DNA of 64,000 nt, taken from contig JAJLTO010000006.1 in the NCBI GenBank assembly GCA_030568195.1, positions 1,164,314-1,228,313 of the forward strand. The letters are read 5' to 3'. The DNA is from Dipodascopsis uninucleata var. uninucleata (taxonomy: Eukaryota > Ascomycota > Lipomycetes > Lipomycetales > Lipomycetaceae). Below are positions 1-64,000 of this stretch, in pieces (position 1 is the first letter of the stretch; the number at the start of each line of letters is the position of its first letter). The notes under the pieces were generated by a model. That model made no database searches, was not told where the DNA came from, and saw nothing but the letters and a program-made list of their open reading frames with translations. The position numbers and the translations under genes were made by a program.

Positions 1-976
1 TCAAATATATTGAGTGCTGGAAACATGATTGGATTACCAGGACAGCAGCAGGTGATTGTCATGCCACCAAGCAGTCCCAACTCAAGAGCTCAGAAGATGT
101 TGAAACCAGGTCGTATGTCGGCAATGACACCAGCAGAGGCGGCGTTGAAGTCTGTTACCGATCCTTATTCGCTCACGTATCAGTCCTGCATAACATTATT
201 GGCACCTTTGCTCCCTGACTGGAGACGATTGACTCATCCACGCTTGAGTCCAAATATTGTCACAATCCGTCCATGCCATGAGAACACACTTTGGATCTTC
301 TGTGTCATACAAAGGACATTACATCCAGTTACAGTACGTGCGTTCGAAACAATTGACATTGAGGAGCTTATCATGAGAGTTGTACCTCCCGAGATTGGAA
401 GAAAGAAAGCTGTGGTTCTCTGGAGAAATATGAAGTTTGGCGGTGAAGGTATTGGTCCCAAGTACAATGCTAAGCGTGAGACCAGAGGAACTGGTGGCAG
501 AAATATGTGGAAGAGAAATCTCGCTGTGCTTGCGGTCAAGAATGCTGAAGTATTTGTAGTAGTTTATGAGGACAATCAGACAGAAACTATTAACGCAAAT
601 ACCGACATGTCTACTAATGGCAGTGTGCATCAGAGACATATGCATAGCAATAGCAGCACCAGTGGTAGCAGTGGTGCTAGTAGCCCTGAGAGCAACGCTA
701 AACTCAATAACAGCGGTATTCTGCTTTCAGGATCACATCAACAAGGACGTATGCAAAGCCAAGAGAATACCCATCAGCGTCAGCAACAAATCGCCCAGAA
801 CCATCAAGCATCATACTGCAATTCAGGTACGACAAATTCATATGATCTCAGTACAAACTTTTTAGGGCTCTCCTTGTCGTCCGGACCTAGCTCCATAATC
901 AACAGCAACTCCGACATGCCGCATATGCGTGGATATTCGCAGCTGGGAAATGGTAATAATATCAGTAATAATAATA

Positions 977-1007
<31 letters not shown>

Positions 1008-1689
1008 TGGACATACAAACTCAATGTCATATGCAGATTATATCGCGAACATGCAGCGGCAACAACAGCAGTTGCAACGAGAGAGACTAGCAAATTACCA
1101 GTTCCTCGACCCGGCTGGTACGATGAATGCGTACAGTAATACTTCTATTGGAAACAATGGTATCTCGGAAATTCAGCAAGGTGTCATCGGATTGGCTGCT
1201 GGCAGAAGCTGTGGCGATGACCACTGTGCAAAAGGCAACACTGGTATCAACGTTGCAGTTGGTAGCGGCCGAGCCCGCTTACCAACTGCACAAACTGTAG
1301 CTGTGACAGCAGCATCTAAAGGAATTCTAAATTTATCAGATGATACTATAGGACATCAGTTGTCGTCCAGTATTTCATCTAATTCATCATCAACCTTCTA
1401 CAGCCACGGAAGTATTAGCGGAACAGGCGGCGAGATCGACATAATAGATAACGGAGACAATACAAGCGGTAACAGGAGCAACACAAATTCCAAAAATGTC
1501 GCCTGTAGCGGAGGCGAAAACAATGAGGGCTTAAATCACGAACTCGAGGAGTTTAGTAATAGTTCTATAGAAAATCGCTCTAGTAATCTCATGGATTCCG
1601 ACGTCCGAGTGAATGACAAAGAGAAATCGGATGTACGATCATCACTATTCGAATGGAATGTTGGTGAGGGCAGAAATAGTCTCGACTAG
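1..1689 (+). CDS. Low-complexity protein of unknown function, 5' end cut by window edge
   Basis: The frame is open from the first base, so the gene probably begins outside the window; the first internal ATG is at 25. I do not recognise the family. The N-terminal third (about 165-560) looks like a folded domain: it is rich in hydrophobic residues, Trp and Pro and contains the stretch PDWRRLTHPRLSPNIVTIRP. From about 600 the protein turns into a long Asn/Ser/Gln/Gly-rich tail with a poly-Asn run coded by AAT repeats (951-1011) and Gln runs near 1055-1075. Such tails are common in yeast regulators and prion-like proteins, but no DNA-binding motif is visible here. The next gene downstream is convergent. 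That it is a real gene is fairly sure from its length and composition; no function can be assigned. Confidence 0.75.
951..1011 (+). repeat. AAT trinucleotide repeat encoding poly-Asn
   Basis: Imperfect run of AAT codons interrupted by AGT, inside the low-complexity gene. It encodes a run of Asn with a few Ser. It is in frame and probably length-variable between strains. Confidence 0.85.
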
Positions 1690-2413
1690 AAGTTAAGATT
1701 ATTTCAATTTGGACACCGTATTAAAAGCAGCTAGATGATTGTAGCGTCACAAGCAATGTCTAGTTTTTATATTTTACTTGACTTCGTTCCGACGAGACAA
1801 AAGAATAAAACACTAAAAATATTGTAAATATTTTTTGTGCGATACCAAAAGTTTGGTATATCTGTACTTCATATTTTATAGATCTATTGGCACTAGTGGT
1901 GACGCATTATTTTGTTCGGAGTTCAAGGTATTGAAAAACCAAAATATAATTAGAGCAATAATCTTTGATCGATTGGTATTTTTGATAGTTCTTTTGATAT
2001 TGAATTTGAAATTGGTTTTTTCGAGCCTGTCGTTGAAAGTGTCGTCGATTTGTTAAATTATCCAACAAGTTACTTCCGTACCTTGGAAATATAGTGAAGA
2101 TGGAAGTTGAGAAGATGCGTGCTGTTTAACTTGTTACTTTCAAATCGTATATAGTTGAATTATATATTTCTGTACGTATATTTAATGACGATTATTATAA
2201 TATGCCACGATGATAAATATTTACTATAAGTTAATTGCTTTCAGTAGCAATTTATTGACAACCAGTACCCAATACAGCCTTATATCTAGAGTATACAGAA
2301 ATAGAATAGTTTCTCTTAACCATTAACTATCCCAATTCTATAAAATAAGCGCCATTGAACAGTTTCCCTCAATATCTTCTCCTACATCTTTATATATACA
2401 AATAGACAGTTAA
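1690..2413. other. Convergent intergenic region, AT-rich
   Basis: Lies between two convergent genes. AT-rich with T-runs and TATATA words typical of yeast 3' ends. I see no gene, RNA or repeat here. Confidence 0.6.
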
Positions 2414-3253
2414 TTATAATAATCTCACTCCCCGCTGAGATGCCTTCACAGCAGGAACCTCGACACTACTAGCAGATGAAGGAAGAGAACTTAAGGGAAT
2501 CGTTATCAAATGCTCAGTCACCTGTTGCTCAGCCACGTGAGCTTCTTCAGCAGGCTCTAATTCGGCTCCATGATCACCAGCCTCTTCAACTAAGTAATCA
2601 TGCTTTTTGTCAACCTTTGATACAGGAAATCCAGTAATAAACCTCTTCATATCAAACTCCTGACCAGCTTTTGCCCATGCCACTCGTCGCTCAATTAAAA
2701 CAGTCTTAATATTGGCCATTGAAGCGTCTAATTTCTCTATAACATCCGACATCTGGGCTTCGACAGCATCACTCGCATCCCGAGCAAGTTTGCGAAGAGC
2801 ATACTTCTCAGTCAAAACAATATTAAGCTCTTTCAAACAGACATACCAAAGTGTGTGCAAATCTTCGAAGCTTTTTCGGCGGAGATCAGCAATAGCCCAT
2901 GCTCGCCCTGCCTGCTCGTATTCACGGAAGGTCGTTATAGATTGTCTTTCGCCAGTGGCAACGCCATCTCTAAAAAAACCCCACAGAGGATGGCTTTGGC
3001 TTGTTTTCCACTCTTCCATTTCTGGAGCAGGAGTAATTGGCGGTCGAGGTTGTAGATCCCATTGCTCTCCTTTCTTAGGAGTTACAAGCACCTTAATATC
3101 CTTTCCAATCTCTCCTACTCGATATATCTGCTGTCGTGGCTTCCGTAAAACTGCTTCATGTCTTTCTGCAAGATATTTTGCACGATTGGCTGCCTTACTG
3201 GCGAGAGTCTTCGACAAAGATCTACTTGTCGAAAACGACCTTGCTCCAATCAT
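2414..3253 (-). CDS. MRPL4: Mitochondrial large-subunit ribosomal protein uL29m (MRPL4/MRP-L47)
   Basis: Structural protein of the mitochondrial 54S ribosomal subunit. The 279-residue product starts at the ATG at 3253; the frame extends two codons upstream but only to a TTG. The N terminus (MIGARSFSTSRSLSKTLASK) is basic and Ser/Arg-rich, as expected of a matrix-targeting presequence. The family core is about residues 115-155, with GRAW, the DLRRKSFEDLHTLWYVCLKE block and a following basic helix; this block marks uL29m. The C-terminal 50 residues are an acidic and Ser-rich extension. No intron. A TGAAAAATTT element lies about 180 bp upstream of the start. Identification is secure. Confidence 0.93.
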   Translation of the reverse strand: MIGARSFSTSRSLSKTLASKAANRAKYLAERHEAVLRKPRQQIYRVGEIGKDIKVLVTPKKGEQWDLQPRPPITPAPEMEEWKTSQSHPLWGFFRDGVATGERQSITTFREYEQAGRAWAIADLRRKSFEDLHTLWYVCLKELNIVLTEKYALRKLARDASDAVEAQMSDVIEKLDASMANIKTVLIERRVAWAKAGQEFDMKRFITGFPVSKVDKKHDYLVEEAGDHGAELEPAEEAHVAEQQVTEHLITIPLSSLPSSASSVEVPAVKASQRGVRLL

Positions 3254-3902
3254 CTTCAAATGCTAGACTATTATAATATCCGCAAATATTATTTTGCTAA
3301 TTTGAACAGCCACTAAATCTCCGTCCTAATGCAATCGCCTCTATCCTTTATGTTGCCAGCCAGTATACAAAGAAAGTATAAACCTGAATATAGATAGTTG
3401 TTTGCATCAGAGTACGGGAAAATTTCATCTCAAATTTTTCATTCGTTTCGGAAGTGACATTTAGAGAATCACGTGATAGACTCAGTTATAATTCAAATCT
3501 ACATAATCATTAGCAGTATTACGGCCGTATTACATAATATATTGCAAATCTGAAATACAATATAAGGATAGTAGTCATACGAAAAGATAAAGCAGACAAG
3601 GTCTCATTTTATTAACCAAAACGTTTATTAATGATCAATACATATAAGAATATGCCCATAGCATAGTCACATTATATTTTAATAGTAATATATTGTATGC
3701 GATTTACGTGAGTGAAAAAAATCATTAGCCAAACCACGAGTGGAAAAAAATAAAAACGACAATATATCCCATATAATGCATATACAAATGATTTTATATA
3801 CACATTTGCACATGTCTAATTAATAAATTGTTACAATAAATAAACCATGTAAAAGTTAAACTAATCCAGTATATCAAACGAACGACAAAAAGCGACAAAT
3901 TT
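3254..3902. other. MRPL4 promoter and OLE1 3' flank
   Basis: Holds the promoter of MRPL4 (3254 side) and the terminator of OLE1 (3902 side). AT-rich, without an open frame of note. The AATTTTTC-type element at 3432-3441 is listed separately. Confidence 0.6.
3417..3441 (-). promoter_or_regulatory. RRPE-like AATTTTTC elements upstream of MRPL4
   Basis: 3432-3441 reads AAATTTTTCA, which on the gene strand is TGAAAAATTT, identical to the rRNA-processing or rapid-growth element of yeasts. A second GAAAATTTC copy lies at 3418-3426. They are 164-188 bp upstream of the MRPL4 ATG. In yeasts that did not undergo whole-genome duplication, mitochondrial ribosomal genes are known to keep this element. 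Confidence 0.5.
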
Positions 3903-5417
3903 TTATGCTGCACCCGCACCAATAACAGGTGCTTGAACACGACTCGCCTGATTACCAGCTCTTATTATAGGAGCATTGTTAGAATCAGAAGCGATAATAG
4001 CATCCTTTTTTTCATGTTGAGCCATCTTCCAAATTTCAACCTCCGATCCTCCTCGAATAACGCCAACACGCATAGTACCAAGTAAGTTGTGAGCAGCATT
4101 GGAGTGCTCATAGACACCACCATTGAAAACGGCAGTAGCATCCTTACCGATACCAGACTTAATAAGAGCCTTTCCACCTGGATGCTGCTCAATGAAATTC
4201 TCAACATCGTGTACAACACCAGCAATCAGAACAAGAGCACGAGTCTTAGCCATTTCCTGGAATTGCTCATAATCAAGGATAGGAAGCTGCTCAAGTGGAA
4301 CACCCCAATTGAGACGAGCACGCCATTGATCAAGCTTCTTCTGGCGCTGTTGAACTACACCTTGCTCGATAGCATTCTGTGAAAAGGTCTTAAGGTCATA
4401 AGCAAGGCCAACAGCTTTCAAGGAGCGAATCAACCACTTTGTCGGATCATATTGATACCACTTGATAGCATTTCTGTAATCAGATGGAAACTCATGATGG
4501 AAATTGTGGTATCCCTCTCCCATAGTAACAAGAGCGGTAAGAACGTGATCACGAGGAGATCGTCTATCATCGAATGGCTGGTCGCCAATAAAATGAGCAA
4601 GAGAATTCACACAGAAAGTAGCATGGTGAACGAAGGTAAGACGAACTACACCAGCCCATACGAGACCTCCAACCCAGTCACCCCATCCAAAACCGGCAAC
4701 AGCCATCGGGAAAAGGAAGGCCATACCTAAAAGAAAGTACATATAGTGCTTATGTTGAATTCTGACAACAGGATCCGCGTTCAAATCAGTTATGTCAACG
4801 CGGCTTTTCTTCTTAGGATTTGGAAGGAGTAACATCCAGCCAATATGAGAGTAAAGTAGACCTTTTCTAACAGAGTAAGGGTCTCGGTCGGTATCAGTAT
4901 ATCGGTGGTGGACACGGTGACCAGAAGACCACCATCTGATCGAACCTTCAACTGCACCGGCACCAAACAAGGAGAGTAAAATTCTAACAGGTAAAGTAGC
5001 AGAGTAGGCACGGTGAGCCCACAGACGATGATATCCAGCAGTAATACTCATACCAGTCATGAAGTAGTAGATAACAGCCCACACTGCGGTCTTCCATTGT
5101 AGAGGAGTGAAAAAAGCAGCAGTACATCCTGCACTTGGGATGAAAACTACCAAGAAAACGTTGAGCCAATTGAGGTGTTTGTGCCAGTTGCTCAAAGTCC
5201 ATGGCTGCTCAGAAATGTGTAGAACAGGAGTAGGAGCAGCTGCAGCCTTAGAACCTTCCTCGGAGGAGCCAGTAGACTTTCGCTGAGTGACATTTGCCTC
5301 TTGAATATGAATACCAGAGGCAAAAGCTTTAGCGTCGACGACATCCCCGCCAGTAACTGCTTCTACGATGTCTTCGATGCGAACTTCGCTGATAATCTTT
5401 TCAGATCCAGCATCCAT
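3903..5417 (-). CDS. OLE1: Acyl-CoA delta-9 desaturase with C-terminal cytochrome b5 domain
   Basis: Stearoyl/palmitoyl-CoA delta-9 desaturase of the ER membrane, which makes oleic and palmitoleic acid. The 504-residue protein starts at the ATG at 5417. All three histidine boxes of the diiron centre are intact: HRLWAH (130-135), HRVHH (167-171) and HNFHH (304-308). Hydrophobic segments around 85-120, 140-155 and 225-265 fit the usual four-helix topology. The C-terminal cytochrome b5 domain (about 385-470) has HPGG at 412-415 and the second axial His in YEHSN (438). Length and domain order match yeast Ole1. No intron. The upstream region is very long and contains four copies of AGCCACAG (see findings), so regulation may be complex. 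Confidence 0.97.
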
Positions 5418-5714
5418 TTTGTATTTGTTGCTGCCGAGAGCTGCTAATTAGTAAAATATGTTACTAAGAAATAGACGACAACGTGTATCGATTTTGTAGA
5501 TGTTTGCCGTAAGTGAAGCAAATATATACACAAATCAAGTACAAGTTTCTAGTATATATAAGACGAAGAAAGAAAAAGAAAGACAGGCCACGAATGTATT
5601 CCGTGGAAGAGTTCTTTTTAAGTCTGTCCACAAAATACCTGGCTGATCATTTGTGATGGGTTCGTTTTATTAACGAGTGTAACTTTTTTCGCTGGGAATA
5701 CTCGAGCAAGAAAC

Positions 5715-5960
5715 AGCCACAGACCACAAAAGTTGGGCGTTGGGAATATTGAGCCACAGAGAAGTTTATTTCGTTTGCCACTACTATTCAGAGCCTAGCC
5801 ACAGGACTTTCTACATTCACCGTGATACTAATATATATGTATATTTGAGTTCTTAATTACATATTAAATTGAAGTATCCATAACATAATTTTTTGGTTAG
5901 TCTGTTACCTCAGGGGGGCATGGGTAAACATTTCTTTTACTCTTCCTCTTCCAGCCACAG
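5715..5960. promoter_or_regulatory. Four AGCCACAG repeats upstream of OLE1
   Basis: The octamer AGCCACAG occurs at 5715-5722, 5752-5759, 5797-5804 and 5953-5960, all on the + strand, 298-543 bp upstream of the OLE1 ATG. Four copies of one 8-mer in 250 bp is far beyond chance and suggests an operator. The binding factor is unknown. Confidence 0.5.
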
Positions 5961-6183
5961 TCCCGTATGCTTTGAATGAGCACATTCAATTACGTTGGAG
6001 CAACATATGCGACACAAATCGACATAAAGCAATCCTGTGCACTAGCTCATAATAGAAAGGATTCACTGACGAGCTTCAAGATATGGTGATATATGATCTA
6101 TATTGTCTCTTTCAAATGATTGTAGCTAAGCTTACTGATTTAGGTCCCTTCGATTTCGAAAAGTTCGTCATACATAACTTATT

Positions 6184-6207
6184 GGGGAGGGGAGGTGAGG
6201 GCAAGGG
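6184..6207 (+). other. G-quadruplex candidate
   Basis: Four G-runs (GGGG, GGGG, GGG, GGG) separated by loops of 1, 6 and 3 nt, so the segment fits the canonical G3+N1-7 pattern. It stands out in an otherwise AT-rich spacer, about 770 bp upstream of OLE1. Confidence 0.5.
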
Positions 6208-8418
6208 CAGAGGCAGTATACTAGGGTTGATGATTTAAGATGCAGCAGAACCACCTATGGGTTGCGGTACAATGGCTGCGGAGCAGTTTGAGCTGCAGTA
6301 CACGTATGTAGTTGAAGAAGTTCTTGCTTATGCATGCATTACATAATATTCAGAGAAGCATGACTGGCAATATGTGCAAAAAGGTAGATATGATTACTAA
6401 TTCAGTCTAATCTGGTAGAGAATGAGGACGAATAAGGGCCTGCGCGAATGTGGAAGCGAATACAATGCGTCAGGCTATTGATAGCTATTGGTCTCGGATA
6501 AGATGAAAAGTTAGAATTTATCAGACACAGAGTAACGAATAGGTTTGGGGAAGTGGCGGTGCACGAATTTGTCTACACCCCAACAGCTAACAAAGCAGGA
6601 ATATAGTTAGCACTGCCCTACAACTGGATGTTGTTTAGGGTATACCCTGACTGCTAAGCGAGTATATTTAACAAGGGTATGCAGCTGATTCAGATAGATT
6701 TTGGCTGAGACGACATGTATAGCAGATCAGACCGGTACAACACTCGGTCATGATAGAGCTGGACTAGACATTGCATAGTAGCTAGTCATGAAGATCGATG
6801 GGCTGCTAGCGTATAGTGTGACATTTTGCAGGAAGAGCTGTGTAGAAATTCTTTAGTGACAAGCTTGAGTGCTGTAAAGTAATAAGGAGCTTACTTGATT
6901 GTAGATACACAAAAAGTCGTGCACGACACAGTGATACTATGTTAAATTTAGTCAGCATGACCAGTTCCCGTCATTAAAAGAATGTGTGCCTTTAGTAATA
7001 TCAAAAGGATAATTATTTATTTTACTTTATTAGATGGCTTGTATCTAGTTTTTTTCCTTGTCTTGTATTTTTGTGCTTCTTAATTATTTGATTGTTTAGG
7101 TCCTGTACTGTAATACCTAAGATTTAATGTGTCTGTTTTGACTCGTTGGGATCATAAATAGAGATATTTTTGATGGAAGCGAGTTGTCGATTAGCCCAGA
7201 CATTTTTGCTTATGCGTAGGCTCCGCACTATATGATGAGTTGTCGATCGTTTCATGTGAATGGTAAATATTAAGATCAGATGATACATGATAGCGTATAC
7301 GTACTGGTGGAATGCTCAGGTGAGACTGACAATTGAGCTGGACCCATCTTTTTATTAGCCGGAGAATAATTGAGTAGCTGAAATATTCTTTGGGGCTACG
7401 TGAAAGGCGTCGAAAGGGGTACTACAGTAACTGCTGTTGTCCAAAAGATGCTCGATTCAAGGTCGGATACCATATGTTTTGAACGACTGCCCTAATTATC
7501 TGTGCCATCGGCAATAGCCCTACTGCATTCTACCACTCATCTGCTTTTGGATGGTGCATACAGCTTAGTGCTAGTCTAGCATGCTCTCAGCTTGCAACAG
7601 CTTCTAGCGCAGAAGGGCGGCTGTCTGTATTTCCTGCTTCTATCTGCTAAGGCTTTTCCCGTTATGACGCACCTGTCTACGTCTGCATCCCTTACTCAAA
7701 AGGCTTTTGATTTTTATTGCCTGTATCTACAAATTGCATTCGTCCAGAATAATCCACCCGCTTATACATATAATAAGATGCATATTGAGATTCCATGTGT
7801 TCGCTATGACTAATAATAGGCGAGAAGTTGAGCATTCTACATGGGAAGGTCTGAATGGGCGCGAGCAGAAACACTTGATTTCATAATGTGCACTTTATGG
7901 AGTAATGTAAAGCATAATATATACTTGACGCAGACTGCTATTAGATATTATTGCAGCTCTATTGCAGTCTTAAATAATCTGCGCGCGGAACTATTAGTCA
8001 CCTAACAATAAACTATTCAGGGCTCTGTTAGTAGGCTAAGCCGCACGTTTGTTACAATAGCTTTGATATGAAAACACAAATCGTAAAAAAAAAGGCAGTC
8101 ACAAAACTTATGCAGCAATGCATTGGACAGTTCATTACACAAACACAAAAAAAAGGTTTTCTGTGCATGTGCCAGACCCGTCAATAGCAGTGATTGTACT
8201 CTATTACTCAGGAGTAGTATCGTTCCCCGTCCATTCTTGAACTTTGCTCCTCTCAATGAAGCTACAAAATAATGAAAATTAATATCTATATCGTATCATT
8301 TTTTTACTAAAACAATTGCGTATGCTATTAGTGATATGAATGTCTTCTCAGCGCCGTTAGTCGCAAAAAGAATTAGAATTATTCGTATAGTTTAAGTCTT
8401 GTAGCAGCACTAATTATC

Positions 8419-8463
8419 GTCCCAAAATGTCCCAATTAATTGGGAATAATTCACAATTGGGAC
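8419..8463. promoter_or_regulatory. Cluster of TCCCAATT palindromes
   Basis: 8430-8445 is the perfect 16-bp palindrome TCCCAATTAATTGGGA. It is flanked by GTCCCAA at 8419-8425 and AATTGGGAC at 8455-8463, so the same half-site appears four times in 45 bp. About 30-120 bp further on come GTAGCTTGAGCTAC and a TATATAAGGG TATA-like box. This looks like a dimeric regulator site in front of an unknown transcription start. Confidence 0.45.
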
Positions 8464-10786
8464 TTCTCTCTTTCTCCCAGTAGCTTGAGCTACAGAGTCA
8501 GAGTGCTCAGGCCCGCATACATCACAGCTCTGATGTCACTGAAAGACGTATATATAAGGGAATATATAATCCAAAGTAACCGTAGCCAGAAGTTGGGGAT
8601 ATAAACAGGCCATCCAAGAAGATTCCCCTGCTTGCAGATCGACTCTAAATGTTCTCCGGTGGTGCTGCAAGCACGAACTTGTTTATTTGCAGAGACGGTA
8701 ATGTTGTCAGTTAGGTTAGGCTGCAGCCAATCAATGAGGGTTACCTATAAATCGAGAGGAGGTAAATCCAACTGCTCTGCATCTGCACTGTGAAATTTAT
8801 ATACGTAAAGGGGTGAGATATAGTGTCACTACTTGTAGAATATTAAAACCATGACCATATAAAGCTGTTAAAGCAAAATGCACATCGCTGAGGCTGTTTT
8901 TAATACACTGTTTAGATAGAAAAAGTTCACTATCTGCTTTCATTCATCGTTCACTCCTCCTCCCAAAGGTTAAATAGTAATTATCACCACTATTCAGTAA
9001 TGCAAGGCACAAAAAGAGCGTAAAATCCACTTTTTTTTGGTCCCAATTTCACTTTTTTTCCTTTACTTTTTTCCCTTTTCATTTTATTCTAAAGAAAATA
9101 AATAGTATAGAAGACCATTATCAAGTCCTTATAGGAATCATATTCTCTACAATTGTTGTTTGGCTCTTAGTTGTCTGGGTAGCGTTTGGTAAGTCTTCTA
9201 TTTTCGTTTTTTCTTTCGGTGAGCAATAGGGGATACAAAATGCACGAGAGATGTGTAGGCTGTCAATGAGATTTTCGACCGTTCAGATTTCACTAGTTTA
9301 CAAGTGAAGAGCCATCTATTTCGCTTATTTCAGCTTTTAGTGGAAGACTAAGGAGAAAGCCTCAAGGATACTGAACATTTTGTGGAGCTGTGAACAAGCA
9401 TCTGTTACATGCTGCATATGGGAAATGCTACGTTGACGCCAGAAACTATGATTTATACATTTGTTATGGCCATTCTTATGCATCACCACTGATGCATACA
9501 TGTCAAAATTCATATGTACACTTGTTCGAGAGGTGTCGGATTGCTCTTGTGAACCTGACTGTTTTGTGGGATTGACTGCAGCAGAGGAAGGTTTTACTGA
9601 TTTCCTTTTAGTCTACATAGTTCAAGCCGAGGATATAGGTAAAAACAAAAACAAACTACTCCGGTCAAGAAGTCTAGTTTTAAGTATCGGTTGGTCGAAG
9701 AAACAGTCTTACCATCAAGCTATCATTCCCTGCAATTAGCGAAGTTATTTGATCGACTGCATTTGTTTTTGTAATATACTACTGGCACACACAACCAAAA
9801 AAATCTACTATACATTTGTATATATAGCTTTTTTTTCAGCATCGATACACTTATAGATATCTATACTTAACAACAAGCGTGGCTAGGCAGAAAATCTGTG
9901 ATAGATCATTAAATATTAGTGAACTTGTACATCTAGTTCATTTTCATTTATTTTAGGATAGTAGCCTCAGTTTCAATACTGATTGTGGTAGCATATTAAG
10001 CATTCTCTTCGGAGAGTCTCAAGCTGTCTGATTGCTATATTTATTTAAAAATCTGGTAATAACAAAGTACTTCTCGCTGCGTATTTAATTACGGATTTGT
10101 TTATGCGGTCTGACTGGAGTATTGATATTGATATTGAGGGATTATTTATATTGTGATTTGTTCGAATTTGTAGTTCTTATTCGGCCATTTTGGTGAGTAA
10201 TGATTTCATTGATTTATTTCTGTGTGCATTCTGCTGCGGGAGTTGGTGTGCACCTTGATGACACACATATAATGCAGTGGTCAAGAACAAGCATATGCTA
10301 TTACTCTGTAAAGAAGACATTCTGAAGCACTTATAGATTTTTAATGCTAGTTTTGATGCGATGATCTCATTTTATTGAGTAATTGACTATCAAGAATACT
10401 TCAGCCCAACTGGGTTGTACTCTAGTTCTACATATATAACTTTTGAGAGCATAGTTGTACGGTATTAACACTTTGTATTCGTTCTAGCTCAATGTCAACA
10501 GGTACCATTTAGTAGCCATAGTACTTGCTTTGCTATTTCAAATTTTTCGGTTCCTTTATTTTTTCACTTCGTTTTACGCTTATACCGTACAGTATTTGCG
10601 GTGAGCGCATTTTCTACTTGATATTTCTTCAACGAATTCAATTCCTGACTTACAAGCCTTTCTTTTTCTCCCTTTCTAAGTCTATTACCTCATTATTGAG
10701 TCTAACTCTAGACTGGATATATCTCTCTTCTCGATTTTTATTTCCTTTCTTTATTTTTTTTTGAGCAACTTCACTTTTCCTGCCGC

Positions 10787-12842
10787 ATGTCCCATCACGA
10801 CGCTCTTGGCTTGCTAGCCATTTGTGATGCTATCGACACTGTCGAAGCTGCCGCCTCTTCATCCTCTTCCAATTCTCCCTCGCCAACGTCGCTTAAGGCA
10901 AAGCGTTCCAGTACCGCCACAAGTTTCCTTTCGTCATCTTCGTCTTCTTCACTCGCATCATCAACATCATCTCTCTCGTCAGCATCAACGGCGCCTTCCC
11001 CAGTACCGTCATCAATACCGTCTTCATCGTCCGCTTCTTACTCCGCCATTCCTCTACCCTCTACCCTACCTTCTACTCATCTACATACAAATACCCTAAT
11101 ACACCAACCAGGCGCTCCCGCTAACAGTCACCTTCTTAGTCAAGCATCTCTAGGACCACAACAACAACAGCAACACTCTCAGCATCAAGAGCATCCGCAG
11201 CTACATAGCCATCCAGGCTTATCAGGTTCGGAATCATATCATCCGTATTTAGCAAATCAGAGTGGCGGATACGCCAACGGTAGTGCTGGAGCGAAGGGGT
11301 TCGTGAACCACAGTGACAACAGTTATTCAGGAAGCAGTGGCACCCGAAATAGCGGTAGTGCCGACGCAAACGGCACTGGTAACGACAATAACATAGGATT
11401 CAAAAACCACGGTATGTGTATTTTTTAATAACGGTGTGTGAAAGATTTCAAGAGATATTATCAATAGTTTGGTAATATTGATTATGGAGGTTTCAAGTAA
11501 ATGGTTCTGTGCGGATGAATAAGTTTTTGTAAGGTTTTTTTTCTGTGTAATCTTGGTGGCTAACACGCTTTGTGTACATCACATTTTGCTTTATGCAGAC
11601 TTATCTTCTTCTTCTAGACATCAATCACATCAATCTCATCCCAAGTCTTCGTATTTGCATTCGCATCAATATCTAAAGCCAGAAGGTAGTCAACCAGGTC
11701 AACAGTCTCACGGTCATTATCACTCGTCGGCCAGTCCTTCATCTCAAGGTGTTCACGGCGGACAGCCATCGTCAAGTGTGTCGGCGGCATCTTCATCGGC
11801 ATTATCCTATAACTCCCAACGACAGTCTTCTTCGTCAGGTCCCATGGATCGTACTCTTTCAGATTCCACTGACCCGGCACTGACTGGCGGTGCTGTTAAT
11901 GGCACTAACGGATCCGACTACGAATCACCCTCACCGTCAGATGGAACGGGTAATCAAGTACCTGCGATAGACCCGGCATTTTTAGCGATGGATCCTACTC
12001 TATCTGGTACAGATTCACGATCAAAGGATGAAATGGCAGCAGCGGTAGCAGTAGCAGCAGCAGCAGTAGCTGCCGATCCTTCAGCGGGGATGTATTCAAA
12101 TCTTTATCGGCAACCAGCCCCTCATCCCGTACCCTCTCAGCCTCGACAGCAATCTCATCACTCGCCTCCAACCGGAAGCAAAGCGCGGCCGATGGCTCTT
12201 CCTATTACAAACCAATCGTCTTCTCACCATACACCATCAGCGAGACCTTCGTCGTCATCTCAAATTCCTCCTGAGTTACGATCAGAGGACTGCCATATTT
12301 GCGGTCGAAACTTCAAAGGACCAAAAGCATCTACCCACAAACAACAGCATATCCGACGATTACATCCTGATGACTACATTCCAAAACGAGGCGGAAAGAA
12401 GCGTGCTCTTCCTCTAGATCCGAACTCTACTGCTGCTCTTTCTCATAGACCGGCTCCACCAGCTCCGCAACATTCTACAAATCATTCAACGCCACCATTC
12501 CACCAATATCCTCAACATTCTACTCTGCCTTCTGTTACTGGTGTAGCAGCTAGTGGTACTCCGTCCAACGGTGGTATTCCTGGTTCAGCAAATCTTGCCA
12601 ATCAACGATTGCCAGCAATGCATAATATGCCTCCAATGCAGGATATGAACTTATCAATGCATGCTCTGGCGAATGCTGCTGCCCCTCAAGAGCATGCTTA
12701 TGAAATACCACCTGCACAACCAGCGCCTGTTCGACAGGTAAAGAAGGAAGTTCCTGTTGTTGCGCCAGTATCAACAAGTCCTTCGTCGACTTCAGTGGAA
12801 TCGATGAGGCCCTCAGAGTCCAATAACTACTTTTTAGCTTAA
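10787..12842 (+). CDS. C2H2-like zinc-finger transcription factor, two exons
   Basis: Probable nuclear regulator of 622 residues. Exons are 10787-11411 and 11599-12842. The intron has donor GTATGT at 11412, branch GCTAAC at 11560-11565 and acceptor CAG ending at 11598, and the frame continues through codon G|AC. The N-terminal two thirds are Ser/Ala/Pro/Gln-rich and disordered, with an Ala tract coded by GCAGCAGTAG-type repeats (12034-12073). A single zinc-finger-like module lies at about residues 440-465: CHIC, then FKGPKASTH, then HIRRLH. Its spacing is atypical (C-X2-C-X11-H-X3-H, with a third His four residues on). The basic PKRGGKKR that follows is a likely nuclear localisation signal. 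A pyrimidine-rich leader and a 5.4-kb upstream region suggest heavy regulation. The target genes are unknown. Confidence 0.85.
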
Positions 12843-13875
12843 CTGGGTTGGTGTTATGTTTTATTTTACTTTGAAAAGAAAATGATTGCTATAATTTGTT
12901 TTCCCTCTATTTCGTTTTATAGTTGTCTTTGTATTTTTTATTTGTAATTTTTTACTTTTACATTTCTTCTTATCTTTTCTTTTATTGCCGTATTGTAATT
13001 CTACTAGTTCAGCCAGACATGTATGATTTCACATGTTACTATAAAATGATCTTTTATTATAGAAGGGAGGAAGAACAAACTAAAGCTCAGAAATGATTTT
13101 GTATCTCTGACCATGTACTTTATACTTTGGAATTATATCCAAAATTTCTTATATTAACTTAATTTCACTTACATATATTTATCTATCTTTTAGATATCTG
13201 AAGTCATACGTACATTTGTCTCGGAGCATATGGTCCTTACCAGGCAAGACAATAAATAATAAGTAGGCGTTGTCTAGTGAATTGTTCGAGGATTTTGACC
13301 AGAGTCGATCTTGGTTTGAAATTCGTATACGACTTATAATTCTCATTCTTCCTTTTTCTCTAGTTGTTGATTAATATGTTGTTAGGTTTGTGCGGGCGAA
13401 TGGAAATGAGTTTTATCATAGCCAGAATTTTACTTCGTAAGCTGACGCAGATATAGTTTACAATCATGCTCTAAAGATATGAAGCAATACCGTAAATTTT
13501 CTTAAATTTTATATAACACTACTACTAATTATTATTATTATAATAATAATATTAATATTAATAATTGAATATCAAACAAAATAATTTACACTTGATTTGT
13601 AAACAGAGGTAATAGTAGTAGCTTGGTAGACAATATACAAAAATGGTGTATCACAAAAAAGCAAACCAAGACATAAAAATACTCAAGACAGCAGGACTTA
13701 AATGAAAAGATAAACATGGACTCAAAAGATCTTTCAACACCTCTATCTTGCAAAGATTTAAAACAAACAAAAATCAGAACACCGACATGTAACATACTAT
13801 ATAATATCATCATGCTAACGTTTAGAATAATGAAACAGTTATTATTTGGAAAAAAGTTAATTCCAGTAATTCGAA
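12843..13875. other. Convergent intergenic region
   Basis: Separates two convergent genes. T-rich at its left side, with an AT-only triplet-repeat stretch at about 13519-13563 (ATT then AAT units, self-complementary). No gene seen. Confidence 0.6.
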
Positions 13876-15345
13876 TTAAGAGCTAACATTTTTTAGAGAC
13901 TTGGTATATTGGGAAATAATGTTTAGCACTTTAGTCGCTCTGGCAACATTCTCACGTATTAGCTGACTGCGAAGCTGCGTAACACGAAGCTTCTTTTCAG
14001 CCCATGCAGTTGGTCCTAACTTGCCAACGCGAGCGAGAACTTCAAGTTCACTCTCGCCATCGCCCTGAACCCATACTGCGTCGACTGGAATCTGTGAATG
14101 CGCGTAGAGAAACTGCTGAGATGCAATTAGTGGCGTACCCGCGATAATGGAGGTAGCCACAGTGGATGAAGATTGAGACTTCAAATAGTGCTCATTACCC
14201 AGAGTAGGAATAATAGCGACACCTTTCGACATCTCGGAAAAGAACTCGAAGAAGTTCAAGTTGGTGATAAATCCAATCTTGGGATTCAAATGCTCCTGAA
14301 CATCTGGGATCTTACCGGAACCAACAAGTCGCAGAGCGATGTCGCAATTCAACAGGTTGTATTGATCAAAGATAGCCTGGTAGTTTCTTCTCTCGGTCTC
14401 GAACTTTCCAGGAATAATCGCAAAGGGCATAGCACTAAAGTCAGGGTTCGCTGGAACAGAGAAGTCGAAGACGGGGTGAAATAATAATGGTCGGAAATCA
14501 CGGTCAGGCATTTCTAGGAACTTCGGGAAATTGCTTCGAACGAAGGTATGAACATGACGAGATAAAGTGGCGAAATGCCACTGTCCACGCTCAACCCACG
14601 GTCTCATAAATGCAATCTCGTTTTCGTACTGCTCAATATTGCGGTAGTCCCAGAGATGAGCTTCGTGAACAATACACATAATATGCGTACCGGCCGTAAG
14701 AATATCATGCAGCCCTTTGCCGAGGGTTCTCATGTCTTCCGGGCACGTGGTGAGAAATACAAAGTCTGGAACCTTACCAGCACGCTCTGCAAGCTCAGTC
14801 AAGCTGTTACCTGCAGCAGTCACGTCGATCAAAGGCACGCCAGCACCACCAGCTTCCATTTCCATAGCATTTCTAATTCCCCACTTGCTCATTCCTTCCT
14901 CCGAAGACAAAACAGTAGTATTGACGTTCTCAATAGCGGAGAAGGTCTCAACTACAGGAACAAATACCTCGAAATGGTAGTTGACAGTGTTGACGACAAA
15001 CACGTCAATTGGCCTATCCACTTTGGCATGGACAGACACGTAGTCAGACTCTCCCTTCGACGAAGACAGAAGACCGAGGGTGAGAACTTCAGTGGCAGAA
15101 CGGCTGTCAGCAGATATGGAGTCGGCTTTGGATATATATCTCAGCTGGAACAAAAGGACCACCACGTATACCGCCAGAAGCACCTCAGCGACCAGACGGA
15201 CATGGCCAGTCTTGACAGACGATCTAGCCTGCTCCGTCGACTGTCTCACGCGATTCCACGCGACAGACGCCTTCTCCTGGACATTTTTCTTTAGGTGCTC
15301 GGGCAGCATTTTGTAATTAATGGGAAGTACAGCTATGGTTGACAT
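13876..15345 (-). CDS. Type II membrane protein with GT-B glycosyltransferase-like fold
   Basis: 489-residue protein from the ATG at 15345; the frame runs two codons further upstream but only to a TTG. A short cytoplasmic head of about 45 residues is followed by one membrane segment (LVAEVLLAVYVVVLLFQL, about 52-69) and a large luminal part, the plan of a Golgi or ER glycosyltransferase. The C-terminal half resembles the nucleotide-sugar domain of GT-B enzymes: PGKFETERRNY, a LRLVGSG strand, then a PTLGNEHYL segment and SIIAGTPLIA, similar in order to group-1 transferases. The family name and substrate are not recognised. No intron. Confidence 0.7.
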   Translation of the reverse strand: MSTIAVLPINYKMLPEHLKKNVQEKASVAWNRVRQSTEQARSSVKTGHVRLVAEVLLAVYVVVLLFQLRYISKADSISADSRSATEVLTLGLLSSSKGESDYVSVHAKVDRPIDVFVVNTVNYHFEVFVPVVETFSAIENVNTTVLSSEEGMSKWGIRNAMEMEAGGAGVPLIDVTAAGNSLTELAERAGKVPDFVFLTTCPEDMRTLGKGLHDILTAGTHIMCIVHEAHLWDYRNIEQYENEIAFMRPWVERGQWHFATLSRHVHTFVRSNFPKFLEMPDRDFRPLLFHPVFDFSVPANPDFSAMPFAIIPGKFETERRNYQAIFDQYNLLNCDIALRLVGSGKIPDVQEHLNPKIGFITNLNFFEFFSEMSKGVAIIPTLGNEHYLKSQSSSTVATSIIAGTPLIASQQFLYAHSQIPVDAVWVQGDGESELEVLARVGKLGPTAWAEKKLRVTQLRSQLIRENVARATKVLNIISQYTKSLKNVSS

Positions 15346-18300
15346 GACCAACTAATACAGCGACTCGCCTTCCTCTGCCGAAGCGAACGACTGGAAATGA
15401 ATGACTTAAGAAACGAGAGACTAGACGCGCAAAAAGAAAAGAAAAGAACAGAAGATGACAGCGTCTGAAGACAGACCTCGTATGCCAACGAATCCAGAAA
15501 CGGGAGTGTAATAATCAAGTGGTAAGTGAAAAGACGTCAACAGACTATTTCTCGCGAAGGAAAAACTTCTGTGAAAGCAGGATATCTAATTTCTATTTAT
15601 CTTCTGCGAGTTAACGCTACATTTACTTAATGTTACCACATGGTTGTAAATGGCAGAAAGCTTCCGCTAGATCCAATACCGGTCAACAGAATTTCTGATT
15701 TTTCTGCAATGGATTCTCGTAGTCTTCTATCGCCATTTTCTGTGAACATCTGATAGAGTTCTCATAGCGTGGATTTAGTCTTCACTAGCGCAAAGTTTAA
15801 AGAGTTGAATTTTAGAGTTTGTGGACTTGCTAATATATAAACGCAATTCAAATGTCCACAGAACACTAGAACACTAAATCTTGCTGGGACTGATTAACAC
15901 TGACTTATGCTACGCCTTGTATTCGCGGCTAGCAGCCCCTCGAGTTCTCTTAAGCTGGCGCAGAAGAGCGCAGCACTAGAGTCTTGGGACAGCAGTAAAA
16001 GGAGTGCAGGTGTCCTTTGTTGCCCTGGCACTTGTGCAGCTGCTCCTGAGAAATCAGAACTGCAGGACTAGCAGGAACTTTAATCAGGATTGCGACAGAC
16101 TCCATTAAGCAACTGTAGAGAGAGGAAGCTAAGCAAGCAGGCAGCTGATATTACGTTTAGTGAAAGGAGAAATAAATGACCGAAGCCAAAAGAGCTCTAG
16201 TGAGAAAATAGGGAACAAAAATGTAGTTGTCAGCAGTTAGCCGAAATTATGCTAGGAGAGGCTGTTCGAAGAGCTGCAAAATAGCTGCGAATAAGACCTC
16301 GCAGAGAAATGAGCTTGACAGAGAGCAGTGACTGGGCTGCTGCGCGCTGTACACAGTCGCGACTGATAGCACGATGGGCGTCTCCGGCGACTGCAGCGTA
16401 CGGTCTTTCGATACGGAAAAGTAGTGTCTCCTTTGTTTTCGCCAGAAGTTCGCATGCTGGACACGCACGATTGAGTTCTACGCACAAGAGCGGCAGGGAC
16501 GCTGAAATAGGCACAAGGGAAGAAGAAGCAAAAAATGGCAACGTGTCAAGGCTGAAAAGGGATGTGCTGCAGCCTGGAATCGTTTATCGATGGGCTCTGT
16601 AGCTACACATCCGGCGAGGGAAACGGCCCCTACGCACAGTATATAGTTCTATTGGTAATAAAACGGTTGTCATAGTCTACAGAGCTGCGCTTCTGGTGAA
16701 ATTTATAGCGATGCGCCTCTTGGCACACCAATGCGAGTCGAGCGCCTGCTGGAAATAAAAACTACTGAGATCTGTAGGAGAGCAGTGCACACGTAGCGCC
16801 CACACTCGCCAAAGAAGGCTTAACTCCTGCTACGGAGTAGCCCACAGCACCCTACTAGCATAAAAGTAGTAAAAAACTGCTTAGCTCCTTTGACTTGTGC
16901 AGAAACAATAGCAGCAAAGATAAAGCGCGACCGGCCCTGAAGTCTAAACGTGCTATATACCAAACGATGAAGATAGAAAGTGAGCACTGCTAGCAGAGAG
17001 CCGTCCCGGACGCCCATCAGCAGTATTTCTTATGTGCGTGGATTCCGAGCACCAGGGCACGTTCTGAGCCAAGCTCGCGACCTGCCTGGATATGATTTCC
17101 ACAGCGCTTAGCGCCAGAAAGCTGGCATATAATAACCACCTTCGCCCTTTGGCTGGAAGAAAATTTAGCCTCGCTCTTTCTATCAAGCTGTAGGCCCCTT
17201 GGTGCGCAGCATGGCTAATTCAAAGGCCTGCGAGTATAAGCATAACAGACAATGCTAAAAAGCCTTGAAAAACTAACTATAATCATGACTACTACTGGCA
17301 GTTGCTAATGTTAAGGCCGAAATGCTATAGTTGCCCTGTGTTATTGCTCTGCACGCAAGCATTGCTACTCTGGAAAGCGGCTATTCGGTAGCTGTTTAGG
17401 GAAGTGGCCGAGGTCATCGCATTACCAGTAGTCGCTGCTAGTAAGCGTTACTGCCTGCTAGTGTTACCTTTAGAACGAGACTTGAACTTAATGGAATGTT
17501 CACTCGAGTTTCTTATGCCCCAGCAAGCTTCTACCCTAATCAGCGCTGCAGCTCTAGCCTCTTGTAACTTGCTCTTTAATTGAATAACAGACTTAGACTT
17601 TGAAGCTAAATAGACTAGTCACGTGTGCAATAATCCCCCTTGCGACAAGCATTAGCTGCCAGAGATTATTATCATTATAAATAGAACCGACCAGAACAAA
17701 AACGAGTGCAATATGTCCTTTAAGTGAGACTTCTTTTATTACTTGTCAAGATAGAGTTTACAACCATGCAAGTTCACGTGAATCTGAATCTAAATGAAGT
17801 TTGAGTGACTTGCTGTCTTAAACTTTTTTATTTTTTTTTAAAATTGATTTTGGAATATTTATGCGCATCCTGCAGCAATGCATTTTCTGCAATAATTAAA
17901 ACGTATTTTCGCCCGTATCTATCGACAGCCGCAAGACGACTCATCGCGTCCCTTGCTGTTTTAATACGCGGTAGAAGGCCGAATCTCTCGTAAAATTTAC
18001 TGAGTAAACATTCTACATGTGCTATGGATCGACACTACTATGTAATACGCTCGCTGACCACTACGGGACGTCCATTACAGGAGGTTGCGTACGAAAATGC
18101 CATTTTCGCTAGTTTTCTATTGCCGCTTGGCCGAATATTACCGGTCAGGTAGCTTAAAACGCAACATTGGCGCTTCCAGTGCTGCTGCTTTCTATATCTC
18201 AAATCTGGCGTCATCTTAGCGAATGTCTCTGTGAGACCATGATTCAAGCCTTCGGCTGTGATGTGTAAATCTGAGATTGCTACTGCTCGCGTTGCGCAGT

Positions 18301-19598
18301 CTACTGAAGAATTGTGACACAGCAAGAAGCTAGAGCCAACTACACGAGAAAATCAGAATCATCACGTTTATCCGGATAGAGAGCGACCACTCTAGTTTTA
18401 GCTCTGCTGCTGAGAGGCGGCAGTAATGCTCTTGCCAGTCTTCTACGTCGCGTCAGGCTTGTTAAGCATCTTACTCTAGTAGATTATCCAGTAGGTTTAC
18501 TCTGTGGTGATGCATTTCACCCTACCTATGATACCGCGGAGAACCTAAGCCATCTTGAGTTTGGTCGATTACTTCCATGCCACTTCTACGCGCACGAGAC
18601 GCTGAGAGCTTCTCTATAAACTTAATAGTCAGTCAGGATTGAAGCTATGTTCATGGTAAAAAAGTGACATGTCATATTTCATGTCTAATAATTGTTAGTC
18701 GCGCATTCCGATATTCTCGAGAATCGTTTTAGTCTGGCTTCGAGAAATATTTTTTAAACTTTATATGTTTATATTGTACTGATTATACGATTTGACAGCT
18801 GTCAGGGCACATGATTGAAAAGTTAGTATAGATCACTTCTATAGCGTCCGGACGATGTCTGGATCTTTCTGTCATTTTGGAATTGCTTTCGAAATGGGTA
18901 TTCTAGCTCAAATCTGTGCTACAACATTCCATATGTGAACTCTACCTGCGATGTAGTTCTCAGCTTGAAATATAGATGTCCCCTTGCTCTTGATCACCCT
19001 GAGCCTTTACTTATATGCCAATGGCTAAATACAATGAAGCTGAAGCTAGAAATAATTTAAGCGGACAGAGTGACTGTCGATACGACCAAAAAATTTGCAC
19101 TATTAATGATTCTAGGCTAGACTGGAAGATTTTAACGATACACGATGCAGTTCATCCGAAACTTACCTATTCGACGAGCTGATATATTTGGCTTTTGCAC
19201 TAAATAGATCACCACAATATAGTAGGATCCTGTTAACAGTTTATGTAGAGTTCGAATCATAGCTTCTCAGTCTTAGGATAGTAACAGAATCAATATTAGA
19301 CTACTATTTTCCTAATTGACTGCTTTCTTTGTGCTTGCTGTTTAATGTTCAGTCACCCGTTCTTTCCTGCTTACTGTTATCTGCCCACGATAAGTTCAAT
19401 GCGGTTAGGGCACTTATACTTTACACGAGGGATAGGTCTAATCATTATCTACCTAACCCTGTATTAGTTTGAATTCGATGTTAGGGTCTGATCATTCTCC
19501 CAGAAGTTGGGAAAATCGAAAAGGTTTTCTCTTTACGTAAACATGAAAAAAAATTTCTTTCTACCGAATTTTGAGAGGAGAGAGAAAAGTAGACAAAG
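15346..19598. other. 4.25-kb intergenic region with a GC-rich part
   Basis: Divergent spacer between the glycosyltransferase-like gene and HAS1. The part from about 15.9 to 17.7 kb is richer in G+C than its surroundings (roughly 53% over 16261-16560 by hand count) and unusually dense in GCTGC/GCAGC words. Several overlapping open frames of 70-105 codons occur at 16.2-16.6 kb in different frames on both strands, as expected of stop-poor GC-rich DNA rather than a gene. A short hairpin CGAAAATGCCATTTTCG lies at 18092-18108. No gene recognised. Confidence 0.5.
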
Positions 19599-21353
19599 AT
19601 GCCAGAAAAGCGAAGAAAGAGCGCTGTTAAGCATGCTGATGTCAAGTCTGCATATAATGACGTTGACAAGCTTGATGCTGAGTTTGAAGTTATTGCCAAG
19701 AGTTTGGAAAAGAGAACTGTCTCTACGTCAGACGAGTCAGAAGAGGAAGATAGTGCAGATGAACTTGTGAACGACAATGACGATAGTGCTTCCGATTCAG
19801 ATGACGAAGAGCAAGAATTAGACGACGAAGATGAAGATGAAGAGGATAGTGGGAAGATAAAGCAGATTAGCAGTAGAGCTTCAGTTCAACAAACAACACA
19901 AGTGGATGATCCAAAGACCTTCACAGAGCTTTCATTGTCAGAACAGACTTTGAAAGCCATTACAGAAGACATGAAATTCACTAGTCTGACAGCCGTTCAA
20001 GCTCGAACAATTCCTCCTTTGCTAGCTGGACGAGATGTTCTGGGTGCTGCGAAGACTGGATCGGGAAAGACTCTCGCTTTCCTTATTCCTGCTGTAGAGA
20101 TGCTTCGTTCACTCAGATTCAAGCCTAGAAACGGTACAGGTGTCATTGTTGTAACTCCGACACGTGAACTAGCACTTCAAATTTTCGGCGTTGCCAGAGA
20201 ACTGATGAAATATCATTCTCAAACTTTTGGAATTGTTATTGGTGGTGCTAATAGACGAGCGGAGGCTGATAAATTATCCCGCGGTGTCAACTTACTTATT
20301 GCTACGCCAGGAAGACTTTTGGACCACCTACAGAACACCCAGGGATTTATTTTCAGAAACTTGAAGGCTCTCGTCATTGACGAAGCCGATAGAATCCTTG
20401 AAATTGGTTTCGAAGATGAAATGCGACAGATCGTCAAGATTTTACCTAAGGATGACCGCCAGTCAATGCTTTTTTCTGCTACTCAGACCACAAAAGTTGA
20501 GGATTTGGCGAGAATATCCCTCCGCCCTGGACCCCTTTATATCAATGTTGATGAGCATAAGGATGTTTCCACTGTTGAGGGCCTTGAACAAGGTTATGTC
20601 GTTTGTGATTCTGACAAGCGATTTTTACTTCTCTTTTCTTTCTTAAAGCGGAATATCAAGAAGAAAATCATTGTTTTCTTATCTTCTTGCAGCTGTGTCA
20701 AATATTTCGGCGAACTGCTTAATTATATAGATCTTCCTGTTCTTGATTTACATGGAAAGCAGAAACAGCAGAAGCGAACAAACACATTTTTTGAATTCTG
20801 CAATGCTAAGCAAGGTATTTTGATCTGTACTGATGTTGCGGCTCGAGGACTTGATATTCCAGCCGTTGACTGGATTATTCAGTTTGATCCTCCAGATGAT
20901 CCACGAGATTATATTCATCGTGTTGGACGAACTGCAAGAGGTTCTAATGGACGTGGAAAGTCTCTTATGTTTCTTTTGCCATCAGAGCTTGGATTCTTGC
21001 GTTACCTTAAGGCAGCTAAGGTTCCTCTTAATGAATATGAGTTCCCTTCAAATAAGATTGCTAATGTTCAGGGACAACTTGAAAAGCTTGTTTCTGGCAA
21101 TCATTTCCTCAATCAATCTGCAAAAGACGGCTACCGTGCCTATCTTCACGCTTATGCTAGTCACCATCTCAAGACTGTGTACCAAGTTGATAAGCTTGAT
21201 CTTGCAAAAGTTGCAAAGGCATTTGGATTTAAGATACCTCCCAGAGTTAGTTTAGTGATTGGAGCCTCCATGAGAGAAAAAGCAGACAACAAGAAACGAT
21301 ACAAGGGCCATGGACGTGCGAATAATGGCATAAAACGTATGCGAACGGATTAG
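19599..21353 (+). CDS. HAS1: DEAD-box RNA helicase Has1 (60S/40S ribosome biogenesis)
   Basis: Nucleolar ATP-dependent RNA helicase needed for pre-rRNA processing. The 584-residue product starts at the ATG at 19599. An acidic Ser/Asp/Glu tract (about 44-84) precedes the helicase core. Motifs are all present: Q-motif region, AKTGSGKT (151-158), PTREL (187-191), TPGR (236-239), DEAD (261-264), SAT (293-295), ARGLD (415-419) and HRVGRTAR (440-447). The [18 protein letters not shown] segment and [16 protein letters not shown] are typical of Has1/DDX18. The C terminus is Lys/Arg-rich. The Leu just before motif I (residue 148) is encoded by CTG. No intron. An A-rich TGAAAAAAAATTTC lies 42-55 bp upstream of the ATG and resembles an RRPE. 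Confidence 0.97.
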
Positions 21354-21599
21354 ATTATGAAAAAAAAAGTTTGTCTTATTAAGTACTCAAGTGAAATTTT
21401 GCATATTTGTATTTTAAGAGGATTTAATATATTAGGTTAATATGAGTCTTCCAATTTTATCAGTAAGATAGAGCGAGAAAAAAATATGTTCTGTTAAATT
21501 ATCTGGTAAGAATTAGTTATTTACTAATTTACTGTCAAATCCATTCAAACAACGTACAAAGATTCAACTTTATCTATACATCTATAATACATCACAGAA
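21354..21599. other. Short convergent spacer
   Basis: 246 bp between the 3' ends of HAS1 and the Zn2Cys6 gene. AT-rich, presumably two overlapping 3' UTRs. Nothing else seen. Confidence 0.6.
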
Positions 21600-23933
21600 T
21601 TAATCATCTCCCCATAAATCAAAGTCAAAGTATGCTCGCGGCCACTTTAGCCAATCCTCCCATTCACGCGTTAAAATTTTACATATTATTCGTACATCGC
21701 TTTTGACCCGGCGCTCCTGCCACCATACTTTTGTAAAACTCATGACAGCCAGATAATGCACATAGATTGCTAATGGTACATGCTCGTGATTCTTTAGCTT
21801 TTGTGTAAACTCATCTGAACACACAAAAGGCCATGTCATGATATATCGCGTTAAACCTGCACCCAATTCAATGAATTCCGTGTCGTTAAATGTGATTAAT
21901 TGCTCAAGTACGCGAATTGGACGCTCACACATGTATGTTAGCTCTCTTTGGTTAAGTTCTGTGGCTCTTGTATCAATTAAATTTGAAAGATAAAGCAAGC
22001 ATCTTTCTCCAACGGGCAGGAAGTGTATATGTGGATTCCAATGTAAGTTAATATGGGAAACATACAAGTTATCACATTCAATAACTACAGCCTTGATACC
22101 CAAAAGCAAAGGAAGCCATCTATCAATAGTCACTGCTCTATTATTTTCATATTCACCTGCCTCAATATAAGCAAAAGCATCAATAGAAACTAGAGCACCT
22201 GCGATAATCAAGGCTTCAAGCATTGCTGGTGTTTTATCTTTAACATCAGAGCCAATTATGCTTCTGAAAGATTCAATTGCTCGATGTCTGTAGTAGACCG
22301 CAACATTTTCGTACGAAGGATCATTGCGCATATATTGAAGATGTGTTGCTGAGAGTGCTAGTAGAGAGTACATCATGAAATCAAACTCGCAAGCCAAAGT
22401 TGGTACTTCATGAGTCCACATATACACAGATCTTGGATTATAGTTATTGGAAAGACTCTTAGAGGTATTTAAAATGTAGTTAGTTAGTAATGCAAGTTGT
22501 TGAGACTCAATATTGTCAGATGGAGCTCTCCCTAGGACTGTAGACGGGGCCGGTAAAGCAGTGGGCTGAGGAAGAGATTCACTTTCTTTAGTTCCAGATC
22601 CACCCTCACCTTTGTTGCTCTTGCTATCACTACTCCAGCCTCCGCCCATCAGACCAGACATAAGCGACGATGGTGTAGAGAATGTAGTCGAGGATGAGCG
22701 TGCAGACAATGCAGCAGCGATAGAGGTAGAACTCCTCGGAGGACCAGCATAATAACGAGTTGCGAGGCCAGGAAGTGCGCCAGGCACAGGAACAGATATA
22801 CCTAACGGCATAGATGGAATATAAAAGGGCATGGATGTTGAGGGAGCAACATCTGCAGGAATTGGAGTGTCTGGCATAGCAGAACTGGAGCTCGCGTCCA
22901 ATGCATCGTTGCTGTTTCCATTTGTAGAGTTGGTATTGGGCACTGCACTACCATTTCCAGACGTGTTTGATAATATAACCGGTGTATTCGAATTGCTACC
23001 TGTCGACGGTACTGAAGTCGCCGAGGATACAGCTACAAAAGAGCATTGCACATTATGGCGCATGCAATTGCGGCATCGAGGTCTATTCTCATCACATTTG
23101 ATCTTTCGTCGTTTGCAAACAATACAACCATTCCTCGATTTGAAATGAGTTCTTCTAGGCATTGGACCTCCTCCCGCTATACTAGAACGACGACCATTAG
23201 ACGAAGAATTGGCAGCATGAGAGCCGCTTGGCCCTGTATAGGTGGTATCGCTAGGGGTAGAAACCTCGATATCATTGTCTGACTCAGATAATTCTCCAAG
23301 ATCGCCTCCATTTCCATTTAAAGCCATTCTTGAAGAAATAGGACTGTCAATCCCTGCACTAACTAATGAAGAACGCCGGGATGAAGCAGTCCTCGCTTGA
23401 GACGAGGGCGAGAGAAGCTGTTGCGAGGAATCCAGCGACCTACTGACCCTGGGATTACCGCTATTACGACTATTCTGATGGTTTGTCGAAGTAGATGAGC
23501 CCTTAGGCGATCCAGGTGCCACCGAGCGTCCTGAGGCTCCAGTGACACTGCTGCTCTCAGAATTAGATGGCTCTGGCGATAGTTGGTTACCACCAAGTCC
23601 AAAATTAGATGATGACGAAGATTGCCGTGAAAAGGCAGATGTCGAATACGATGTAGACCGTGAGTCTGAAAGGCGAGGCTGCGAAGCGGATATACGAGTC
23701 TGCGCGCGAGAGTCGATGGCAGTGAACCCGTCTCCAACAGAAAGCGGATTTTTAGATTCTGATGCTAGGTTTATACGTGACAATTGAGGCTTTAGCGATG
23801 ATGTAGAAGACGATATAATGTTTACACGGTCCGAAGTATGTGATTGTACCTGATGATTCATAGAAGAGTCCGAAGACGAGGATGACGATGCTGGCTTTCC
23901 CGTATTTGATGACGAAGCCGGTATTCGCGACAT
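21600..23933 (-). CDS. Zn2Cys6 transcription factor, Upc2/Ecm22-like architecture
   Basis: 777-residue nuclear regulator from the ATG at 23933 (MSRIPASSS); the frame continues nine codons upstream to a TTG only. The first 255 residues are Ser-rich and disordered. The binuclear zinc cluster is at about 267-295 with spacing C-X2-C-X6-C-X6-C-X2-C-X6-C (GCIVCKRRKIKC, then CRNC), preceded by RRTHFKSRN. That arrangement, KSRNGC right at the cluster, is also found in Upc2/Ecm22 sterol regulators. After another Ser/Pro-rich linker, the C-terminal 280 residues form a helical effector domain (YSLLALSATHL and MLEALIIAGALVS). Being Upc2-like is a tentative architectural match. No intron seen. Confidence 0.85.
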   Translation of the reverse strand: MSRIPASSSNTGKPASSSSSSDSSMNHQVQSHTSDRVNIISSSTSSLKPQLSRINLASESKNPLSVGDGFTAIDSRAQTRISASQPRLSDSRSTSYSTSAFSRQSSSSSNFGLGGNQLSPEPSNSESSSVTGASGRSVAPGSPKGSSTSTNHQNSRNSGNPRVSRSLDSSQQLLSPSSQARTASSRRSSLVSAGIDSPISSRMALNGNGGDLGELSESDNDIEVSTPSDTTYTGPSGSHAANSSSNGRRSSIAGGGPMPRRTHFKSRNGCIVCKRRKIKCDENRPRCRNCMRHNVQCSFVAVSSATSVPSTGSNSNTPVILSNTSGNGSAVPNTNSTNGNSNDALDASSSSAMPDTPIPADVAPSTSMPFYIPSMPLGISVPVPGALPGLATRYYAGPPRSSTSIAAALSARSSSTTFSTPSSLMSGLMGGGWSSDSKSNKGEGGSGTKESESLPQPTALPAPSTVLGRAPSDNIESQQLALLTNYILNTSKSLSNNYNPRSVYMWTHEVPTLACEFDFMMYSLLALSATHLQYMRNDPSYENVAVYYRHRAIESFRSIIGSDVKDKTPAMLEALIIAGALVSIDAFAYIEAGEYENNRAVTIDRWLPLLLGIKAVVIECDNLYVSHINLHWNPHIHFLPVGERCLLYLSNLIDTRATELNQRELTYMCERPIRVLEQLITFNDTEFIELGAGLTRYIMTWPFVCSDEFTQKLKNHEHVPLAIYVHYLAVMSFTKVWWQERRVKSDVRIICKILTREWEDWLKWPRAYFDFDLWGDD

Positions 23934-24881
23934 ACCTTCTTCTAGCTCCAAATTTGACAACCAGCCTACAGCGGCTCTCGGTTTTTTGACAACAAACTAA
24001 CCACTATTTACTATAAACTTGATCCCGTTGTTTTGCTTATTACCCTTAAACTGTTACGGACCTGATAGCTTTTTGTGTTCGGTTGTCGATGACGATGCGA
24101 AAGGAACGCGAAATGAGGTATTGAGGGATATCGGAATATTCGGGTGTTTAATACGAAAACGATCGCAGCAGCATCAAACTTTCCGAATACGACAAGTCGA
24201 CGATATATATATAAAATCTCCCATTCTGCGTCAAAAAAAAATTTTGCAGATAAGGAATTTTCCTCCCCGCAAACACGAGCGCGGAAAAGAATCGGATTTA
24301 AGACCAGAGATTTGTCTCGCTCTTCGGATAAATCTCTTAAGCGAACGAACCAATTTGAAGAGTTATTATGTAGTCGCTGGTCAAAAATTCGCACACGTTA
24401 TATTACAATATAGATAGAAAGTAATATCCTATTATATGCTCTACATACATGAGCCAGTGGAAAGAATGTAAATAAAATAAGATAACAAGATAGTAAAGGT
24501 GAGATAATAAAAGAGGTAGAATATGATATTATTAAAATACAAAATACTATGAGTAATATCATATGACGAGTCGTTTAAATGGCGACTATAAGTACAAAAT
24601 CAACTATGAATAATTTCAGCGTAACTTCCTTTTCCATAGCAGTATGCAACATGGTCATAGGCTCAGGGAAACGAAACAAGTGTATATAACCAAACTTCAG
24701 AATATATAGGGATCCAAAAGATCCGGGAGGTGCTGCCAGAAAACCAAATCAGTTAGATACTCAAAAACCAATTCCCACACAGTCAAGCCGTCAAAGTTCC
24801 AACAAATAACTAAATCAAAACACTCGTAATAGTCAAAGAGAAAACAATTTAACATTGCATAATAATCACTTAAGAGGTTTC
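23934..24881. other. Upstream region of the Zn2Cys6 gene
   Basis: Promoter of the Zn2Cys6 regulator plus the 3' flank of the GT25-type gene. Open frames of 127-132 codons on both strands at 24.0-24.4 kb begin with GTG or TTG and have no family signature, so I do not call them genes. Confidence 0.55.
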
Positions 24882-26108
24882 TCACTGGCTTTTCGAATTC
24901 TTTGGTGGAAGCAAACGCTCATAGTCCTCCCAGTTCGAAAGTTGCAATGCATCAACCATATGGCGGCGAGCGCTGTTTCTAATATTCTCACTCCATCCCT
25001 CTGTGTTGCTCTTGCCTTCATCTTGAAATCCACCTTCAGGGGTAATGTTATCACTATCCTTGGACCCGTCAACTCGCCACGCAGAGAACACGTTAGGAGT
25101 AATAGTGTAGCCTCTGAGCTTTCCTTCTTGTATCTTCAATATGATGTCTATGTCGATAGGAGCAATAAGACTAATATAAGAGAAATTCAGGAGCATTCGC
25201 TGGGCACCTTGCCGTGTAATAGCGTACCCCATTGTACAAACAGGACCCCAAGAAGGAGAAATAATACGCTTCTTTCCAAAATCAGATGACTTGACACCTA
25301 AAACTTCCATCATGCTTGCATAAGAGTCTTTTGTCTGTTTTCGAGTAGGCGCATCTGGATCGTCGAACTCCTGAACCAAATCTATTCTTTTTTTGTTGGC
25401 ATAATCGGAGCATTGGCCAACATGCATTATATCCCAGTCTAATCCATAGGGTGCGTTCTGCTTCTCGTATTCAGTAGGCGGCTTAATACGCATCTTGTTG
25501 CGCTGCATCTGGGAACTAATTCGCGCAAAAATCTTATGGATGTTAATGTCGAAGTCGACATCATCTTCAAGAATGAGCATTGTGTCCATGTCACTCTCAA
25601 GAAGTCTAACCCAGGCGTTGACATGAGCTCTCCAGCATCCAAGCTCAGAATCACGCATACGCCCTCTGACTTTGTTTTCTGGAATAGCCTTCTCTGCGAT
25701 AGTGGAACCATTCACACCGTCGATTTTAGTAAACTTAAGGTCGTATAACGAGCTCATAAGAACCATAGCGTCCTGACGATCGGTGCGGTGAGGCATGCTA
25801 ATGTAGACGATTTCACCAAAACCTAGCGTCTTGTTAAGAGCGGTTTTTGCCAATCGCTCAGTATCTGCGGAGATTGACGAGTTAAGCCAGTTATGGAGAG
25901 ACTCTTGGTTCTGTAAGAACATCTGCTTATGTGCGTTACGCTCCATGACCAGCTTGGTAGTAACGATAATTAACACGATAGTTGTAATCATCGGCATGAC
26001 AACAATTGCCTGAGCTATCGAACGCTTGCGAGCCTTTAAATAAAGCACTATGTGGTCAATGACCTGCAGCATATTATGTCTCGCTGCGGAGACGTACTTC
26101 ATAATCAT
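24882..26108 (-). CDS. GT25-family-like glycosyltransferase, type II membrane protein
   Basis: 408 residues from the ATG at 26108. A cytoplasmic head of about 35 residues is followed by a membrane anchor (about 36-56, AIVVMPMITTIVLIIVTT) and a luminal catalytic part. The domain has the marks of glycosyltransferase family 25: EIVYISMPHRTDRQ at its start, ELGCWRAHVNAW in the middle and LILEDDVDF as the acidic nucleotide-sugar and metal motif. GT25 proteins act in LPS synthesis in bacteria and in collagen glycosylation in animals; related proteins occur in many filamentous fungi but are not typical of budding yeasts. A Golgi role in protein or wall glycosylation is inferred. No intron. Confidence 0.82.
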   Translation of the reverse strand: MIMKYVSAARHNMLQVIDHIVLYLKARKRSIAQAIVVMPMITTIVLIIVTTKLVMERNAHKQMFLQNQESLHNWLNSSISADTERLAKTALNKTLGFGEIVYISMPHRTDRQDAMVLMSSLYDLKFTKIDGVNGSTIAEKAIPENKVRGRMRDSELGCWRAHVNAWVRLLESDMDTMLILEDDVDFDINIHKIFARISSQMQRNKMRIKPPTEYEKQNAPYGLDWDIMHVGQCSDYANKKRIDLVQEFDDPDAPTRKQTKDSYASMMEVLGVKSSDFGKKRIISPSWGPVCTMGYAITRQGAQRMLLNFSYISLIAPIDIDIILKIQEGKLRGYTITPNVFSAWRVDGSKDSDNITPEGGFQDEGKSNTEGWSENIRNSARRHMVDALQLSNWEDYERLLPPKNSKSQ

Positions 26109-28074
26109 CTTGGATAATATACTGCTGGCTAACAGACTAAATAATGAATGTCCTTGTTTTCTCCTCTAGAGCTCTGATGTACACTTCTGCTCTACTCTAT
26201 GGTTGTCTATCGCTATCTACCTACTCCACTGTGTTTCTATTTCAAAGGTCTATGTTCTGCGTTAATCAGACAAATTTTCATTAGTCTCTGTTCTTTAGTG
26301 TCAGTATTCACAGAATATCTAAGGCTCAAGCTTCAAGGAGGATCCAAAGGCCCTAATTTTGTTACAGCCACTAACTTCTTGTGTAATTATAACTTTATTG
26401 TAGCTTATCCTAGTTATTTTCAATGCGAGTTAGTCACACCTGACACACATATTCTGATAAAATAAAACTAGCTATCTTACCTTTTTGTTTTATCACAGCG
26501 GTCTATTCTTTCTATAAGGGCTGAAAATACAGGATTATGTGGATAATGGTTCGCGAAGTGTTAGTTGGTATCATCCCAAGTTTTCCGTTACTATGGAGTT
26601 TTCTCTTTTGCTTACCCAAGATAAGGGCTAACAAAAATTTCCTCTCGCACAGTAAATGCGCAGTAAACGCTGCGTTATACTGCAGACACATTGAAATTTC
26701 TTACACTTAAAATAACTAAAAGATGTTGTGTTATCATTTTCAAATCCCACATGAGTAAACTACCAGGTGCTGTATGCCTGTGGTCGTGGTCGACACAACC
26801 AGGCACTTGGCAAAGGCCAGCCACAAAGGTCCTTTGCTGGCTGGACAATCTTGCTCTAGACTGTACATTGCAGGTAAATTTGTCAAGTAAATGCTAAACC
26901 GTTATTCTATGTCTGCATTCACTCAAAGAGCAGATCGGTAGTTATATAGAATCGGCATGCCTCCATTTCTTATATTTCAGCTGCCGGAGCATGCAGCGCT
27001 AATGAAGCGTTGTAAAAGTATAGTCGCTTGCTTCAATTATAAACATTCAATTGTCATGTTATTATTGCGCCTGTTTTGTCCTTTCATGACTAACGACCCG
27101 CCGTAATTTTATAAACTACTGATCTTATTAGGCCCACGTATTAGATTATTCAAGTAATAGCATTGACAGCTCCATAACTGCTTGTAACGAGCGAAACTTC
27201 TTAGAGTCCGCCAGAAGTCCCAGCATGCTGCTGTTCTGATTCTCGTAGTCGCAGCTGTGCCATTTCCTTTTAATGTACAGTTGACTTCCAGAAAATGCTC
27301 GTGCAGCACCGTCTATATAAAGACAGGGCCCTCACTTAGGGTGACGAATATATATATCTGGTGGATAGTTATCCGGCAATGCTTGATACAGCCTTGATCT
27401 AAAAGTGAGGTCAAAACCATCCTCCACCTATCGCACAGTAACTACAAAGAAGTTAACGACAAGATGCCCATATCTTGAATACAGAGAATTCTTAATGAAT
27501 TTATTGAAAAGGGTCTGAATTTACTGAATTTCTACGTAATCACAGAGTGCTACTGTGTTGCAATGGGCTTGTTTATTGGTTTTTTTTTGGGAGGGGGATC
27601 ACAGACATACGCAAGCTTTCTCAATCAGTCATCGCGATGCTGCTACGTTTGTAGACATTACGCGTAATCAAGTCTCGACCATAAACAATATATCAGCACT
27701 AGCATATTATCACCATTTCTCGCTTTAAACAGGTGCCTATAGTTCTACCAAACAGGATCTCTCGGAATATAATACTAACTTATATACTTACAATAGGTTG
27801 GTAGAAGCTGCGGTATTATTTTTTTGCCCTTAGCTCCTCATTCCTGGTCTTAAGCATCTATCCGCAATTTTAATATCTATAAGCCAGCTTCAAAGAACTA
27901 GATCAATAGATTAGCCGCTCTAATAAATTTGTAAACACTTAACGAATTTATTCATCACAATACAGACTGTACATTTACTAGAGAATACAGAAAAATCTGT
28001 AACTTTTAAGACAAAAACTCCTCTTTGCACAACCAAAAAACACAATTAATACTTCTAAATTAAAGCACTATCGA
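26109..28074. other. 2-kb intergenic region with a structured GC-rich block
   Basis: Promoter side of the GT25-type gene and 3' flank of the next permease gene. No gene recognised. A GC-rich block at 26763-26844 can fold on itself and is listed separately. Confidence 0.55.
26763..26844. other. GC-rich self-complementary block
   Basis: 26817-26829 and 26831-26844 form a near-perfect inverted repeat (13 of 14 positions, one bulged G) built from CCAGCCA and TGGCTGG. Just before it, TGCCTG at 26775-26780 pairs with CAGGCA at 26800-26805 around a GTCGAC centre. The block is strongly GC-rich inside AT-rich DNA. It may be a structured RNA, a cruciform site or a relic of a mobile element. Confidence 0.4.
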
Positions 28075-29686
28075 TTATGAAGACTCATCACTGAGACCAA
28101 GTTGAACAGACTTTATCTTCTCAGTTGACTTCTCCATGGAAGCATCATCCATGACATAACCGTCCTCTGATCCAGCTTCGACTCCGTAAATAGTAGGTGC
28201 CGTGTCAAGAGCAGCTCGCAGTTTTCGTTGATCGCGTCGCTGCATAATAACAGCTAGTGGAATCAGAATAACTTGCACCACAGACATGGCGACAGAAGTG
28301 ATGTATCCAGCAAAAAACTTTGGAGCATCTTCCGTCTGCCATGCACCCAAAGGAATAACTAAGTAGAGCATACAATTTGTGGCATTGATAGTAGCTAGTG
28401 TAATTGCTCGAGCCTCAACATCATGCGCGAATGTCTCAGCAGCCCAGGCTACTACAAGATTTGCTGGACCATTAGAGATACCCAGCAACATATATGCTGC
28501 GAAGATAGCGTTCTCAGGAATGTCATAAACGAGTAACATAACATTTCCAACAATCATAAGAATACCAGCAAACAACATCATTTCCCACCTGTTAGATCGC
28601 CAATCTGAGTACACAGCACATATCAGAGCGGAAACAATGGAAATACCGTAAGTAGCGGTACTAACGTTGTCAACAGCAGTAACATTAGTTGGATACTTCA
28701 CATCTTGCAACCAAAGTGAAAATGGGGTACCTGATCCGTAAGGAGCAAGCCAAAACAAGTTACCCATCCATACAAATGTCCAAAACTGCCAAGATAAGAA
28801 GACTCGCTTGATAAGTGTCTTATTCAGACCCTTAGAACGTTCGAAACCATCTTTCTGCAATCTTGCAAAAGCCATCTCCTTCTCCCTTGCCGTAAACCAT
28901 CGAGATGTAGTTCGCTCAGGAACATCAGGAAAAAATATGTATCCGAAAAGAGCAATTGGAACAGTCACAATAGCACAAACAATAAAAAGCCATTGCCATG
29001 GCTTGAGAGTACCAGTCTGCATGGTATAAAGTGCACCCTGTATATAACCAGCAATCATACTTCCAAGAGGCATGGCGGAATAATAGATGGCATTTCGGCG
29101 TCCTAGTTCAGCCTTGGTATACCAGCTGTTTACAATATGGAGGCATCCAACATAACAGGCTGTAGCACCAAAACCAACGAAAAATCTCATCGCAAGCAAC
29201 TGTTCGTATGTCTTAACGAAAGCAGTGCCGAGAGTGAAGAGACCCCAAATAATCTCAGCTGTAGGGAGGTAATACTGAGATGGAATCTTTGTAATCAACA
29301 TGTTTGATGGAATCTGAAATGCACAGTAGCCCACCTGATAAACTGCATTGATATAGTTCAAACGATTTCCAATTAACTGCAGGTCATCTTTCATACCGCT
29401 AAGATACGCGTATGTCAGGGCGCTGACGTCAAGATATTTAGTAAAAAACGCCAGACAACAGTATCCGAGAACAAATAAGTCGATCTTACGAACGAGATTT
29501 CTCTCTTCCATGGACATGTCTGGAGTATACCATCTGTTCGAAAAATCTTCAGTTAGTATTACAGATGTATATTATTACTGACATCTATTAATAACATTAC
29601 TCTCTGTCAGTGCAATGTATATGAACATACCCTGTGGCAGTATCAAGCCAGTTGATGAACTTCTTAAAAGCAGAAACAACACCCAT
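28075..29686 (-). CDS. MFS permease of the Dal5/Fen2 (anion:cation symporter) family, two exons
   Basis: Plasma-membrane permease of 504 residues; family members carry allantoate, pantothenate, nicotinate, biotin or related organic anions with protons. Exons on the minus strand are 29686-29631 and 29533-28075. The intron (97 nt) has donor GTATGT, an exact TACTAAC branch site (29552-29558) and acceptor CAG. Splicing adds MGVVSAFKKFINWLDTATGW, then YTPDMSMEERNLVRKID, and the WYTPDMS-EER-LVRKID pattern is the normal start of Fen2-type permeases, which supports the model. Twelve hydrophobic segments can be made out, with the first helices containing YLDVSALTYAYLSGMKDDL. The substrate is unknown; Fen2 (pantothenate) is the best guess. 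Confidence 0.88.
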
Positions 29687-30562
29687 TTTTGATAACTCAG
29701 CTGAGATACACTTGTTAAAAGCTTCAAGATCTACTACAGCTGCCAAATAAACTATCTATATTGCGCTACTAGTGAAAAAAACAATATCCAGAGTCTAGAA
29801 AAATTAACAATCTCTTGACTATGTAAATTGCTGTTTCGTCAATTATTGCGAATTCTACATATTGACAACGGGTATTGCACCTTTTATATTCCTTACTTAT
29901 CTATGTTGCATTGGCTCTAAGACTATTAAAATATTTTTTATCTATAATATCATAATGTCATACGTGGTCTGCTTGCATATCTAGCATCCTAAAGCAATTT
30001 GCCATTCCAGCAAGTTACTAACATATTCAAAAGTATATTGACTTCCACACTAACATCATAATATTTACCGGAATTCGCCAATGCCCTAACAGAGCCTTCT
30101 CATGGTCTGTGCTAGCCATTAAAACCAAAGAGAAAAGCTTGGATAAATAGTTTCAGTTTTCAGTAACTGCTTATCCTTTATGAGAATAGCTGGTTCTCGG
30201 ACCAGGGGACGGGCCACTAATAATATTATTTAACAGCCATATTTTGCCTAGGACTGAGAAATTTAAGCTGTGGCAATTGCGTTGCCATACATACGATAAG
30301 AGATATAGATAACAAACCTTTGTTACTACGAACTAAATGAAAGTTCACATAGGAGGCGTTCACTTTAGAAGTAAAAGAACTGATTATCCCGGGCTACGGG
30401 TGAGCAATATCTGTAAAATCACTCATAATGAACCTTGATTAGAAGGATAAAATATGATAAAGAGCAAGATGTGCATGGCACAGAAGTTTTCTATTGAAAG
30501 CCGACTATCATGGTTACAATTACACAAAATGTAGATAATTACACGACTATAAACAAAAGGGG
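29687..30562. other. Permease promoter and dehydrogenase 3' flank
   Basis: AT-rich spacer between two genes on the minus strand. No gene, RNA or clear repeat seen. Confidence 0.6.
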
Positions 30563-32001
30563 CTATTCTGGACCAGCAATGAGTGTTTTCAGACCTTTTC
30601 CTTGGCGAACTAGTTCGAATGCTTCCTTGGCTTGCAAGAAGTCGACCTTCGAGGATATAAGCTTTTGAACATCTACCACACCTCGACCAACGAGATCAAC
30701 AGCCTTCTGAAAATCTCCACTGTTATATCTAAAGCAGCCCTTAACGTTTAATTCGCGAAAGCAGATCGTCGAGATAGGGAGCTCGGCATTGTCGGTCCCC
30801 ATGCCAGTCTGAACGAATGTCCCTCTAGGTCGTAATGAGTAGAGTGCAGTCTGTATACAATAGGCGACTCCAGTGGCATCGATGGCAAACTCAAATCCCC
30901 GCTCACTTTTCTGTCCGAACTTCTCGATCAGTTCATCTGCGACCTGCTTCGATGTCTTGCCCTTGACTGAGAGGTAAGTGTCCATGCCAAATGTTTCGTG
31001 GGCGAATTTTAGCCTCTCATCATTGATGTCTACAACAACTACCAGCGAGGCAGAGCATGCATTTTTTGCAACAGCCGCAATCAGAAGTCCTACAGGACCG
31101 GCACCAAAGACGACAATAGTGGAGCCGTGAGTGACGCCTGCTTGTTTGACAGCATGAACTGCAACCGTAAGTGGCTCCATAAGAGCCCCTTCGTCGACTG
31201 AGACATTATCAGGAAGTTTGTAGCAGAATGTATCTGCAGCTCTAAAGTATTTTGTAAGTGTCCCATCAACAGGTGGCGCTGCGGCAAATTTCATTGAATA
31301 GCAGTGATTGTATTGGCCACTTAGACATTGACTGCATGTATAGCATGGTGCGCCAGGCTCGATGCAGACCTTATCGCCAACCTTCAGTTTAGTCACTGCA
31401 GATCCGATTGCGGTGACTATACCTGCAGATTCATGACCTAATATGACAGGTTTCTCAACGACGAAGTCACCTATTCTTCCGTGAGTATAGAAGTGAACGT
31501 CACTTCCACATATTCCGGTAGATTTGACCTGGACGATAACGTCATTGTTATTTGTGATCTCTGGAGCATTGCGGTCTTCGAAAGAGAACTCGCCTACTTT
31601 CTGAAGAACAAAAGAATAGTTCTGCTTGACTTGTTAGCAATCAATCTCAACCTGTTATTTCCCAGATATAGTTGCTACTTGATGTTTTCGTGAATGCCTC
31701 TCTCTGCTTGCGCATGTAAATCTAGGTCTACGGCTTTGCGTCTATCTCATGCACTGGTAAGCGCATATCATTTGTACGCATTTGGTTACACATATTAGAT
31801 ACACGCCTATATATGCCTCAATATATAGACAACCGCCTATCAACAAATTTACTCCATATTCGTGCCCGCGGATCTGAACGACCGGAGCCACGTCCCTATA
31901 CAGTAGCGAGAGATTTGCACATAGCAGTGAAATAGAAAGGGCTCTCTTATTCATGGGAACATCACTCTTCGCATTCGATTACTTACCTTGCTCACGGTCA
32001 T
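30563..32001 (-). CDS. XYL2: Xylitol/sorbitol dehydrogenase (NAD-dependent, zinc MDR), two exons
   Basis: Oxidises a polyol (xylitol to D-xylulose, or sorbitol to fructose). Exons on the minus strand are 32001-31987 (only five codons, MTVSK) and 31621-30563, separated by a 365-nt intron with donor GTAAGT, branch GCTAAC and acceptor CAG. The spliced protein is 357 residues, close to the 363 of known yeast Xyl2, and starts MTVSKNYSFVLQKVGEFSFE as that family does. Catalytic zinc ligands C43, H68 and E69 are present, as are the four structural-zinc cysteines 98, 101, 104 and 112. The GAGPVG dinucleotide loop followed by VVVVDIND, with Asp at the strand end, indicates NAD rather than NADP. It sits beside transaldolase and a sugar transporter, which supports a role in polyol use. 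Confidence 0.92.
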
Positions 32002-33298
32002 GTTGTGAGATGTTATTTCAAGTAAGCAACTGCAGCTTGATATTTATGATGTGTGATAGCACGTAGAATCTTCACTAAACTAGGCGAGCTATTCCAATGA
32101 CTAAAAGTACCTGACTACAAAATTTCTTGACTTGACTAGACTTAAATACTTGTTGGAAGATATGCTAATAGTTGTCTTTAAGCACAATTGGCCAGACCTT
32201 GTGATAGGCGTCCCGTGTTTACCAATTACATTTATTGGACTGCGATACTAATAGTATGTTGCTCAATATGTAGCGATATCCGTGAAGTCTACAAGTTTTG
32301 TGTGGGGTTCGTTTTTCAGATGCTCATTAGGAATGCTTCAACATGTTAAACAATAACTTATGAAGTTGACATCTACATACTGTTCACTAGGCAAATTTGT
32401 AGATGAATGCGAGGCCTGTTTGGGATTAATCCGAAGCGCGTTTTCGTCAGGTGCCCAATAGTTTACTTGATATTAGGTTACAGGGACGGTCTATGCCCTC
32501 AAACATCCCTTCGTACCACAGAACTAGCAAACACAATAGTGGCGGATTGCGCATTCTTATTCAGGGAAAGCTACAGGAAAACATCATAGTTGGCTCTTCT
32601 CAGCTGTAATAGTATAGCTACTCTAAGATAAATTATGGGGTAGTAAAGTTTATATCTTGAGCTGAGACATTTGCGCTAAAGCCCGCAGAATGAAAACGCG
32701 TTTAGTTTGAACAGACTCACTTTTAAACAGTGCCTGGGCATCAATGGGCTGCGAATCAAAGCTCACAAACTGACAAGTTGTGTGCCGCGTCATATAGATA
32801 TCTTGAAACGATATAAACTCATTTGCGTGTTCTTAGTAGCTTAGACGATGGTGCCGTCAAATCGCATTCTATGCATTTGTATTGACGTATCCGTGTCTTG
32901 TACACCAGCGCTGCTAAGTCAGTTACTCTTGCATCCTCTCTTGGCTCATGTTCTAGCCACATATATGGCCGACAATTGTACATCATGCTAATTGCGCGCA
33001 TTTAGCAATGCATAAACACTAATTAAGTTTGAGAAATAAGGAATCTGTAACAAAATTATTAGACAGAGGGGAATTGTAGAAAGATACATGCAAGAAAATA
33101 GCATTACAAGACTGAATTTATACCGGTGAATTGGTGTAATAATACTACAGAAAACCTGCGAGTAAAGCTACAGCTCCGAATCCAAATAATATATTAGTTT
33201 ATCTTAATTCTTCTCGGACGGCTTATGGCACCCGATATTACATCACCTATCAAAGAAAATGGATCATCGCTTTACTTTAATTATCATGTACACAAAAT
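32002..33298. other. Xylitol dehydrogenase upstream region
   Basis: 1.3 kb containing the promoter of the dehydrogenase and the 3' flank of transaldolase. GTGGGGTT occurs at 32302-32309, about 300 bp upstream of the ATG. Short frames of about 60 codons on either strand look random. Confidence 0.55.
32302..32309 (+). promoter_or_regulatory. GTGGGGTT element upstream of xylitol dehydrogenase
   Basis: Contains the Mig1/CreA core SYGGGG and the extra TT shared with sites upstream of the sugar transporter and the Zn2Cys6 regulator in the same cluster. Confidence 0.35.
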
Positions 33299-34403
33299 CT
33301 ATTTGGCGAGAGCCTGACTGATGATATCACGGGTGAAGCCATCATACTTAACGAAAGTTGCAATTGCATCTTTGATACGGAATGTAGCCACCTTGTTCTC
33401 AGCAATGGCCTTGTCCAGCTTGGCTTGGTCGTTCATGAAGCTATCTTTTGGAGGAGCATCCTTGATGTCAACAACAGCGGGGATGCGTGGCTTAAAATCA
33501 GCAGGGGCAGGTGTGCCAGCCAGCTTCTCAAGACATGGAAGTGGGATGGTCATCTCGTCAATACCAGTGAGACCAACTGTGACATCAAGACCGATCATTG
33601 CAGCGGCAACGTTGCGTGTCTTAATACCATAAGCTCTGTAATAGTTGTGAATATCACGAGTGAGGGCCCATCCGTAGTTCTCTTCCAAATCATCATACTC
33701 CTTTAGCAAAGAGGTGTCAATGTTTGCAGCTAATTCGTCGACGTAGGTCGAAATGGCCACGCAACCAGCTTCAGCAGCAGCGATGCCTTGAGCAAGAGAG
33801 TGAACCATAGTTCCAAGCGTCTTGATTCCCTTGGTCTTCAGAATGGTAGCGGCAGTGAGAGCCTGGAAAGTAGATGGGACCTTAATGATGACTTTCTCGG
33901 TAGGAACACCTAGATCATTGTAGGCCTTGATAAAGCCCTGAGCGGACGCCACCGTCTTTTCAGTGTCATATGCAAAAGCCGGATTAGTCTGAGACAAGCA
34001 GCAGCCTTTGATCAGTTTGAGCATATCACGACCAAGGATAGCAGCAGCATAATAAATCACCTGATCAATGAAGTCTTCGTCTTCTTCAGAGTGACCAAAC
34101 TCTTTAGCGAAGCCGATAGCATCGTTAACAAGCGATGGTTGCTTATTAAACATATACCAAATGTGGAACTGGTTGGAGGTAGCATTCTCGAAGTAACCAG
34201 CTGGCTTAATAGAGAGAGCACCTGTTAATATTTAAAATTTTCGTATTAGCGTGCTACTTCAAATAGCCTCGAGCTCAATCGCACGGCGTAATTCCTCCAA
34301 GAGAAGTAGTGGACAAAAATTTCTCACCTTCAGGCCACATTGAATCCACGCTGATAGTGGTGTACTCGGCAACAGCATCCAGAAGAGTCTTAGTGATTGT
34401 CAT
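33299..34403 (-). CDS. Transaldolase, two exons
   Basis: Class I aldolase of the pentose phosphate pathway, moving a dihydroxyacetone unit between sugar phosphates in the cytosol. Exons on the minus strand are 34403-34328 and 34221-33299; the 106-nt intron runs from GTGAGA to CAG and splits codon G|GT. The spliced protein is 332 residues. The Schiff-base Lys is K139 in IIKVPST, followed by a TAATILKTKGIKTLGTMV strand; ATSNQ at 39-43 takes the place of the TTNPS of classical Tal1. It therefore belongs to the second fungal transaldolase type rather than the Tal1 orthologue. A CAA/AAT triplet repeat occupies the leader directly upstream. It faces the sugar transporter across a 566-bp divergent promoter. 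Confidence 0.9.
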
Positions 34404-34969
34404 TTTAAGCTGTTATTATTATTATTATTATTATTATTGTTGTTGTTGTTGCTGTTATGTGCGAGCTACGACGATGAAATACAATCATTCATCTGGGATA
34501 GACTGCTGCATTTATAACAGTTTATGCGATCATCCCACGCCAAAACTATCTTATAATTCTGTGTTCTGCGCTAGGCACCCTCCAGGCCATCTGTGGAACA
34601 CGAGACCATGATATTTGTGTGTAAATATAATTATGTGTACTGGTCGCGATGAACGATCCGGTATGGGGTTAAAGTTTAAATTAAGGTTGAATTTCGCAAA
34701 GAGCTGCATATATGGCTTGGTTTACGAGCTATATTCAGGGACTCGGATAAATACCTAGAATAGGTATATTACCAATTCTAGCTGTCCCGGTAAGTGTGGG
34801 GTTCATAAAACAACTATGCTACTCGCTTTACGCTTCGTATACGGACTTGCCACTATGATGATGTTCTAAACACCCCGCGTTACCCCACAGGGCCTGCTCG
34901 TCTACAGCAAGTTTGTTTATGACTTCGGTTCGCGATCTTGATAGCTGAAACAGCTATATAAAGCTCACC
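34404..34969. promoter_or_regulatory. Shared divergent promoter of transaldolase and sugar transporter
   Basis: 566 bp. It contains three Mig1/CreA-like SYGGGG sites: GTGGGG at 34796-34801, CCCCGC at 34873-34878 and CCCCAC at 34883-34888. It also contains two related elements, CCGGTATGGGGTT at 34658-34670 and CCGGTAAGTGTGGGGTT at 34787-34803. The second type includes a CCG/CGG core of the sort bound by Zn2Cys6 proteins, and such a regulator is encoded 2 kb away. Glucose repression plus induction by the cluster regulator is a reasonable reading. Confidence 0.5.
34412..34456 (-). repeat. CAA/AAT triplet repeat in the transaldolase leader
   Basis: On the gene strand this reads AAC/CAA units followed by about nine AAT units, ending about 10 nt before the transaldolase ATG. 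It is a microsatellite in what must be the 5' UTR, making the leader long, G-poor and unstructured. Confidence 0.8.
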
Positions 34970-36804
34970 ATGAATCCTGAGAAAGATTCAGTTTCGCACA
35001 GTTCATTGTCTTGTTCTAACAAATTACAAGCACTACATTCGCAGGTTATTCCAGCAAAAATGGCCGGATCACGCAAATATATTGGTGGCTCTGGTGCACG
35101 TCTTAACTTCTTTCTTTCTCTGGCAGCATGCACTGTGCTTGCGTTTTATGGCTATGATCAGGGTGTATTTGGCGGTGTCATTATCGGCAAGCCATTTCTC
35201 TCGCAGTTCAACAATCCTGATGACAATACTGTCTCAACAATGACTTCCGTTTACAATGTGAGTTTATTCAATATGCCTTTCGCGCAGAAGGCAGATTGCA
35301 AGTGAACTTCTGTTCCTGCTGTATAGCTTAAATACTAATGTTTCTTATAGCTTGGCTGTTTTGGTGGTGCAGTGTCTACAATTTTTGTTGGTGATCGCCT
35401 TGGACGTCCCCGTACACTTATGACTGGCACTACATGGATGTAAGTATTAAAACTTGTCATACTCATCTGTTTCGTCGCATTTAAGTTAATGCGTGAATAT
35501 GCTGACCTGAAATCATTTTCAATAGCCTTATTGGTGCTATTATCCAGGCAAGCGCATTCTCGCGTGGTCAACTTTATGTTGGACGTGTTGTTGCTGGCGT
35601 GGGTACTGGTATGAACACCTCTACAGCAGGAATATATCAGAGTGAAACAGCAAAATTCAGTTCCCGAGGTCAGCTGGTTGTACTCCAAATGGCTATGTGT
35701 ATATTTGGATTTATGTTATCCAACTGGCTCACATTTGGTTTCTCGTACATCGATGGCCCAATTGCATGGCGTTTCCCTCTTGCGTTCCAAGTCGTTTTCT
35801 GTGCTGTCATTTACGTGATCTGTCCGTTCCTTCCCGAGTCCCCCCGTCTACTAATTCGAAAAGGGCGTAATGAGGAGGCTCTAGATGTTTTGGCGAGATT
35901 GGCTGGTGAAAATATTTCTACGGATGATGAGGAAGTTCGGAACTTATATACTACCATTGTTGCCACCTTCGAGATGGAAAAAGCCCATGCTATCACCTGG
36001 ATCGATATGCTCAAGGGAAGAGCTCCATTTGGCGCTGTTAGACGTATGATTCTTGGATGTGGTATGCAAGCCATGAATCAACTTTCTGGTATTAATATTA
36101 CCTCTTATTACTTTGCATATGTGCTTATCCATGCAGTTAAGGTCTCTGAACAGCTCTCTCGAATTTTGTCATGCGCAGGCTCTGTGAATTATCTTGTCTT
36201 TTCTCTTGTTTCTTACTGGACTATTGAGCGTTTTGGTAGACGTCGTATGATGATATTTTCTTCTGCTGGCATCTGTACATGCTTCATTATTATCACTATT
36301 GCCCTCTCGTTCATGGACAAAGGTCATGATGACCATTCTCTCGGTATAGTGGCAATTTTCTTTTTCTTTTTATTTTTCTCGTTCTTCGCTGTCGGATGTC
36401 TTGGAGTTCCATGGCTTTATCCAACTGAGATTAATACTCTCGAACTTCGAACAAAGGGTGCAGCTATTGCTACCGCTACCAACTGGATCATGAACTACAT
36501 GGTCGTTCAGGTTACACCTCCAGGAGTTGCCAATCTTGGCTGGCGATTCTGGATTGTCTGGATTGTTATCTCTGGAAGTTTTGTTGTCGTCACTTTCTTA
36601 TTCTATCCAGAGACGTCTCACCGTACTTTAGAAGACATTGACCTTCTGTTCAGTACTAGACCTGGTATCTTCATCTTTAATAACAAGTTGGCTACGCAAT
36701 TGGCGCGACCAGCTGAGTTTATTGAAAGGGAATCACAGCAAGCGGCTGAAATTGAGGCTTCTTATCTTGATAAAGAAAAAGTTCTGCACAGTGAGGCTGT
36801 TTAA
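34970..36804 (+). CDS. MFS sugar transporter (SP family), three exons
   Basis: Plasma-membrane sugar or polyol permease of 551 residues. Exons are 34970-35257, 35351-35439 and 35526-36804. Introns of 93 and 86 nt have donors GTGAGT and GTAAGT and acceptors TAG, and the frame joins as N|L and AT|C. Family signatures are GYDQGVFGGV in helix 1, GDRLGRPRT between helices 2 and 3 (formed across exon 2), PESPRLLIRKGR after helix 6, NQLSGINITSYYFAYV in helix 7 and PWLYPTEI in helix 10. Twelve hydrophobic segments are present. The substrate cannot be read from the sequence; its position opposite transaldolase and near a polyol dehydrogenase suggests a pentose, hexose or polyol. Confidence 0.93.
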
Positions 36805-37017
36805 AAAATTTATTATATCCATTTGAATATTGAAATTACGTTTATTATTACAGAGTAAATGATCCTGATCTTATAAGTTAGTTTAGTAGATATGCTCGAA
36901 TTTCCTAGTTAAGATTTTCCTTTGAATGTTTCCCATGCATATCCAAACGTCATACGAAAAAAAAAAAACATAATAACAAAGATAAATAACAGGAAACCAT
37001 GAGAGCGTTAAACATCG
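36805..37017. other. Short convergent spacer
   Basis: 213 bp between the 3' ends of the sugar transporter and the Zn2Cys6 gene, with an A-run at 36957-36968. Nothing else seen. Confidence 0.6.
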
Positions 37018-38974
37018 TTAATTTTGGTCAGTATCCCAGTCTCTTAAAAGATCTTCCTGAATGTATCGTGTTTCCCATCCACAACTATCCTGAACTCCTC
37101 GTAGAAGACGCAATATTACCATCCGTTTTAAAGGATCATCGGTCAGCTGCCCAGCTATATAAAAAAATACAGGTTAGCAATGACCCATATTTCCAGCTCA
37201 TAGAAAACATACCCGCATGCAAGCAGTGAATTGACAATAATGAAGCAGGTTCGTCTTCGCAGCAAAGACTTATACCAATGATTCGATCACAATCCTCAGC
37301 ATAAGTTTGTTTTAGCACTCGGCAATGCTGAATAATATTTACATTTTTTGGTGGTGGCTTTTTCAGTGCAAGCATAAGCTTTGCTGAATGGTAAACTTGC
37401 AATGATAAACCGGCTTCAGCAGGGTGGTAGAAATATCGAGTGATACCGTCCTCATAGCCACTGGCAATCCAGAGTGGTTCAAATCTTTTGTCAAGCTTTG
37501 ACCGCCATAATTCTAAACAGTCTTCGAGTTCTTCCGCTCCCATCACCATAGCCTGATAGTCATCACCTCGTTGCGCGCAATAGTTGGTCACGAGGCCCCA
37601 CAAATATATTAAATTGTTTGCAGCCGTGCCTACAGTCCATTCCACCTCATCTGCCCATCTGTTAATATCAACAAGCCAAAGGGGAGGATTAAAGTCCAAT
37701 GAGCTCCCAAGAAGCATTGAATTGACCACATTTTGTCTCGCATAACTCCAAAACGCAGTTTTAAGGGCACCAATTGAATGACTGTTGACGCCTAGCGATA
37801 TCGCCTGGGATGTGGCTCCTCTTAAGTGACGTCGCCAATCTACTGCCGCAGGTTCTAGCATCTCATAAGCCGAGAGAACAACGGTTGCAATGAATGCAGC
37901 GGCGGAGGACTCTGGTGTGGTACTCGTTAACGCTTGCCTTACAGCTTTAAGTGTCTCGTCATAATATTGTACGCAAATTTTGAAGTCATAATTTGACGAA
38001 GTTAATGCAAGCTGCTTCGCAGATATTGCAAGTACAGCTTTCATTATGGTTTGGTGGTAGAATGCCATTCTTATTACATCTCTTTGGAAACACTTATCAT
38101 CATCAAAAAGATCAAACTATAGAAAGTTAACATAAACAATTTGTGACTAAGTAACAGATCAACTTACCCATGGTCCAATGCGCTTCGTGAAATTTTGCAA
38201 TAATTTGTATTCATCATGATTGATATTTATGACCATACCCGTAATCTGACAGAAGTTGAATTCCGGACCAAAGGACTGCAGTCGAAAACCTTCAGATTGT
38301 TCAGAATTATTAGAAGACTCATCCAGCAAGTTTGATATCGCTACTCGAGAACTGGAAGTGCCAATATCATGTTCACTATGGGACCGCCATTGCGAGTCTG
38401 GTGATTCTGACTCACTTGCACCAGAAATTTCCATCACAGGTTCTGCAGGAGCTGTAACATAAGCAGTAGGAGAAAGCGTGGTAGATGCTATGGCTGCCTC
38501 CGGCAAAGATGTGACATCTTCAATAGCATTATAGTCCTCCATTGACAAAGGCACAACTCGTAGGGGCTCTTGGGTCGGTGTATGATCATCTTTGTCGGTG
38601 GTAGTATGCTGTAACAGCCGTTCCTGGTGGTCGCCTTCATCTTCATGGCCACTAATATTAACTACATCACCTGAATATGATGTGGTGGTTCTGAAATAGT
38701 AATCTGACGAGTGATAGGTACAGGTACGCTTAGCTTTGGTACACTTGTTGCATTTTGGTTTTTTCTCATCGCATTTGAGATGCCGACGCTTGCAAGTTAT
38801 ACTGTTTGACTTGGTTACCATTCATTTACAACAATACAATATTCCTGTTTCTCTATTTAATACTTACCATCCTGTTCGTACCCTGATTATTCTAGATGAT
38901 TTTATAGAGTTGCGAACAACGGCTTGAAACGTCGTCATCAAAGGAGCCCTCTCAGACACTGCCGTTGAAGACAT
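37018..38974 (-). CDS. Zn2Cys6 transcription factor, four exons
   Basis: 593-residue fungal regulator, probably of the surrounding sugar/polyol genes. Exons on the minus strand are 38974-38868, 38801-38168, 38116-37213 and 37154-37018. Introns of 66, 51 and 58 nt have donors GTAAGT, GTAAGT and GTATGT; the last has an obvious GCTAAC branch and ATATAG acceptor. Intron 1 splits the codon of the first zinc cysteine (TG|T); only after splicing does the cluster become complete: RVRTGCITCKRRHLKC, then CNKC and CTY, spacing C-X2-C-X6-C-X6-C-X2-C-X6-C. The rest is a Ser/Thr/acidic linker and a helical effector region with typical fungal-TF features (MLEPAAVDWRRHLRGA). The spliced end reads DWDTDQN. 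Target genes are inferred from position only. Confidence 0.88.
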
Positions 38975-39339
38975 GTCGCAAGCTGATACAGCTTCTAACT
39001 TCTACGTAATAAAACAAATATAATGAATAATAAAGTCTACTCTACTGCAAATTTTGATTGAAAAATTTGGGAATCATCGTCATTCCCCACATAAAATTGA
39101 ATGGCGTTCCATGAAATCTGGCTTATGACCAAAATATGAAGCTTGCGGGGTTAGCTTCACTTTGGTATGAAACCTAATTGGGTAGTGTAGTCAACTAACC
39201 CTAATTTAGTAAGAAATGTCATGTTAATGACTAATATATTATCTACTCTCTATTGGTGCTTGGACAGCATGATTCTATCTCCGCTCGTAGTTATCTATTG
39301 CTACATATAATGTATAATATGTTTATACTCCGCACGCTA
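38975..39339. other. Regulator promoter and DHA kinase 3' flank
   Basis: 365 bp. GCGGGGTT at 39145-39152, about 170 bp upstream of the regulator ATG, resembles the elements upstream of the sugar transporter and xylitol dehydrogenase. Otherwise AT-rich. Confidence 0.5.
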
Positions 39340-41094
39340 TTAAAGAGTGGATAAGAAACCTTCTAGTATGGCAACTACACCTAAAGCACCAGGATCTGGG
39401 AGTCCTCCTTCGTTATCAAAGTTGGTGATTGCGGATTGCGCAACGTACGAAGCTCTGCCAAACTTTGCTTGCAGCTTTCTTGTGGCCTCGAATCCCATCT
39501 TGGCAGAATCGACAGCAATATTGAAGTCCTTTGTTTCTACTAGAGTTGTCACGAATGGAGCCAAAGCGTCAATTAGTGTACGGTCGCCAGGTCGTGCCCT
39601 AGTGTAGCGGTAAAGTGTATCAAGAGCAAACTTCAGGCATTTAGCCAGTGTAGCGATGTCTAGAGTACCATTTTCTGCTGTATTTCCAAGAGCTTGTGCA
39701 AGAGCAGAGAGGAAAATGGCATAAATACCTCCCGAAGTACCGCCCATGCAGTCCTCTACAATGTCTACAATTTCAAGCGCCAGCTGCACGGCATTGTCGA
39801 GGTGAAGAGTTCTGTTTTCAAGAGCACTGAGTATACCACTGGATCCATTCAGCAGAGTTTCGCCACAATCACCATCACCAGCAACAGTATCGTAAAGAGT
39901 TATTTTAGGCTCATATTTGACAATACTGTTCCTTGCAGCAACTAGAAGGGCCCTTATCCTCTCTGGATCGGTCTTGAGCACAGGACCAGTTGACTCTTGT
40001 TGGATCTCCCGTCTTGGTTTGAACTTACAGCTGCTGCTGCCAGTCCACAAATTCTTTATGGTCCAACCAGGGGCGAGAGTTGGAGCATCTATGTACTCCA
40101 AGATTGAAGGTTCCCCAGCTTTAGTCAAATTCAAGAGAGTGAGAGAAAATCCTGGGCCGTCGAGCGCAGTAGTAAATGTTCCAGAGAATATGCGAACAAG
40201 GTTCAGTCCATATACCTCATTTAATCTTGATGCGGCAACTTGGACGAATGATCCAAGCTCAAGATTGCTGATACCACCAAGATTATTAACTAGAAGAATA
40301 ACATCATCTGACTTACTGAATGAGACAAATGATCTCTCAGGGTCTTCGCCAGATACGAGGATAGATAGGAGTTTCTCAACTAAACCTTCTCTCGTAGGTA
40401 ATGGAGACACTTTCTCAACACCAGGTTCATTGTGAATTCCCATTCCAATTTCTAATTCATCTGGACCAAGGGCTAGCTGCTGAGTTGGATCACGCCCAGG
40501 AACAGTGCAATGGTCCAAACTAGCACCGATAGTGGCGATATTCTCAGTAACGGCTGTAGCTAGAACCTCGATTTCTGGAAGTGATAACCCAGCCTCAGCG
40601 GCGGCACCGACCGTTTTATGTACCAAGACTGTTCCAGCAAGACCGCGCCGACCGACCAAGCCGCCCTTTGTCTTTCCAACAGACACGTCATCACCAACAG
40701 TAACCAAGGACACATTCTTACCCTTGGCTTTGAGCTTCTCAGCGGCCAGCCCGAAATGAAGGACGTCGCCGGTGTAGTTCTTTACGATGATAACAAATCC
40801 ATTCGTGCCATCGAATTGATTAACTGCAGAAATAATCTGCTTAGTTGAAGGAGAGGCGAATAAAGAACCACAGACTGCCACATCTAGCATCCCCTCGCCA
40901 ACAAAGCCAGCATGCGTAGGCTCATGGCCACTGCCTCCACCAGATATGACGATAACCTTGGCCTTTGGACTTTGGCGCAGTATTACTTTATCTTTTTCTA
41001 TCAAAGCAACCTTTGGATTGCTGGCTACCAGTCCTTTAAGTGAAGACACAACGATCTCATTAGGATCTGTAGCAAATGATTTAAACCGACTCAT
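39340..41094 (-). CDS. DAK1: Dihydroxyacetone kinase (single-chain, DhaK + DhaL)
   Basis: ATP-dependent kinase converting dihydroxyacetone to dihydroxyacetone phosphate in the cytosol; it detoxifies or assimilates DHA and glyceraldehyde. The 584-residue protein starts at the ATG at 41094; the frame runs about 29 codons further upstream but no ATG occurs there. The N-terminal DhaK domain (to about 335) has SGGGSGHEPTHAGFVG, KNYTGDVLHFGLAAEK and GMGIHNEPG, whose His is the residue that binds DHA covalently. The C-terminal DhaL domain (about 385-584) has the Mg-ATP site GDGDCG and the GGTSGG loop. Length matches yeast Dak1/Dak2. No intron. GTGGGG lies 269 bp upstream. It is the last gene of the presumed polyol cluster. 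Confidence 0.96.
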   Translation of the reverse strand: MSRFKSFATDPNEIVVSSLKGLVASNPKVALIEKDKVILRQSPKAKVIVISGGGSGHEPTHAGFVGEGMLDVAVCGSLFASPSTKQIISAVNQFDGTNGFVIIVKNYTGDVLHFGLAAEKLKAKGKNVSLVTVGDDVSVGKTKGGLVGRRGLAGTVLVHKTVGAAAEAGLSLPEIEVLATAVTENIATIGASLDHCTVPGRDPTQQLALGPDELEIGMGIHNEPGVEKVSPLPTREGLVEKLLSILVSGEDPERSFVSFSKSDDVILLVNNLGGISNLELGSFVQVAASRLNEVYGLNLVRIFSGTFTTALDGPGFSLTLLNLTKAGEPSILEYIDAPTLAPGWTIKNLWTGSSSCKFKPRREIQQESTGPVLKTDPERIRALLVAARNSIVKYEPKITLYDTVAGDGDCGETLLNGSSGILSALENRTLHLDNAVQLALEIVDIVEDCMGGTSGGIYAIFLSALAQALGNTAENGTLDIATLAKCLKFALDTLYRYTRARPGDRTLIDALAPFVTTLVETKDFNIAVDSAKMGFEATRKLQAKFGRASYVAQSAITNFDNEGGLPDPGALGVVAILEGFLSTL

Positions 41095-42077
41095 TATGAA
41101 TTTGTTATTTATTCGAGTTTTTGGGAAGATTGACAAGGTGACTATTTCTGCAAGTTGAAAAGAGAGCTTTCGCAGCAGCACAAAACCATCTAATAGCTCT
41201 TTAACGACTACGATTAAATTTTCTCAAAATATAGGCTGAGTGTCAAATTAGAATTTCGGAATCTGATTCTAATCTGTATTTCTTTGCTATACTACAATTT
41301 CTTCAAATTTTGTGTACTCCGTGCCTCTGCGAGCGGTCGTCTCGTCGTCGCATAGTACCTTTGTGGGGAAATAAACATGAGCCGCACTTATCCGATTTCC
41401 ATTTTGGGAATGCTTTCCGAAACATTCGCCTATATGACACATTATAATAGTCAATATGATCAAATCAAGGGATCTGAAATCTTACGTGGCGTGCCTCTTA
41501 AGAATAGTTTATTTTTCACGTTGGAATCGCCGAAACTCAAGCCATCGGCCTTATGGATCATTTATTGCTGTGATCTCCTTTGGAATCTGAAAGATTCGTT
41601 AGCCTGAGCAGCTGCCATCATGATTGTGAGAATCTATAAACGAACAACTCGGAGTCACCCGGGCTCTATTCTCGGCTTCATAGTTTTCTACAATTAAAAG
41701 CAGAGGAATGAGTAATATATTTGGTAAAGAATATATAAAAACTTCTATAGCGGATTATTAATTGTCCTTTTTGTTAAAAAATGTTCTCGTGCCACTTGTA
41801 AAGTGCAAATATCATGACTGCCAATAAGCATTGAATAACAATACCGCGTTATAAGGTATAACAAATCCTTAATTGCATAACACAGAATATAGAGTATGTA
41901 TAAGATTAGTAGATATTTCTATTCAATATATTAATAACTTTATCTTGAAACATAAATAAACAAAAGATTCTGTCCTCTCCTATAAAACACTACTGCACAA
42001 ATTATTTCGATTAACTAGTAGAAAGCATCCAGCGATCAATAGAACTCAAATTTCAAACTTTGAATCGATCAATCTTA
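41095..42077. other. DHA kinase promoter and LtrA-gene 3' flank
   Basis: Holds the kinase promoter with GTGGGG at 41363-41368. A 76-codon ATG frame on the + strand (41377-41607) has no recognisable feature and is not called a gene. Confidence 0.5.
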
Positions 42078-43670
42078 TCAACCCACGGTCTTCTCCTCAT
42101 CTACACTAAATCGATTATCTAAAGTATTTTGCAAACCAGGAGGAGGCATATCAGAACGATTCTGCCTATTTGTCTTGGTCGCGATTTTGCAGGCAGACTT
42201 TAGCTGCTTTCGTGGAGTACCAATGATAAGCTCATATACAAAGAGTATCACGAGAAGCATCATAGTAATACCAATGAGTCTGGTTGTGCTCATTTCTGCA
42301 AATGCCAAACATAAAACGATAATTCCGACTGGTATTCTGAGACCGACCCTTACAATTTGAGGAGCATAGTGTGTTTGAGGACTGTCAAGCGGCTTGTCTA
42401 AAAGAGCTAGAACAGTAAGGGCAATCATAACCACACAAATACCTCCGCAGAAGAAAAAAGCAACTGCATACATGCTGACTTCCTCTTCCTCTGAAGTCTC
42501 CCTTACAGTTAGCTCTTCGGTTCCACCACCCGTAGCCTCAGCATGATGTTTCGCTGTGGAAGTTTCTTTACTAGCAATTAGCTCACCAGCAGAGTCTGCC
42601 GTCAGAATCATAGAACCAATTAGTAAAAGATGGGCATAAAACCAGGTCGTAGCACTAAAAGCAGATCGTCGCAGGGCGTGGATTGCAGACTGACTTCCAT
42701 CTCCGTTAAAATAGAGCCACATAAATACATAGGATATCACGGCGACCATGATTGCTCGCCAAACGTAGACATGAATACCAGAACCAAGATCGCTATTCGA
42801 TACCACCTTAGCAAGAAACTCTCCAATAGCTATAATGTAAAAAGATCCATAACGATCAACTTCATGTTCGATATTGATAGCAGTAGAATACTCTAGAGAC
42901 AATACTTTCTTGATGTACGGGTGAAAAGACATTATAAATGACATCACATCCAAGAAATAAAGAGCAACTGACACGCCAATCTTCGCTCTTGTACGTACAA
43001 ATATAACGATAAGAAAAAGCAAACTAGTGATTGTCACCAATGTCCCATATAGACGCATTTGCAGTCTGTGTTGATGTACATATATCGAATAGACCCATAT
43101 CGATATAGCGAACGAAAGACGGCAGATAATGTAAGGAACAACAACCGCTGCAGCACTTTTCACATCGTCTAGAACATATTTAGAGCTATTTGTGAACACA
43201 ATCAATAAGCAGATAATCCATAAGATGTAGAGTCTCTGTGATAAATCATCATTAAAGTAGTAATTCATAAACTCCTTCACGTCTGCCCAGATAGTATAAG
43301 CGCCTTGAAAGAGGAGGACGTACTTCAAAAACGCAGCGGCGCTTGCATGGTCCGTTGCATCAGATGCCAGGATACTGACAATACCAACGTAAGTCAGATC
43401 AAAATAAAGCTCAATTTTACCTGATGAGCGTTCGCCACTCGTTCTATACAATACTCCATTATGGAAATAGTTCAGGGCATGTGGACGCATTAGCCATCGT
43501 GACTGCTTTGGTCTTTTGATATACACAACATTTATAGGACCATACTTCTGAACGAAGTCACTTTCTAATTCTTCTTCCTCATCATATGTTGGCTGCGGAT
43601 CCTCCACTTCAGCAACAGAATTCTGCTGTGTATTCGCGGTCTCTTGATTACTTATGCTAGCTTCAGTCAT
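42078..43670 (-). CDS. LtrA-family (low temperature requirement A) polytopic membrane protein
   Basis: 530 residues from the ATG at 43670. After a cytoplasmic head of about 90 residues comes the family signature: VELYFDLTYVG-like IELYFDLTYVGIVSILA, and later HEVDRYGSFYIIAIGEF. About ten hydrophobic segments follow, in pairs, with a Glu/Thr-rich loop at about 360-395. LtrA proteins were first named from Listeria; they are widespread in fungi but their biochemical role is not established. No intron. It lies between the polyol cluster and a long gene-free stretch, with no clear functional link to either. Confidence 0.85.
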   Translation of the reverse strand: MTEASISNQETANTQQNSVAEVEDPQPTYDEEEELESDFVQKYGPINVVYIKRPKQSRWLMRPHALNYFHNGVLYRTSGERSSGKIELYFDLTYVGIVSILASDATDHASAAAFLKYVLLFQGAYTIWADVKEFMNYYFNDDLSQRLYILWIICLLIVFTNSSKYVLDDVKSAAAVVVPYIICRLSFAISIWVYSIYVHQHRLQMRLYGTLVTITSLLFLIVIFVRTRAKIGVSVALYFLDVMSFIMSFHPYIKKVLSLEYSTAINIEHEVDRYGSFYIIAIGEFLAKVVSNSDLGSGIHVYVWRAIMVAVISYVFMWLYFNGDGSQSAIHALRRSAFSATTWFYAHLLLIGSMILTADSAGELIASKETSTAKHHAEATGGGTEELTVRETSEEEEVSMYAVAFFFCGGICVVMIALTVLALLDKPLDSPQTHYAPQIVRVGLRIPVGIIVLCLAFAEMSTTRLIGITMMLLVILFVYELIIGTPRKQLKSACKIATKTNRQNRSDMPPPGLQNTLDNRFSVDEEKTVG

Positions 43671-46600
43671 TCTGTTAAAAGCTCTTCATTTTCGTTAACT
43701 CCTTTCCAAAATTTGCTGTAGCATTCAAAATTCTTCAATCCTATACAACAGGGTTAGGTCAAATCAGCGTTTAGATGTCGCCGATCAACGTTAGATCTGC
43801 AAAAGGGCGAGAGCGGTTCTAAAAACTAGCTCGATAGCAATCATTTTGAAGACTAGAATTAAAACTTTTTAATAAAACTAAGCTAGAGGAAATGATGGTC
43901 TTCTGATTACATTATTGCTAACTTGGAGTCTTGTATCATGTTCCTAGTCAATCAATCGCAAGAGGTTCATTTACAATTTCAGCGGTATACAGTATCAATG
44001 AACGACTTTGCTCGGAAAAATCCTTCGCAGTACAATGGACCATGGCGTGCAGTAGTCATAAGATGCTGGAGATATAAGATTACGTCTGATCAACTGTATA
44101 GAGTAGTATTATCCATTCTACAGTTCTCTGCTTTAGACCATAACGCTTTCAAAGGTTGAGGACAACTAAGACAAAGTTCATATACAGAACCTCTGTAAAT
44201 TTTTCAAAAGTGATGATAGCTTGGATAACTTGATATTATTGAAGTATTTATATATTTATATGTTTTTAGCGTCTGAGGTTTGCAAAACTATTATCGTATG
44301 ACGACAGTAAAGCAGTTCCTAAGGAAACCGTTGAAAATATACCAATAAAGTTAAAGCAGTATAGTAAATATGCATAATTAATCAAAAACTTTAATATTTA
44401 AGGCTGGTTGAAATATGATAATCGTCCATATATTAAGTAAGGGCAAAAATCCAATGTCTTCACATTTGCAGCCACTGTCATGACATAAGCCATATTCATT
44501 AGGAATACGATATTTGTTAATACTATGCGTTAAAAAGGTTGTTCGTTGGTTTTGGAGACAAGGCTAATACGATGGCGAACATATGGATAAGCATCGGGAA
44601 AATAAGTTCTGCTAAAAACGTCATCTACGGATCATCTAAAAATCAAGATGCAGGCTCAATTCTAAAATGCAAATCAGCAATCCATCACTAGAGCTAAGCA
44701 ATCAGCTCGATAAAATATTTCAGCAACGTCCAATACGAGAATCGAGCAAATAAATGAGAGTAGCACCTCTACTGAGCTGCTATGACCGGAAGCAACAGCT
44801 TATAGTAGTTAGCATTGCCTTGAAAACACAAGCCATGCAACGCTCTTATTGCTTCTTTATTTTATTGCCTAAGTATTTAGATCGGCTCAAACTAATCAAC
44901 TATGCTCTCTTTACTTTACCTCCGCCAGTTTACCAATTTGATATTTGGCATCACAGCACCCTTTGATGCCAAATATCTGGGTGTGATTAAGTGATAGGTA
45001 ATAGGCGATATGCTGAGAACCTGGGAAGGTTATCTAAAGAAGCAGAAAACGGCTTTCTGGTCCATGCTATCTGTCTATTATTCAGTGCCGTCCAACACAC
45101 CAGTGTGCTGCCCAAGTTATAAGACCTTGTGAAAAAGTAGTGTGACAAAGGTATGATGCTCATGGTATAATAGGCTCAATAGTCAGCATTAATGAGTCAA
45201 GTTCAGTGTCAAGAGAGCGACATTGAGTTTCAGTTACAGTCGACAATATGCATTGTCACATACTTAGAACATATCTGAATGGCTACGCCCTATCAGAGCA
45301 ACAACAGCCCGCCCCCACCAAAGGATCTACTCTTCTATATATGTCACGAGAGTGTGAGACACAGAAGAGTGCTGAAATATTACCAAACAATACCATAGCA
45401 CTAGGTTCTACTGGGCTACCTGTGGGGTATCTAAAACCATTCTTTTACTATGGTACAGCCTGCAAATCGTGAAGTAGAGAATTAGCGTATCCTTGCAGAC
45501 AGGAGACGAGACGATAGGAAGAAGATGAAAGTAGGCTTAAAGTCGATGAGGCATAAGATGCTAGGACCCACTCCAGTTTATTAATAGATTGTAAATGTAA
45601 GAGCTGATGATCTTGCTGAGCCATTTTATTCTCATCAAAGGAACAGTCGTCCTTTACTTATTGAATATCGACGTAGCTGGACTTGGAAAAAAGACGAAAT
45701 GTGCCTACGGCTACATGATGTGTTGATGCGGGCAACATGAAGCTTTATACCTCCTATAAGAGCACTCGTGATATATAACTTAGAGCTTGCTTATCTGTAT
45801 TTATGGCGCTTGTTTCCGGATATAGCCTGCTTGCTTTACGTCTGTCAAAACGAGTACACATGTTTATAACAAAGAAAGGCATATTTCTGGGTATCACGCA
45901 TGCGTACCTAGCGTTTCAGTATAGAAGCTAGTATATGCTGTTATACTTAGAAAAATGGTATCAGTGCACCATATATAACCACAGAAGATACTTTCTCTCT
46001 ACAACTTAAAGTCTAGATTTAGAGTGCATAATCTTGCTTTAATAATCAGGTAACGCGTTCATTGAATTGCGGTCAAAACTTAAGTAAAGCTTTAGGCTAT
46101 ATTTTGGCTTGAATATATGCATTATGTTATTGATCGTTTACCGATAGTCTCTAAGGATTTGGAGGTATCCTGCTTTTCTTCCAACCACGTAAATGCTTAT
46201 TTAACCTATTCACTATCAGATATCTGCTGATAAATTTGGCTTGATCTAAATATTCCTAGTCATGGACTAAGTAATCTCGAGAAACATGCTATTCTGCTTC
46301 AAATACGACATAGAAAATTAAAGGCGGCGATGCGCGCCGCTTCCCGGTATTTGTGCAAAATTGTTCAGGTACAAAAAAGAGCGTCACCAGAAAACGCCAT
46401 GAACTGAATATATACTCGATTTCGCAGATATGCCAGAGAATACACAATAAGGAAACACGTTATTAAATATAGTAGTTTTCTGAGTGGATCTATGAGATTT
46501 ATCAGTTTCAGAGGCGCTTTTTAGTGCCTTAAATGATATATTCTGATAACATAAGCAAATCAGGAACCTAGAAAATCATAGTAACGCGTAGCAGTCCGCG

Positions 46601-48873
46601 CAGTAAACAGAGGAATTGGCAGAGGTCTCTATATAGACTGAAACAAGTTAAGTAGCTCAACATGGTGTAATTGACTGAGCTTTATTATTAAATTGCTCTT
46701 TGTCCGACTGTTTACTAGCTGTAGCGATAAATCTGGAAACCTATAATATGCTACACTGAATGAATTTGTAGGCTAAAGCTCAATAAAAAAGCGCAATCAC
46801 AGATATTGCAACTAGCAGCTCCATATTACGCGAGAACATGACCGCGAGCGCCTGTTCACGAAGAAAGGTGGCTATAGCATTATCAAATACTTTTTAGTGT
46901 ACAGCATATATATGAGCTTACAATTAACTATACTGTATTTGATGTAATCAAATAATACTCTTATTACAATGGCAGATATCTCCTTCGAGATCGAGGAAAA
47001 TACAGACCCAATAGTACCTCGGATTCTGATTTTCCATTATCCAGTGCTGCCATTTCTGAATTTATCTACGCAAACTTTGATACTAGTAAGATAGCATCAA
47101 ATTCTCAAATTTGTACCGATAAAAGAAATGTTGTTGATGGTTGCAAGTTCAGCCAGAGGAATAGTATGACGCTTGAGTGCCTTGTTGGATACATATTCTC
47201 TAGAGCATGCTGTCCACCTGTAAATGTCACTATTATCAGCAGTTCACAGTTTGAATAGTATCTGGAAAATAATTATCAAATGCCCAAAAAGCTACCAGCT
47301 CTTTTATTAATAAATAGATATCATTAGCTCCAATGCATAGATAACTAGAGCAAGTAGCGTTACTACAAGATCTCTAGGACTTGATTGGCAGAGGATAAAA
47401 ATACTGTTAGTATTAGGGCATTTGATACGACTGATACAAATATGTGTGTTCTCGGCAGTGTTAGCATGTCTAGCTCTCGCAGATATGTTTTATAAGAGAA
47501 GTGTGCACAATCTGAGAGCTTGAAGTAAACTTATGCAAAGCTGAAGACGTGAGAGGCGCACATGATGACGTACTAGAATCCGCTATTTGTTCTAGCTTAA
47601 ATCAGTATTATACCAATATATTAAATCTTTCTATACTCATGTTTCTTATCAGTTCGGTGATACAAGCGACTATTTCATCTATGAATTGGACTGTTCAGCA
47701 GTCTCAATGGTCTAATGAAAGGTCTGTCTCGTTATGGTAGACTTTGTCAAAATCATCAAAATATACACTATAAGAGATATCGTCAGAACAGGTCATAGTC
47801 TCAGCCATCAATAAATAAGGATCGTAGTATTCCTGTTCTTAAGCAAAGTAAATAGTTCTGGAGATAAGGAACAAATTGAATAATGCATTGTTCTTCAAAA
47901 GCATAATGCTAATAAACTTTGACGACGATTGATTTTTTAAGGCATGTAAACTTCTCATGAACAGGGGAATTGAAACCAGCACTGTTTATTCACAATGATC
48001 GTCAATTAGCATGTGGAAGTTTCGAATCATGGCTGGGAAATATCGCCCAACTAGCGATTTCTGCCTCTTTCTGTCGAGACCATCGTAAATGAGCGATCCA
48101 TATGATCTCGCATCTCGAACAGCATTCATTGCAGAGACGATATATCGAACTCTATTATAATTGATTATATATCTGACCTCGTAACTTCGCATTCTCGATC
48201 AGTTGGAAGAAGACAGATTATTATAGATAATCAGAGGTGGAAGAGACCATTATTAATGTCAAGAGAGATGATAGCATTATTGATATCTGATATTTCTATG
48301 TGTATGATTTAATTACCGCAGCAAATTTGCTGTTTTCAGACATATCCTTGCTGCAGACTCAAATAACTTTGCTGGTTGCTAGTTATTGATTTCATAATAG
48401 CTTGCTTGGGAACAATTAGGGAGATCATGCTGACGATTGGGAACACATTTTGATTCCTATGTTAGTGTACAGACTATCTATCTTTTTTTAGCACTCAAGT
48501 GGCTCATTATACGAATAGTCAGCAACTCTAACAGCAGATCAGTCGTTTACATTGCACAAGGGTGCTAATAAGCTCAACCTCAATGAGTGTGGGATGATGA
48601 CTCGCTCATAGCTGATCCTGCGCTGGCGAGGAGTGCCATTATACCAATGGTCCTACTGGTCTAAAATCCAAGACCTTGGCAGTACCGTGTGAAAAGGTCT
48701 ACTAATTACGCTATTAATACAAGTATTTAAATCTTAAATATTATTTTAAATATTTATTGGCCTCTCGATTGAAATAAACTACTAACATGGAAAGAATTTA
48801 AATTCAACTTCTAATAATATTTTCTGATTATTAGAATGCTACTAAACTAGTACACGAAACATATAATGTCTAA
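43671..48873. other. 5.2-kb intergenic region without recognisable gene
   Basis: Between the LtrA-type gene (promoter side) and the 3' end of the next permease. Frames up to 78 codons are present on both strands but without family features or consistent starts. Contains the 14-bp inverted repeat at 44940-44977, a small GC-rich hairpin (GCGGC/GCCGC) at 46324-46340 and an AGACCTT/AAGGTCT inverted repeat near 48674-48706. No tRNA boxes seen. Confidence 0.5.
44940..44977. repeat. Perfect 14-bp inverted repeat
   Basis: GATATTTGGCATCA at 44940-44953 and its exact reverse complement TGATGCCAAATATC at 44964-44977, with a 10-nt loop. A perfect arm of this length is unlikely by chance in a spacer. It may be a protein-binding site, a transcript hairpin or the remnant of a mobile-element end. 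Confidence 0.6.
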
Positions 48874-50614
48874 TTAATATTCTCTCTTCTCTGCAACAAC
48901 GTTCACAGAAATAACGTTATTCTTCTGAACACTTGATACAGACTCTGCAACTAGTTCATGATCGCCACTCTCCAATATATCGTCTCTGTCAACTGCCAAA
49001 CCGAATTCATTAAATGTCAGACCCTTGCTAGAGACTTCACGCTTGATCATATAATAAAAGATCCCAATACCAATCAATTCTAGACCAGCCATCGGTGAAA
49101 TGAGCTTATATCCGACAGGATAAAATGGTGCATCCTTCGAGGGATATACGACTACTGCCCACCAGAAACTGAAGATCATATTAATTGTATTACCCCAACC
49201 TATAAGTACTCCTCTGGCGAAGGGATCATCCTGGAATGCTTCTGAAGCCCAAGTCAGCATGAGAGGAAATCCTGCGAGACCGACGAAACCAATCATAAAA
49301 CCAAACATTTTAGTATGGAAGCCAACGTCCCACACAGCTAAAATTGTGCTACCCACGAACTTGCAACTCGTGGCAAAAATCCAACCTGGCCAGCGTATTC
49401 CGATGAAATCAGAAATACTACCGAGAACGTAGCCCGAGACGAGTGAAGTTGCATAACCACCTGTAGGAATGATATTTCGCTCTTGTACACTGTAACCAAT
49501 GTATTCCAGCCATAAATTGAAATAAGAGTAATACTGCGTAAGGAGATCTAAGTTATAAACTGTCAAAAATACATATGGACGCCAGCTCTTCCACATTTTA
49601 AGAAAGCGCCTCCAGGTCATCTTCTCACTTGGCTTTCTGCCAACTAATTTCATGCGAACGTTAGCGATTGCTAGCTCCTTTGGGCCAAGATACAAAGATC
49701 TGCATGTGTGAGGATAATCAGGAAGAGCAAAGTAGCCATATAATGCGACTGGAAGAGAAACTACTCCATCGATGATAAAGAGCCATCGCCAACCTGCTAG
49801 TCCTCCTAAGCCGTTCATAGAAGTATAAACTCCGGCTTGAATGTAACCAGAGAACATATTTGCAAGTGGCTGAGCCATATAGAACATAGAAAACCGTTTC
49901 CCCAATTCTTGAGGCATATACCATGACCCGATAATATGACTAAATGTGGGGAATATGGAGGCTTCCAAAATACCCATAATTAGACGAACGATGTATATTG
50001 TTTTCGCTGACTGACAAGCTGACGTAGCTATTGTTACACCACTCCATACTATTTCAATTGTTGGAATCGCGATTGATGGTCTGACATGACTGATCAGAAC
50101 TTGTGATGGAACAGATCCTAGAAAGTATCCGATAGAAAAAAAGGTAGAAAACAAGCTCAACTCGTTTCCATATAGAGATAGCTACATTTTAAGAGATGAT
50201 TAGCATCATTGGTGTAAATAATTAATAACCATTAAACAATGGCAATACTTACGTCTTGCTGCATGCCACTGACATACGCATTATTCAAGTTACTGGAATC
50301 GAGAGTCTTGATCAAGTATGATAAAATAATATAGACGCTATTTTGGAGGAAACCATTGTTAGTAAATCCCCAAGAGATCGTCTGCAACAGCGTTCAGAGC
50401 AACACAAGCAATTTCCTACTCACAAAAGGAACAAATCAAGCTTCATAACAAAGCTTCTCTCTTCTCCTATTTTGCCGAATGTATCCCAGACTGTAGCAGA
50501 GATCCTAACAAATCGAGAAGCTCGTGACAACCGAAGCTCCTGCTCAGCGGGAGTTTCAAGATTCACGAGTGCTTCATCGTATGGCTCTTTTTCAGATAAT
50601 TTTTTCCAAAACAT
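48874..50614 (-). CDS. MFS permease of the Dal5 (allantoate) family, three exons
   Basis: 527-residue plasma-membrane symporter. Exons on the minus strand are 50614-50424, 50337-50253 and 50181-48874. Intron 1 (86 nt) has donor GTGAGT, an exact TACTAAC branch (50358-50364) and acceptor TAG; intron 2 (71 nt) has GTAAGT and TAG. Splicing joins EERSFVMKLDLFLF, LSYLIKTLDSSNLNNAYVSG and MQQDLSLYGNELSLFSTFF, the standard helix-1/helix-2 region of Dal5-type permeases. Without the first two exons the protein would lack helix 1. Twelve hydrophobic segments in total. It is distinct from the Fen2-like permease at 28-29.7 kb. The substrate (allantoate, ureidosuccinate, nicotinate or other) is unknown. 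Confidence 0.9.
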
Positions 50615-51852
50615 ATCTCTATGACTAACTAGATTATTAATGCTTTACCAGAAACGTTAATAGTATAGTAATCAAAAGTAGACGTAGGCATAAACTGCTT
50701 AAGTAGCGGTTTACTAATGACTTTTGTCAGCTTCGCGAATGTAGAAGTGAAACCAACAAATTACAGTAGTTATATATGAAGTCAGGCATCTTGACGAGCA
50801 ATATTTATTATTATGTATTATCGTCATTTGCACAGCTTGAGATATCAAATAGGAGCAACATACGAGCTATGTTAATAGAACACCAACAAGTGCCTGAAAT
50901 AAAGAGGACTTAGTATTAGCGCTAAGCTTAAGTCATTGATAACTGACTACCATTAGAGTTATGGAGTGGCCAAAGCTCAAGTTTAAACTATTATCAGCCG
51001 AATCTATAGCACTATAAAACCCGAACTATCATTCTTTGCTTTCTGCTATCTCGACGGTGCATTTTGAAACATATCTCTTCAATCTGCCAGTCTAGACGTG
51101 TCTGGGTGCTGCTAAATGCCGTTAGTTTCGTAGGCGTTTTATTGTGTTATCAGTGACGGCTATGACTATTGCTAGATTAACGTTGACCAACCTCTAAGGC
51201 TTAAGTAAGCTCTGCCGGGGAAACTAACAAATTCATTGTGAAACGGCATAAAACTAGTCAGAAGTTGGAGTAAGTTTTAGTTCTATAAACGCATGAGATG
51301 TACAAAAATATTGTTCGCATCTTCTAAGCTATCATGGTCGCGAGGTGCAATTGAAACTTAAACGACAGGGTTCCAATTATGGACGATGTCACCTTGAAAC
51401 AATACAATCGTACAGCCTTTAATTACTTAAAAAATTCTAGCTGCCACCATTAATGCATTGTATTTGACTTGTGGTAAGTCATAGGATTGTATTTCAATAA
51501 AGCTATGCCTGAACATGAACAGTGAGATTTTAGCGACGCAGTTTAGATGGTATCGCTCCCTACAGATTCATATGATCGCAAAAACGATTCGAAATACTAA
51601 GCAACTATGAAGATAAAGCTTAAACTACATAGGCTCATTGTAATATTATTGAGTATTGCGTAATCAAAGTTAGTTTTGAGCGTCCTAAAGGACATTGAAT
51701 AAACATATATAGATAAGACTAGAACATATTGCTTAATTGCGGTACTAATCCTTTAATGCCATCATTATCTTGGCATTATCTTGATATATAAAAACGATTA
51801 TAAAAATTGAATGTTGACATTTAGTAATTATGGAAATTCGAGAACTGCCAGG
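50615..51852. other. Permease promoter and reductase 3' flank
   Basis: 1.2 kb. A near-tandem 10-bp direct repeat CATTATCTTG lies at about 51761-51781. No gene recognised. Confidence 0.55.
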
Positions 51853-53675
51853 TTATATAAAAAAATTTTGTGTATGGACATGATATTCGGCCGTCAAACC
51901 GCTGTGCTTCAAGTTCAAGTGTATAACGTCATTTTTTATCTGTGAACATAACAGAGATGATCCACATACATATAACGCTGTTCTAGTATTAACCTCCTGT
52001 GGTATCCCCATAGAATTGCCGACCCAATGTTGGAAAGATGCTGGCTTGCCTGTATAAAAATTTATAGAACTCCAAATACTTTCCTTTTCTGATCCATCGG
52101 ATAAAGTGGTACCATCAGCACAGTATACATCAATTTGTACTCTGTCTCTTAACTGTCGCTTTTCATGTCCTTCCGAATGTATTTTAGAAATTATGTCGCA
52201 TATATCGTTTTCATATGCCAGAAGATGCTTTGCTGATTTCAGTATTATTAACATTCTATGATTTCTTTGGCTTTGTCCAGAGTATTTCAGTGACTCTCTG
52301 ATCGTTGAAAATCCATATCCAGTTCCGACTCCAGATGTAATGGTTACTATCGTATTATATGAAGAATAACATTGCGACGGTCCATACGGGCCGCAAATTA
52401 TTATTGGTAATGTACACGACCTGCTCAGGATAGACTGCGCGGAGCTATTCATCTCAAGATTACCATTGTCATAAGAGTGACCTTGGTTATCGCCCTTAAT
52501 TACCTTTGTGTAGAGTTTCTTGGTAAATCCTGTTTTTACTCTTATAATAAATCTCAGCATATTATCTTCCGAGAGGCTTGCTGGTGTGAATGGGTGGAAT
52601 GATAGAAATTCGACTGACGGACATGAGATTGTATAGTACTGACCAGCATACCAGTTTGATAAAGAAGAAAATCCTTTCATTGGAATTTCCATAACGATAA
52701 TTTCATTACTTTCACTCGCTGTTATATTTGCCCGATACTTAAACCCATTCCGTGAAACATTAAAAAAAAGTAGCTCTAAAAAGCGGACTAGAACATCTGC
52801 TGCCCATATTCCCACTGCAATATATAAATATATGTGCGCGTAGTTAGGCATGTGCTTGTATGCCGCAGCAAAAAATACTATGGCACATATGACATGAAAA
52901 TGATAGAAAATCTCAAAAAAGTATTTTCTGAACCCTCTGATTGAGAATATAAGTACAGTCGGTGCAAGGACGCACCATGCACCGAATCCACGTCGAGTGA
53001 TGATGTCATTTTTTAGCTGATATGTAAGGAAATTGAATGACGTGTAGTATCGCAGCATGAAGTACATGTGCATCGTTGCAGTCATTAAAATTGCTCTAGC
53101 GACCCATCTGTGCATATAGTTGATGTTATAGCTGCTCGAATTACCGGAGACTATGGCGACAACATTTAGCCGTTTAGCGGAAAGAATGGAGAGCAGAGGA
53201 AGCTGTGTAATTGTGAGCCACGCCAGACGGTAACCTGCTTTTTCAAGCAGTCTAGAAGATCCCCATTTCAATCTATATAATGCAAATGCTACCATAAGAC
53301 ACATATATCCTATAGCCAAAAGTGCTCTACCAAGTGGCAACGGACTAAAAATGCCGGAAGCGCCATGAACCAATTTCGAACTTGGAGATGGACATGATAC
53401 AGCATGACGTAGAATGTTTGTTGCGCTGGATACAGATACTAGTGCACCAGCAAATTTTCCTCTATGATGATATAAGTATACAAAACACACATTTTGACTA
53501 TTTAGCAACTTGTCTCTTACCTTTTAAGCACTTCAATTAATTTTGAAACGAGACGATAGAGTAATATTATGGCCAAGACTGCCCCTATGACAGCCCAATA
53601 CATTCTCGCAAGGTAGCCCGGGCGAGGAACCCCATCTGCGTCAAATTGACCTTGACCATTATTTGAAAAAGCCAT
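51853..53675 (-). CDS. Ferric/cupric reductase transmembrane component (FRE family), two exons
   Basis: Plasma-membrane metalloreductase passing electrons from NADPH through FAD and two hemes to extracellular Fe(III) or Cu(II). Exons on the minus strand are 53675-53521 and 53461-51853, giving 587 residues. The 59-nt intron runs from GTAAGA to ATAG; unspliced, the frame stops at once (TAA inside the donor). Exon 1 supplies MAFSNNGQGQFDADGVPRPG and the first membrane helix. Both heme-binding pairs are intact with H-X13-H spacing (MHRWVARA...MHM and FHVICA...YKHM). The FAD motif HPFTPAS, the NADPH loop CGPYGPS and the C-terminal YVCGSS are present. It is divergent from the Bim1-like copper protein across a promoter rich in GAGCAAA sites, which favours cupric reduction. 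Confidence 0.92.
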
Positions 53676-54659
53676 TTTATTTCCTTCAGCTAGTTCAGTT
53701 CCACATATGTAGCTGAAACTAGAAGAAAATGCTGGTAGCTGAGGGAAGATATTGAGTTAATAGACAGAGCAGGTCAAACCTGAATGGTGAGTTATCTTCA
53801 CCTGTGCTAGAATATAATTCTAATTGGGACTCTTGACAACTAAACTAGCTACCCTCGTAGATTATATCTAATATTTTCCTATGTAGAAGGGTAAAAGTGA
53901 GCAGTTAGAGTTCTCTTTTCGATATTGTGCTCTGTGAGTGAGTATGAGCAAATTAAATTATTCAACTGCAAGGACCTGATGATGACTTGTAAACCACATA
54001 TCCTGCGAACTAATTCGAAGAATTAAAGCAATTGGATTATGAGTCTTTTAAGAATAATACATAGGATGGACAAAAAGCTGCCGTTGACTCCATTGTGGTT
54101 TTTCCTCTACGGTAGCCACTTTGAGACTCATTTATTTGTCATATTCAGCAGCATATTTGATACGAGCAAATTCGAGCAAATTATTTCTTGGTATAAGTCA
54201 TGGTTCAGATTCAAGGTTATATTCTCATGGTAGTGAGTCTTAGTGTATTCCTGTTTTATATAAAATTTGTCAGAATTGGGAAAATCGCCAAGCATTAAAG
54301 TTATAATTGCGGTTAGTATTGTTTAAGCTTAACGACCTGACATATAACCCATTCCTCTCCCGAATATGATAATTGACCTACTCTATTGGCCGTCTGCGAA
54401 ATTTATCGAGGGAATACGAACTGAGTATCTTCCATCGACAGATGCCAAGAAAATCGCGTTTAATGTAAGGGTAGTATAAGCACATTTGAGCAAATTATAA
54501 TTAAAACGAGAGCTAAAAGCTAAGTTGTTGGTACTGGCATGCTTGGCATTCACATTCATATAATGGGCACTTCACGCTGGACCTCTAGATGCCCCCCAAG
54601 AGATTAATTTCATTTGAGAATAAGATATAGAATTAATTAGCATCAACTGAATATACATA
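53676..54659. promoter_or_regulatory. Shared divergent promoter of reductase and Bim1-like gene with four TTTGCTC sites
   Basis: 984 bp. GAGCAAA (reverse of TTTGCTC) occurs at 53946-53952, 54164-54170, 54174-54180 and 54488-54494; the first and last are preceded by T, giving TGAGCAAA, the full TTTGCTCA copper-response element bound by Mac1 in budding yeasts. The middle pair is spaced exactly 10 bp, one helical turn. Chance expectation for the 7-mer on both strands is about 0.1 in this length. Confidence 0.65.
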
Positions 54660-55310
54660 ATGCAGACTAACAAATTGCTTTTGCTATTGTTGATCGGTGC
54701 TTCAAGTGTCCTTGGTCACTTCAACTTGAACTACCCGACTTCTCGTGGTTCTAACCACGACACTCAGACTGAAGCACCATGCGGTGGCATCAACACTGTA
54801 TCGAAGAATCTTACTCTGTTCAATCCTGATGGATCTCCAATTGCTACTACTTCTTCACATTCTGAGAGCGGTGTTGCAGTCTATTTTTGCCCAAAAGAGT
54901 CTGGTTGTGATAGCAATGCTGACTTCAACGTCACATTGGTTCCTATTTTCCTCGAAACAGGAGCAGGCGCATTCTGCCTGCCGTCTGTTCAATTCCCTAA
55001 TTCTATCTATCCAGCTCACGGTAATTCAACTCTTGTCGGAACCATCCAGGTCAGATACGAGAGTGACGACGGAGAGCTGTACAATTGTGCTGATGTCGAG
55101 GTTTCAAGAGCCGGCATACAATCATCAAGCATGTGCACAAATGCCACCGGTATAAGCACTTCTACCTGGACCGGATCTCTAGATGATGATGACAGCAACA
55201 ATAATTCATCTAGCTCATCATCAGATAGTTCTAGCGCTGCTTCTAGCTCTGCTGTTGTCAGCATGGCTTTTGTTGCTGCGATGGTGGGTGCTGTCAGTCT
55301 CCTTATTTAA
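54660..55310 (+). CDS. Bim1-like (X325) GPI-anchored copper-binding protein
   Basis: Secreted cell-surface protein of 216 residues in the Bim1/X325 family, LPMO-like proteins that bind copper and help its import instead of cutting polysaccharide. A signal peptide (1-19, ending SSVLG) should be cut to leave His as the new N terminus (HFNLNYPTSRG), the first half of the histidine brace. PCGG follows at about 41-44, and six further Cys could form disulfides. The C-terminal Ser/Asp-rich stretch and final hydrophobic segment (VVSMAFVAAMVGAVSLLI) indicate a GPI anchor. No intron. In Cryptococcus, Bim1 is induced by copper starvation and works with Ctr1; here the divergent neighbour is a metalloreductase, which fits the same task. 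Confidence 0.9.
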   Translation: MQTNKLLLLLLIGASSVLGHFNLNYPTSRGSNHDTQTEAPCGGINTVSKNLTLFNPDGSPIATTSSHSESGVAVYFCPKESGCDSNADFNVTLVPIFLETGAGAFCLPSVQFPNSIYPAHGNSTLVGTIQVRYESDDGELYNCADVEVSRAGIQSSSMCTNATGISTSTWTGSLDDDDSNNNSSSSSSDSSSAASSSAVVSMAFVAAMVGAVSLLI

Positions 55311-55819
55311 GAATATTTCTTCTTGTATAATATGGGTGCTAGCATATCATGGCCTCAAGCGATATTTCAGATATTCTATATTTTGCTGTTCATTTATACG
55401 CTCGCTGGAGCTTATAGCTACTATTTACTAGAAGATTCCTAATATTTAGTGATATGTACAATGAATGATACGCACACAGACGCTTCGAATCTGCTAAAAT
55501 AAGAAAGTAGTCAATGCCAGAATAAAATTCAGCCATGTAGCAACTGTGATATTTAACATCTCTAACAATATTACGGCCGCAGTTATAAATAAAATCCTTT
55601 TCTCATAGTTCTTCCTCCTGCTATTCTTCATAAAGTTTAATGGTAACTCAGCTAAATTTTACGTTCGGATTGGTCCCAGACACTTAAACTTTGGAGAATA
55701 GTCAGGGTCTTATGAGGGTATTTATTTCTAATTGCAATGAATAGAATAGTACATTTACAATTAAAATATAAGTTAATCAGCTAAATATTATCATATTGGA
55801 TTTTAATAACAACTCTGGG
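55311..55819. other. Convergent intergenic region
   Basis: 509 bp between the 3' ends of the Bim1-like gene and the CipB-like gene. AT-rich; no gene seen. Confidence 0.6.
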
Positions 55820-56923
55820 TTACAAAAGTTTGACAACTGCTTTTCTCGCGCTAAGACCAATCTTATTCTTCTCCATGGCTTCTTGAACATACTCCAAGCC
55901 TTTTCCAATAATCAATGGCTCTGGGAGCGGCCTCAGATGACGAGTAGCAAGAGCTTCTGTGAGGTAATCGTGGAAAATTGATGGCCCAACATTACTATGA
56001 AGAACTGAAGTGAAATTTAGCCATGCACCTTCCACACCTGGATATTCCAGAGAAGTATCCAAGGTATGGCTAATGTATTTGACAGCAGCTTCAGCACCGA
56101 GCAAAATCTCAGCTGTTTTTGTCAATGTTTCCTTCTCAGAGATAACATCATATGCTCCTACAATATCCTTTCCTTTAAGACAAGAAATCACTTCCTGTAC
56201 GACTGTAGGTGAGCTACGGTCGAAAACAGCGGTCGCACCCACGCTCTTAACTAGATCAAAATTGTGCTTGCCAGCAACAGCAACCACTTCAACACCAGCA
56301 TCAACAGCTAAACGCACAGTCATCAAACCAACACTGGAGCTAGCTCCCCAGACAAGTAAAGTATTACCAGTCGGAGCTGGTTTAAGAGAGGGTAGAGGGA
56401 GTCCAAGGTTGTTTGGTTCGAATAGACCACTTGCAGCAGTTGCTACACTAAGAGGAAGAACAGTAGCCTCCTCATACTTAATAAAGTCGGGCAATACAGT
56501 AGCAGCAACCTCTGGAACCAACATATATTCTTGGAATCCGCCATAGTCATTGCCACTCATTTTAGAGGTCAAATCCATGAAGACACCGAGTCTAGTTCGA
56601 ATTAAATTAACATTATTGTCAAATCATACAAGCATCATACAAAAAATTTTTCTGTCTTACCCCAAGACCCTCTGGCCAGCCTTAAAGTGAGTAACACCTT
56701 CACCAATTTCAATAACCTCACCGGCCACATCATCACCCATGATTAATGGATATTGAAATGGTAATATTCCATAAGTCTGAATTTTCCAATCAGCTGGATT
56801 TATGGCCAGAGCAGCTACCTTAATGAGGATTGTATGAGGCAAGACTTTAGGAACTGGTGCCTCCTTGATCTGCAGTGGGAACGCCTTCTCCTTCACGACA
56901 TAGGCAGCATGATTGGTAGCCAT
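55820..56923 (-). CDS. Zinc-type/CipB-like NADPH oxidoreductase (MDR superfamily), two exons
   Basis: 344-residue cytosolic oxidoreductase of the enoyl-reductase type. Exons on the minus strand are 56923-56661 and 56591-55820; the 69-nt intron runs from GTAAGA to CTAG and the frame joins as GQRVLGLGVFMDL. The GroES-like part has NPADWKIQ and MGDDVAGEVIEIG, as in CipB and LovC-like trans-acting enoyl reductases; the zinc-ligand Cys of true alcohol dehydrogenases is absent. The nucleotide-binding part has VWGASSSVGLMTVRLA and the usual DVISEKETL strand. Proteins of this type reduce quinones, aldehydes or enones; no substrate can be named. It shares a 2.8-kb divergent spacer with the maltose-type permease. 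Confidence 0.88.
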
Positions 56924-58109
56924 CTTTGAATCTTTTTCAATAGTATGCTCGAATATTAGAGTCCATTATATTCCAGACGAATGGAACGGGCTGAACGGCG
57001 CCGCTGACTCGAAAGTAATTCATTTTATAGGCATGACCATCAGTTTAGGGCAGGAATGCGACTTTCATCTGTTCTTGCAGCGAAATTGACATTATTAATA
57101 ACAGATCATTACTAGTTATGCAAAATTACGAAACCGCACATTAGTAATGCTCAATTGGTAATGTGATTATGCATTTGCTTAAATATATTATTTGTAACTA
57201 GCTTCGTCAGTTACCCTGGTTCTAATTTTGAATCAGTGTTTGCCCTAATATAAGCATAGAACGCTCAAAGCCCTAACGTAACGCGGGGTATGCCAGAGTG
57301 TTTGTGTAAATGTCAGAGGGCAAATGAAAAGAACTACCTACTATACTTCATCCGACTGCTTGGTAAAATCGGCTAAGTATAGCTGGGTCTCTGATTGTCG
57401 TAACGCAGTTAAAGTCACTTAGAGAATTCGAAGATCGTTTCAGATTCTAGTGTCACCACTTGGTTCGAGCTCTACCTTCAGAAAAAGTCGTCTAGTGCGA
57501 TTAGTATATATATAATGCTTATGCGGAATTACGGCCCGCTGTATCCCTGTGGCACCTTCTGAGAGCTAAAGCCGACTATCACACAGAAATTAATCTTTTT
57601 CTGGAAGAAATATTAGCATATTAGGACTACATCAAACAGGCTACGTAATATATTTTAACGTGCTATAAAAGTGGCTGAAAGAACCCGAAAGGCAGAACGT
57701 TGTGCTCTATCGCTGCAGAACATACGCTACAAGGTAAATAAGAATTAGTCTTTAACCATATACCAATTGCATATTGCTATATCATGTTCAGTATTCTGAA
57801 GCTGTAATACTCCGTATATTTACTTCCAAGAGCAGAGTATTAATTATTGCAGTTCCTTGGTGGAAAGAAGATGAAAGGCTTATTGCTCTCCAAGTAGTCT
57901 GTAAGCCATTATTTGATTTGATGGTGATTCGGTCTTCTCTGCACACGAACCACCGGGATATGTACTCAATAGCATAAACGTTATTAGATAGATCATTACT
58001 TAGGGCAACCCTTTATCTGTATGTCCAAGGCTGGAGTCACACTAAGATTTAGCCGAAACATTTAGCCACCAATTTGTATGAAAAACAGGTATATAGGTAT
58101 AAACTCTTA

Positions 58110-58133
58110 CTATTGACTTTTTAAAATCAATAG
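58110..58133. repeat. Near-perfect 24-bp palindrome
   Basis: Arms CTATTGA and TCAATAG enclose TTTT/AAAA, so 11 of 12 base pairs can form with one bulged C. AT-rich; possible binding site or hairpin. Confidence 0.4.
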
Positions 58134-59423
58134 AGCGCGTTCAGAGAATCTCGTGATGCATTTACAGTTGGAAAACTAGAGAAGATGACCATATTTGTTG
58201 ATTTTGCACTTCACTCGTACTAGCCGGCCACAATAGTTCATTGTTCCGGGACCTAGAACTTCATTTACTTTGCTCAGTTACATTTTAAGTTTACATACCA
58301 TAATTTTGAATCTCGCTGAAAGTTATATTTTTCGTCCTTCCTGCAAAACAGACGCATGACAAACATAGATTCAGAGATAACGTGCGGGATGAGCAGGGGT
58401 TGAAAGATATGATAGCTTCAAAGATATGACCTCTTCAACCACAACTTTTCTACAATTCCTATTGTCTCGCTAATTCGGGCGTCTATGGTGTGACAATTCC
58501 AGTGACGACAGCATTTTAGACTTATGACCTGAAGATTTACAGAAATGCTGCAGATGCGGGGCATCCAAATCCATCCATATTCTCTGGTGTCAGTTAACAC
58601 ATGTACTAACCCGAGAAAGCTTGAGATATCTACGAGCGGTCAAGGAATCCCACCACTGATAGTCATTCAGCCTTAAGGAAGTGCCAAGTAGTAGAGAGTT
58701 TACCTGATGGCAGCTGTCCCTCTGATCACTTTGGCTAAACAGCTGCCCAAAAGCCATGCATTTGAAGGACTCGAAGCACTAATACTTAGGAGCGAGTGGG
58801 CATAATGACTTCGCTGCTAGATCGGTGGAATTCCGTGCTATTATTATACTGGATGTCTATAGAAGATTTTTTGTAGCTATTATATGCACAGACAATTGGT
58901 TTAGAGTATCATAGATTGTGCACTATCAGCGGGATATATACTATGTGTGAAATGCTTGTCAGGGCTCTCGCGTGTAATTCCATTCTGGAACATTTAGGGT
59001 TACGATAATTCGGTAGAAATAGAGATGCCCAGTGGAATAATTAATTATTGCTAAGAAGCAGCTAAGATCATGCAGCACCACGAGGTAGCAAGGGAGTAGA
59101 TGACTAAAATGGCTTGCATAAAAGCAAGCATTTGTTAGTGAGCTGCTAGTCCCTGGTAAATGCTTAAAGGGTCACCATTCACGACAAAAGTAAAAAGTTC
59201 CGGATAAATGCTAATAAAGCTAGTTGTAATAGAACCGTGAATTGATTCATAGTATATTCCGTTAAAATTATGTCGTCGTGAAGGGAAGTTCAGCGTTTAG
59301 TTAGGTTTAGCTGGATGTCTCCACATTCGCAGATTTCCCCGCTGCGTCAATATTAAGTGGAGCGTAAACCTTGTTTTGATCTCTCTACGCTTATAATGTG
59401 GTAATCAGGGGTAGTCTATTAAC

Positions 59424-59459
59424 CCGGGGTATGTGCTGAGAACATGACACCTCCCCCAC
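59424..59459. promoter_or_regulatory. Mig1-like sites upstream of the maltose-type permease
   Basis: CCGGGG at 59424-59429 and CCCCAC at 59454-59459, 223-258 bp before the ATG, match the SYGGGG core. Glucose repression of a disaccharide permease would be expected, but flanking A/T tracts typical of yeast Mig1 sites are weak. Confidence 0.35.
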
Positions 59460-59681
59460 GTTTGCTGGGTTATTCGCAGATTTAGGTGCTTAAACCGGGA
59501 AGACTACTGGCTTACGTACTGAACTGGCTGGATATGGCTCATGACTTGAATTCGGATATTTAAAAGGGCTTCTGCCCTTGGACTCAGATAATTACTCAGG
59601 AGCTCTTGAAAGTCCATTCTTGCAGTTTGATACACCATCGGCTCTCTACGCGAACAATTGTGACGTATTCATCATTCAAGT

Positions 59682-61373
59682 ATGTCAGAGCATCAGGAAA
59701 ATACGACCGACGGTGCCGTTGGTGTCGGCAACCATGCAAAGCTTGAGGTCTTCGAGCATCTAGGCAAAGAAGACCTCGAGGGGGACTTCATGGACTCTGA
59801 AGACATTAAGAAAGAGGCTGTGGAAAATACAGAGCGTGAAACTAAGATGTCGTTCTTCCAAGCATTAAAAAATTATCGAAAAGCAGTCATGTGGTCTTGT
59901 TTTCTTTCCGCTTCTCTTATTATGGAAGGTTTCGATCATTCATATATCTCTGCGTTCTATGGATTCACAGAGTTCCAGAAGAGATATGGTGTTCAACAAC
60001 CCGATGGAAGTTATGCGATCCCCGCCAAGTGGCAAACAGCCATTTCAGACGGTCTTTTGGCATCAGAAATCCTTGTCTTGCTTTTCGTAGGAAAGTTAAC
60101 TGACTGGTTTGGCTATAGAAAAGTTATGATGGGCGCTCTTTTGGGAATCGTCGCTTTTATCTTTATTCAGTTCTTTTCATCCAGTATCGAGGTTTATCTT
60201 GTCGGAGAAGTTCTTCTAGGAATTCCATGGGGTATATTTCAAACCATTACTACTACTTATGCAGCTGAAGTATGTCCCGTAGCCCTCCGAGGCTACCTTA
60301 CAGTATTTGTTGCTTTATGCTGGACCATCGGGTATCTAATTGGAGGCGGTGTTCTCCGAGGATTGCTTCACCTAGAAAATGAGTGGGCTTACAAGATTGC
60401 ATTTGCACTCCAGTGGATTTGGCCAATTCCGATTTTCATTGCTTCATACTTTGCACCAGAATCTCCATGGCTACTAGTGAGAAAAGGAATGCGGGAGGAG
60501 GCATATGTGGCCTCCAGACGACTTGCTGGCAGGGGTGTCACTGATAAAGAGGTCGAAGAGACTGTTGCTATGATGATCCACACCGATAACATGGAGAAGG
60601 AGGCCAATAGAGGAAAATCTGGATTTGATTCGTTCATGAGCCTCTTTAAGGGCACCAACTTCCGCAGAACAGAGATTGCTGTCATCACTTGCAGTATTCA
60701 AAATGTCTTGAATCCTTTGGGATCATACAACGTTGTTTTTCTGGAGGATGCAGGAATGAGCACTAATTTATCCTTTGACTTTAGCGTCATCGGAAGTGCT
60801 ATCGATATATTGGCAGTCATTATTTTGTGGATATTGATGGAGAGGAACTTCAGCAGGAGAAAAATCTTCTTGTTCGGTTTGATTTCTTCATTAATCAGTG
60901 CTTTAATTATAGGATTTCTCGGAATTCCCAAGACGACCGATGCTATCTTGTATACTATGGCAATAGTCCTAACTATCGAAAACTTCCTTTCTTTCCTAGG
61001 AGTTCAAGCAACTATCTATCCTATTATCTCCGAGCTTCCTTCAAATGCTCTTCGGCCCCAGACTGTAGGATTAGCACGAGCAGTTAGCAATCTTGTTGCT
61101 TTAATCAACGGTATATTGTTACCAAGAATGGTTAACACTGGCAAGGATGAATGGGGCTGGGGCCCAAAGACAGACTTGTACTATGCTGGATGGCTCTTCC
61201 TCGCACTGATCTGGGCTTACTTCCGTCTACCAGATGGTACTGGACGAACTTACGGTGAAATCGACATCCTATTTGAGAACAAAGTTGCTGCTAGAAAGTT
61301 CAGAACCACGAAGGTTAACGTCAGCGAGGGAAGACTTGAATTCGATGATGAAAATGCAGAAAAGCATGCATAA
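59682..61373 (+). CDS. Maltose/alpha-glucoside-type MFS permease
   Basis: Proton symporter of the fungal maltose permease group, 563 residues from the ATG at 59682. An N-terminal cytoplasmic head of about 70 acidic residues is followed by twelve hydrophobic segments. Signatures: SLIMEGFDHSYISAFYGF in helix 1, GKLTDWFGYRK in the 2-3 loop, VCPVALRGYLTVFVALCW in helix 5, PESPWLLVRKGR-like PESPWLLVRKGM after helix 6 and GTGRTYGEIDILFENKV at the end, all typical of Mal-type carriers. The helix-7 NQ-x-SG motif of hexose carriers is replaced by NPLGSYNVVFL, as is usual in this group. No intron. No alpha-glucosidase or MAL activator is adjacent, so the sugar remains unproven. Confidence 0.93.
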   Translation: MSEHQENTTDGAVGVGNHAKLEVFEHLGKEDLEGDFMDSEDIKKEAVENTERETKMSFFQALKNYRKAVMWSCFLSASLIMEGFDHSYISAFYGFTEFQKRYGVQQPDGSYAIPAKWQTAISDGLLASEILVLLFVGKLTDWFGYRKVMMGALLGIVAFIFIQFFSSSIEVYLVGEVLLGIPWGIFQTITTTYAAEVCPVALRGYLTVFVALCWTIGYLIGGGVLRGLLHLENEWAYKIAFALQWIWPIPIFIASYFAPESPWLLVRKGMREEAYVASRRLAGRGVTDKEVEETVAMMIHTDNMEKEANRGKSGFDSFMSLFKGTNFRRTEIAVITCSIQNVLNPLGSYNVVFLEDAGMSTNLSFDFSVIGSAIDILAVIILWILMERNFSRRKIFLFGLISSLISALIIGFLGIPKTTDAILYTMAIVLTIENFLSFLGVQATIYPIISELPSNALRPQTVGLARAVSNLVALINGILLPRMVNTGKDEWGWGPKTDLYYAGWLFLALIWAYFRLPDGTGRTYGEIDILFENKVAARKFRTTKVNVSEGRLEFDDENAEKHA

Positions 61374-64000
61374 ATAATATTATAGTTTAGTAAACATAAA
61401 TATTCTATCTGTTTTTTGTTTTGTAGGTTTTTAGTTTAGTTTTAGTCACTTTTATAAATAAGAATTAGTTATATTATTAACTACACGTAATATTCCGCTC
61501 TTTTCCGCTTATGATAAAATATTCTCTAGTAACATCGTATTTGTATACTATGTAAAGCACAATCATAAGTCAAGAAAAAAACGCCAAGATATTAAGTCTG
61601 TTGTAATTTTATATTGCCCCTACCCGAAGAAGTAGTTTGAGAAATGAATCAAAGTTGATTCATCGATTGCTTTATACTCTTTCAGACGACAGTAGACTCA
61701 ATGTATATAGAGAGTATCAAAAACCACGTTGTGAAAACTATGTGACAATTTTGGGCGAATTGTTTTAAATAAATAAAACAAACTTAAATTGATGAATAAT
61801 AAGAAGAAATTAGACATCAAACAGCATTCAAATATGCAAAATAGCTATGTATTTCGCATATTTAATGAGGATTTCATTCTACCATAGGCTAGTTCTAGTA
61901 GAAATTTAACTCACTTTTCATAGTCTCGGAGTGAATATATGATCTATTTCTAAGAATAATGGCTTTCTTAGAGTACTAGCGAAACCAATAAGAGATATAC
62001 AGTATCAATAGTTGGAAAACTTAGATGATTGTTCTGTGCCTTCTTGAATTGAAATATACTATCTGTAAAGCCATTGCTATTCGGAAGAGATAAACCTATT
62101 GACAGCTGCGGCATCTGCTTTAATTATAGTGACAGCGATGGAAAACCAGGGGACAGCAGCTCTGATCTATTTCTGGAGAGCTCAGATACTCCAAGCTTGA
62201 CCAATCGGTGAAGGCATTATCACCATTTAAAAAGAATTGTTTGACATCAGCATGGAGCTGCTTATGTGATCAATTCCATATCTCTTAGGTTTTTGCTATA
62301 TCCATCGTTCTCACCCCCAATCAGTTAGCTGTTGTATAATAAAGTCTCGTATAATAAAGTAATATAATTGATATGCAATCTTGCTCTTATTAAGCAACGA
62401 GAGCTATCGCTCCAAGATTATTGGCCGAATCAATAGTCTCATATCATACCAGCGCCTGGAGATTTCTAGAAGTGAATTCGCAATATACATAGATCTGCCC
62501 AAGAATTTCCATATTCTTGTATCACTGCGCGCCAGCATTGCTTTCCTGCTACAAGCAAGCAAAGTACAATCTGAGCACTTCTGAAACCGGAAATGCATTT
62601 AAATTTTTTTGGCCACGGCCAGAATCCCTATATGCCAGGAGTATCTGCAACATACTCACAAGTTTATTTATAATACCGTGGTTATCCCATACTCCAATAG
62701 GACAAGCTATAAACAGATGCAATAAATAGCTGGTACATTATTTGTTTTATGAGCAAGCATTAGATTTAGATCTATTTTAAGATAATTATTCTGATATTAG
62801 TTTCTCTCCATTTCGCCGTAAGTTAAGCTTTCATCGGACTAGCTGTATGCCGAGTTTGTCAAATCTCACCGACCACGCTCGCGAGTCCACGATTTCTCGT
62901 TGGAACTTCGAAAACTTGAAGCAAAACTCCTCATTAATATGATTTTTTCATGTAATCACTTTCTTCTTATGAAGTTTTATGCTTGTCACGAAAGAATATC
63001 AGCTCTGAGCGAAGATTCCTGAATTGTCTTGCGCTTCTGCGCCGTACTTCCAGCCTCACATACTTACTACAGGCAGTACGCTTCTCTCATATCAATAGGG
63101 CCGGTGTTCAGTTCTCTAGGCACGTGACAAGCTCTGCTAAGGTAAATAGCTCCCACAACTTTGTCACTTCCAGCTAATCCGTGAAATTCTGGCGATATGC
63201 GTTGACGAGCATTCTCTAGCGAGCGCCATTCATATACGTCGTTAGTATACCATTCTCATCTCAAAGGATAGTCACAAATGGTCGAACTGACTGTCATTGA
63301 ATCAACTATGTACCGCCGGACTTTGGGCTCTTACATGAACCAATATTATTTATCAGCAAGAGCTTCTAGTTTATCTAGAGATTTAATTCCATTAATATGA
63401 TTATAACGTATTACAAAGTCGCTTTTAATTCGTGATTAGGGAGAGTTCATGTATTATATTAAGATTTTTTCGTCTTTACAAAGTGATATGTGTGGAATAA
63501 AGTTAATCCTTTCAAATATTAGATGACCTATTGTCTTATGTTTTAAATACATCATTTAGAAACGCAAGGGTGATGTAGAGATAGAACGAATTGCAGTTTT
63601 TATTCTACTAGAGCTTGTATTTTTAGATATAAAAATGTTCTCTCATGTAAAATGCTGAAGTTGCATCATGGTGAACAGACGCATATAAGTTCCTGACTAT
63701 TTCAGGAAATAATAACACCATTACCTCAGCGTGCCCACGCTCATCGCGAGCCATTATGTCTAGTAGACTTAATAGCATTGATGGCTAACTGGCAATTTTA
63801 TTGCATCTTCATCTTTCAAACCTCACATCCGAAGCGAGTTTATTTTCAGCCACTTTCTAATATGAGTGCTTAAGAGAGAGGTACTAGTTGGAGATCCGGG
63901 AGATGCTAGATATCGTAAAGTTCTTGTAGCTTCGCTATTATATTACTTTGAATAATCATGACCTGCATTATTTCAGTGTCTGCACTTTTTGTTTTAGACT
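61374..64000. other. Gene-free right end of the window
   Basis: 2.6 kb downstream of the maltose-type permease without a convincing gene. A 12-bp direct repeat GTATAATAAAGT lies at 62334-62345 and 62349-62360, 3 bp apart. Frames of about 60-70 codons at 62.4-63.2 kb lack any family feature. The next gene may start beyond the window. Confidence 0.5.

Follow-up and report, generated by a model that had tools for sequence, protein, structure and literature searches.

A probable copper-starvation unit in a yeast: divergent FRE-type reductase and X325/BIM1-like genes around a gap with Mac1-like sites

Comparison with described systems

Mac1 ChIP-seq in Fusarium oxysporum showed Mac1 bound to promoters common to the divergent gene pairs fre9/ctr3, fre12/ctr1b, and fre10/FOXG_02393 (PMC11563359). 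In Aspergillus nidulans, the common promoter of freC and ctrA is said to bind AnMac1, and a transporter gene with a neighbouring metalloreductase gene was counted in 110 of 127 species (PMC7705104). In Pseudogymnoascus destructans, the protein levels of BLP2 (VC83_03095) and the FRE7-like VC83_03096 rise under copper withholding, with log2 fold changes of 3.57 and 3.59 (PMC12113139, PMC13208438). The adjacency of these two genes is our reading of their consecutive locus tags, as the words “adjacent” and “neighbor” are absent from the main texts of both papers. The A. fumigatus proteins XP_747795.1 and XP_747797.1, whose accession numbers are two apart, are given as homologues of this pair in PMC13208438. 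In Cryptococcus, expression of Bim1/Cbi1 rises when copper is limiting, and the protein acts with Ctr1 (PMC9258870). The excerpted Podospora GRISEA paper (PMC3495915) contains neither site nor pairing information.

The locus described here lies in a 64-kb stretch of DNA, the whole of which was analysed and is called the window. A FRE-type reductase gene and an X325/BIM1-like gene stand head to head in it, separated by 984 bp (Table 1). As in the F. oxysporum pairs, a metalloreductase gene is divergent from a second copper-limitation gene and several TTTGCTCA-type Mac1 sites are shared, but two of the Fusarium partners are Ctr transporters and the third is the uncharacterised FOXG_02393. F. oxysporum is moreover a filamentous fungus with proof from ChIP-seq and RNA-seq, whereas the present pair is known from its sequence. 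The A. nidulans AnctrA-AnfreC locus likewise places a reductase and a copper-uptake gene on one promoter region, with a Ctr transporter where an X325 protein is found here, and P. destructans shares the combination of a BIM1-like and a FRE gene. Cryptococcus neoformans Cbi1/Bim1, a GPI-anchored protein with a histidine brace plus Asp and a copper-starvation role, belongs to the X325/BIM1 family like the protein studied here, for which such a brace and anchor are predicted; it differs in being a basidiomycete protein under Cuf1 control, and the excerpts of PMC9258870 and PMC7529816 make no mention of pairing with a reductase gene. Because Fusarium, Aspergillus, and Pseudogymnoascus show comparable pairs, the locus looks like a yeast case of a known kind in which X325 takes the place normally occupied by CTR, and the divergent arrangement of a reductase with a partner is perhaps widespread in ascomycetes. 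The initial annotation knew of no described yeast pair of this sort. Precedents do exist in the divergent fre pairs with Mac1 sites, in freC/ctrA, and in the copper-responsive P. destructans genes; for the FRE-X325 pairing itself, no remark was found in the main texts of the open-licence literature among the matches listed.

Gene products of the locus

Gene identities, layout, site clustering, and the presence of haem-ligand and copper-ligand residues are directly established for the locus. The head-to-head layout proposed in the initial annotation holds, its 984-bp gap is correct with the spliced FRE start at 53675, its end coordinate 51853 agrees with the end of the FRE gene, and both gene identities are borne out by Pfam matches.

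The spliced FRE protein matches PF01794 (Ferric_reduct; E 4.5e-14, 53 bits against a cut-off of 28) and PF08022 (FAD_binding_8; E 1.9e-13, 50.9 bits against 22), so both domains exceed the Pfam gathering score used as cut-off. Two HX13H haem-ligand pairs, the defining feature of FRE metalloreductases, are found at residues 169/183 and 241/255, together with HPFT, GPYG, and CG motifs; no NADPH-domain family was matched in Pfam at E <= 0.001. The ATG-to-stop ORF 51853-53304 is just part of exon 2, and its product matched 5 distinct PDB sequences (best E 1.3e-5), all of them chains of putative ferric reductases or of the cytochrome b-245 heavy chain.

The X325 protein matches PF20238 (BIM1-like) over residues 19-164 with E 1.1e-31 and a score of 110.6 bits (cut-off 27), covering profile positions 2-140 of 140, and thus belongs to this family. 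In the PDB, it matches Laetisaria arvalis LaX325 (6ibh; related entries 6ibi and 6ibj) over residues 20-163 with E 5.6e-10, although the similarity is moderate only (42 bits). Of the 10 PDB sequences matched at E up to 1, only 6ibh was judged credible; the others were WD-repeat designs and antibody chains. All three ligand positions are present in the alignment: His20, His67, and Asp145 correspond to residues 1, 49, and 130 of LaX325, His20 falling on residue 1 of the solved chain. Predicted cleavage after Gly19 would leave His20 as the N-terminal histidine of the brace, and Asp145 is a candidate copper ligand. An AlphaFold2 model of the X325 domain, computed with no alignment supplied, had a mean pLDDT of 37.9 and was unusable. 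Searches for X325 relatives in viral and prokaryote contig collections gave 1 and 56 pattern matches, respectively, with 0 confirmed by tblastn, as expected for collections of virus and prokaryote sequences.

Table 1. Features of the divergent FRE/X325 locus (positions in the window)
Feature	Position	Strand	Details
FRE-type reductase gene, whole	51853..53675	-	two exons, 587 aa spliced
FRE exon 2	51853..53461	-	haem transmembrane core, FAD domain, NADPH-type motifs (Pfam, motifs)
FRE intron	53462..53520	-	predicted; 59 bp, GTAAGA...CATAG (GT...AG); splice gives single open frame, 587 aa
FRE exon 1	53521..53675	-	predicted splice; start codon, first hydrophobic segment
Shared intergenic promoter region	53676..54659		984 bp, 36% G+C
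Possible weak fifth site, AACTGCTCA	53898..53906	-	fits just the looser Fusarium ChIP-seq consensus DHNTGCTCA
Mac1-like site 1, AATTTGCTCA	53945..53954	-	271 bp from FRE ATG, 714 bp from X325 ATG
Mac1-like site 2, AATTTGCTCG	54163..54172	-	first copy of 10-bp tandem duplication; 489 bp from FRE ATG, 496 bp from X325 ATG
Mac1-like site 3, AATTTGCTCG	54173..54182	-	second copy of 10-bp tandem duplication; 499 bp from FRE ATG, 486 bp from X325 ATG
TATA-like stretch (TATAWAW, both strands)	54254..54265		4 overlapping matches in gap vs 2.0 expected by length
Mac1-like site 4, AATTTGCTCA	54487..54496	-	813 bp from FRE ATG, 172 bp from X325 ATG
X325/BIM1-like GPI-type surface protein gene	54660..55310	+	216 aa, no intron; PF20238, PDB 6ibh match
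Predicted signal peptide	54660..54716	+	hydropathy (hydrophobic run)
Codon of His67 (mature His48), second brace histidine	54858..54860	+	corresponds to His49 in the LaX325 alignment
Asp145 codon (Asp126 in the mature protein; CADV motif), candidate for the X325-family Asp ligand	55092..55094	+	corresponds to Asp130 in the LaX325 alignment
Ser-rich linker followed by a hydrophobic C-terminal tail, resembling a GPI-attachment signal	55230..55307	+	hydropathy, residues 191-216

Mac1-like sites in the shared gap

The core of the initial annotation, divergent genes across a 984-bp gap with four TTTGCTC sites, was confirmed. Read as GAGCAAA, the sites start at 53946, 54164, 54174, and 54488, all on the plus strand and in one common orientation, and TGAGCAAA is found at 53945 and 54487. 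Of the 12 TTTGCTC sites in the window, 4 fall in the gap, as does every one of its 4 AATTTGCTC sites; the longer word GAGCAAATT is common to the four sites and absent from the rest of the 64 kb. The claimed match to the Mac1 element was upheld, as all four sites fit the consensus TTTGC(T/G)C(A/G) cited in PMC11509074, and TTTGCTCA is the element given in the excerpted PMC11563359. The looser consensus DHNTGCTCA has 28 matches in the window and 3 in the gap, two of which are sites 1 and 4. Two sites are indeed exactly 10 bp apart, which had been put forward as a spacing of one helical turn; since 54163-54182 consists of two identical copies of CGAGCAAATT in tandem, this spacing is no independent evidence and is weaker than first presented. 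As a sign of cooperative binding it was rejected, the 20 bp being a tandem duplication.

The signal lies in clustering, as neither TTTGCTC (12 against 13.15 expected) nor TTTGCTCA (3 against 4.27) is enriched over the whole window. GAGCAAATT occurs 4 times with 1.22 expected, and at least 4 copies were reached in 4 of 100 whole-window shuffles. Non-coding gaps of at least 200 bp, 22 in all, were delimited by hand-listed ORFs plus the FRE and ADH genes, each with two exons. Four TTTGCTC sites fall in the FRE/X325 gap, two in a 5.2-kb gap, one in each of two gaps, and none in the remaining 18; inside the window, the word thus does not occur at the same frequency in other non-coding gaps (4 versus 0-2 per gap), and one of the refuting conditions set by the initial annotation does not apply there. 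With a background of 4 in 34,577 bp, the Poisson probability of at least four sites in the gap is 6.4e-6, or 2.3e-4 for at least three when the tandem copies are counted once. Dinucleotide shuffles of the gap contained at least four TTTGCTC in 1 of 20,000 cases and at least four TTTGCKCR in 0 of 20,000, and 4 of the 10 window matches to TTTGCKCR fall in the gap. As in a multi-site Mac1-type promoter, TTTGC(T/G)C(A/G) sites lie near both start codons and above chance.

A motif-free survey counted k-mers with at least four copies inside 984 bp anywhere in the window. Among 7-mers, 98 of 8,000 qualified, or 37 once low-complexity words were filtered out; a cluster of some 7-mer is therefore nothing unusual by itself. 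The number fell to 10 of 24,751 for 8-mers, with 5 left after filtering, 2 of them parts of the site word, and to 3 of 45,917 for 9-mers, with the single filtered survivor being AATTTGCTC. Any four-letter 8-mer reached at least four copies in 6 of 3,000 shuffled gaps, and any four-letter 9-mer in 0 of 3,000.

None of the iron-regulation words YRCACCCR, CACCC, and ATCWGATAA occurs in the gap, and neither does the Cryptococcus Cuf1 word AAKGGCKC or the A. fumigatus MacA word TGTGCTCA. Iron or Cuf1-type control was rejected on this basis.

Proposed function and alternative explanations

The locus is probably a two-gene copper-starvation unit, in which a two-way Mac1-type promoter would co-induce a surface protein that captures Cu(II) and the reductase that serves it. 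Its sequence suggests that both genes may be switched on jointly under copper scarcity: at low copper, a Mac1-type copper-fist activator would bind the four AATTTGCTC(A/G) sites and drive both genes outward from the shared promoter. Judging from its family, the X325 protein would be secreted, processed to the N-terminal His20, and GPI-anchored, and the mature form would hold Cu(II) via His1, His48, and Asp126. The FRE enzyme may draw electrons from NADPH in the cytosol, relay them via FAD and two haems to the outer face, and there reduce Cu(II) to Cu(I), the substrate being most likely copper released or handed over by X325; Cu(I) would then be taken up by a Ctr transporter encoded elsewhere. 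The initial annotation had copper reduced and then captured. Bim1 is a Cu(II)-binding protein that, once purified, was reported not to be redox active (excerpt of PMC7529816); for this reason, capture of Cu(II) followed by reduction at hand-over to Ctr is the likelier order, and nothing supports a direct passage of electrons from FRE to copper still bound. That earlier interpretation is partly supported as a whole: the identities, the layout, and the Mac1-element match stand, the helical-turn argument is weaker, and the reduce-then-capture order is less likely. Against the copper-starvation unit itself count the lack of window-wide enrichment of TTTGCTC and TTTGCTCA, the tandem origin of two sites, the 37 filtered 7-mers that cluster as densely, the other regulatory words in the gap, the missing NADPH-domain match, and the lack of a Ctr gene among the 15 window products run through Pfam.

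It is unlikely, in our view, that the sites serve just one gene, with the head-to-head placement passive and the other gene separately controlled. The sites are spread out, 172-714 bp from the X325 ATG and 271-813 bp from the FRE ATG, and such distances by themselves do not tell which gene is served. However, each gene has one full TTTGCTCA of its own in a proximal position, and in P. destructans the BIM1-like and FRE genes, whose tags are consecutive, rise together according to the excerpted reports. Binding of AATTTGCTC by a non-Mac1 factor, or its origin by chance or by duplication in DNA rich in A+T, is quite improbable. Two of the four copies are one tandem duplication, 37 filtered 7-mers and three filtered unrelated 8-mers also reach four copies in 984 bp, and the 4 of 100 whole-window shuffles with at least four GAGCAAATT point in the same direction. 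Yet AATTTGCTC is the sole filtered 9-mer of the whole window to reach this density, gap shuffles almost never reproduce the count (1 and 0 of 20,000, and 0 of 3,000 for a four-letter 9-mer four times), a published copper element lies inside the word, and the flanking genes are both from copper-tied families.

A cell-wall or developmental role of the X325 protein in place of copper import, with a reductase acting on iron, would suit the fact that FRE enzymes commonly reduce iron. X325 relatives have also been tied to synnema formation, conidiation, and hyphal fusion (PMC9695133), and Cbi1 affects the Cryptococcus cell wall as well (excerpt of PMC9258870). We regard this explanation as improbable, given the copper-type sites in a gap that lacks YRCACCCR, CACCC, and ATCWGATAA, and the copper-ligand positions present in the X325 protein.

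Wider significance

If the copper-starvation reading is extended beyond this yeast, the FRE-X325 pair might, as a tentative proposal, be an ancient ascomycete unit running from filamentous fungi to yeast, in which X325 would collect Cu(II) at the wall for reduction by a dedicated partner at hand-over to Ctr; fre10/FOXG_02393, VC83_03096/VC83_03095, and XP_747795.1/XP_747797.1 would then be the same locus. The function of Cbi1/Bim1 in Ctr1-mediated uptake is called unclear in the excerpted PMC9258870. A conserved link to one particular reductase, if true, would supply a candidate electron donor for Bim1-like copper hand-over and a gene pair open to deletion and assay. The locus is also a yeast example of an X325 gene next to an element of the Mac1 type; for S. 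cerevisiae and C. albicans, by contrast, a table in the excerpted PMC13208438 lists the homologue of BIM1 as not detected.

Other features of the window

No Ctr gene was found among the 15 window gene products run through Pfam, and a transaldolase-like ORF of the window had no PDB match at E 1e-50. Among further words in the gap, HGATAR occurs 3 times against 4.1 expected, CuSE/Ace1-type words 2 times against 1.5, and CCAAT 4 times against 2.3.

Structure of the divergent gene pair

The gene of a BIM1-like (X325) surface protein and a FRE-type metalloreductase gene lie head to head with clustered TTTGCTC-type sites between them, as the initial annotation had observed. The 216-aa X325 product contains a BIM1-like domain (PF20238, E 1.1e-31), a hydrophobic, signal-like N-terminus, and a C-terminal Ser-rich linker followed by a hydrophobic tail. 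The copper site of the X325 family is described as a histidine brace with an Asp ligand (PMC7529816, PMC10952591). In an alignment with Laetisaria arvalis X325 (PDB 6ibh, E 5.6e-10), His20, His67, and Asp145 correspond to chain residues 1, 49, and 130, from which we infer that Asp145 is this ligand. The start codon of the FRE gene is reached only via one predicted 59-bp intron. The spliced product (587 aa) matches PF01794 and PF08022, both above cut-off, and carries two HX13H pairs, HPFT, and GPYG; a Pfam profile search found no NADPH-domain family at E 0.001.

Coordinates of features in the window
Feature	Position	Strand	Remarks
FRE gene	53675-51853	-	
X325 gene	54660-55310	+	
Shared intergenic region	53676-54659		984 bp, ATG to ATG
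Exact 10-bp duplication	54163-54182		two of the intergenic sites
TTTGCTCG sites	44007-44014, 44743-44750		ORF-poor stretch upstream of LtrA-family gene
LtrA-family membrane protein gene	42078-43670	-	PF06772
MFS permease gene	48874-50644	-	frame open upstream of first listed ATG, to 50181; more open pieces 50232-50393, 50420-50644
Glycosyltransferase family 25 gene	24882-26108	-	PF01755, E 2.7e-15
Fatty-acid desaturase/Cyt-b5 gene	3903-5417	-	
AGCCACAG repeats	5715-5960		four in ~250 bp, upstream of desaturase gene
GTCCCAA and AATTGGGA cluster	8419-9049		long non-coding stretch; four copies each within 984 bp
Without ATG-started ORF of 100 aa	5418-10786, 15346-19598, 43671-48873		4-5 kb each

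Candidate Mac1-type sites and their chance expectation

The shared intergenic region holds GAGCAAATT four times, always on the + strand, which reads AATTTGCTC in the FRE direction. With the next base included, the sites are TTTGCTCA (two) and TTTGCTCG (two), and 4/4 match TTTGC(T/G)C(A/G), the consensus that PMC11509074 quotes for Mac1. The looser Fusarium consensus is matched at one additional site. Neither the Cuf1 word nor the A. fumigatus MacA word, both paper-derived, matched in this region, nor did the iron-control words YRCACCCR, CACCC, and ATCWGATAA. Observed counts against those expected by length were 2 and 1.5 for CuSE/Ace1-type words, 3 and 4.1 for HGATAR, 4 and 2.3 for CCAAT, and 4 (overlapping) and 2.0 for TATAWAW.

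Over the whole window, TTTGCTC occurs 12 times (13.15 expected), TTTGCTCA 3 times (4.27), and GAGCAAATT 4 times (1.22; 4/100 shuffles reach 4), so the Mac1-type words are ordinary in number but out of the ordinary in clustering. TTTGCTC is absent from 18 of 22 non-coding gaps, which were defined from a hand-made ORF list and may partly contain undetected exons. When the intergenic region was shuffled, at least four TTTGCTC arose in 1/20,000 sequences (mean 0.17) and four TTTGCKCR in 0/20,000. Counting the duplication once, P(>=3) is 2.3e-4 for TTTGCTC, a value that is fair only because the element had been named from prior knowledge, and 1.1e-6 for the 9-mer, a word picked post hoc after inspection.

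A motif-free survey covered k-mers with four copies inside 984 bp anywhere in the window. Among 7-mers, 98/8,000 reached this number and 37 remained once low-complexity words were filtered out, so at this word length many others cluster as TTTGCTC does. The filter left 5 of the ten 8-mers (10/24,751), two being parts of AATTTGCTC, and one of the three 9-mers (3/45,917), namely AATTTGCTC itself. Of 3,000 shuffled intergenic regions, 6 contained some four-letter 8-mer at least four times, and none contained such a 9-mer.

Separately, the TTTGCTCG pair upstream of the LtrA-family gene is probably due to chance, since two per 5.2 kb is near background.

Relation to known copper-uptake pairs

Divergent copper-uptake pairs are a known type. 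The ChIP-seq motif of F. oxysporum Mac1 is DHNTGCTCANNN, and its divergent pairs are fre9/ctr3, fre12/ctr1b, and fre10/FOXG_02393, the last partner termed "uncharacterized" (PMC11563359). In A. nidulans, freC and ctrA have a promoter region in common, to which Mac1 reportedly binds; a metalloreductase lies beside the transporter in 110/127 species of the same study (PMC7705104). Here, by contrast, X325 takes the place of Ctr beside the reductase.

In P. destructans, the BIM1-like gene BLP2 (VC83_03095) and a FRE gene (VC83_03096) follow each other in locus-tag number. Under copper withholding, BLP2 transcripts rose 3.8-fold and VC83_03096 was also "significantly upregulated" (PMC12113139); protein log2FC values were 3.57 and 3.59, respectively (PMC13208438). 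No remark on this combination of consecutive tags and like response was seen in these two papers; "adjacent" and "neighbor" are absent from both main texts, and "divergent" from that of PMC13208438, the one text checked for it. The A. fumigatus homologues in a table of PMC13208438, XP_747797.1 and XP_747795.1, have numbers two apart, which hints at candidate neighbours. FRE pairing is no rule for the BIM1-like family, as the tag of the second responsive gene, VC83_07867, is not beside a listed reductase and a third gene did not respond (PMC12113139, PMC13208438). A copper response is possible without a Mac1 element, since a search of the CTR promoters of P. destructans turned up none of the Mac1, Cuf1, and CuSE consensus sequences (PMC11509074).

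The proposal of a shared Mac1-type copper-response promoter is partly supported: sequence and precedent argue for co-regulation of FRE and X325. For the accompanying idea that Cu(II) is reduced and captured at the same surface site, a defined order is preferred because Bim1 binds Cu(II), is reported not to be redox active, releases copper with H2O2 (PMC7529816), and acts together with Ctr1 (PMC7924993, PMC9258870). X325 would first capture Cu(II), and FRE would then reduce the copper as it passes to a Ctr transporter whose gene lies elsewhere.

Host and other features of the window

The window looks like DNA of a budding yeast in which CTG codes for leucine. In the PDB, its Has1 helicase matches best to HAS1, a chain of 505 residues that is presumably the S. 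cerevisiae protein, with 391/494 aligned columns identical; four CTG codons in the aligned part stand opposite Leu (3) and Met (1). No tRNA was found in the window by ARAGORN (bacterial setting) and no Rfam match at gathering score. About 35.9 of the 64 kb lie outside the hand-listed ORFs, seemingly high for a budding yeast. The MFS permease gene looks intron-split. The family 25 glycosyltransferase, whose family name comes from bacterial LPS synthesis, has an N-terminal membrane-like segment, judged by eye.
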